This document shows positions 1 to 33,710 of a stretch of DNA of 33,710 nucleotides, piece by piece. Source of the stretch: Marivita sp. (GTDB lineage: Bacteria; Pseudomonadota; Alphaproteobacteria; Rhodobacterales; Rhodobacteraceae); assembly GCF_017643905.1 (NCBI RefSeq), contig NZ_JAEPMO010000031.1, positions 1 through 33,710 of the forward strand, written 5' to 3'. Position 1 is the first letter of the stretch. Each line of letters begins with the position of its first letter. Below the pieces are notes generated by a model that saw nothing but the letters and a program-made list of their open reading frames with translations, had not been told where the DNA came from and made no database searches. Position numbers and translations under genes: made by a program.

Positions 1-1
1 A

Positions 2-277
2 TGGTATGACCATTCCGACAAAGGCGCGCAGCCGTCCGAGCTGGTGATGTCGATTATCGGTGAAGAGCGTCAGGCGATGGGCAAAGCTGACCCAAGCATT
101 CCCACTGAACATGTCATGCCGCGCATATTGGGCGCGATGACCCGCGAAGCGGAGGCGGTGCTCGCCGAAGGCATCGCCCGATCTGCCGATCATATCGACG
201 TGGTCATGGTCAATGGATATGGGTTTCCTCGTTGGAAGGGTGGGCCGATGTTTGCCGCGCGTGCCGTTGCAGACTGA
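2..277 (+). CDS. 3-hydroxyacyl-CoA dehydrogenase, C-terminal fragment (runs off the left edge)
   Basis: The reading frame is open from the window edge and ends at TGA 275-277, giving about 91 residues. It matches the second C-terminal helical domain of FadB/FadJ-type 3-hydroxyacyl-CoA dehydrogenases, which oxidise 3-hydroxyacyl-CoA to 3-oxoacyl-CoA with NAD in beta-oxidation. The signature is ARSADHIDVVMVNGYGFPRW followed by KGGPMF. The protein stops 8 residues after that motif, whereas members normally run on for tens of residues (the paralogue ending at 14751 does). So the 3' end looks truncated, or this is a short variant. A perfect hairpin follows at 291-321. The family call is firm; whether the gene is functional cannot be judged from this fragment. 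Confidence 0.72.
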   Translation, partial: WYDHSDKGAQPSELVMSIIGEERQAMGKADPSIPTEHVMPRILGAMTREAEAVLAEGIARSADHIDVVMVNGYGFPRWKGGPMFAARAVAD

Positions 278-290
278 CGCCCCTCGCGCA

Positions 291-321
291 GGGCAGGATC
301 GACGCGCGGAACATCCTGCCC
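291..321 (+). terminator. Perfect 9-bp hairpin after the dehydrogenase fragment
   Basis: GGGCAGGAT (291-299) pairs perfectly with ATCCTGCCC (313-321) around a 13-nt loop, 14 bases past the upstream stop codon. No T-run follows, so this is either a weak or Rho-assisted terminator or an mRNA 3'-end stabiliser. The hairpin argues against the ATG at 325 as the peroxiredoxin start. Confidence 0.45.
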
Positions 322-357
322 TAGATGCCAAGTCACGATCATTTTGAAAGGCCAACC

Positions 358-885
358 ATGCACCCGCAGACTGTTCCCGACGCCCTGTTCCACACCCGCG
401 TTCGCAATGATGCCTTGGGCGGACCCAACCCGTTTGAATGGAGGCAGCTGACCTCGAATGATGTCTTCTCCGGCAAACGGATCGTTCTGTTTGGCGTGCC
501 GGGTGCGTTTACGCCAGCCTGTTCGGACAGCCACCTGCCGGGATACGAGGCGCATGCCGACAGGTTTCGTGCGCTGGGTGTCGATCAGGTGATCTGTGTA
601 TCGGTAAATGATGCCTTCGTGATGCATCAGTGGGCCCTGTCTCGGAACATCGAAAACGTTATGATGCTGCCTGACGGAAACGGCGAATTCACCCGCAAGA
701 TGGGGATGCTGGTCGAACGGACCAGCAATGGCATGGGCCTGCGCAGCTGGCGGTATTCGATGTATGTGAACGACGGGCAGATCGAAAAACTGTTCAGCGA
801 GCCGGGGTTCAAAGACAACCCACCAGGTGTACCGCTGGATGTGTCTGCCGCCGAGGTCATGTTCGCCTATCTTCAGGGGCTTTGA
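358..885 (+). CDS. Type II (Prx5-like) peroxiredoxin
   Basis: This is a cytoplasmic thiol peroxidase that reduces H2O2 and alkyl hydroperoxides. The 175-residue product has the Prx5/PrxII signature GAFTPACSDSHLPGY with peroxidatic Cys55, and ICVSVNDAFVMHQW with Cys80. The 25-residue Cys spacing is that of PrxII enzymes that work with glutathione/glutaredoxin or thioredoxin. There is no additional C-terminal resolving cysteine. I chose ATG 358 because GAAAGG (346-351) lies 6 bases upstream; an in-frame ATG at 325 abuts the hairpin and adds 11 non-conserved residues. The gene stands alone between the dehydrogenase fragment and a TetR gene, which could be its regulator, but no operator is evident. 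Confidence 0.92.
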   Translation: MHPQTVPDALFHTRVRNDALGGPNPFEWRQLTSNDVFSGKRIVLFGVPGAFTPACSDSHLPGYEAHADRFRALGVDQVICVSVNDAFVMHQWALSRNIENVMMLPDGNGEFTRKMGMLVERTSNGMGLRSWRYSMYVNDGQIEKLFSEPGFKDNPPGVPLDVSAAEVMFAYLQGL

Positions 886-1003
886 CGCCTTCGAATACCT
901 GAAAATGGTCTCGAAGGTGGCAAGCCGCACGTCTGACTGGGGCTGTTCAAGTTGTTCGGCTTGCGCCTATCCTTTGCGGACAGCCGGTTTCAGAAGGTAG
1001 ATC

Positions 1004-1669
1004 ATGTCCAAAATCGAAGATGTCCCCAAGGCACAGCCGGTGCGCAGCCGGAACCCCGAGCGGACACGGGCTGAGATTCTGTCGGTGGCGGTCACCGAGT
1101 TTGCCGAACACGGATTTCACGGCGCGCGGGTGGAGCGCATCACCAAGGCTGCCAAGTGTAATGCGCGCATGATCTACCACTACTTTGGCGGCAAGGAGCA
1201 ATTGTACCTCGCGGTTCTGGACAGTGTTTACGCTCAGATCCGAAACCGCGAAGCGCAGTTGCGGTTCGGGACGGCCGATCCCGTTCTCGAAGCGCGCCGT
1301 CTGGTGGAATTCACCTATGATTACTTTGCCCAGAACGGCGATTTCCTGAAGCTGATCCGTAATGAGAACCTGTTGAACGGCAAGTATATCAAGCGATCAC
1401 AGATGATCCGCGACATGTCGCAGCCGTTTATCACGGCGATTGGTGAATTGATGGAGCGGGGTCATGCAGCAGGCTCGTTTTCCCGCAAACCCGACCCGGT
1501 TCAGCTTTATGTGACTGTTGTCGCGCTGTCTGCGCACCACCTCAACAATGCCGCAACGCTGGGCACTGTCGTCGGACAGGATCTGACCGATCCTGCGTGG
1601 CAGGACGCGCGGCGGGATCATACCGTTGACGTTGTTTTGTCCTATCTCGGGGCTGGAACACAGGTCTGA
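1004..1669 (+). CDS. TetR/AcrR family transcriptional regulator
   Basis: The protein has 221 residues. An N-terminal TetR helix-turn-helix spans roughly residues 20-66 (RAEILSVAVTEFAEHGFHGA ... MIYHYFGGKEQLY), followed by an all-helical ligand/dimerisation domain. A charged leader (MSKIEDVPKAQPVRSRNPER) precedes the HTH. The start has a good AGAAGG ribosome site 7-8 bases upstream. It lies 321 bp upstream of, and on the same strand as, the ABC importer at 1991, so it may control that operon or itself. The C-terminal domain does not let me name an inducer. The family call is secure; the target is an inference from position. Confidence 0.9.
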   Translation: MSKIEDVPKAQPVRSRNPERTRAEILSVAVTEFAEHGFHGARVERITKAAKCNARMIYHYFGGKEQLYLAVLDSVYAQIRNREAQLRFGTADPVLEARRLVEFTYDYFAQNGDFLKLIRNENLLNGKYIKRSQMIRDMSQPFITAIGELMERGHAAGSFSRKPDPVQLYVTVVALSAHHLNNAATLGTVVGQDLTDPAWQDARRDHTVDVVLSYLGAGTQV

Positions 1670-1990
1670 CGTTCGCGCTTCGGGTGGAACGTTCACTTAC
1701 TTACGATTTCACGAAAGCAGAGATTGAAGCGCCAGTTGGCCCGTTGGGCTGATTGCGACTTCGTCGCGTTTTGCCAGACGGGTGTTGCGGGTTGGCGATT
1801 CTTGCTTCCCTCATTCAGCGTAATCGACGGAAGCATGTGACGTTTTTCCGTGTCGGTATACTTCCGCATATGCAAGTTTTACGGGCAAACAGCGTGCAAA
1901 TCGGCTGCGATTTGGTCGCAGGCGGAAATTAGTCAAAAAAAATTTACTTAGAATTTTGGCTCGGAAATACTCTGCGATTTACCAGCAGGC
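1670..1990 (+). other. Intergenic leader of the ABC importer operon
   Basis: This 321-bp gap holds no gene I can support. Around 1755 there is a small GCGAC-TTC-GTCGC hairpin followed by TTTT, a weak terminator candidate for the TetR gene. The last 70 bases (about 1921-1985) are clearly AT-rich against the surroundings, with an A8 run, and are the likely promoter region for the operon at 1991. No convincing TetR palindrome was found. Confidence 0.4.
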
Positions 1991-2863
1991 ATGAACATTT
2001 TAGCACACCCCGCAGACCCCGCAGACCCTGTAGAGACCGTAAGCCCGACCGCGGTGCCAAGTGCTGCCGCGACGCGGATCAAAGCCGTGGAATTGCAGCA
2101 GGCCTCAGTTGTTTTTGGCACTGGCGACAGGGCAGTGACGGCCTTGTCCCCCACGAAACTGACCCTGGAGCAGGGCGACTTCGTTGCTCTTGTCGGGCCC
2201 TCGGGCTGTGGAAAGTCGACCATCCTGCGACTGGTCACCAGCCTGATCACTCCGTCCTCGGGCGCGGTTTTGGTCGGTGGGCGGGATGCTGCGATCCGGC
2301 ACCTGCGTATGGGGATGGCGTTTCAGAACCCCACCATGCTGCCGTGGCTGACGATCGAGCAGAACGTGATGATGCCTCTCAAGATCGTCAAACCGTTCAA
2401 GAACACCTTTCGGCAGGACCGCAAGGGCGCGTTCCGCGACAGGGTGCACACGCTCTTGGGGCAGGTCGGGCTCAAGGATTTTGCAGGCCATTTCCCGTGG
2501 CAATTGTCCGGTGGAATGTTGCAGCGCGCCAATCTGTGCCGGGCGCTGGTGCATGATCCCGATCTTCTGCTGTTGGATGAACCCTTCGGCGCGTTGGATC
2601 AGTTCACCCGGGAAGAGCTGTGGCAGATCCTGCAGGACCTCTACCTTGACCGCAAACCCACGGTCCTTCTGGTCACCCACGACCTGCGCGAAGCCGGCTT
2701 TTTGGCCAAGCGGATTTGCGTGATGAGCGCGCGTCCGGGGCGGATCATTTCCGATGAGGTGGTGCCGTTGCCGCAGCCGCGCGCCATCGAAACGATTTAC
2801 TCGCCTGAATTCGTCGAAATGACCCAGACCCTCCGGGCGCTGATCGCCCAGGTCCGGACCTAG
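1991..2863 (+). CDS. ABC transporter ATP-binding protein, taurine/nitrate/sulfonate (SsuB/TauB) type
   Basis: This is the ATPase of a small-molecule importer (290 residues). Walker A GPSGCGKST starts at residue 69. It also has Q-loop AFQNPTMLPW, signature LSGGMLQRANLCRALVHDP, Walker B LLLLDEPFGALD and H-loop LLVTHDLREA, all intact. About 35 extra N-terminal residues rich in Ala/Pro/Asp precede the usual domain start, so the true start could lie slightly downstream. The permease gene starts 10 bases after its stop codon. The SsuB/TauB/ThiZ-like family covers sulfonates, nitrate, pyrimidine precursors and riboflavin, so the substrate is not given by this subunit. Confidence 0.93.
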   Translation: MNILAHPADPADPVETVSPTAVPSAAATRIKAVELQQASVVFGTGDRAVTALSPTKLTLEQGDFVALVGPSGCGKSTILRLVTSLITPSSGAVLVGGRDAAIRHLRMGMAFQNPTMLPWLTIEQNVMMPLKIVKPFKNTFRQDRKGAFRDRVHTLLGQVGLKDFAGHFPWQLSGGMLQRANLCRALVHDPDLLLLDEPFGALDQFTREELWQILQDLYLDRKPTVLLVTHDLREAGFLAKRICVMSARPGRIISDEVVPLPQPRAIETIYSPEFVEMTQTLRALIAQVRT

Positions 2864-2872
2864 GAGCGCGCC

Positions 2873-3646
2873 ATGAACGAAAAGCAACGCATCCGGATGT
2901 GGTCGTTTTCCCTGATCGCAGGTTTCTTCCTCATGTGGGAACTGCTCTGCATCGTGCTGGGCGTCTCCGATCTTGTATTGCCGCGCCCGTCCGAGATCCT
3001 TGTGACGCTCTGGACCAAATTCCCGATCCTGTGGCCGCATATTCTGCAGACCCTCTATTCGACGCTGATCGGATTTTCGCTTGGGGTTTGTATTGGCGTG
3101 TCTCTGGGTGTTCTGGTCGGGACCTCCAAAGTGGCGTATTCCGTCGCCTATCCCTTGCTGGTCGGGTTCTCGTCGATACCCAAGGTCGCAGTCGTTCCCA
3201 TCTTCGTGCTCTGGTTCGGCTCTGGCACCACACCTGCGATCCTGACCGCGATGGTGATCTGCGTGTTCCCCATCGTGGTGAACATCGCGACTGGCCTTGC
3301 CAAGACCGAGCCTGACCTTGAAGACGTGCTCAAGACGCTGGGTGCGTCAAAGTCCGAAATCCTTTGGAATGTTGGTCTACCGCGCACCATGCCGTATTTC
3401 TTCGCCTCGCTGAAAGTGGCCATCACCCTGTCTTTCGTGGGCGCGGTTTTGTCCGAGACGGTGGCCTCCAACCGGGGCATCGGCAACGTGATGATGACCG
3501 CATCATCGAACTTTCAGGTGTCGCTGGTGTTCGCCGGTCTGATCATCCTCGCCGTGCTTGGGGTCGTTCTTTACGCGCTCTTCTCCTGGCTGGAGCGCCG
3601 GGTGACCGGATGGGCCACCCGTGACACCGAAATCGCCATCACCTGA
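2873..3646 (+). CDS. ABC transporter permease, SsuC/TauC type
   Basis: This inner-membrane permease has 257 residues and about six hydrophobic segments. The family's cytoplasmic EAA loop is present as EDVLKTLGASKSEILWNVGL, the contact site for the ATPase at 1991. The stretch VGFSSIPKVAVVPIFVLWFG is typical of the nitrate/taurine/sulfonate permease family (BPD_transp_1). GGAGC lies 7 bases ahead of the ATG. It sits between ATPase and binding-protein genes in one operon, and presumably works as a homodimer because no second permease is present. Confidence 0.93.
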   Translation: MNEKQRIRMWSFSLIAGFFLMWELLCIVLGVSDLVLPRPSEILVTLWTKFPILWPHILQTLYSTLIGFSLGVCIGVSLGVLVGTSKVAYSVAYPLLVGFSSIPKVAVVPIFVLWFGSGTTPAILTAMVICVFPIVVNIATGLAKTEPDLEDVLKTLGASKSEILWNVGLPRTMPYFFASLKVAITLSFVGAVLSETVASNRGIGNVMMTASSNFQVSLVFAGLIILAVLGVVLYALFSWLERRVTGWATRDTEIAIT

Positions 3647-3678
3647 CCTGTATTCCCTTAGATCGAAAGGACAAAACG

Positions 3679-4704
3679 ATGAAGCATACTCTGTTTGCCG
3701 CCGCAGTCGCCGTGATGGCCGGGATCACCCCGGCGATGGCCGAGATGACGGACATCAAGTTTACCCTTGGCTGGAAGACCCAAGGGTCCGACGCGCCCTT
3801 TCTGGTGGCGCTGAACAAAGGCTATTTCGAAGAAGAAGGGCTGAACGTCACCATCGATCAGGGGGAAGGCTCTGCCGCCACCGTGACCCGCATCATGAGC
3901 GGTGCCTACGACGCCGGGTTCGGTGACATCAATGCGATCATCCAAAACGCCGCTGCGCGTCCGGGCGAAGCACCGATGATGGTGTTCCAGATGTGGAACC
4001 GCCCGCCGTTCGCGATCGCGGTGCCCAAGGAACTGGGGCTGACGTCGCCCAAGCAACTCGAAGGCAAGACACTGGGCGGCGCTCAGGGCACACCGACCAC
4101 GCGGCTGTTTCCGGTCTTTGCCCGTCTGAACGACATCGACATCGATACGGTGAAGTACGAAAGCCTTGCGCCGAACCTTCAGGAACCCATGCTGATCCGC
4201 GGGGAAATCGACGGGGCGTACACCTTTACGGTTTCGAGCTGGTTCAACCTCATTGCCAACCGCAAGGATCCGGCCGCTGATTTCGACTGGTTCAACTACG
4301 AGGACTACGGCATGGACCTTTATTCCAACGGCATGATGGTCTCGCGCACATTGCTGGCGGAAAACCCCGAAGCCGTCGCGGGGCTTGTGCGCGCGGTCAC
4401 AAAGGCGACGCTGGAAGTGATGAAGAATCAGGACGTCGCTGTTGAAGCGATCATGGCCTTTGACAACCTTGTCGACCCAGAACTGGAGCGGGCACGGTTG
4501 GAATTTGCACTGACCAAGCTGATGAACGCGCCCGAGACGGCCGAGACGGGCATTGGCGATCTTGTGGATGAGCGTCTGACCCGGTCCATCGCCCTCATTG
4601 CCGAGGGTTACGGCCTCGACACTATCCCCGAAGCGTCGGAAATCTTTGACCGTTCCTTCCTCAGCCCCGCGTCCGAGCGGATGCTGGACGTGTCGATCAA
4701 CTGA
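3679..4704 (+). CDS. ABC transporter substrate-binding protein, NMT1/THI5-like
   Basis: This is a periplasmic binding protein (341 residues). Residues 1-21 form a Sec signal peptide ending in PAMA before EMTDIKFTLGW. The mature protein has the NMT1/SsuA-type fold signs: VALNKGYFEEEGLNVTIDQG, then a switch segment (VTRIMSGAYDAGFGDINAII) and LEGKTLGGAQGTPTTRLFP in the second lobe. THI5-type proteins bind hydroxymethylpyrimidine, other pyrimidines, nitrate or sulfonates. AAAGGA lies about 8 bases before the start. A strong hairpin (4721-4749) separates it from the next gene, which usually lets the binding protein be made in excess. Confidence 0.93.
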   Translation: MKHTLFAAAVAVMAGITPAMAEMTDIKFTLGWKTQGSDAPFLVALNKGYFEEEGLNVTIDQGEGSAATVTRIMSGAYDAGFGDINAIIQNAAARPGEAPMMVFQMWNRPPFAIAVPKELGLTSPKQLEGKTLGGAQGTPTTRLFPVFARLNDIDIDTVKYESLAPNLQEPMLIRGEIDGAYTFTVSSWFNLIANRKDPAADFDWFNYEDYGMDLYSNGMMVSRTLLAENPEAVAGLVRAVTKATLEVMKNQDVAVEAIMAFDNLVDPELERARLEFALTKLMNAPETAETGIGDLVDERLTRSIALIAEGYGLDTIPEASEIFDRSFLSPASERMLDVSIN

Positions 4705-4720
4705 TCCAAATTAATTGCCA

Positions 4721-4749
4721 GATGCGCCGGGGCTATCGCCCGGCGTATC
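4721..4749 (+). other. Intercistronic 11-bp hairpin after the binding-protein gene
   Basis: GATGCGCCGGG (4721-4731) pairs with CCCGGCGTATC (4739-4749) with one G-U pair and a 7-nt loop. It starts 16 bases after the binding-protein stop and lacks a T-run. I read it as an mRNA-stabilising or partial-termination hairpin that raises binding-protein yield relative to the downstream genes. Confidence 0.5.
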
Positions 4750-4784
4750 GCTTGAGACAGCTTACCAATTCAAGGAAGATCCGA

Positions 4785-5210
4785 ATGGACATGAAGACCG
4801 ATCCCGTCGTCGAGGCCAAGGCAATTGTGGAAGCCTACCTCGAACGCTCCATGGTTCCGGATCCCGAAGGCGCATCGGCCTATGTCTCGCAGGATTTTCA
4901 GCTGATCTTTACCGGAGGGCGCCGGTTTGCAGGCCCGGCGGACGCCTCGGCCTTCAATGCCAAACGGTATGCCTGGGTCAAGAAACGGTTCTTGCGCACG
5001 GACGCCGCACTCGATGCCGAGACGGGCGACGTGCATGTCTACAACACCGGCTATCTTTACGGCGAATGGAAGGACGGCACCACGTTCGAGACCAACCGGT
5101 ACATGGACAAGTTCATCGTGCGCGGAGGAAAGATCGTGGCGACGGATGTCTGGAATGACAGTGCGGAAATCCTGCTTCACAAGGCCGGATTGGCGGAGGC
5201 GAATTTCTAG
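4785..5210 (+). CDS. NTF2-like / SnoaL-fold protein
   Basis: A 141-residue soluble protein with the alpha-then-curved-sheet pattern of the NTF2/SnoaL superfamily: an N-terminal helix (AKAIVEAYLERSMVPDPEGA), strands around FQLIFTGGRRF and the closing sheet EWKDGTTFETNRYMDKFIVR. Members are small cyclases, isomerases, dehydratases or pure binding proteins, so function cannot be assigned. The start at 4785 follows AAGGAAGA (4773-4780) with a 4-base gap, and the upstream in-frame ATG at 4722 falls inside the hairpin. The TAG stop abuts the next ATG with no gap, implying translational coupling to the hydrolase, whose substrate it may share. Confidence 0.78.
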   Translation: MDMKTDPVVEAKAIVEAYLERSMVPDPEGASAYVSQDFQLIFTGGRRFAGPADASAFNAKRYAWVKKRFLRTDAALDAETGDVHVYNTGYLYGEWKDGTTFETNRYMDKFIVRGGKIVATDVWNDSAEILLHKAGLAEANF

Positions 5211-6095
5211 ATGCTGCGCGACCATGGACGCTACGCCTACAACCCGATCACCGGGCGACCGGATTACACCTGGCCGAATGGGACGCGGCTGGCGGTCTAT
5301 ATCGGACTGAACCTCGAACACTTTGCCTTTGGAGAAGGATTGGGTGCGGAAATCGCGCCCGGCGGGCCGCAGCCCGATGTGCTGAACTATGCGTGGCGGG
5401 ACTATGGCAACCGTGTCGGCGCGTGGCGGATGCGGGATATGTTCGACGTGTTGGACATGCCGGTCAGCGTTCTTGCCAACAGCGCGATGTACGATTACGC
5501 GCCCGACCTCATGGCAGCCTTTCGTGAGCGAGGCGACGAGATCGTTGGGCATGGGCGCACGAATTCAGAACGGCAAAGCGTGCTGGACCGGGCAGGTGAG
5601 GCGGCACTGATCGCAGAGGCAACGCAGGTCCTGACAGAGGCCGAAGGTGTGGCTCCGCAGGGATGGCTGTCACCTTGGATTGCTGAAAGTGTCGATACGC
5701 CCGATCTTCTGGCCGAGGCGGGTTACGGCTATACCCTCAACTGGTGTATGGACGATCAGCCGGTCTGGATGCAGACCAGCGCGGGGCGGCTTCTGTCCAT
5801 CCCATACCCACAAGAGGCCAACGACATTCCCTCCATTGTGGCGCGCAAGGATGGTGCGGCGCAGTTTGCGGACATGATCATCGACAATTTTGACGAAATG
5901 CTGGAGCAGTCCAAGACGCAGCCTTTGGTCATGGGCATTGCACTGCATCCCTATCTTGTGGGGCAACCGTACCGGCTGCGCCACCTTCGTCGGGCCTTGG
6001 CGCATATCTGCGCCCATCGGGACGATATCTGGCTGACCCGAAGCGGAGAGATCCATGACTATTGCCGGAACAGCATCCCTGATCTGATCGTGTAA
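5211..6095 (+). CDS. Polysaccharide deacetylase-fold hydrolase, PuuE/allantoinase-like
   Basis: A 294-residue cytoplasmic protein of the carbohydrate-esterase-4 / NodB-like fold. It resembles the PuuE and cyclic-imide-hydrolase branch (GRYAYNPITGRPDYTWPNGT near the start; GDEIVGHGRTNSERQ; GIALHPYLVGQPYRLRHLRR near the end). The classical TFDDG metal motif of chitin and peptidoglycan deacetylases is replaced by the NLEHF type seen in allantoinase-like relatives. This supports hydrolysis of a ring amide or ureide rather than a polysaccharide, and there is no secretion signal. It starts directly after the NTF2-like stop codon, with GGAGG about 10 bases upstream. Together with the THI5-like importer it suggests use of a pyrimidine, hydantoin or purine-derived ring compound. 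That substrate is inferred. Confidence 0.82.
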   Translation: MLRDHGRYAYNPITGRPDYTWPNGTRLAVYIGLNLEHFAFGEGLGAEIAPGGPQPDVLNYAWRDYGNRVGAWRMRDMFDVLDMPVSVLANSAMYDYAPDLMAAFRERGDEIVGHGRTNSERQSVLDRAGEAALIAEATQVLTEAEGVAPQGWLSPWIAESVDTPDLLAEAGYGYTLNWCMDDQPVWMQTSAGRLLSIPYPQEANDIPSIVARKDGAAQFADMIIDNFDEMLEQSKTQPLVMGIALHPYLVGQPYRLRHLRRALAHICAHRDDIWLTRSGEIHDYCRNSIPDLIV

Positions 6096-6155
6096 CCGGA
6101 GCCTAAGCGCTCGCAAAGAGCGGGCAGGTTGGAAATTCGTGTGCCGGACGCATTA

Positions 6156-6173
6156 TTTTACCACTTGGTAAAA
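6156..6173. promoter_or_regulatory. Perfect 8+8 palindrome TTTTACCACTTGGTAAAA, operator-like
   Basis: TTTTACCA and TGGTAAAA are exact inverted arms around a CT spacer. It lies in the 261-bp gap between the hydrolase (ends 6095) and the metal ATPase (starts 6357). The ACCA/TGGT arms resemble operators of GntR/FadR-family regulators, but no such gene is adjacent and the site is about 180 bp from the ATPase start. It may be a working operator or the relic of a lost promoter. Confidence 0.45.
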
Positions 6174-6356
6174 AATCGGGGGCGCCTTGGATCATCCATG
6201 GCGGGATCCGCGTGCCAAACGGTTCTTCCTGAAACTTCGGCTCGACGCTCCGCGCCTCCTGCGCGATGATGGACCCGGCACAACGCGTTCAGGAGTCGGT
6301 CGGCATCCGTCCGGCGACCCTGCGGCAAGCGCCCCGGCGAAAGGAACCGACGCCGC

Positions 6357-8264
6357 ATGGAACCGACCGGCACCGACCGTTTGAAGATTGTCATTTTGCT
6401 GCTGGCAGCAACCGGTCTGGCTTTGGGTCTTATATTCTGGCTTGCTGACAGGCCGGATATCGCGGACCTTGTCTGGATTGCCGGGGTTGTTCCCGCGCTT
6501 GTGGCGTTGGTGATCGAGATCCTGCGCAGCCTGCGATCTGGCGAAATCGGTCTGGACATCGTGGCAGCGCTCTCGATGTCGGCGGCATTGGTCTTTGGCG
6601 AAACACTGGCCGCTGCGGTGGTTGCGGTGATGTATTCCGGCGGTACGTTCCTTGAGGCTTTTGCGGAAGGCCGCGCGCGTCGCGAAATGCACGACCTGTT
6701 GTCCCGCGTGCCGCGATCCGCGACGCGACACCGCGATGGTGGGTTGGAAGATGTCCCGCTGGACGAGATCGCCATGGGCGACCGGCTTTTGATCCGGCAG
6801 GGCGATGTGGTGCCCGTAGACGGGACAGTGGCGTCCGACACAGCCTTTGTGGACATGTCTGCGTTGACGGGTGAATCCCTGCCAGTCCGCTTGGCGCGTG
6901 GCGCAGAGGCGATGAGCGGCTCGACCAATGCGGGTGAAGCGTTTGACCTGACCGCGATGCGCGAAGCCAAGGACAGCACCTATGCGGGCATAGTCCGGCT
7001 GGTCGAGGAGGCGCAGGCCTCCAAAGCGCCGATGTCCCGGCTGGCGGACCGCTGGTCACTGGGGTTTCTCTTGGTGACAGTCTCGATCGCTTTTGCGGCG
7101 TGGTGGTTTACAGGCGACCCGATCCGGGCGGTGGCGGTGCTGGTCGTGGCAACGCCTTGTCCGCTGATCCTTGCTGTACCGGTGGCGCTTGTGGCGGGGC
7201 TGTCGCGGGCCGCGCATTTCGGCTTTCTGATCAAGGGTGCTGGTCCGCTCGAAACGATGGCACGGATCCGCACGCTGATCCTCGACAAAACCGGCACGCT
7301 GACGGATGGCCGACCGCAGATCGTGTCGATCAACAGCGCAAACGGCATGTCTCCGGAAGACATTCTGCGCTTTGCCGCATCCCTGGATCAGGCCTCGAAA
7401 CACCCCGTGGCGCAGGCGGTTGTGGTTGCGGCCAAGCTGCGCGGGCAAGCGTTGCCGATACCGACCGATGTGATGGAGATGCCGGGCGAAGGTGTCAAAG
7501 GGCGTGTCGAGGGCCGCGAGGTGATTGTCGGTGGCGATGATTTTGTAGCGTCATTGGTTGGTCGAGCGGGCAGGGGGCTGCCCGGCAAGGACGTGGGGTC
7601 TGTGTTGGTCGCTGTTGCAATCGATGGGCAGATGGCGGGCCATCTGGTCATGTCGGACCCGCTGCGCGAAGGCACCAGCGCCATGCTGGCGGGGCTGCGT
7701 CGCCAAGGGATCAGTCGGATTCTGTTGGCCACTGGTGACCGCGCTGAGGTGGCTGAACGTGTGACCGAGGGACTTGGCCTTGACGGTTTGCGGACTGGGC
7801 TGACACCCGATCAGAAAGTGTTGCTGGTTCTCACCGAGCGCAAGCATGGACCGTTGATGATGGTGGGCGACGGCGTGAACGACGCGCCTGCGCTGGCAGC
7901 GGCCGATGTCGGTGTCGCCATGGGGGCAAGGGGCGCTGCCGCGTCGGCCGAGGCCGCTGACGTGGTGCTACTGGTGGATCGGATCGACCGGTTGGGGCCG
8001 GGGATCGAGATCGCGCGCGCGTCCCGTCGGATCGCCATGGAAAGCGTGGTTGTGGGGATCGGACTTTCTGTTCTGGGCATGATTGCTGCGGCCTACGGAT
8101 ATCTCGGTCCGGTTCAGGGCGCGTTGTTGCAAGAGGTGATCGACGTGGCTGTCATCCTCAATGCCCTGCGGGCGCTGCGCATCGCACCGCAGGATGTTAT
8201 GTCGGGGAACCCGGTGCCGATACCAGCCTCGGGCCCGGACACAGCACAGGGGGCGACCCCATAG
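6357..8264 (+). CDS. Heavy-metal translocating P1B-type ATPase with CPL motif
   Basis: An inner-membrane cation pump (635 residues) with paired N-terminal helices and an actuator domain with TGES (171-174). The membrane metal motif is TPCPLILAVPVA (Cys268-Pro-Leu). It also has phosphorylation motif DKTGT (Asp310), the P1B-specific SKHP (His349) and hinge GDGVNDAP (about 504-511). It has no N-terminal heavy-metal-associated domain and no His-rich tail. The CPL form differs from CPC (Cu, Zn/Cd) and SPC (Co) pumps, so the metal is not predictable. AAAGGAA lies 11 bases before the ATG. No metal-responsive regulator or chaperone is next to it. The family is certain; the ion is unknown. Confidence 0.93.
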   Translation: MEPTGTDRLKIVILLLAATGLALGLIFWLADRPDIADLVWIAGVVPALVALVIEILRSLRSGEIGLDIVAALSMSAALVFGETLAAAVVAVMYSGGTFLEAFAEGRARREMHDLLSRVPRSATRHRDGGLEDVPLDEIAMGDRLLIRQGDVVPVDGTVASDTAFVDMSALTGESLPVRLARGAEAMSGSTNAGEAFDLTAMREAKDSTYAGIVRLVEEAQASKAPMSRLADRWSLGFLLVTVSIAFAAWWFTGDPIRAVAVLVVATPCPLILAVPVALVAGLSRAAHFGFLIKGAGPLETMARIRTLILDKTGTLTDGRPQIVSINSANGMSPEDILRFAASLDQASKHPVAQAVVVAAKLRGQALPIPTDVMEMPGEGVKGRVEGREVIVGGDDFVASLVGRAGRGLPGKDVGSVLVAVAIDGQMAGHLVMSDPLREGTSAMLAGLRRQGISRILLATGDRAEVAERVTEGLGLDGLRTGLTPDQKVLLVLTERKHGPLMMVGDGVNDAPALAAADVGVAMGARGAAASAEAADVVLLVDRIDRLGPGIEIARASRRIAMESVVVGIGLSVLGMIAAAYGYLGPVQGALLQEVIDVAVILNALRALRIAPQDVMSGNPVPIPASGPDTAQGATP

Positions 8265-8359
8265 GCCGATAGAAGCTGACCGTCGCACACTGCGAACCCT
8301 TGCATCGACGCGTTTCTTGTCCACCCAATGCAAGACCACTTTCAAAACAGGACTGCGCC

Positions 8360-9274
8360 ATGAACGACGCCACCCAAGCCAGCGCCCAAAGCTACGCTCC
8401 AGACTCCCGGAACGACGAAGTCGAAGTTTATGTGAACGGAGCGTTTTTCCCCCGTGACGCGGCCAGGGTGTCAGTCTTCGACAGTGGCTTCGTTCTGGGG
8501 GACGGAGTGTGGGAGGGGCTGCGGCTTGTGAAGGGGCGGCTTCTTGCGGTCGACGACCACATGGCGCGGCTTTATGAGGGCGCCAATTCCATCCAACTGG
8601 ATATCGGGATGGATCGGGACGCATTGGTTGGCGAAATCTGGAAGACCCTCCGTCATAACAAGATGGAAGACGGCGCGCATATTCGGTTGATGATTTCGCG
8701 CGGCGTGAAATCCACCCCTAACCAGGACCCGCGATTTATCGTTGGCGGCGCAACCATCGTCATCGTTGCGGAATACAAGCAACCCAATGCGGCGCTCAAG
8801 GCGCGTGGATTGAAATTGCTAACCTCGACCATCCGCTGTTCGACGCCGGATGTGTTCGATCTGCGGCTCAATTCCCATTCGCGGCTGAATTTCATTCAAG
8901 CGCTGATCCAGGCGATCAATATGGGCGCGGACGAGGCTTTGATGCTGGATGACCGCGGCTTTGTGGCAAGCTGCAATTCGACGAATTTCTTCATTGTCCG
9001 GGGCGAGGAGTTGTGGACGTCCACCGGAAGCACCTGTTTCAACGGGATCACGCGGTCCAAAGTCATCACGCTGTGGCGCGATGCAGGCAAACCGATTTTC
9101 GAAAAGGATTACACGCTTGCTGAAACTTATGCGGCGGATGAAGCCTTTGTGACTGGAACGCTGGGTGGGATCACTCCGGTGACCACGATCGATGGGCGCA
9201 AAGTGGGCAGCGGCACACCGGGGCCTGTCACCGCAGGTATTTCGGAACTCTACAAGGCATTTATCGGGGAGTGA
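8360..9274 (+). CDS. Class IV aminotransferase-fold protein lacking the PLP lysine
   Basis: A 304-residue protein with the fold-type IV (branched-chain / D-amino-acid aminotransferase) layout: VFDSGFVLGDGVWEGLRLVK at about 40-59, the HMARL phosphate-site Arg, then GADEALMLD and NGITRSKVI. The lysine that forms the Schiff base is expected in the segment LRLNSHSRLNFIQALI; its position is Asn171 and no Lys occurs nearby. The Glu that contacts the pyridine nitrogen is Ser204 (GFVASCNSTNFF instead of an SEG/TEG-type motif). The fold is therefore clear, but ordinary transaminase chemistry is doubtful. The start at 8360 has AGGA upstream; the frame is open to 8300. It is transcribed alone and followed by a terminator at 9291. 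Confidence 0.88.
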   Translation: MNDATQASAQSYAPDSRNDEVEVYVNGAFFPRDAARVSVFDSGFVLGDGVWEGLRLVKGRLLAVDDHMARLYEGANSIQLDIGMDRDALVGEIWKTLRHNKMEDGAHIRLMISRGVKSTPNQDPRFIVGGATIVIVAEYKQPNAALKARGLKLLTSTIRCSTPDVFDLRLNSHSRLNFIQALIQAINMGADEALMLDDRGFVASCNSTNFFIVRGEELWTSTGSTCFNGITRSKVITLWRDAGKPIFEKDYTLAETYAADEAFVTGTLGGITPVTTIDGRKVGSGTPGPVTAGISELYKAFIGE

Positions 9275-9290
9275 TTGTTTCTGCGCGGCA

Positions 9291-9322
9291 GTTGCCAAGC
9301 TTTTTCATGGCAACAACTTTTT
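9291..9322 (+). terminator. Intrinsic terminator after the class IV aminotransferase-like gene
   Basis: GTTGCCA (9291-9297) pairs with TGGCAAC (9308-9314) around a 10-nt loop and is followed by a T5 run at about 9318. It begins 17 bases after the stop codon at 9272-9274. Confidence 0.6.
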
Positions 9323-9504
9323 CAATCTTTTGGTGCTGAGGCGAGGGGTAGGATCGTCTAAACCCCGCTCGCATGTTGAAAAGCTATATGATTAGATGTT
9401 TAACTTGTGTCGCACGGCTTGCTGTGTGAAAAATGGCGCGGTTTGGCGATCACTGACGAGATGATCCACACGGCCCCAAGTTTTTGACCGGACAGGTAAA
9501 TTCT

Positions 9505-10026
9505 ATGCAGACTCTTACGACGGCACCCACTTTGATGACCGAGCGGTTGATATTGCGCGGACCTTAAAGGAATGACCTGCCGGCGTTCACCCGTTTCATG
9601 ACAAGTGCTCCATCGCTGCAGGCGCAGGGGGAAACGGTGACCTCTCAACAGGCGTGGTTCGGTTTTCTGACGGGCATCGGTAATTGGCAATAGCACGGCA
9701 TCGGTTTCTTTACTCTGGTTGAGCGGAGCACGGGACAGCCGATTGGCCGCGCCGGTTTGATCCAGCATTCCGATTGGCCCGATATCGAACTGGCTTGGCA
9801 TTTGTTCGAAGGGTCAGAGGGGAAAGGATTTGCCACTGAAGCCGCGCGGGAAGTCAAGACCTGGGCCATTGAGGCACTCGGGCTGGGCCGGCTTTACAGC
9901 TATATCATCGTTGCAAATACCCGGTCGCAGGCGGTGGCAAAACGGTTTGGCGCTGTCAGCGATGGAACCCGCGCACCCCATGAGCCAGAGGCGGAGGTGT
10001 GGGTTCATCCGCTGAACAGCGATTGA
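9505..10026 (+). pseudogene. GNAT (RimJ/RimL-type) acetyltransferase with two in-frame stops
   Basis: One unbroken frame from ATG 9505 to TGA 10026 (about 173 codons) carries a full GNAT domain. It opens with MTERLILRGP, then DIELAWHLFEGSEGKGFATE (the acetyl-CoA loop) and ANTRSQAVAKRFGAV in the C-terminal half. The frame is broken by TAA at 9565-9567 and TAG at 9691-9693, both inside conserved N-terminal sequence. There is no frameshift or length loss, so the inactivation appears recent. Relatives acetylate the N-termini or side chains of proteins or small amines. An ATG at 9757 could still yield an 89-residue C-terminal piece, which would lack the N-terminal half of the fold. Confidence 0.82.
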
Positions 10027-10078
10027 CCCAACACCTTACGACTTCGGACCGAAGGACACGACCGGGAGCGGATTCTCG

Positions 10079-10667
10079 TCAGAGGATGACGTCGACTGTC
10101 GCCTGCTCGCCGTCGGCGCTTGGGGTAAAGATCATGGATACGGCTTTGGCCTCGGCGTCCGCCAGTCGATTGAAAATGCGGTCCCGACCATTGGCCGGAT
10201 GTCCATCTATGTAGAATTGCGTCGTCAAACGTTCACGACTGTCGTCAAAGACTTTGACGTGAATGTGGGGCGTGCGGCCCGGATAGGTCACGGGCTTGAT
10301 GGTGCGAAAGCTGTAGCTGCCATCGGGGCCTGTGATGTCGTGACCAAAGCCCTGAAAGCCAGCATCGAACGCGATGCTCTGGCGATCGCTGCTGTGCAGG
10401 TATTTGCCGTTCATGTCACATTGCCAGATCTCAATGCGGTAACCGGCCAGAGGGGTGCCACCCTTGTCAGTGAGGCGCCCCTTGAGCATGAAGACTTCGC
10501 CGCCCGCCTCGCGGACTGCGCCGATGATCTTGACCAGATCGTTGTCAACATCTGCGCTGCGCATGGAGGGAGTAGGATAGAATGGGCCCTCGGTCGCCGG
10601 TGGTGTCGCGGTTGCAGCTAGAAGTGGTTGCGCGGAGATGCCGGCGTGTCTGATTTTTCGAGGTCAT
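10079..10667 (-). pseudogene. Intradiol ring-cleavage dioxygenase with frameshifted Tat leader
   Basis: Intradiol dioxygenases open catechol-type rings between the two hydroxyls using Fe(III). The frame from 10564 down to 10079 (161 residues) carries the beta-sandwich core: GYRIEIWQCDMNGKYLH, YSFRTIKPVTYPGRTPHIHV with the Tyr/His/His iron ligands, and a complete end. The conserved segment EGPFYPTPSMRSADVDNDL crosses the first ATG, so translation from 10564 would miss essential sequence. Upstream, the start of a Tat leader (MTSKNQTRR, ATG at 10667) is in a different frame, while ISAQPLLAATATPPATEGPF is in the core frame. A frameshift near 10640 therefore separates leader from enzyme. The original was an exported protein of about 195 residues, and it is now probably inactive. 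Confidence 0.75.
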
Positions 10668-11010
10668 ATTTGTATGGCTCCGTTTCCAAGTCTCTAAACT
10701 TAAACGCAGCGACCTGGTTGTTCCGTCGCCAAAAGGTTTTTTTATTTGCCGCTTTTCAGCGCAAATTTCCTCTGGTCTCGATAAACGCTCTCAAAAAACT
10801 ATAAAAGTAGGTTTTTAGTGATGCCAGGTGAACAGCACGTCATCACATGAAATCCGGATGGTCTTGGAGTGTGGCTTTAAAAAGCGACTATAACTGTTTG
10901 GAATCTTTTGGACTTGCCGTTTGTTTTACGGGTTTCGAAGCGAAATGCTTTACTTGGTCGCGCTGGATCACCGGCGTCGCTTCGTGCCTCGCGGAGGGCC
11001 GAAAGCAGCG
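10668..11010. other. Gene-free stretch between dioxygenase relic and GntR gene
   Basis: This 343-bp stretch is AT-richer than its surroundings in its first half (about 10730-10830, including a T7 run and A-rich patches). That part would hold the promoter of the leftward dioxygenase. No gene, RNA or transposon end is recognisable. Short open frames on the plus strand have no family signature. Confidence 0.35.
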
Positions 11011-11763
11011 TCACGTCAGCTTGATCTCAACACGAACCATGTCGCCACGGTAGATGCCGTTCGCGACAAGCGCGATTGTCCCGTCCTCTGCCACCGCAAC
11101 GCGTTGAACATAGGCAATTGGGTCTCCCAGTGGCACGCCAAGAAGTCCGCTGACTTCCGGGTCGGCCGAACCGATGGTCAGAACCTGGCGGGCATCCACG
11201 ATCTTCAGGCCTGGGATATCCGCGATCAACCGCATCGACGTCTTTGACGTAAAATCCGTCGCGTCGATCTTGTGAGCCAACCGTTCGTCGATAAAGACAT
11301 CTGCCAGCAGGAAACACTCGCCTTCATGGCTGTGTCGTCTGCGCAGGTGCAGGTAGGAGGGGGCGAGCGTGCTGTATCCGCTCGGATAATCCGTTGGTTT
11401 TGCGCCAGTTTCTTTGCTGAGAAGCTCAATATGAGCGTTGTCGCGCGACATCAAAAGGCCGTTCCAGTCTGTCTGGACCTCACACCACAAATCGCGGCGG
11501 TTGCTTTTGCGGACAAAGGTCCCCTTGGCGCGGAATCGCTCGATCAGGCCTTCCTGCTCCAGCAAGCCAAGTGCCTGTCGGATCGTCATGTTTGCGACGC
11601 CACATTCCTTGGCCAGTTCCTCGACCGTTGGAATGCGGGAGTCGATGGGCCATTCGTTGGTCTCGATCCGACGCCGAAAAAGCGCAGCCAGTTGCAGGTA
11701 ACGGGCGACGGCGCTTTTACGCAGCGCCGTAGCTGTCTGTGAGGGTTTGCCTGTATCAGCCAT
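11011..11763 (-). CDS. GntR family regulator, HutC/UTRA subfamily
   Basis: A 250-residue repressor-type protein. The winged-helix DNA-binding domain covers about residues 18-87 (ELAKECGVANMTIRQALGLL, EQEGLIERFRAKGTFVRK). It is followed by a UTRA ligand domain (about 105-245) ending in QRVAVAEDGTIALVANGIYR. UTRA regulators sense small metabolites such as histidine-pathway intermediates, amino sugars or fatty acids. The gene is intact although it sits among disrupted genes. A TGGTACCA palindrome 40 bp upstream of its start may be an autoregulatory site. Its former target may be the decayed catabolic genes on either side; that is inferred only from position. Confidence 0.92.
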   Translation of the reverse strand: MADTGKPSQTATALRKSAVARYLQLAALFRRRIETNEWPIDSRIPTVEELAKECGVANMTIRQALGLLEQEGLIERFRAKGTFVRKSNRRDLWCEVQTDWNGLLMSRDNAHIELLSKETGAKPTDYPSGYSTLAPSYLHLRRRHSHEGECFLLADVFIDERLAHKIDATDFTSKTSMRLIADIPGLKIVDARQVLTIGSADPEVSGLLGVPLGDPIAYVQRVAVAEDGTIALVANGIYRGDMVRVEIKLT

Positions 11764-11802
11764 GTCTGTCTCCGAACAGTTCCGGGCCGGTTTTGGGGCC
11801 TC

Positions 11803-11812
11803 TTGGTACCAT
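11803..11812. promoter_or_regulatory. TGGTACCA palindrome upstream of the GntR gene
   Basis: An 8-bp perfect palindrome, TGGTACCA (11804-11811), lies 40 bp upstream of the leftward GntR start. HutC-subfamily regulators often bind short GGT-ACC dyads, so this is a plausible operator. A single copy of this length is weak evidence. Confidence 0.3.
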
Positions 11813-12181
11813 AAAGGTTCACTTGTGCTAGCTCATTATGTTTTCTCTGGTCGCAGCAAGAGCGCTGGCCTCTGAGCCGGTCAGCGTGTCGTTGGACCCA
11901 AGACACACACACCTGTTCAAAGAAAACTGCGGCTGTTGGCTGATCCGTCGGACGTGGAGGGAGGTCTCGTGAAACGAACGCGACGCGCGCAACGGCTCGG
12001 AAAGAACGCATCTGCAAGCGGTCCGGTGGCAGCCTGTAAGGTGCGCTACGTCGATTACTCGGCCGCAGCGCGTCTGGGCAGCGACGGCAGTTCTGTCACA
12101 GAGGGCGGGTCGCTTTTCAATTCAGGAGCGATATGGTCGGGCAAGTTCGTCGGCGTAGTCATAGTCCATCAACACAGTTGC
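11813..12181. other. Gene-free stretch between GntR gene and hydrolase relic
   Basis: No supported gene is present in these 369 bp. A plus-strand frame around 11966-12260 has basic, Ala-rich composition without family signs and runs antisense into the hydrolase relic. The stretch may hold eroded DNA from genes lost here. Confidence 0.3.
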
Positions 12182-12762
12182 TCAGGCGCGGAACCCGTCG
12201 AGTGGCGTCGCCGCAATCATTTTTGCAAGTTCTTGGCGACGCTCCGCACCGGTACCACTTGTTAGCCAGCGGTCCACTGTCGCAGCCGCGAATGCCTCCA
12301 TCCCGGACGCTTCCGCCATCGCGATGCGGTCAATCCAGCCAGCAGCACCACCGGGTGCCGTCCGGGCCTGACCGTCGCACAAGACCAGCGCGGCGAACCG
12401 ATCCTCAGCCATCTTGTGGGCAGCTAGGCCGGTGGGCACACCCATTGACACGCCAACATAGGACGCACGCGCGACGCCAGCCGCATCCATAACCGCCAGA
12501 AGGTCGGAGCCGAGATCGTCAAAGGCGATCGGTTGCATGGGCACAGTTGATTTGCCGTGCCCGGCCTGATCTTAGCGCAAAATTCCATAGCGGTCTGCTA
12601 GTGCAGCGGCCTGCGCATCCCAAAGCGTGATGTCCGTGACGAGCGAGTTTCCGAAGATGATCCACGGCGCAGTGTCCGACTGCGGGGCAATTGCCTCGGC
12701 ATATAGGTGATATCGGCGCGGTCGATTTTGAGGATTTGAGCTTTTGAAACTTCCGATGTCAT
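12182..12762 (-). pseudogene. Alpha/beta hydrolase (enol-lactonase-like) with frameshift and stop
   Basis: Read leftward from ATG 12762, the first frame gives MTSEVSKAQILKIDRADITY. It then shifts near 12700 into the frame reading AEAIAPQSDTAPWIIFGNSL and LWDAQAAALADRYGILR. There TAA at 12574-12572 stands where family members have Tyr, before DQAGHGKS. The rest (GVARASYVGVSMGVPTGLAA with the SMG nucleophile elbow) runs to 12182. The overall pattern is that of 3-oxoadipate enol-lactonase (PcaD)-like hydrolases, but the protein ends about 60 residues early, without the Asp/His part of the triad. At least two lesions plus a short 3' end make it a pseudogene. Confidence 0.8.
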
Positions 12763-13434
12763 CCCTGTGCCCGTCCCCTGGATTGACGTGTCGCGCCCTG
12801 CGTCGTGGTTGGGTTTGGCCCGGGCTTTCGCGGTCCAGGCAATCTATGAGCGAACTGAAAGCTATTGATATGGTTTTTTGTGGGTGCGCACTCGCGAATT
12901 CGCAAAATAGCAAGTTGGAATACATGGATAAGACATGCACCGGCGGTCCAAGATCGTTCCGGACCATGGTTAGAGGTGACGGAATTGAACACCGTTTTCA
13001 GACTTGAACTCGGTGAGTTTGAAGATCGACCCAAGTCCGAAAAGCATAGATGCGGTCCTGTCTCGGGCAAAAACGCGACCCTTGCTTTCATGGATGATAT
13101 TGGTGAAAGACCCCCCAAAAAAGAGTCATCATTTTTCTCGTTGCTTCTCATTGGTTGCAGCGCTCTGAAGGCGTGATGTGCCCTCAGACGATGTTGGTAT
13201 CGACCTGAAAGCTATGTTTATGACTGAATTGGCGGCGAGGAACGGAAGGCCATGCAAATTGCCAGGCGCTGGGTCAAAAATGCATGCATGGTTGCCGAGG
13301 CTGCAACAGCATTTTTTGCGCTGCCTAAGGCGTTTTTACCGCACTTACGGCGGTTTTGGTCGACGGGTTGACTTTCATCATGTGCATTGTGATGGCCCTA
13401 ACCAGCCCGATCTTCTGCTGATGAAAGTACGAAG
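12763..13434. other. Gene-free stretch between hydrolase relic and fadB-like relic
   Basis: These 672 bp hold several open frames of 60-130 codons on both strands, none with a recognisable domain. A short plus-strand frame (ATG 13252, 39 codons) has a GGAAGG site, but its product matches nothing I know. The composition is less GC-rich than neighbouring genes. I read it as degraded DNA plus, at the right end, whatever promoter served the fadB-like gene. Confidence 0.35.
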
Positions 13435-14751
13435 ATGATCTGCGACGAAAGCGTTGTTCGCACAGAGATACTGAATGGTTTTGGCATAGTGACGATAGAC
13501 AACCCACCGGTTAACGCCGGCTCAACTGCGGTGCGGCAGGGTTTGCTGGCATGTCTGGCCGAAGCGTCGAAAATGGACCTCCAGGGTGTCATCATCATTG
13601 GGGCAGGTCGCAGTTTCATGGCCGGATCGGACATCAAGGAATTTGGCGCTCCGCTGGTGCCCCCGGAACTGCCGCAAGTGATCTAGGCGATTGAGGATTG
13701 CCCACATCCGGTATGCGCTGCGATCCATGGTGCGGCTCTTGGTGGTGGGTTCGAACTGGCCTTGGGTTGCGATCTGGTGCTTGAAGCCGTTTTTAAAGAC
13801 ATGGCCGTGAAGAAAGAGCTCTTCGGCGCGTTGGATGCCATCCTGAAACCCGGCGCGATCCTCGCGACAAATACGTCTTACCTCGACATCGACGAGATGG
13901 CTGCCGTCACATCGCGCGCTGAGAATGTGCTCGGCCTGCATTTCTTCAGCCCTGCCGATATCATGAAGTTTCTTGAAGTTGTGCGCACCAACGACACGTC
14001 CGCTGACACATTGGCGACGGCACTGAATTTGGCAAAGAAGCTAGGAAAGCAGCCCGTGGTGGCGCGGGTGGCCGAGGGCTTCATCGGCAACCGCATCTAC
14101 GCCGCGTATCGGCGGCATGCCGAATTCCTGATCGAAGAGGGCGCAACCCCCCAAGACGTTGATACTGCTGCGACGGAGTTTGGTTTTGCCATGGGCCCGT
14201 TTGCAGTGGGGGATATGTCTGGTCTCGACATTGCCTGGAACATGCGCAAATGGCAGGCGGCAACCCGCGATCCCGCCACGCGCTATGTCGAGATATCGGA
14301 CAGGCTCTGCGAAGCGGGCCGGTTCGACCGCAAGACGAACGGCGGCTGTTACGATTACGATACCGGCGAAGCGCATCCGTCAGACGCAGCGATCATTGAC
14401 GAGGCCCGCGCCTCCAAGGGTATCACGCACCATGTGTTCTCAGTTGAAGACATTCAGGACCGACTGCTGGGTGCGATCCTCAATGAAGCCGCTTTGGTTC
14501 TTGAGAAGGGCGTGGCGCAGCGCTCTGGCGATATCGACGTGACACTTGTTCACGGTTATGGCTTTCCTCGTTGGACCGGGGGGCCGATTTGGTGGGCTTC
14601 CGGCCAACCAATGAAGCGGATCAAAGCTATGGTGGCTGCCGTATCCACCTCTGCAGGTCCAAAAGCCCCGAGCGGCTCGGTCGAGGATATGCTGGCGCTG
14701 TTGCGGGCCGAGCGGAAAGAAATTGATAGAAGGAAGTCCGGCGATGCGTGA
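13435..14751 (+). pseudogene. Fused enoyl-CoA hydratase / 3-hydroxyacyl-CoA dehydrogenase with stop and internal deletion
   Basis: The frame begins as the crotonase domain of a FadB/FadJ-type protein (IVTIDNPPVNAG, GRSFMAGSDIKEFG) and meets TAG at 13684-13686. It then resumes in the same frame with CPHPVCAAIHGAALGGGFEL. Right after ALGCD (about 13768-13773) the text jumps to LVLEAVFKDMAVKKELFGAL, which belongs to the dehydrogenase NAD domain. Lost are the second half of the crotonase domain, the linker and the GxGxxG nucleotide motif, roughly 250 residues. From there to 14751 the protein is normal (GLHFFSPADIMKFLEVV; GYGFPRWTGGP). The 3' end overlaps the thiolase gene by 8 bp, showing the original operon. 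Neither activity should survive. Confidence 0.88.
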
Positions 14752-15949
14752 CGTTTACATCTGCGATTACATCCGAACCCCCATAGGGCGTTACGGTGGT
14801 GCATTGTCATCAGTCCGGCCGGATGATCTGGGGGCGGTGCCTATGCGCACCTTGATGGAGCGCAACCAGGGTGTTGATTGGGCGTCGGTGGACGAGGTGA
14901 TCTATGGCTGCGCCAATCAGGCAGGTGAAGACAACCGCAATGTTGCGCGCATGTCGCTGCTGCTGGCGGGTCTGCCTGAAACGGTACCCGGCACGACGAT
15001 GAACCGGCTTTGCGGGTCGGGCATGGATGCGGTGATCACGGCGGCGCGGGCCATCCGCGCAGGGGAGACCGAGCTGATGATTGCGGGTGGTGTTGAGAGC
15101 ATGTCGCGCGCGCCCTTCGTGATGCCCAAGGCCGACAGTGCCTTTTCGCGCAGCGCGTCAATCTACGACACAACCATTGGCTGGCGCTTCGTCAATCCTC
15201 TGATCAAAGCGCAATACGGCATCGATTCGATGCCCGAGACAGCTGAGAACGTCGCTGAAGATTTCTCTGTAAGCCGCGAGGATCAGGACGCTTTTGCGCT
15301 TAGGTCCCAGCATAAGGCTGGGATCGCAATGCAAAACGGTCGGCTGGCGCAGGAGATCACACCGGTCAGCATCCCGCAGCGAAAGGGAGCCCCCCGGATC
15401 GTCGACACTGACGAACACCCGCGTCCGGAAACGACGCTCGAGGCTCTCGCAAAGTTGCCTGCGCCTTTCCGCGAAGGCGGGTCGGTCACGGCGGGAAATG
15501 CCTCGGGCGTCAACGATGGCGCCGCGGCACTCATCCTCGCGTCTGAGGCGGCGGCCAACGCAAACGGTCTGACGCCGATTGCGCGGGTCTTGGGCGGAGC
15601 GACCGCTGGTGTGCCGCCACGGATCATGGGGTTCGGGCCGGCGCCTGCCTCGAAAAAGCTGATGGCACGGTTGGGTCTGTCGCAATCCGACTTTGACGTG
15701 ATCGAGCTGAACGAGGCCTTTGCCAGCCAAGGCCTTGCCACCTTGCGAGATCTGGGCATTGCGGATGACGATCCCCGAGTGAACCCCAATGGTGGTGCAA
15801 TCGCGCTTGGTCATCCGCTGGGCATGTCAGGCGCGCGGATTGTCGGCTCTGCGGTGTTGGAGTTGCAGGTCACACGCGGCAAACGCGCGCTGTCGACTAT
15901 GTGCATCGGTGTAGGACAGGGGATTGCAGTGGCCATTGAAGCCGTGTGA
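14744..15949 (+). CDS. pcaF: Acetyl-CoA acyltransferase, 3-oxoadipyl-CoA thiolase (PcaF/PaaJ) type
   Basis: A cytoplasmic thiolase (401 residues) that cleaves 3-oxoacyl-CoA with CoA to acetyl-CoA and a shortened acyl-CoA. The active site is complete: Cys90 in NRLCGSGMDAV, His357 in GGAIALGHPLGMSGAR and Cys387 in MCIGVGQG. The stretch DTTIGWRFVNPLIKAQYGID and the NASGVNDGAAALILASE block are characteristic of 3-oxoadipyl-CoA thiolases of the beta-ketoadipate and phenylacetate pathways. AGAAGGAAG lies 7 bases before ATG 14744. It overlaps the end of the disrupted fadB-like gene, so its expression may now depend on a truncated operon. The exact substrate (oxoadipyl-CoA versus other 3-oxoacyl-CoA) is inferred. 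Confidence 0.93.
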   Translation: MRDVYICDYIRTPIGRYGGALSSVRPDDLGAVPMRTLMERNQGVDWASVDEVIYGCANQAGEDNRNVARMSLLLAGLPETVPGTTMNRLCGSGMDAVITAARAIRAGETELMIAGGVESMSRAPFVMPKADSAFSRSASIYDTTIGWRFVNPLIKAQYGIDSMPETAENVAEDFSVSREDQDAFALRSQHKAGIAMQNGRLAQEITPVSIPQRKGAPRIVDTDEHPRPETTLEALAKLPAPFREGGSVTAGNASGVNDGAAALILASEAAANANGLTPIARVLGGATAGVPPRIMGFGPAPASKKLMARLGLSQSDFDVIELNEAFASQGLATLRDLGIADDDPRVNPNGGAIALGHPLGMSGARIVGSAVLELQVTRGKRALSTMCIGVGQGIAVAIEAV

Positions 15950-16166
15950 CACTGTTGGCCTTGACGCGGTAGTGCGCGGGTGAGGGCACATGGCGAAATG
16001 CAATGGTTCACGACAAGTGGCAGCGAGACATCGCTTGTATTTCTTTTCTTCGCAGCGCGTAGCCTTCACGCAAATCGGCGCCCCTACAATGGCGTTCGCC
16101 GGACGACTTTGATCAAACCGGGCAACAGCAAGCACGTTTGCAAGACCTGTGTCTCGATATGGAACC

Positions 16167-17027
16167 CTAAAGCGCATTCCAGAATGCTTCGGCTGCGGGG
16201 CCCAAATGGCGGTCATCGGAGCGAATTTTGCGTAATTGCCGACGGGTCTCCGGGTCTCGCGGCATGAGAAAGGCCAGCTCTTCGGGTTGATGTTGCAATG
16301 CACCGCGCGGCAGGATCGTGGCCCCGAGACCCGCGCGTACAAAGGAGAGCAGAGCGGTTGTGTTGCGGGCCTCCAGATTGCAGGCCTCCAAAAGCTCTGT
16401 CACGCGTGGATGGTCGACAAGGTGGCAAAGCGGGTTTGCGATGAGAGGTTCCCGCTCGAGCAGGTCCCACGAAAGAGCGCAGCCGTCCGCAATCGCCCGC
16501 GAGATCTGGCCATCCTTCCGACAGACAATACCAAGGTCGTCTTCGAGGATAAGATTGCCGTTTGCCGGATCGTCCGGTGTCGCCGACAGGATACCGATAT
16601 CGGCGGCGTCGAGTTTGACCCGTTGGCGCACCGCCGCGCTGTCCAGGTCGCTGATTTCGAGCCTCACGTCCGGGCGGATGCGGCGGAACGCGGCGATCAC
16701 CTCGGGTAAGACGGCAATCGTCGCCGAGGGCACAGCTGCAATTCGGACGGTGCCCGCGGTAGAGATTGCGTGTCTTCCGATGGCCTCGATGCTGCGGGAA
16801 AATGCATCCGTGGCACGGCTGCTTTCCTCCAATACGAGCTGACCGAGCGGCGTCAGCCGGTTCTTGCGGTCGGTCTCAAAGAGGGGCGCGCCTATGTCGG
16901 CCTCCAATTGGGCGAGCGTCATCGACACGGCTGAGGGCGTTCGGGCGAGCAGCGAGGAGGCCGCGATAAGGGATCCCTGCTCGGCGACGATCCGGAAAGT
17001 GCGAAGCATTTCAAGCTTGATAGCCAT
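16167..17027 (-). CDS. LysR family transcriptional regulator
   Basis: A 286-residue LysR protein. The N-terminal winged helix (KLEMLRTFRIVAEQGSLIAA ... PSAVSMTLAQLEADIGAPLF) is followed by a linker helix and a periplasmic-binding-fold effector domain starting at about residue 92 (TVRIAAVPSATIAVLPEVIA). It is transcribed away from the aldehyde dehydrogenase operon. The 93-bp gap holds several TTCAGG/CCTGAA boxes, one abutting its start codon. This is the standard LysR arrangement for inducer-dependent control of the divergent operon with negative autoregulation. I expect the inducer to be the substrate or an intermediate of that operon. Confidence 0.93.
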   Translation of the reverse strand: MAIKLEMLRTFRIVAEQGSLIAASSLLARTPSAVSMTLAQLEADIGAPLFETDRKNRLTPLGQLVLEESSRATDAFSRSIEAIGRHAISTAGTVRIAAVPSATIAVLPEVIAAFRRIRPDVRLEISDLDSAAVRQRVKLDAADIGILSATPDDPANGNLILEDDLGIVCRKDGQISRAIADGCALSWDLLEREPLIANPLCHLVDHPRVTELLEACNLEARNTTALLSFVRAGLGATILPRGALQHQPEELAFLMPRDPETRRQLRKIRSDDRHLGPAAEAFWNAL

Positions 17028-17073
17028 TTCAGGTTTCCTGAAGTTGCGTTCAGATCTTCAAGATTGCCTGAAA
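17028..17073. promoter_or_regulatory. TTCAGG/CCTGAA box cluster between LysR gene and operon
   Basis: A perfect dyad TTCAGG-TTT-CCTGAA (17028-17042) touches the LysR start codon. A second, looser dyad, TTCAG (17049-17053) and CCTGAA (17067-17072), lies toward the operon. Two spaced dyads fit LysR recognition and activation sites; assignment to this LysR protein is by position. Confidence 0.55.
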
Positions 17074-17120
17074 TACCTCTCCTCGTTTAGGACTGATGTC
17101 AAGCAGGACGAGGATGAGCG

Positions 17121-18566
17121 ATGCAGACCGGACTCTATATTGATGGCCGCTGGGACTCCGGCGTAAGCCAGCTTGAAAATCGAAACCCGTCGGATGTGTC
17201 GGATTTGATCGGGCTCTATGCTCAGGCCGGGGCTGATCAGCTGGATGAAGCGTTGCACGCTGCCAAACGTGCGCAGGTGGCTTGGTGGGCAGCGGGCATC
17301 CAGAAACGCCACGACGTGCTGATGGCGATCGGGACCGAGTTGATGGCTCGCGCCGCAGAGATTGGTCGCATCATTGCCCGCGAGGAAGGCAAGCCGCTGG
17401 CCGAAGGCAAAGGCGAAGTCTATCGCGCCGGGCAGTTCTTTACCTATTTCGCGGGTGAGTGTCTCCGAAATCAGGGTGATCTGGCCGAAAGTGTCCGACC
17501 CGGGGTCGAGATCGACGTGCGCCGCGAGCCGGTGGGTGTGGTGGCGATCATCTCGCCCTGGAATTTCCCGGTGGCTACGCCTGCTTGGAAGATCGCCCCA
17601 GCACTTGCCTTCGGCAATTCGGTGGTCTGGAAACCCGCGAACCTGACCCCGGCCAGCGCGGTGGCCCTGACCGAGATCATTGCCAAGCAGGATATTCCTG
17701 CAGGGCTTTTCAATCTTGTCGCGGGTCCGGGCCGCGATGTTGGCCAGCGACTTGTGGAGAGCCGCGACGTGGCGGCGATCAGCTTTACCGGTTCTGTCCC
17801 CGTTGGGCGCGGTATCGCCGCTTCGGCCATCGAGAACATGACGAAGGTGCAGATGGAGATGGGGTCGAAAAACCCCATGGTCATCATGGACGACGCCGAT
17901 CTTGATCTCGCGGTCGCAAATGCTTGCGGAGCGGCCTTCGGCGGGACAGGCCAGAAATGCACCGCCGCCTCGCGCCTGATCGTCCATGCATCGATCCATG
18001 ATGCCTTCGTCGAAAAGCTGGTGACGGCGACCGAGGCGCTGAAGGTCGGTCATGCTCTGGAAGACGGTACACAGTTGGGTCCCGTGGTCAGTGAAGATCA
18101 ACTGAAGCAAAACCTCGACTATATCGATATCGGCAAAAGCGAAGGCGCGGAATTGCTGACTGGTGGAGAGCGCCTGGAGTGCGGGACCGAGGGCTACTAC
18201 ATGGCCCCCGCCATTTTCGCGGGCACAACCAACGACATGCGGATCAACCGCGAGGAAATGTTTGCGCCGATCACTTGTGTGATGAAGGCCGATAGCTATG
18301 ACGAGGCGCTGGCCATTGCCAACGACAGCGCGTTCGGCCTGACTGCCGGGATCATGACCCGCAGTCTTGCGCGTGCGAGCCACTTCCGCGCCAACATGCG
18401 GGCCGGCTGTGTGATGGTGAACCTGCCGACGGCGGGTACCGATTATCATGTCCCCTTCGGAGGGCGCGGTGCGTCCTCTTACGGCCCGCGCGAGCAGGGC
18501 ACCTATGCCGCAGAGTTCTACACATCCGTGAAGACCGCCTATGTCGCGGCGGGCGAGCCGACATGA
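17121..18566 (+). CDS. NAD(P)-dependent aldehyde dehydrogenase
   Basis: A 481-residue cytoplasmic aldehyde dehydrogenase that oxidises an aldehyde to the acid. The family motifs are intact: VAIISPWNFPVATPAWKIAP, cofactor strand FTGSVPVGR, general base Glu246 (MEMGSKNP) and nucleophile Cys280 (GTGQKCTAASRL). It also has EEMFAPITCVM and PFGGRGASSYGPREQG. Overall it resembles 2-oxoglutarate-semialdehyde / 2,5-dioxovalerate dehydrogenases, although betaine-aldehyde-type relatives are also close. GAGGA lies 6 bases before the start. It is the first gene of the LysR-controlled operon and overlaps the next gene by ATGA. The product acid is unknown. Confidence 0.92.
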   Translation: MQTGLYIDGRWDSGVSQLENRNPSDVSDLIGLYAQAGADQLDEALHAAKRAQVAWWAAGIQKRHDVLMAIGTELMARAAEIGRIIAREEGKPLAEGKGEVYRAGQFFTYFAGECLRNQGDLAESVRPGVEIDVRREPVGVVAIISPWNFPVATPAWKIAPALAFGNSVVWKPANLTPASAVALTEIIAKQDIPAGLFNLVAGPGRDVGQRLVESRDVAAISFTGSVPVGRGIAASAIENMTKVQMEMGSKNPMVIMDDADLDLAVANACGAAFGGTGQKCTAASRLIVHASIHDAFVEKLVTATEALKVGHALEDGTQLGPVVSEDQLKQNLDYIDIGKSEGAELLTGGERLECGTEGYYMAPAIFAGTTNDMRINREEMFAPITCVMKADSYDEALAIANDSAFGLTAGIMTRSLARASHFRANMRAGCVMVNLPTAGTDYHVPFGGRGASSYGPREQGTYAAEFYTSVKTAYVAAGEPT

Positions 18567-19576
18567 GCGTGCTGATCGACGGCCTGCAATATGCCAACTG
18601 GTCCGAAGAAATCTTCCGACAGATGCGCGCGGGCGGTGTGGACGCTGTGCATGTCACCATCACCTACCACGAAACGTTCCGCGAGACGGTGCTGCAGATC
18701 GAACGCTGGAACCGCTGGTTCGAACAGTTCCCAGACCTGATCTTCCAGGGCCGCACAGCCGCGGACGTCAAACTGGCGCAAGAGACCGGTCGTACGGCGA
18801 TCTTTTTTGGTTCGCAAAACCCGTCCTGTATCGAGGACGATATCGGATTGGTCGAGATCCTGCACACGCTGGGTCTGCGCTTCATGCAACTGACCTACAA
18901 CAACCAGTCGCTGCTGGCGACGGGCTGCTATGAGGATGACGACGCAGGGCTGACGCGCATGGGCCGCGAGGTTGTGGCCGAAATGAACCGGGTCGGAATG
19001 GTCGTGGACATGAGCCATTCCGGCGAACGCTCGACCCTTGAGGCGATCGAACACTCGACCCGCCCCATTGCGATCACCCATGCAAATCCCGCCAACTGGC
19101 ACGCGGCCTTGCGCAACAAGTCCGACACCGTGCTGAAGGCCTTGGGGGAAACCGGCGGGATGCTGGGTTTTTCGGTCTATCCGCATCACCTGAAGGGGGG
19201 CAGCGGTTGCACGCTGCAGGACTTCTGCGAGATGATCGCGCGGACTGCCGACGTGATGGGCATCAACCAGATCGGGATTGGCACTGATCTTTGCCAGGAT
19301 CAACCTGACAGCATTGTCGAATGGATGCGCGTCGGTCGCTGGACCAAGCGGATCGACTATGGCGAGGGCAGCGCTGCGGCGCCGGGTTTTCCTGAAATGC
19401 CCAAGTGGTTCGTCGACAACCGGGATTTCGGGAACATCCGCGCTGGCTTGCGTGCCGTTGGGATAAGCGATGCAGATGTGGACGCGGTCATGGGCGAAAA
19501 CTGGCTGCGTTTCTTCGAGACAAGTTTCAGCGGTGTCCCTGCAACGGGCGACGCGACCGCGCGCGGCGCGGAATGA
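18563..19576 (+). CDS. M19 (renal dipeptidase)-like protein with altered metal site
   Basis: A 337-residue TIM-barrel protein of the M19 membrane-dipeptidase family, without signal peptide. The family normally opens with DGHNDLP, whose His and Asp bind zinc. Here it is DGLQYANW, so both ligands are absent, and the bridging Glu region reads FFGSQNPSCIEDD. The later ligands remain: His152 in VVDMSHSG, His173 in ITHANP, and Asp in GIGTDLCQDQ. Related M19-like proteins occur next to dimethylglycine catabolism genes in Pseudomonas, which fits a role with methylated amines rather than peptides (recalled knowledge). It starts inside the aldehyde dehydrogenase stop (ATGA). The fold is certain; catalysis of dipeptide hydrolysis is unlikely. 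Confidence 0.87.
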   Translation: MSVLIDGLQYANWSEEIFRQMRAGGVDAVHVTITYHETFRETVLQIERWNRWFEQFPDLIFQGRTAADVKLAQETGRTAIFFGSQNPSCIEDDIGLVEILHTLGLRFMQLTYNNQSLLATGCYEDDDAGLTRMGREVVAEMNRVGMVVDMSHSGERSTLEAIEHSTRPIAITHANPANWHAALRNKSDTVLKALGETGGMLGFSVYPHHLKGGSGCTLQDFCEMIARTADVMGINQIGIGTDLCQDQPDSIVEWMRVGRWTKRIDYGEGSAAAPGFPEMPKWFVDNRDFGNIRAGLRAVGISDADVDAVMGENWLRFFETSFSGVPATGDATARGAE

Positions 19577-19621
19577 CCACCCGCACGGGAGGCGGGAAGA
19601 TCTTTTTTGGGGAGGACCAAA

Positions 19622-21172
19622 ATGACCGAAACGACTGAAACCAGAGCGCCTACCGCCGATTTTGGACGGGTGGATAAACCCCTGTTCGCGGTAACCGGTG
19701 GCTTTATCGCCCTGTTCTGTGCGCTGGCTCTCTACGATATCGACCTGCTGTCGCGCATGGTCGATTGGGGCTTTAACGTCTCGGCCAAGTATTTCGGCCT
19801 CTATTGGCAGGTGCTGCTGCTGGCCACGTTCCTGATCGGTCTTGTGCTATGCGTTTTGCCCGGTGCGAAGACCCGAATGGGCAATCTGGCCACACCAGAA
19901 TTCACGGTGTTCCAATGGGGCTCCATGATCATGTGCACGCTTCTGGCAGGCGGCGGCGTCTTCTGGGCTGCGGGCGAGCCGATTGCGCATTATCTCTCCA
20001 CTCCGCCGCTCTTTGGTGATCTGAGCGGTGACCCTCAGGCGCAGACCCACGCGGCGCTGGCGCAAAGCTTTTTGCATTGGGGCTTTCTTGCCTGGGCGAT
20101 CCTGGGGTCGCTGACCACGGTGATGTTGATGCATTACCACTATGACAAGGGTCTGCCCCTGGCGCCGCGCACACTTCTCTATCCGGTGTTCGGTGACAAG
20201 GCGATCAACGGTCCGATTGGCCTGATCGCGGATGCGTCATGCATCATTGCGGTGGTCGCAGGCACCGTCGGTCCGATCGGCTTTCTGGGATTGCAGATGT
20301 CCTACGGACTGAACGCGCTCTTCGGCATACCGGACACCTTCGCCACCCAGACTGTCGTGATCCTGGCGCTGGCCAGCCTTTACACCGTTTCGGCGATTTC
20401 CGGTCTGTCGAAAGGCATCCAGCTTTTGTCAAAGATCAATGTGATCCTGGCTTTCGTCCTGCTGGCTTTCATGCTTATCGCCGGTCCGACTTTCTTCATC
20501 TTTGACGGCTTTGCCGGGGGCATGGGCGTTTACCTGTCGAACTTCTTTGACATGGCGATGTATCGCGGCGAAGCGGGCTTGTTCGGCGAACCGGGCTGGC
20601 TGGGCTGGTGGACAGTGTTCTTCTGGGGCTGGTTCATGGGGTACGGTCCGCTGATGGCGATCTTCATCGCTCGTGTCAGCCGGGGCAGGTCGATCCGGTC
20701 CATCATCCTGATGCTGTCCATCGTTGCGCCTATCGTCACCAATTTCTGGTTCACCCTCATTGGTGGTACTGGCATTGGACTCGCGCAGGCAACCGCAGGC
20801 GTCATTTCAGGACCGTTCGAAGGCTTCAACCTGCCGGCTGGACTGTTGGCCATCACTCAGGCCATGCCGCTGGGCTTTTTGCTGTCGCTGCTGTTTCTTG
20901 TGCTAACGATGATCTTCGTCGCCACCACAAGCGACTCGATGAGTTACGTGATCGCAACGTCCATGTCTGACGACAATCCTTCGACTGCGCTGCGTGCCTT
21001 CTGGGGGCTTGCAATGGCGGTGATGGCACTGATCCTGATCTCGACCGGGTCGGGCGGCATCGGCAAGCTGCAAAGCTTTATCGTGGTAACGGCGGTTCCC
21101 GTGTCGCTGGTGCTGCTACCGTCGCTTTGGGATGCATTGCGCATCACGTTGATGCTGGGCAAGAAAGCCTGA
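19622..21172 (+). CDS. BCCT family transporter with non-canonical substrate box
   Basis: An inner-membrane carrier (516 residues, 12 predicted helices) of the betaine/carnitine/choline family. It is recognised by LAGGGVFWAAGEPIAHYLST, IARVSRGRSIRSIILM and FVATTSDSMSYVIA. The TM8 aromatic box, which in glycine-betaine carriers reads WAWWISWSPF, is here WGWFMGYGPL (335-344). Two box Trp positions are Phe338 and Tyr341, and the glycine-rich GxGxG helix is LLAGGG. So the substrate is probably not plain glycine betaine. GGGGAGGA is 4-11 bases before ATG 19622. It supplies the substrate for the enzymes in the same operon; the coupling ion is unclear. Confidence 0.93.
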   Translation: MTETTETRAPTADFGRVDKPLFAVTGGFIALFCALALYDIDLLSRMVDWGFNVSAKYFGLYWQVLLLATFLIGLVLCVLPGAKTRMGNLATPEFTVFQWGSMIMCTLLAGGGVFWAAGEPIAHYLSTPPLFGDLSGDPQAQTHAALAQSFLHWGFLAWAILGSLTTVMLMHYHYDKGLPLAPRTLLYPVFGDKAINGPIGLIADASCIIAVVAGTVGPIGFLGLQMSYGLNALFGIPDTFATQTVVILALASLYTVSAISGLSKGIQLLSKINVILAFVLLAFMLIAGPTFFIFDGFAGGMGVYLSNFFDMAMYRGEAGLFGEPGWLGWWTVFFWGWFMGYGPLMAIFIARVSRGRSIRSIILMLSIVAPIVTNFWFTLIGGTGIGLAQATAGVISGPFEGFNLPAGLLAITQAMPLGFLLSLLFLVLTMIFVATTSDSMSYVIATSMSDDNPSTALRAFWGLAMAVMALILISTGSGGIGKLQSFIVVTAVPVSLVLLPSLWDALRITLMLGKKA

Positions 21173-21185
21173 TCATAGTTCAATA

Positions 21186-21214
21186 GGCGCGGGCGGACCA
21201 AAACCGGCCGCGCC
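21186..21214 (+). other. Intercistronic GC-rich hairpin after the BCCT gene
   Basis: GGCGCGGGCGG (21186-21196) faces CCGGCCGCGCC (21204-21214) with one mismatch and an ACCAAAA loop, 13 bases after the transporter stop. With no T-run it more likely stabilises the upstream mRNA or limits read-through into the next gene than ends transcription. Confidence 0.4.
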
Positions 21215-21240
21215 ATGGACCGATGACCCGCGAGGACACC

Positions 21241-22920
21241 ATGGATTGCGCTTCCCTGAACCCGATGCCCGAGGCCGCAGCGTTCCGCCGTCCGCCGTCG
21301 GAAGTGATGCGGTTGGCACGGATGGGCAGCGCGCACCCGACGCGCCTGTCGTTCCTTCGAAACCTCCTGCGTCGGGTGATCGAGGAAGGGTGGACGTTCG
21401 ACCGGCCGGTCTGGGAGATCGACGCAACAGGCGTCGGACGCGCCGTCTATCGCGCCACTGGGCCGGATCGAACATACTCGTTGGTGGCATTCGCGCATGA
21501 TCTGCCTGACGAGATGCGCTCGGACCGTGTGATCGCCACAGCCTGGGATGCAACCTTCGCTCTCTTCGACGGGGAACCCACATCCGCTGATCTGGACCGC
21601 TTGCAGGCCAACGTTCCACTCCAGGAAGCCGGTCGCGTCAGCCCTCTGGAACTGACGCTGAGCCGTGCAAACCGCTCGGTGCGGCTGTTCGGCCATGTCA
21701 TCGAACGGCTTGCCAAAGGGTTGCAGCCCGACATGGCCGAGGTCGAGGCGGTCGGATACCTGATGCGGACCACAGCCGTTTATGGTTCTGGCAAGTTCGG
21801 TGCCGCCGACCGCGCCGCCATTGCGGATAGACCTGAACTTAGCGCACCCTTTCAGGCCGAGATGCTGTCGGTCTGGCTGACACGCCAATTCACTGTAGAC
21901 ATCGCGGAACACTTGGCCTTCGTTCGCGGCGGAGCCGCAGCGGTGCGGCTGGATTCTGCCATCAAGAAAGGGCTGGGTGTCGGCAATTCCACCGGGCTCG
22001 GTATGGCCCCGTTCCTGGTGCGCCACCCCGTGTTGTTGAACAACTGGATGATGGCGCGCGAAGAGGCACTTGCGCGCGTCCGATCGCAAGATGGGGCAAG
22101 TGCCGAAGCGGTGGCCGGTTTCCGTACGGCCCTTGGGGAAGCGAGAGAGAATGCCGAGCTGTGGCAGTCAAGCCATCCGATCCAGATCGAGAAACTCGCC
22201 GCCTTGCGAGATGACCTTTCTAGTCTCGCCGACCGGATCTCGACCTGGCCTGAACGGAATTCGCAAAAGCCCTGGGACGCGCTCTGGCACTGGGGCGAGA
22301 CCGCATTGTCGCTGGAAGGACAGGAGGCGTTGATCGCGCTGATGCTTGAGCCAAATGGTGATCTTGTCGACGGGCTGGCCGATTGCATGACGGCGGACGA
22401 AGGAGCTTCGTTCCGGCTGGATGGTGCCATGACCGTAGCGACACTGTCTGCCAGCCTGAGAGACCACTACGATTGGGTGCTGGGCATTGATTTCGATCAG
22501 CCAGAAAACGTTGCGCGGTTCTGGTACGTCTCCGAGGAAAAGCTGGAACCACGGCTGGGCAATCGGTTCGAGGAGGACGGCGCGTCGCTCGAGCAACCGT
22601 TGTGCATAGCTCGGCTGGCGCAAGACCTTCATTCGGCACTGGCAGCCTGGCCCGGCGATGTCGCATTGGCGGCATTCCTGCTGGCCCATCCCGAGCATCG
22701 GTTCATGGCGAGGCGGGTACAAATCCTTCACCGCTATCCCTATGCCGAGGTGCAGGACAACCTGATCGCTGAACAGATGCTGCCGATCGATCTGATGCGC
22801 TGCAAGCTGGCCTTCTTCGGTGCCAGCCGTTTCGACCCACGGTCCGACAAATGGGTGCGGATCAGCCTGTTTCAGGGGCTGCCATATCCTTCGGACATGT
22901 CCCCGGAAGGCTGGCCATGA
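21241..22920 (+). CDS. Large conserved-looking protein of unknown function
   Basis: I do not recognise a named domain in this 559-residue protein. It is soluble, with no signal peptide and no long hydrophobic segment, mixed alpha/beta in appearance and rich in charged residues. Distinct segments are VYRATGPDRTYSLVAFAHDL near residue 70, AIKKGLGVGNSTGLGMAPFL near 245 (a Gly-rich loop that could hold a phosphate or cofactor) and ENVARFWYVSEEKLEPRLGN near 425. I prefer ATG 21241, with AGGA 5 bases upstream, over ATG 21223. Its end overlaps the DUF3726 gene by ATGA, so the two are co-translated and probably work together. It is encoded between a BCCT carrier and a RidA gene, so an enzymatic or assembly role in the same pathway is likely. 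Confidence 0.8.
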   Translation: MDCASLNPMPEAAAFRRPPSEVMRLARMGSAHPTRLSFLRNLLRRVIEEGWTFDRPVWEIDATGVGRAVYRATGPDRTYSLVAFAHDLPDEMRSDRVIATAWDATFALFDGEPTSADLDRLQANVPLQEAGRVSPLELTLSRANRSVRLFGHVIERLAKGLQPDMAEVEAVGYLMRTTAVYGSGKFGAADRAAIADRPELSAPFQAEMLSVWLTRQFTVDIAEHLAFVRGGAAAVRLDSAIKKGLGVGNSTGLGMAPFLVRHPVLLNNWMMAREEALARVRSQDGASAEAVAGFRTALGEARENAELWQSSHPIQIEKLAALRDDLSSLADRISTWPERNSQKPWDALWHWGETALSLEGQEALIALMLEPNGDLVDGLADCMTADEGASFRLDGAMTVATLSASLRDHYDWVLGIDFDQPENVARFWYVSEEKLEPRLGNRFEEDGASLEQPLCIARLAQDLHSALAAWPGDVALAAFLLAHPEHRFMARRVQILHRYPYAEVQDNLIAEQMLPIDLMRCKLAFFGASRFDPRSDKWVRISLFQGLPYPSDMSPEGWP

Positions 22921-23651
22921 CCGCAGAGCAGCAAGAGGCTGTCGAAGCCAACGATCCGACCCGTTCCGGGTCACCCGTGCCCACCACCAACGGCGCACGG
23001 CTTTCGCAGAACGAGATCGAGCAGTTGTGCCTTAAAGCCGCGCGTGGCGCTGGGATGAGTTGGGGACTGGCCGAGGAGGCGGGCTTTGCTGCCGCCTGGC
23101 TGGCAACGCGCGGTCTGGACGGACCCGGTGCCTTATTGGCCCAGCTTTGGGTGGGGCAGGGCCGCTCTTGGCGTGAGATATGTCCGGTGATTGCGCCTGG
23201 ACGATTTCGGGCAGCGGATGGCGGGGGTCTATGCCCAATCGCGCTTGGGGCAGCGTTGTGCGATCATGCAAGGCTTCCTGAGACGTCGCTGGTCGAAACC
23301 GCCGTTCGGGTCGGCCCGGTCGATCATCCGGTCCTTCTGTTGCCATTCTTGGCTGACTTCGCTCGGACCCGGCGCGAGGGCCTGCGGCTGGTCTGGTCCC
23401 GCGGCGCGGTTCTGTTGACCGCGGATGGCGGGATGTTCGGTGATGCGGCTGCACTTGAGCAAGAGACGCGGCTGGACGCCGCGCTCGAGGTCGAAGGCCC
23501 CGTTCCGGATGACACCTCGACACAATGGGAACCACTTATGGTGTCTGCGGAAACGTTGGGTGAACTCAATTCATTCGCTTTGCGCATCACGGTGCCGACG
23601 TCCGAGGTCTCACGCGCGGGGGCCGGCGCCGCGATAGGTGACAACGACTGA
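22917..23651 (+). CDS. DUF3726 domain protein
   Basis: A 244-residue protein. After a variable 32-residue N-terminus it shows the DUF3726 opening LSQNEIEQLCLKAARGAGMS followed by WGLAEEAGFAAAWLATRGL. Function is unknown; members have no assigned catalytic residues. It begins inside the stop codon of the preceding 559-residue gene (ATGA), suggesting a fixed-ratio partnership, and ends 17 bases before the RidA gene. Internal Ala/Gly/Leu-rich stretches are not long enough for membrane helices. I recognise the family from its N-terminal signature only. Confidence 0.8.
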   Translation: MTAEQQEAVEANDPTRSGSPVPTTNGARLSQNEIEQLCLKAARGAGMSWGLAEEAGFAAAWLATRGLDGPGALLAQLWVGQGRSWREICPVIAPGRFRAADGGGLCPIALGAALCDHARLPETSLVETAVRVGPVDHPVLLLPFLADFARTRREGLRLVWSRGAVLLTADGGMFGDAAALEQETRLDAALEVEGPVPDDTSTQWEPLMVSAETLGELNSFALRITVPTSEVSRAGAGAAIGDND

Positions 23652-23668
23652 AACAGGAGATTAGGCGA

Positions 23669-24022
23669 ATGACGGTTCAAAGGTTGCACCCGGGGAGTCG
23701 CATGAGCGAAGCGGTCCGCATCGGGGATATCGTGTTCCTTGCGGGTCAGATCCCCGATGATCTGACGGGCGACATCGCGAAACAGACTCGGGAAGTGTTG
23801 GACAATATCGACGCGGTGATGGCCGAACTGGGTGGCAGCAAGGCCGACATCGCGTCGGTTCAAGTCTGGCTCAGCGATCTGTCGGATTTTCAAGGTATGA
23901 ATGCGGTTTGGGACGCGTGGGTCGATCTCGCCAACCCACCGGCCCGGGCAACCTGCGGTGTGGCTCTTGCGCGTCCCGGAATGCGCGTAGAGATGATCGT
24001 GGTTGCGCGCGCGCCGAAGTGA
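23669..24022 (+). CDS. RidA family protein (enamine/imine deaminase fold)
   Basis: A 117-residue YjgF/RidA-fold trimer subunit. RidA proteins hydrolyse reactive enamines and imines made by PLP enzymes, or act as deaminases in catabolic pathways. The conserved substrate-binding Arg is seen in PPARATCGVALARPGMRVEM, and VFLAGQIPDDLTGD matches the usual GQxP loop. The spacing DLSDFQGMNAVWDAWVDLAN is typical of the family. It is the last gene of the LysR operon, 17 bases after DUF3726, with AGGAGA upstream. Its presence hints that the pathway forms an imine or enamine, for example after oxidative removal of an N-substituent. That is inference. Confidence 0.92.
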   Translation: MTVQRLHPGSRMSEAVRIGDIVFLAGQIPDDLTGDIAKQTREVLDNIDAVMAELGGSKADIASVQVWLSDLSDFQGMNAVWDAWVDLANPPARATCGVALARPGMRVEMIVVARAPK

Positions 24023-24111
24023 GGACAGCACCGGTTTTTGAACTTGTGATCGCTGTTTCACCGCGCACTTCTGCTGCCGAGAGACGACTGTGTTGTCCCG
24101 GCTAACCCGCG

Positions 24112-25125
24112 TCACAGATTTTCTGCGATAAGGATTTCTATTCTGATGCGTTCCTGCGAGGCGAGGGTGCTTCTGTTCTCGCATTTCGCCCTCAGAATTC
24201 GGACGGCACTACGTACAAGGTGACCCGGATCCTGATGGATCACGGCGTCGATTTCACCGCTCCGCAGCGCGGCTTCGGTCGAGAGGGTGCGCTCATGGGC
24301 GATAACAACAAGGCGATTGATTGCATTCAATTGGCCTCCGACTTCGATCGGAGTGCGTGCCTCTGCCCCCATGATGTAAAGCCCTACGACGTCATCGTGT
24401 GCGTCCAAAGCGTTGCGCAGTACATGTCGGGTGCGTCCCGGATCCCCGTGCGTTTCAAGGGTAGGGAGGACGCGCAGATTGGTATAATCGCGGTTGACGA
24501 CCCCATCAAAGCCAAGGCGCCGTTCAAGGCTGTCGCGGGATTGGGTGGTCTCGGTCAGAGCGATGACAGTGCCCTGCCTTTGTCCAAGGAACCGTCCCAT
24601 CAGGCGGCCAGCCGTCGCCCCGGCGGCGCGGTTGTCAATGCCCACAAAGCCGTCTTCCTGCTGATTGGCAACAAAGGGAATCGTCTCGATCCCGCGCTCG
24701 CGCATTCGGTGAAGCGCGTCACGGATTTGAGGCGTCTCGGGCGCCATAATAGCAATCCCGTCGATTTTGTCTGGTGACAGACGACCAAGGGTGCGGGCGG
24801 CTTCGTGTGGATCGCGGTCATCAATGCGGATCACCTCGGTCTCGATCATCTCGGCTCGGCCAACCCGGTCAAACTCGCGGATGCGTTCAATGATTTCGTC
24901 AAGGAATTCTCCGCCGGACCGGGGCACGGCAAAGGCAAAGCGATAGGCCCGCTGCCGCGCCAAAGTGGCTGCGATCTGGTTGCGTTCAAAGCCGATTCTC
25001 TTGATCGCGTCATTGACGGTGGCAATGGTTTTCTTGCGGACGCCAGAGCGGCCATTCAACACGCGATCGACTGTTGCCAGGCTCACGCCAGCGGCTTTCG
25101 CAAGGTCTTTTGTGGTCGGACGCAT
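24112..25125 (-). CDS. LacI family transcriptional regulator
   Basis: A 337-residue LacI-type repressor. The HTH is TTKDLAKAAGVSLATVDRVL with the hinge helix around ERNQIAATLARQ, followed by a sugar-binding-protein-like core (FAFAVPRSGGEFLDEIIERI; DGIAIMAPETPQIRDAL; DGFVGIDNRAAGATAGRLMG). I start at 25125, where the HTH begins as usual; the frame is open to 25212, but that extra stretch would run into operator DNA. It is divergent from the ABC/dihydroxyacetone-kinase operon, with two strong palindromes between. The inducer is probably the transported polyol or ketose. Confidence 0.93.
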   Translation of the reverse strand: MRPTTKDLAKAAGVSLATVDRVLNGRSGVRKKTIATVNDAIKRIGFERNQIAATLARQRAYRFAFAVPRSGGEFLDEIIERIREFDRVGRAEMIETEVIRIDDRDPHEAARTLGRLSPDKIDGIAIMAPETPQIRDALHRMRERGIETIPFVANQQEDGFVGIDNRAAGATAGRLMGRFLGQRQGTVIALTETTQSRDSLERRLGFDGVVNRDYTNLRVLPTLETHGDPGRTRHVLRNALDAHDDVVGLYIMGAEARTPIEVGGQLNAINRLVVIAHERTLSTEAALRSGEIDAVIHQDPGHLVRSAVRILRAKCENRSTLASQERIRIEILIAENL

Positions 25126-25200
25126 GAGGCCGTTTTCTCGATATTTCCGTTGTTTTCTTGAGGTTTGTTGCAGACTTGCAGAGTGTGGACAAGCCCTAAA

Positions 25201-25246
25201 TGAGGTACGCACCTCAGAAACGTGTTGATCTGAGGTGCGTACCTCA
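25201..25246. promoter_or_regulatory. Two mirror-image 16-bp LacI operators
   Basis: TGAGGTACGCACCTCA (25201-25216) and TGAGGTGCGTACCTCA (25231-25246) are each near-perfect dyads and are exact reverse complements of one another. Both have the central CpG typical of LacI-family operators. Their centres are 30 bp apart, about three helical turns, so two dimers would sit on the same face of the DNA. They lie 68-113 bp upstream of the binding-protein ATG and 76 bp from the LacI start, and should control both directions. Confidence 0.8.
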
Positions 25247-25313
25247 ATTAAGCCTAGTGATCAGTCGAGTCGCGGCAGGAGGGCTGCGGCAGCGTAACTG
25301 GGAGGCTATCTAA

Positions 25314-26636
25314 ATGAATACCAAACACTTGATGACGGCTGCCGTTTCGGCATTGATCGCGGGCGGGGCTGCAACCTCGGCTGCGGCAGAAGACCTGACG
25401 CTGTGTTGGGCGGCGTGGGACCCTGCGAATGCGCTGGTCGAGCTGTCGAAAGACTTCGAAGCGCAGTCGGGTCATAATATGAGCTTTGAATTCGTGCCAT
25501 GGCCGAATTTCGCAGACCGGATGCTGAACGAACTGAACTCTGGCGGCAAGCTCTGCGACCTGATGATCGGTGACAGCCAGTGGATCGGGGCGGGCGCTGA
25601 GAACGGTCACTACGTGAAGCTGAATGACTTCTTCGACGCCAATGGCATCGACATGGCCGATTTCATTCCCGCAACCGTCACCGGGTATTCCGAATGGCCC
25701 AAGAACACGCCGAACTATTGGGCGCTGCCCGCTTTCGGCGACGTGGTTGGTTGGACCTACCGCAAGGATTGGTTTGAACGTCCTGAAATCGCAGCGGAAT
25801 TCAAAGACAAGTACGGGCGTGACCTTGGCGTTCCGACCACGCTGGAAGAACTGAAGGACATCGCTCAGTTTTTCCAAGGCCGAGACATCGACGGCACCAC
25901 CGTTTATGGTGCCGCAATCTACACCGAGCGGGGGTCCGAAGGGATCACGATGGGCGTGACCAACGCCCTCTACAACTATGGTTTCCTTTATGAAAACCCT
26001 GAAAAGCCATACGATCTGGAAGGTTTCGTAAACTCGGCAGGCGCGGTTGCAGGCCTAGAGTTCTACAAGGAGCTCTATGACACCGCGACACCTCCGGGAT
26101 CGTCCAACTGGTACATGGGCGAAAATATCGACGCCTATCGGTCTGGCCAGGTCGCGTTGCAGATGAACTTTGCGTTCATCTGGCCGGGCGTCGAGGCTGA
26201 CCCGAACGTCGGTGGCGGCAAGTCTGGGTATTTCCCGAACCCCACAGGCCCCGCAGGCCAGTTCGCTCAGCTTGGCGGTCAGGGGATTTCGGTCGTTGCC
26301 TATTCCGACAAGCAGGATGCGGCGCTGGAATATATCCAGTGGTTTGCACAGCCGGAAATCCAGGCCCGTTGGTGGGAACTGGGCGGCTATTCGGCCCTGC
26401 GTGCTGTGGTCGAAGACCCCGGTTTTGCCAGCAGCCAGCCTTACGCACAGACCTTCCTCGACAGCATGGCCATCGTGAAGGACTTCTGGGCGGAACCGGC
26501 CTATGCCGATCTTCTGCTGCCGATGCAGGAACGTATCCACAACTATGTCATTGCAGGCGAGGGCACCGCTCAGGACGCTCTGGATGGCTTGGTTCGTGAT
26601 TGGATCGAAGTCTTCGAGGACGAAGGCAAGCTCTGA
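25314..26636 (+). CDS. ABC transporter sugar/polyol-binding protein (family 1)
   Basis: A periplasmic binding protein of 440 residues. A signal peptide (MNTKHLMTAAVSALIAGGAA to about residue 25, cut near SAAAED) precedes a family-1 solute-binding fold: LCDLMIGDSQWIGAGAENGH, WALPAFGDVVGWTYRKDWF and YIQWFAQPEIQARWW. It resembles binding proteins of the rhizobial glycerol-type (GlpV-like) and other polyol importers. GGGAGG precedes the start. It is the first gene after the operators, and an 11-bp hairpin follows it, consistent with higher expression than the membrane subunits. The ligand is likely a small polyol or triose, inferred from the kinase at the operon's end. Confidence 0.93.
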   Translation: MNTKHLMTAAVSALIAGGAATSAAAEDLTLCWAAWDPANALVELSKDFEAQSGHNMSFEFVPWPNFADRMLNELNSGGKLCDLMIGDSQWIGAGAENGHYVKLNDFFDANGIDMADFIPATVTGYSEWPKNTPNYWALPAFGDVVGWTYRKDWFERPEIAAEFKDKYGRDLGVPTTLEELKDIAQFFQGRDIDGTTVYGAAIYTERGSEGITMGVTNALYNYGFLYENPEKPYDLEGFVNSAGAVAGLEFYKELYDTATPPGSSNWYMGENIDAYRSGQVALQMNFAFIWPGVEADPNVGGGKSGYFPNPTGPAGQFAQLGGQGISVVAYSDKQDAALEYIQWFAQPEIQARWWELGGYSALRAVVEDPGFASSQPYAQTFLDSMAIVKDFWAEPAYADLLLPMQERIHNYVIAGEGTAQDALDGLVRDWIEVFEDEGKL

Positions 26637-26672
26637 CGCTTCTCCCTCCAGGGGCGCGTGACGTCCCGAACG

Positions 26673-26701
26673 CCCTTGGCGACTTTTCCGGTCGCCAAGG
26701 G
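26673..26701 (+). other. Perfect 11-bp hairpin between binding-protein and permease genes
   Basis: CCCTTGGCGAC (26673-26683) pairs perfectly with GTCGCCAAGGG (26691-26701) around a TTTTCCG loop, in the 121-bp gap after the binding-protein gene. There is no strong T-run after it. Such hairpins usually protect the 5' binding-protein mRNA or cause partial termination. Confidence 0.6.
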
Positions 26702-26757
26702 CCGTTTAACCATAACTTTGGCGCGGGGTGCAAGACTTCGCGTGTTGGGGCAGAACA

Positions 26758-27705
26758 ATGACTGACACACCCATCCACAAGGTCGCACAGGCAACGCCCG
26801 AGTCCATGGCGCGACGCATTCGTGGCCTGTCGGATCGCACAATCGCCTGGATCTTCGTGGCACCCACGATCTTCCTGTTGCTGGCGGTCAACATCTTTCC
26901 GCTGATCTGGACGATCCGGCTAAGCTTTACCGATTACCGGGTGAACCGTCCGAACCGTGAGGTGGAATGGGTCGGTCTGCAGAATTACGAACGCATCCTG
27001 TCGGACCCGGATATCTGGGCGACGATGCAAGCCACCGCGCATTTCCTGATCTGGACGATTGTCCTGCAGGTGCTGATCGGGTTCGCGCTGGCCTTCCTGA
27101 TCAACAAGAAGTTTCGGGGCAACGACCTCTGGACGACGATCATCGTCTTTCCGATGATGCTCTCGCCCGCCGTGGTCGGGAATTTCTGGACATTTCTCTA
27201 CCAGCCGCAGATCGGATTGTTCAACTACGTGGTTGCCTTTGTCACTGGTGCCGATCCTGCAAGCTTTTCGATGATTGGCGACGTACATCTTGCACCGTGG
27301 GCGATTATCATCGCCGACACGTGGATGTGGACGCCATTTGTGATGCTGATCTGTCTTGCTGGTCTCAGGTCGATCCCGGACAGCATCTACGAAGCAGCGG
27401 AATGTGACCGCGCCAGCAAATGGCGCCAATTCTGGACCATCACCGTTCCCATGGTACTGCCCTTCCTGATGCTCGCCGTTCTTTTCCGGGGGATCGAGAA
27501 TTTCAAGATGTTTGACCTTGTCGTGCAGCTCACAGGCGGAGGTCCAGGCAACACCACGACCCTGACCTCGATCGACCTCAAGCGGGAAGCGTTTGAGAAG
27601 TGGCGCACGGGCTATTCCTCGGCCTACGCGGTAATCCTGTTTGTCACCGTCTTTGGCCTCGCCTCGATCTACGTCAAAGCGCTGAACAAGGTGAAAGAAA
27701 GATGA
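26758..27705 (+). CDS. ABC transporter permease, MalF/UgpA-like
   Basis: An inner-membrane subunit of 315 residues with about six membrane segments. The first (WIFVAPTIFLLLAVNIFPLI) follows a 35-residue polar N-terminus. The EAA loop is SIPDSIYEAAECDRASKWRQ, and LTGGGPGNTTTLTSIDLKRE marks the sugar-permease branch. The start at 26758 has GGGGCAG upstream; an in-frame start at 26728 is possible. Its stop overlaps the second permease by ATGA. It should pair with that protein as a heterodimer. Confidence 0.93.
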   Translation: MTDTPIHKVAQATPESMARRIRGLSDRTIAWIFVAPTIFLLLAVNIFPLIWTIRLSFTDYRVNRPNREVEWVGLQNYERILSDPDIWATMQATAHFLIWTIVLQVLIGFALAFLINKKFRGNDLWTTIIVFPMMLSPAVVGNFWTFLYQPQIGLFNYVVAFVTGADPASFSMIGDVHLAPWAIIIADTWMWTPFVMLICLAGLRSIPDSIYEAAECDRASKWRQFWTITVPMVLPFLMLAVLFRGIENFKMFDLVVQLTGGGPGNTTTLTSIDLKREAFEKWRTGYSSAYAVILFVTVFGLASIYVKALNKVKER

Positions 27706-28640
27706 GCTTTTCCGTCACAGAACCCAGCAACGGGACCAAGTGGTTCGCTGGCATCCTTGTCATCGGCTACGCGCTGATCACCATCGCACCGCTTTTGTGG
27801 ATCATTGCCACCGGCTTCAAATCCGGCCCGGATTCCATTGCTTACCCGCCGAAAGTGGTGTTCGAGCCGACGCTTGAAGGCTACGTCAACCTCTTCACCG
27901 ACCGCACCCGCGCCACACAGGACATGCTAGACGCAGCGGGCGAGCCGCAGACATGGTACGACCAGATCGCCCGCGATCAGGGCACGGTCATCACCGGCCC
28001 GTCGCGCTATGGCGAACGGTTCATGAACTCGGTCATCATTGGGTTCGGTTCAACTGCGCTGTGCATGCTCTTGGGCACTGCTGCGGCCTATGCGTTCAGC
28101 CGGTTCCGCGTGCCGCTGAAGGACGATCTGCTGTTCTTCATCCTGTCGACGCGGATGATGCCACCCATCGCTGTTGCGATCCCGATCTTTCTGATGTTTC
28201 GACAACTGGGCCTGAGCGATACGCATCTTGGGATGATCCTGCTCTACACTGCGGTGAACCTGTCGCTGTCGGTCTGGCTGCTCAAGGGGTTCATCGACGA
28301 AATTCCCGTGGAATACGAAGAAGCGGCGCTTATCGACGGCTACACACGCTTTCAGGCTTTCTACAAGGTGGTGCTGCCGCAAGCGGCCACGGGCATCGCC
28401 TCGACTGCGATCTTCTGCCTGATCTTTGCGTGGAACGAATACGCCTTTGCGGTCCTTCTGACGTCCGGGACGGCCCAGACAGCGCCGCCGTTCATCCCAA
28501 CGATCATCGGCACTTCGGGCAAGGACTGGCCCGCCGTCGCCGCCGGTGCCACGATCTTCCTTGTGCCGGTCATGGTCTTCACCATCCTGCTGCGCAAGCA
28601 CCTGTTGCGCGGGATCACCTTCGGAGCGGTGCGCAAATGA
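27702..28640 (+). CDS. ABC transporter permease, MalG/UgpE-like
   Basis: The second permease (312 residues). It has six predicted helices and the EAA loop EYEEAALIDGYTRFQAFYKV. The first periplasmic region contains an extra polar stretch of about 40 residues (from FTDRTRATQDMLDAAG to GPSRYGERF), as in glycerol-type permeases of this family. It starts within the stop of the first permease and ends overlapping the small membrane gene, so three membrane proteins are translated in series. Confidence 0.93.
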   Translation: MSFSVTEPSNGTKWFAGILVIGYALITIAPLLWIIATGFKSGPDSIAYPPKVVFEPTLEGYVNLFTDRTRATQDMLDAAGEPQTWYDQIARDQGTVITGPSRYGERFMNSVIIGFGSTALCMLLGTAAAYAFSRFRVPLKDDLLFFILSTRMMPPIAVAIPIFLMFRQLGLSDTHLGMILLYTAVNLSLSVWLLKGFIDEIPVEYEEAALIDGYTRFQAFYKVVLPQAATGIASTAIFCLIFAWNEYAFAVLLTSGTAQTAPPFIPTIIGTSGKDWPAVAAGATIFLVPVMVFTILLRKHLLRGITFGAVRK

Positions 28641-28825
28641 GCAACTTCATCTCAGGACTGCTGCGGTTCCGCCGTGGCCCGTGGGAAATGCTGGCGTCAA
28701 TCCTGATTGCGCTCGGGGTTGTCATGCTGATGCAGCCCTTTGCGATCACGCTCTACAGCTGGTCTTTCCTGATCACCCTTATCGGCACGGTGATATTCAT
28801 CATCGTCAGCCACTTCCCGGAGTAA
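28637..28825 (+). CDS. Small membrane protein (62 aa) inside the ABC operon
   Basis: This gene encodes a 62-residue protein starting in the ATGA overlap with the second permease and ending 3 bases before the first ATPase. After a basic N-terminus (MSNFISGLLRFRRGPWE) it has two hydrophobic segments (MLASILIALGVVMLMQPFAI and SWSFLITLIGTVIFIIVS), so both ends should face the cytoplasm. Its position matches the small gene (glpU) of the rhizobial glycerol ABC operon, whose role is unknown. Tight coupling on both sides argues that it is a real gene and perhaps a transporter accessory subunit. Confidence 0.82.
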   Translation: MSNFISGLLRFRRGPWEMLASILIALGVVMLMQPFAITLYSWSFLITLIGTVIFIIVSHFPE

Positions 28826-28828
28826 CCC

Positions 28829-29926
28829 ATGGCACAAATCAGAATTGAGAACGTGCGCAAGGAATTCGGGGCGTTCACGGCGGTGCAATCATCGACCTTT
28901 ACCATCGAGGATGGCGAATTCTTCATGCTTCTGGGGCCATCGGGCTGCGGCAAGACCACGACATTGCGGATGATGGCGGGACTCGAGCTTCCGACCAGCG
29001 GCCAGATCTACATCGATGGCGAAGAGGTCGGCCAGAAACCGGCAAGTCAGCGTGACATCGCCTTCGTCTTTCAGATGTTCGCGCTGTACCCGCATATGAA
29101 CGTGCGCGGCAACATCAGCTATCCGCTCAAGAGCCAGGGCATGCCGCGCGCGCAGATCAAAGCAAAGGTGGGTGATGTCGCCGAGATTCTTGGCATCACC
29201 GATATTCTTGACCGGCCCGTCGGCGGTCTGTCCGGTGGCGACCGTCAGCGTGTTGCGCTGGGCCGGGCGATCGTGCGTGATCCCAAGGCGTTCTTCATGG
29301 ACGAACCGCTTGGTGCGCTTGATGCCGAGTTTCGCGAGCACATGTCCGAAGAGCTCCGCGCCCTGCATGACCGGATGGGGGCCACAACCGTCTACGTGAC
29401 TCATGATCAGCTTGAGGCCATGCAGATGGGCGACAAGATCGTCGTAATGAACCATGGCGTCGTGGAGCAATTTGGCGTCCCGCAGGATATCTACGACTGG
29501 CCTGCCACCAAATTCGTGGCGCAGTTCATAGGGTCGCCGCCGATGAACTTCCTCGATTTCAATGGAAGGATCGGCGCAGGACAAGACGAGGTGTATCTGG
29601 GGGATGTCGCGGTCAAGATCCCCCCAAGCATCGACGGTGCCGAAGGAGCTTTGTCGCTTGGCGTGCGACCGGAGCACATAAAGCTGGACGATAATGCCAG
29701 CTACAGAGGGCGGATCGTGGCGACCGAATACCTTGGAACCACGCAGATCGTGACGCTCGATACCCCGAACGGTGTACTCAAGGCGCGGGTGGCCAGCTCT
29801 GACAAGATCACCGAAGGCCAGACCACGGGTCTGTCGTTCGATGCCCGTACCGTTACGCTGTTCGAGAACGCGCAGGGGCGCGCCCTGCGGTCCCGCGCCA
29901 ATGAAGGAGTGCTGATCCATGGCTGA
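28829..29926 (+). CDS. ABC transporter ATP-binding protein 1, UgpC/MalK-like
   Basis: A cytoplasmic ATPase of 365 residues: Walker A GPSGCGKTT, Q-loop FVFQMFALYPH, signature LSGGDRQRVALGRAIVRDP, Walker B AFFMDEPLGALD, H-loop VYVTHDQLEA. A C-terminal OB-fold (TOBE) region starts at about residue 235 (GSPPMNFLDFNGRIG; LGVRPEHIKL). Its 3' end overlaps the second ATPase by 8 bp. Because two different ATPases are encoded, the importer probably carries a heterodimeric engine, as in the glycerol GlpST system. Confidence 0.93.
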   Translation: MAQIRIENVRKEFGAFTAVQSSTFTIEDGEFFMLLGPSGCGKTTTLRMMAGLELPTSGQIYIDGEEVGQKPASQRDIAFVFQMFALYPHMNVRGNISYPLKSQGMPRAQIKAKVGDVAEILGITDILDRPVGGLSGGDRQRVALGRAIVRDPKAFFMDEPLGALDAEFREHMSEELRALHDRMGATTVYVTHDQLEAMQMGDKIVVMNHGVVEQFGVPQDIYDWPATKFVAQFIGSPPMNFLDFNGRIGAGQDEVYLGDVAVKIPPSIDGAEGALSLGVRPEHIKLDDNASYRGRIVATEYLGTTQIVTLDTPNGVLKARVASSDKITEGQTTGLSFDARTVTLFENAQGRALRSRANEGVLIHG

Positions 29927-30914
29927 GGTAACCCTGACAGGCGTCACCAAGTCCTTTGGCACGAATGTCGCCCTCGAAGATGTATCGATGACGGTGCCCG
30001 ATGGCTCTTTTGTTGTTCTGCTGGGGCCGACCGGGGCGGGAAAGACAACGACGTTGCGCATGGTGTCCGGGTTGGACAAACCCGACCGTGGGCAGGTGAG
30101 CATCGGTGGGCGCGACATGGCCGGGTTGTCACCCGCTCAGCGCGACGTGGCGATGGTGTTCCAGCAGTATTCGCTTTATCCGCATCTGACCGTCCGGCAG
30201 AATCTGGAATTTCCGCTGAGATCCCCAATCCTGAAGACCCCTCAGTCCGAGATTGATCGCAAGGTGGGCGAGATTGCGGAAGTCCTGCAAATCTCTCATA
30301 AGCTTGAGAACAAGGCGACCGCCCTGTCGGGCGGTGAGATGCAGCGCGTGTCGATTGGCCGGGCCTTGGTACGCAACCCGGCGGTCTACCTGATGGATGA
30401 GCCGCTGAGTTCTCTGGACGCCAAATTGCGGGCGGATCTGCGGATCGAGCTGAAGTCGATCCAGGCGGATCGTGGCGCAACGCTGCTTTACGTCACACAC
30501 GATCAGATCGAAGCCATGACCATGGCGACCCACGTGGGCGTTCTGGACAAGGGCCGACTGGTGCAGTTCGGCACGCCGCGCCAGATCTACGAAGACCCGG
30601 TCAGCATCTATGCGGCCAGCCGTCTTGGCCAGCCGCGCATCAATGTGCTGCCGGCCGACGTGTTTGCCGGTGCTCCGGCAAAGGCGAAAAGCATCGGCCT
30701 GCGTCCCGAGCAGATCGTGCAGGGCGAGGGGGAGGATAGCACCGTTGCCCGTGTCGAACATCTGGGCGACCAGACCCGCCTTCATCTGAGCTTCAAGTCA
30801 CATGAAATCGTGACAGTCACTGAAGCTCATACGACTCTGAAATCGGGCGATATCGTGAAAATTCGCCCCAATAATCCATTCTACTTCGACGCCATCGGCG
30901 GGCGACTGGCCTGA
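29919..30914 (+). CDS. ABC transporter ATP-binding protein 2, UgpC/MalK-like
   Basis: The partner ATPase (331 residues): Walker A GPTGAGKTT, Q-loop MVFQQYSLYPH, signature LSGGEMQRVSIGRALVRNP, Walker B VYLMDEPLSSLD, H-loop YVTHDQIEAM, and a shortened C-terminal TOBE region. All catalytic motifs are intact, so neither ATPase looks degenerate. AAGGAG lies upstream within the end of the first ATPase gene. The dihydroxyacetone kinase begins 11 bases after its stop. Confidence 0.93.
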   Translation: MAEVTLTGVTKSFGTNVALEDVSMTVPDGSFVVLLGPTGAGKTTTLRMVSGLDKPDRGQVSIGGRDMAGLSPAQRDVAMVFQQYSLYPHLTVRQNLEFPLRSPILKTPQSEIDRKVGEIAEVLQISHKLENKATALSGGEMQRVSIGRALVRNPAVYLMDEPLSSLDAKLRADLRIELKSIQADRGATLLYVTHDQIEAMTMATHVGVLDKGRLVQFGTPRQIYEDPVSIYAASRLGQPRINVLPADVFAGAPAKAKSIGLRPEQIVQGEGEDSTVARVEHLGDQTRLHLSFKSHEIVTVTEAHTTLKSGDIVKIRPNNPFYFDAIGGRLA

Positions 30915-30925
30915 GGGAGGATATC

Positions 30926-32548
30926 ATGGCCCAATTCATCAATAACAAGGAAGCTACGGTCATCGAGGCCATTGACGGCCTGCTCCAGTCATCGGGCGGC
31001 GATCTCGCCCGGCTGGACGGCTATCCGCATATTCGGGTTGTCCTGCGTGCGGATTGGGACAAGTCCAAAGTCGCGTTGGTCTCGGGTGGCGGATCCGGTC
31101 ACGAACCGGCCCATGCCGGTTTCGTAGGCGAGGGCATGTTGACAGCCGCGGTCTGCGGCGATGTCTTCGCATCGCCTTCTGTCGATGCAGTGCTGGCGGG
31201 CATCCTCTCCGTCACCGGCCCGGCAGGTTGCTTGCTGATCGTCAAGAACTATACTGGCGACCGGCTGAATTTCGGGCTGGCTGCGGAACGCGCGCGCGCT
31301 TTTGGCCTGAAGGTCAACATGGTGATCGTCGATGATGACATCGCGCTTCCCGACCTGCCACAGCCGCGTGGCGTTGCGGGAACGCTGTTCGTTCACAAGA
31401 TCGCCGGCGCCATGGCCGAAAGCGGCGCGTCGCTCGACGATATCACGAACGTGGCCGAACGCGTGATCAAGGGCACGAAATCAATCGGTATGTCGCTGGA
31501 CACCTGCACGGTGCCCGGCTCACCGAAAGAACAGCGCATCGGTGCAGGCAAAGCAGAGCTTGGGCTTGGCATTCATGGCGAAGCAGGCGTGCTTCAGGTC
31601 GACTATCACAATGCCGAACAGGCGATGGCGGCTGTGACGGCCAAATTGGCCGCGGTGATGGATCCTGTTCCCCATGTCGTCCTGTTGAACAATCTTGGCG
31701 GGGCCTCTGAATTGGAAATGTCCATCCTCGCCAATGACTTGGTGAAATCCTCCATCGGAAAGAACCTCAAGCTGATTGTCGGTCCGGCAGCGATGATGAC
31801 GTCGCTGGACATGCGCGGCTTCTCCGTATCGGTCTTTCCGCTCAAAGCCGAAGATCATGCCTGGCTCAGCGCACCCTGCGCTCCCTCGGCTTGGCCGGGT
31901 TGCAAAGCGATCAAACCCGTACGTACCGTTGAACTTCCCGACGGTTTGCGTCCGATCCAGCCGATCCCGTCCCAGCACAAGGCCACGGCCGACTTCCTGA
32001 CGCGCTGCTGCCAGATCCTGATAGCTGCCGAGGCAGACCTGAATGCGCTGGACGCGAAATCCGGGGATGGCGACACGGGCTCTACGCTGGCAGGCGCCGC
32101 GCGCGCCTTGATTGGCGCACTCGACCGGTTGCCCTTGGCCGATCATACCCAGCTTTTCCGGGCAATCGGTCAGGAACTGACACAGACGATGGGCGGGTCG
32201 TCCGGCGTTCTTCTGGCGATCTTCTTCACTGCGGCAGGTGATGCAGCGTCCAGCGGACTCAGCATGGTTGCGGCCCTGAAAGAGGGTCTGGACCGGATGC
32301 AACGGATCGGCGGCGCGCAACTGGGCGACCGCACGATGGTAGACGCACTGAAACCGGCGCTGGACGAACTGGATGCAAGCGACCTTGCCAAAGCCGCGAC
32401 GGCTGCAAGAAAAGGCGCGGACCATACCGCGACAATCACGCGGGCAAAAGCGGGGCGTGCGTCTTACATCAATGCCGATCAACTTCAAGGTCACGTAGAC
32501 CCCGGTGCAGAAGCCGTGGCCCGCCTCTTCGAGCAACTCGCATCATGA
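30926..32548 (+). CDS. Fused ATP-dependent dihydroxyacetone kinase (DhaK-DhaL)
   Basis: A cytoplasmic kinase of 540 residues that phosphorylates dihydroxyacetone (often also glyceraldehyde or other short ketoses) with ATP. The DhaK domain (about 1-330) has GGGSGHEPAHAGFVGEGMLT and CGDVFASPSVDAVLAGI. The His that binds the substrate carbonyl covalently is His217 in GLGIHGEAGV. The DhaL domain (about 345-540) has Mg-ATP residues DGDTGSTLAGAARAL and QTMGGSSGVLLAIFF. The fused form is the ATP-using Citrobacter type, not the PTS-linked one. GGGAGG precedes the start. Placement after the ABC genes implies phosphorylation of the imported compound or of its oxidation product. Confidence 0.94.
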   Translation: MAQFINNKEATVIEAIDGLLQSSGGDLARLDGYPHIRVVLRADWDKSKVALVSGGGSGHEPAHAGFVGEGMLTAAVCGDVFASPSVDAVLAGILSVTGPAGCLLIVKNYTGDRLNFGLAAERARAFGLKVNMVIVDDDIALPDLPQPRGVAGTLFVHKIAGAMAESGASLDDITNVAERVIKGTKSIGMSLDTCTVPGSPKEQRIGAGKAELGLGIHGEAGVLQVDYHNAEQAMAAVTAKLAAVMDPVPHVVLLNNLGGASELEMSILANDLVKSSIGKNLKLIVGPAAMMTSLDMRGFSVSVFPLKAEDHAWLSAPCAPSAWPGCKAIKPVRTVELPDGLRPIQPIPSQHKATADFLTRCCQILIAAEADLNALDAKSGDGDTGSTLAGAARALIGALDRLPLADHTQLFRAIGQELTQTMGGSSGVLLAIFFTAAGDAASSGLSMVAALKEGLDRMQRIGGAQLGDRTMVDALKPALDELDASDLAKAATAARKGADHTATITRAKAGRASYINADQLQGHVDPGAEAVARLFEQLAS

Positions 32549-32605
32549 CCGTTGATCAACCGCAATATGCTGCAGCTGGGACGAATGCGCTCAGCGGCAG
32601 TCAGA

Positions 32606-32780
32606 CAGAATTCCGATGTTTGCTCCGACGGGGTGGCTCATGTGCGACTTGGATCGCCCGGCGTCGATCAAGGGCTGGAATGCTTGGTCGGGAGTGTTTG
32701 ATGTGGCCGTTAGCGACGTGCAGGCGCAAGGTCATTCAAGGCGCTGTCGTTGTGGTGTTGCCGCCATCGTCCGGTAATGG
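32606..32780 (+). pseudogene. Possible enoyl-CoA hydratase (crotonase) N-terminal remnant
   Basis: Reading across frames gives SDGVAHVRLGSPGVDQGLE, then VFDVAVSDVQAQG, then VIQGAVVVVL. This order resembles the first 60 residues of crotonase-family proteins (DGVAHVRL..P, helix, VRAVVLSG), but needs at least two frameshifts. It starts shortly after the kinase stop and lies just before the thiolase remnant. The call rests on weak similarity and could be chance. Confidence 0.27.
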
Positions 32781-32843
32781 GCATGGGCCGCTCAGACCCT
32801 TTCGGTCACTCGGCTCTTGGGTCTGCCTGACGACGCCGGGCCC

Positions 32844-33023
32844 ATGAAAAACAACGGCGGCCTCTGTGCACTTTGTCATCCGCTGGGCGCGCCAGGTGTC
32901 CGGCTTGCCGGCACCGCCATGCGCAACCTTGCCCGACGATGAAACGGAAGTGGACTCTTCAAGATAAGCATCGGCGTGGAACAGGACACCGCGCTGGCGC
33001 TCGGACCGCCGAGGGCAGGTTAA
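32844..33023 (+). pseudogene. Thiolase C-terminal remnant
   Basis: The frame reads NNGGLCALCHPLGAPGVRLA, GTAMRNLARR, a TGA at 32940-32942, then GLFKISIGVEQDTALAL to TAA 33021-33023. This is the thiolase end pattern (NGGAIALGHPLGASG ... CIGVGQG), with the Gly before the catalytic His changed to Cys, the active-site Cys changed to Ser and two glycines changed to acidic residues. It is a decayed fragment of about 60 codons. The catalytic His codon survives. Confidence 0.7.
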
Positions 33024-33243
33024 TCCGAAATTATGCAATATTATGCCTAATTGATACTTGAGTCATGCTGGGTTGGCCGGGGGAAAGTACGGCGCGTATG
33101 GATTTAATTCGTGCTACTGCGGTAAAATAAGAGTGTAGCCTCAAACAGGCCTTGATTTGGGTTAAGCATTATTTTGCACATATTGGCAGCGCGTCCTGCC
33201 TGAATCCCTCGAGTTCTCAAAATCATTCGGGGAGGAGTGCGCG

Positions 33244-33710
33244 ATGAAATTGTTTTCCAAGGCTCTCGAACAGGGCGACAGATTGATGGCCCTGTAAGCG
33301 GGGCTAGTCCATGGAAGGATCGGGCGAAGGGCCTTTATCCAGATGGCCGTCGCGGCGGGGGCGACACTTGGCAGCGCGCTGGCCTGGGCCCAGACGTTGG
33401 GCGATGCGGCGATCACGCAACGCTACAATGCGCGCGCTTTGGCGGGAACCTATGATTACATCGTAATCGGCTCGGGCTCAGGTGGGGCAGTGGTCGCAGG
33501 GCGGCTGGCCGCCGAAAGCGATGCGCGCGTTCTTGTCCTCGAGGCGGGCGGCACCGACCAGCTTGACGCAGTTCTGAACCCGCTCATGTGGGGCACCAAC
33601 ATCCGCTCCGAGCGGGACTGGAATTACAGCGCCGAGCCCTCGGATGCGGTCAATGGCCGTTCGCTGATCCTACCGATGGGCAAGGTCGTGGGCGGCGGTT
33701 CCTCGATCAA
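33244..33710 (+). pseudogene. GMC oxidoreductase (choline-dehydrogenase-like), 5' part, stop in Tat leader
   Basis: From 33343 to the window end the frame encodes the FAD-binding start of a glucose-methanol-choline oxidoreductase: YDYIVIGSGSGGAVVAGRLA, VLVLEAGG and LPMGKVVGGGSSI. Upstream, in the same frame, lies a Tat leader (GRIGRRAFIQMAVAAGATLG, AWAQ cleavage region). A well-placed start sits at ATG 33244 behind GGGGAGGAG. TAA at 33295-33297 (codon 18) breaks that frame before the twin Arg. The only later ATG (33343) would drop the twin-Arg motif, leaving a cytoplasmic protein. The exported form is therefore lost unless the stop is read through. The 3' part is outside the window. Confidence 0.7.

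Follow-up and report, generated by a model that had tools for sequence, protein, structure and literature searches.

The window considered here, a 33,710-nucleotide stretch of DNA from Marivita sp., holds six genes in series on the forward strand behind a divergent LysR-family gene. In order, they encode an aldehyde dehydrogenase (ALDH; 17121-18566), an M19-fold protein with a remodelled active site (18563-19576), a BCCT-family transporter predicted to import the betaine substrate (19622-21172), a conserved 559-amino-acid protein, P559, predicted to be a core enzyme subunit (21241-22920), a DUF3726 protein predicted to be the partner of P559 (22917-23651), and a RidA-family imine/enamine hydrolase predicted to act on an N-methylimine (23669-24022). 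ATGA overlaps join the ALDH and M19 genes at 18563 and the P559 and DUF3726 genes at 22917, and the remaining intergenic gaps in the operon are 45, 68 and 17 bases. Open reading frames, start and stop codons and Pfam matches, together with NCBIfam for the transporter, agree with the operon as it had been proposed from the sequence. As also proposed, Pfam reveals no Rieske, FAD-demethylase or CoA-ligase gene among the six.

The LysR-family gene, assigned by Pfam, occupies 16167-17027 on the reverse strand and encodes the predicted pathway regulator. A perfect 15-base palindrome, TTCAGGTTTCCTGAA (17028-17042, assigned to neither strand), is its predicted operator. The palindrome pattern has three matches in the window when both strands are counted, a number reached in 0 of 100 shuffles. 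Of 12 intergenic regions that were aligned, 8 match TTCA(A/G)N5CTGAA exactly at the palindrome position. The intergenic alignment and the pattern search of the window also point to a second site, TTCAAGATTGCCTGAA (17057-17072, forward strand), as a predicted part of the operator.

Using tblastn and homology-supported open reading frames, we located 80 P559 loci and their neighbours, of which 65 were counted after 15 with short flanks had been dropped. Within 9 kb of P559, we found DUF3726 at all 65 loci, M19 at 63, ALDH at 55 (absent from the other 10) and LysR at 52, and thus the rare co-occurrence that had been named beforehand as grounds for abandoning the idea was not what we saw. The same genes are found together in other members of the family and of the class, and again in proteobacteria beyond it, and therefore the arrangement is not due to chance. 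These counts uphold the proposal of a single co-inherited catabolic operon, whose most constant part is M19, P559 and DUF3726. The operon, probably an uptake and catabolism unit under LysR control, has been kept together in many proteobacteria. Two of the loci (L051 and L054) are AT-rich. A separate cluster survey covered 114 loci, which include at least three genomes twice (L046/L066, L055/L078 and L036/L106); no P559 open reading frame was called in L140 or L060, although tblastn does find P559 in L060. Duplicates were excluded from the P559 tree (L046 and L055) and from the genome panel (G125 and G059).

The ALDH is closest to models of 2-oxoglutarate-semialdehyde dehydrogenases, scoring 502.5 bits to GucD, below the cut-off of 770, and 4o6r is its only PDB match at E 1e-90. 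The M19 protein belongs to its family by a 251-bit Pfam match. This match starts only at profile position 35, and DGLQYANW stands near the protein N-terminus; the protein therefore lacks the HxD ligands at that end, as had been claimed. The ligand Glu is replaced by Gln85 and the active-site His by Tyr112, and His152, His173, Arg184 and Asp242 are retained; none of these six positions varies among the 90 aligned M19 sequences. Of the binuclear zinc ligands of M19 enzymes (HxD, Glu, His and His), HxD and Glu are gone and both His are present. The closest solved M19 relative, 2i5g, likewise is without HxD and the ligand Glu, but it carries Ile and Thr at the two positions that are invariably Gln9 and Cys244 in the operon copies. 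In Pseudomonas, 2i5g is presumably encoded next to genes for dimethylglycine demethylase. Judged from its sequence, the operon M19 protein with its remodelled active site is new here.

P559 falls in none of the Pfam families, with matches allowed up to E 10, and NCBIfam, PDB sequences and a Foldseek search against the PDB likewise give no match; this absence of family and fold is also new here. Kinship with Ldh_2 or DUF3726 was considered and rejected, as none appears in profile comparison. With no family or fold pointing to ring chemistry, the role that we predict for P559, that of a core subunit of the ring-attacking enzyme, is assigned by elimination. For the DUF3726 protein, the first 27 PDB matches are all of the Ldh_2 family, with probabilities of 0.82-1.00, placing it in the Ldh_2 fold, albeit at E 2e-3 or worse and TM <0.5. 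Pfam gives no Ldh_2 match for the copy in the window, and one divergent DUF3726 protein scores above the Ldh_2 cut-off (41.4 vs 38.8 bits). The SHG His, which we take to be catalytic in Ldh_2, is absent, as the aligned stretch ends in GLDGPG vs VASHG. DUF3726 is thus a shortened Ldh_2 relative without this His, and this description is new here.

The transporter matches the BCCT family at 485.5 bits (Pfam), and BCCT carriers accept several zwitterions. Importers of three kinds (two of BCCT or an OpuA-type ABC importer) occur within 6 kb at 42 of the 114 loci, where they support the claim of a betaine-type importer, and the other 72 have none of the three within that distance.

Many Roseobacter-type loci end with a DpkA-like Ldh_2 gene, whereas the window operon ends with RidA and has no Ldh_2. 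Across the 114 loci, Ldh_2 occurs at 38, RidA at 27, neither at 49 and both at none, and looser clustering places RidA together with an Ldh_2 paralogue at two (L068 and L073). Some loci without either ending carry an Ldh_2 paralogue of 36-42% identity. The best solved match of the Ldh_2 proteins is DpkA, the delta1-piperideine-2-carboxylate reductase 1wtj (1.6e-55; next 7.3e-38), an Ldh_2-family member whose fold is shared in part by the shorter DUF3726 protein lacking the SHG His. NCBIfam places them nearest to sulfolactate dehydrogenase, far under the cut-off (175.8 vs 500 bits). At identities of at least 49%, 12 of 101 relatives have this Ldh_2, and each of these 12 is one of the 35 that carry P559 (chance 7e-7, with relatedness ignored); it is found in 0 of 18 RidA-type genomes, where the best value is 46%. 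The 49% threshold sits above a gap (next value 45%), and both thresholds (45 and 49%) were chosen after the values were seen. RidA-family genes are found by Pfam at four of six loci outside the class, with a fifth recognized by eye (L202), and Ldh_2 has no match at these six. R93 and E108 of RidA, presumably catalytic, are invariant in 17 of 17 aligned sequences, in keeping with membership of the family. The RidA/BCCT variant of the operon is new here.

Genes resembling mgdABCD, which encode N-methylglutamate dehydrogenase (Mgd), lie at the locus in L090, L107, L114 and L133. Their alpha subunits fall in a clade (99/98) with copies near gmaS-type genes, separate from a six-member ccmI-linked clade (support 100/100). 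In 10 genomes, no more than 19 kb separates a gmaS-type gene from an Mgd alpha subunit of at least 68% identity, and the window genome has two Mgd copies at 71-73% identity. A SoxA-like gene adjoining L075 was rejected as Mgd at 46% identity and excluded from the Mgd tree. With thresholds (53, 60 and 64%) chosen after the values were seen, family genomes with P559 carry Mgd more often than those without it at 53% (28/31 vs 20/30; p 0.03) and at 60% (17/31 vs 9/30; p 0.07), as do Ldh_2-type compared with RidA-type genomes at 53% (23/25 vs 11/19; p 0.011) and 64% (18/25 vs 7/19; p 0.03). This co-occurrence is modest and threshold-dependent, and the idea that Mgd regularly accompanies P559 was rejected. 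Mgd without gmaS is found in nine Ldh_2-type and five RidA-type genomes at 53%, and in four and two at 64%; eight RidA-type genomes have neither. On the Mgd counts, we also rejected the view, in its strict form, that RidA-type operons can do without Mgd. As the Ldh_2 form seems to require Mgd, whose genes mostly lie elsewhere, the complete pathway of the original prediction is not supported.

We favour, with a probability of roughly 0.55 that the stricter Mgd counts had brought down slightly, the reading that the operon lets the cell take up and break down an N-methylated pyridinium-carboxylate betaine, with homarine the likeliest; both the substrate and the individual steps are ones that we infer. 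The BCCT transporter would import the betaine, and P559, the DUF3726 protein and the M19-like protein would dearomatise it, open the ring and remove one carbon to give the N-methylimine of 2-oxoglutarate semialdehyde, which ALDH would oxidise to N-methyl-2-iminoglutarate. In Ldh_2-type bacteria, the DpkA-like reductase would then form N-methylglutamate, which Mgd would demethylate to glutamate. In the window, RidA would instead split the imine by hydrolysis into 2-oxoglutarate and methylamine, and the gmaS-type and mgd-type genes of this genome could serve to assimilate the methylamine. More tentatively, and with doubt outweighing confidence, we suggest that DUF3726 is an NAD(P)H-binding partner of P559 and that the two form with the remodelled M19 protein a new-fold enzyme type for oxygenase-free N-methylpyridinium dearomatisation and opening, with RidA and the imine reductase as interchangeable endings that send the nitrogen to methylamine or N-methylglutamate.

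It is unlikely, in our estimation, that the same genes instead degrade another N-methylated amino-acid betaine (for example of proline, hydroxyproline or pipecolate) to N-methylglutamate or 2-oxoglutarate. The affinity of the ALDH to 2-oxoglutarate-semialdehyde dehydrogenases, the presumed neighbourhood of 2i5g, and an MttB-family protein and an OYE-like flavoprotein near a few loci would suit such a substrate. However, the recurrent neighbours identified, from an annotation confined to the commoner clusters, include neither a Rieske nor a demethylase gene, and a saturated N-methyl ring should not obviously call for an imine reductase or RidA of its own. That the operon handles a substrate other than a pyridine, for instance an aminosulfonate or an ectoine-type solute, is very improbable: the breadth of BCCT carriers and the distant resemblance of Ldh_2 to sulfolactate dehydrogenase are set against the linkage of loci to Mgd and the fact that the nearest solved Ldh_2 relative is an imine reductase.

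We likewise think it improbable that RidA and Ldh_2 serve general detoxification or are bystanders, excluding each other only because of lineage. On the P559 tree the labels do group together, with 7 changes vs 20.8 after shuffling, many loci have neither ending, and, of the 27 RidA genes, some sit outside the operon and run opposite to it. Nevertheless, the swap recurs on this tree, with at least four changes forced by well-supported branches, the closer Ldh_2 proteins are confined to P559 genomes, and the RidA proteins of different loci range down to 34-41% identity to that of the window.

Our favoured reading of homarine or a similar pyridinium betaine as the substrate resembles the trigonelline (tgn) pathway, in which a pyridinium betaine is processed via an aldehyde dehydrogenase with release of methylamine. 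There, however, a flavin monooxygenase opens the ring, and none of the six operon genes encodes one. Homarine is a diatom osmolyte that is taken away by Ruegeria pomeroyi within hours (PMC12817926), and it figures in a 2022 paper as one of the compounds whose transporter in this strain was unconfirmed (PMC9723723). A conserved homarine pathway was published in 2026 (Ferrer-Gonzalez et al., Nat Microbiol 11:1531, cited in PMC13390433), and PMC13390433 states that Mgd takes part in the breakdown of homarine; a betaine as substrate and a role for Mgd would be common to that pathway and our reading. The 2026 paper probably already describes the Ldh_2 form of the operon, and the earlier description of the pathway as unnamed probably does not stand, as the operon is the best candidate that we found for the published one. 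In our literature search, no title or abstract was found that names the operon genes, and DUF3726 and homABCDER went unmentioned. Ferrer-Gonzalez and colleagues reportedly describe five catabolic genes and a regulator, homABCDER, a count that would fit ALDH, M19, P559, DUF3726, Ldh_2 and LysR. The window differs in having RidA and BCCT and in lacking Ldh_2.

If the homarine reading is true, P559 and DUF3726 would mark homarine catabolism in Rhodobacterales, in SAR116, in a small alphaproteobacterium of 1.4 Mb and in proteobacteria beyond the class. The BCCT transporter would become a candidate homarine importer, and DUF3726 would gain a fold. Furthermore, the nitrogen of one substrate would end up as methylamine in one group of bacteria and as glutamate in another.

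The six genes at 17121-24022, their order, the two ATGA overlaps and the divergent LysR gene described in the original prediction are all borne out by ORF calls, start and stop codons and Pfam matches. The 559-residue protein (P559; gene at 21241-22920) is encoded once in its own genome. A profile scan of public genome contigs returned at least 576 relatives of P559. A gene-neighbourhood survey of 65 of the best 80 loci, those whose flanks reach 5 kb or more on the upstream side and 4 kb or more on the downstream side, places DUF3726 (65), M19 (63), ALDH (55) and LysR (52) within 9 kb of P559, along with the putative imine reductase Ldh_2 at 45% identity or more (23), RidA (19) and BCCT (18). 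L126 and L139, two loci with full flanks, carry P559 and DUF3726 with no M19 detectable by tblastn.

Among 101 relatives, DUF3726 is found in 34 (own genome included) and P559 in 35. Beyond the window, DUF3726 lies at 34 places in 33 genomes, one of which holds two; tblastn of all 34 finds P559 at 34 and M19 at 31. P559 also occurs in 22 of 299 genomes sampled evenly from the phylum (own genome included), and 8 of the 22 lie outside the class. Twelve loci from this sample were inspected, six of them from outside the class; five of these six match the window in the order LysR, ALDH, M19, BCCT, P559, RidA being interposed between LysR and ALDH in two of the five, and the sixth (L201) is cut upstream. 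Where the gene after P559 was scanned in outside-class loci (L197 and L198), it encodes a PF12525 (DUF3726) protein.

Two alternative endings of the operon are seen. Across 114 loci, in which at least three genomes are represented twice and RidA was counted on either strand, we find Ldh_2 in 38, RidA in 27, neither in 49 and both in none. Likewise, RidA and Ldh_2 (at least 45% identity) never occur together within 9 kb in the 65 flank-filtered loci, and the chance of such zero overlap between 23 and 19 loci is 3.6e-5 when relatedness is ignored. The ending changes seven times on a 111-row P559 tree, with at least four changes forced by well-supported branches. At 49% identity or more, Ldh_2 is found in 12 of 101 relatives, all 12 having P559, and in none of 18 RidA-type genomes searched (best match 46%); the next identities, 45% and lower, come from genomes with and without P559. 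None of the six outside-class loci has an Ldh_2 match, and RidA-family genes lie immediately 3' of the DUF3726 gene in L197 and L199 (Pfam), upstream of ALDH in L198 and L200 (Pfam), and in L202, where the gene was recognised by eye. From the mutual exclusion of an imine reductase and RidA, an imine hydrolase, we infer a common imine intermediate behind both endings. The closest solved relative of Ldh_2 is delta1-piperideine-2-carboxylate reductase.

Four genomes (G232, G216, G315 and G017) carry two P559 copies each, and G017 combines an Ldh_2-type locus (L039) with a RidA-type one (L043). Three loci (L072, L079 and L097) have MttB-family and OYE-like cluster genes directly upstream of LysR, adjoining the operon (the L072 copies were scanned), and an Ldh_2 paralogue after P559 (38% in L079); such loci may represent a third version of the pathway.

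P559 matches no Pfam or NCBIfam family. Its predicted structure (pLDDT 89.4, pTM 0.91) gave 83 Foldseek matches to the PDB at E 10 and none at 0.001, with no probability above 0.14 among the 50 matches listed. An Ldh_2 fold for DUF3726 is well supported, though short of certain: the 27 top-ranked PDB matches to its model (pLDDT 88.6, pTM 0.83) all belong to the Ldh_2 family, with none reaching E 0.001; its profile aligns with the operon Ldh_2 over 48 N-terminal columns only (E 4.7e-4, probability 33%); and the divergent DUF3726 protein of L197 scores above cut-off for PF12525 as well as for PF02615 (Ldh_2). The closest solved relative of the M19 protein is 2i5g, and both have lost the same ligands. 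For ALDH the closest NCBIfam model is GucD, a 2-oxoglutarate-semialdehyde dehydrogenase, with a score under the GucD cut-off.

Several loci point towards N-methylglutamate. SoxBDAG/MgdABCD-like genes, resembling N-methylglutamate dehydrogenase (Mgd), occur at L090, L107, L114 and L133 (scanned in L133), and their alpha subunits form one clade with the gmaS-linked copies of genomes G000 and G108. A distinct clade of six rows (100/100) holds copies whose neighbours were taken by eye for ccmI. A type III glutamine synthetase-like gene (TIGR03105, the model that stands for gmaS) scores over cut-off in 21 genomes, and 10 of them (G000, G003, G004, G013, G016, G042, G108, G120, G128 and G129) have an alpha subunit of at least 68% identity no more than 19 kb away from it. 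Among the genomes of the four Mgd-like loci, G104 has one such gene over cut-off, and G101, G102 and G103 have none, although G103 may be incomplete. In a panel of 44 genomes, Mgd at 53% identity is present in 23 of 25 Ldh_2-type versus 11 of 19 RidA-type genomes, calls that include five and four copies, respectively, at 53-57%, which form a sister clade of less certain function. Mgd without gmaS is seen in nine Ldh_2-type and five RidA-type genomes, and neither in one and eight; G089 (Ldh_2-type) has gmaS and an Mgd copy at 47% only. At 64% identity, the Mgd counts become 18 of 25 versus 7 of 19, with gmaS lacking in four and two. The window genome has Mgd copies at 73 and 71% plus a gmaS-type gene. 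An AraC-type gene of one cluster lies near the Mgd-like genes in L090, L114 and L133, resembling the placement of tmaR, which adjoins mgdABCD in Ruegeria pomeroyi according to PMC13390433. The same paper, citing Ferrer-Gonzalez et al. 2026, has Mgd taking part in homarine catabolism.

A predicted LysR operator lies in the LysR-ALDH gap, comprising a perfect palindrome at 17028-17042 and a second site at 17057-17072. The pattern TTCA(A/G)N5-6CTGAA has three matches in the window over both strands, all within this gap (shuffle mean 0.24). Among 12 aligned intergenic regions, from the window and 11 loci hand-picked from its nearer relatives, 8 keep the first site exactly and 4 have it altered.

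Adjoining the operon, 24112-32548 holds genes for a LacI regulator, a sugar-type solute-binding protein and ABC transporter, and a dihydroxyacetone kinase-like protein, apparently a separate operon. At 13300-14751, a fatty-acid oxidation gene, recognised by eye as one of the enoyl-CoA hydratase/3-hydroxyacyl-CoA dehydrogenase type, seems to be disrupted, with an in-frame stop and an apparently missing middle part between its two domains; it is followed by a 3-oxoadipyl-CoA thiolase gene (14723-15949, above the NCBIfam cut-off).

The window operon most likely serves to break down homarine or a closely related compound. Ring opening would fall, by elimination, to P559, DUF3726 and M19; RidA hydrolysis would be the last step, yielding 2-oxoglutarate and methylamine. 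The homarine genes were reportedly named homABCDER in the 2026 work of Ferrer-Gonzalez and colleagues, with a route via N-methylglutamate. The Ldh_2 form is probably this already reported pathway, and what the present analysis adds is the form with RidA and BCCT, the probable relationship of DUF3726 to Ldh_2, and a P559 protein without any relative of known fold.
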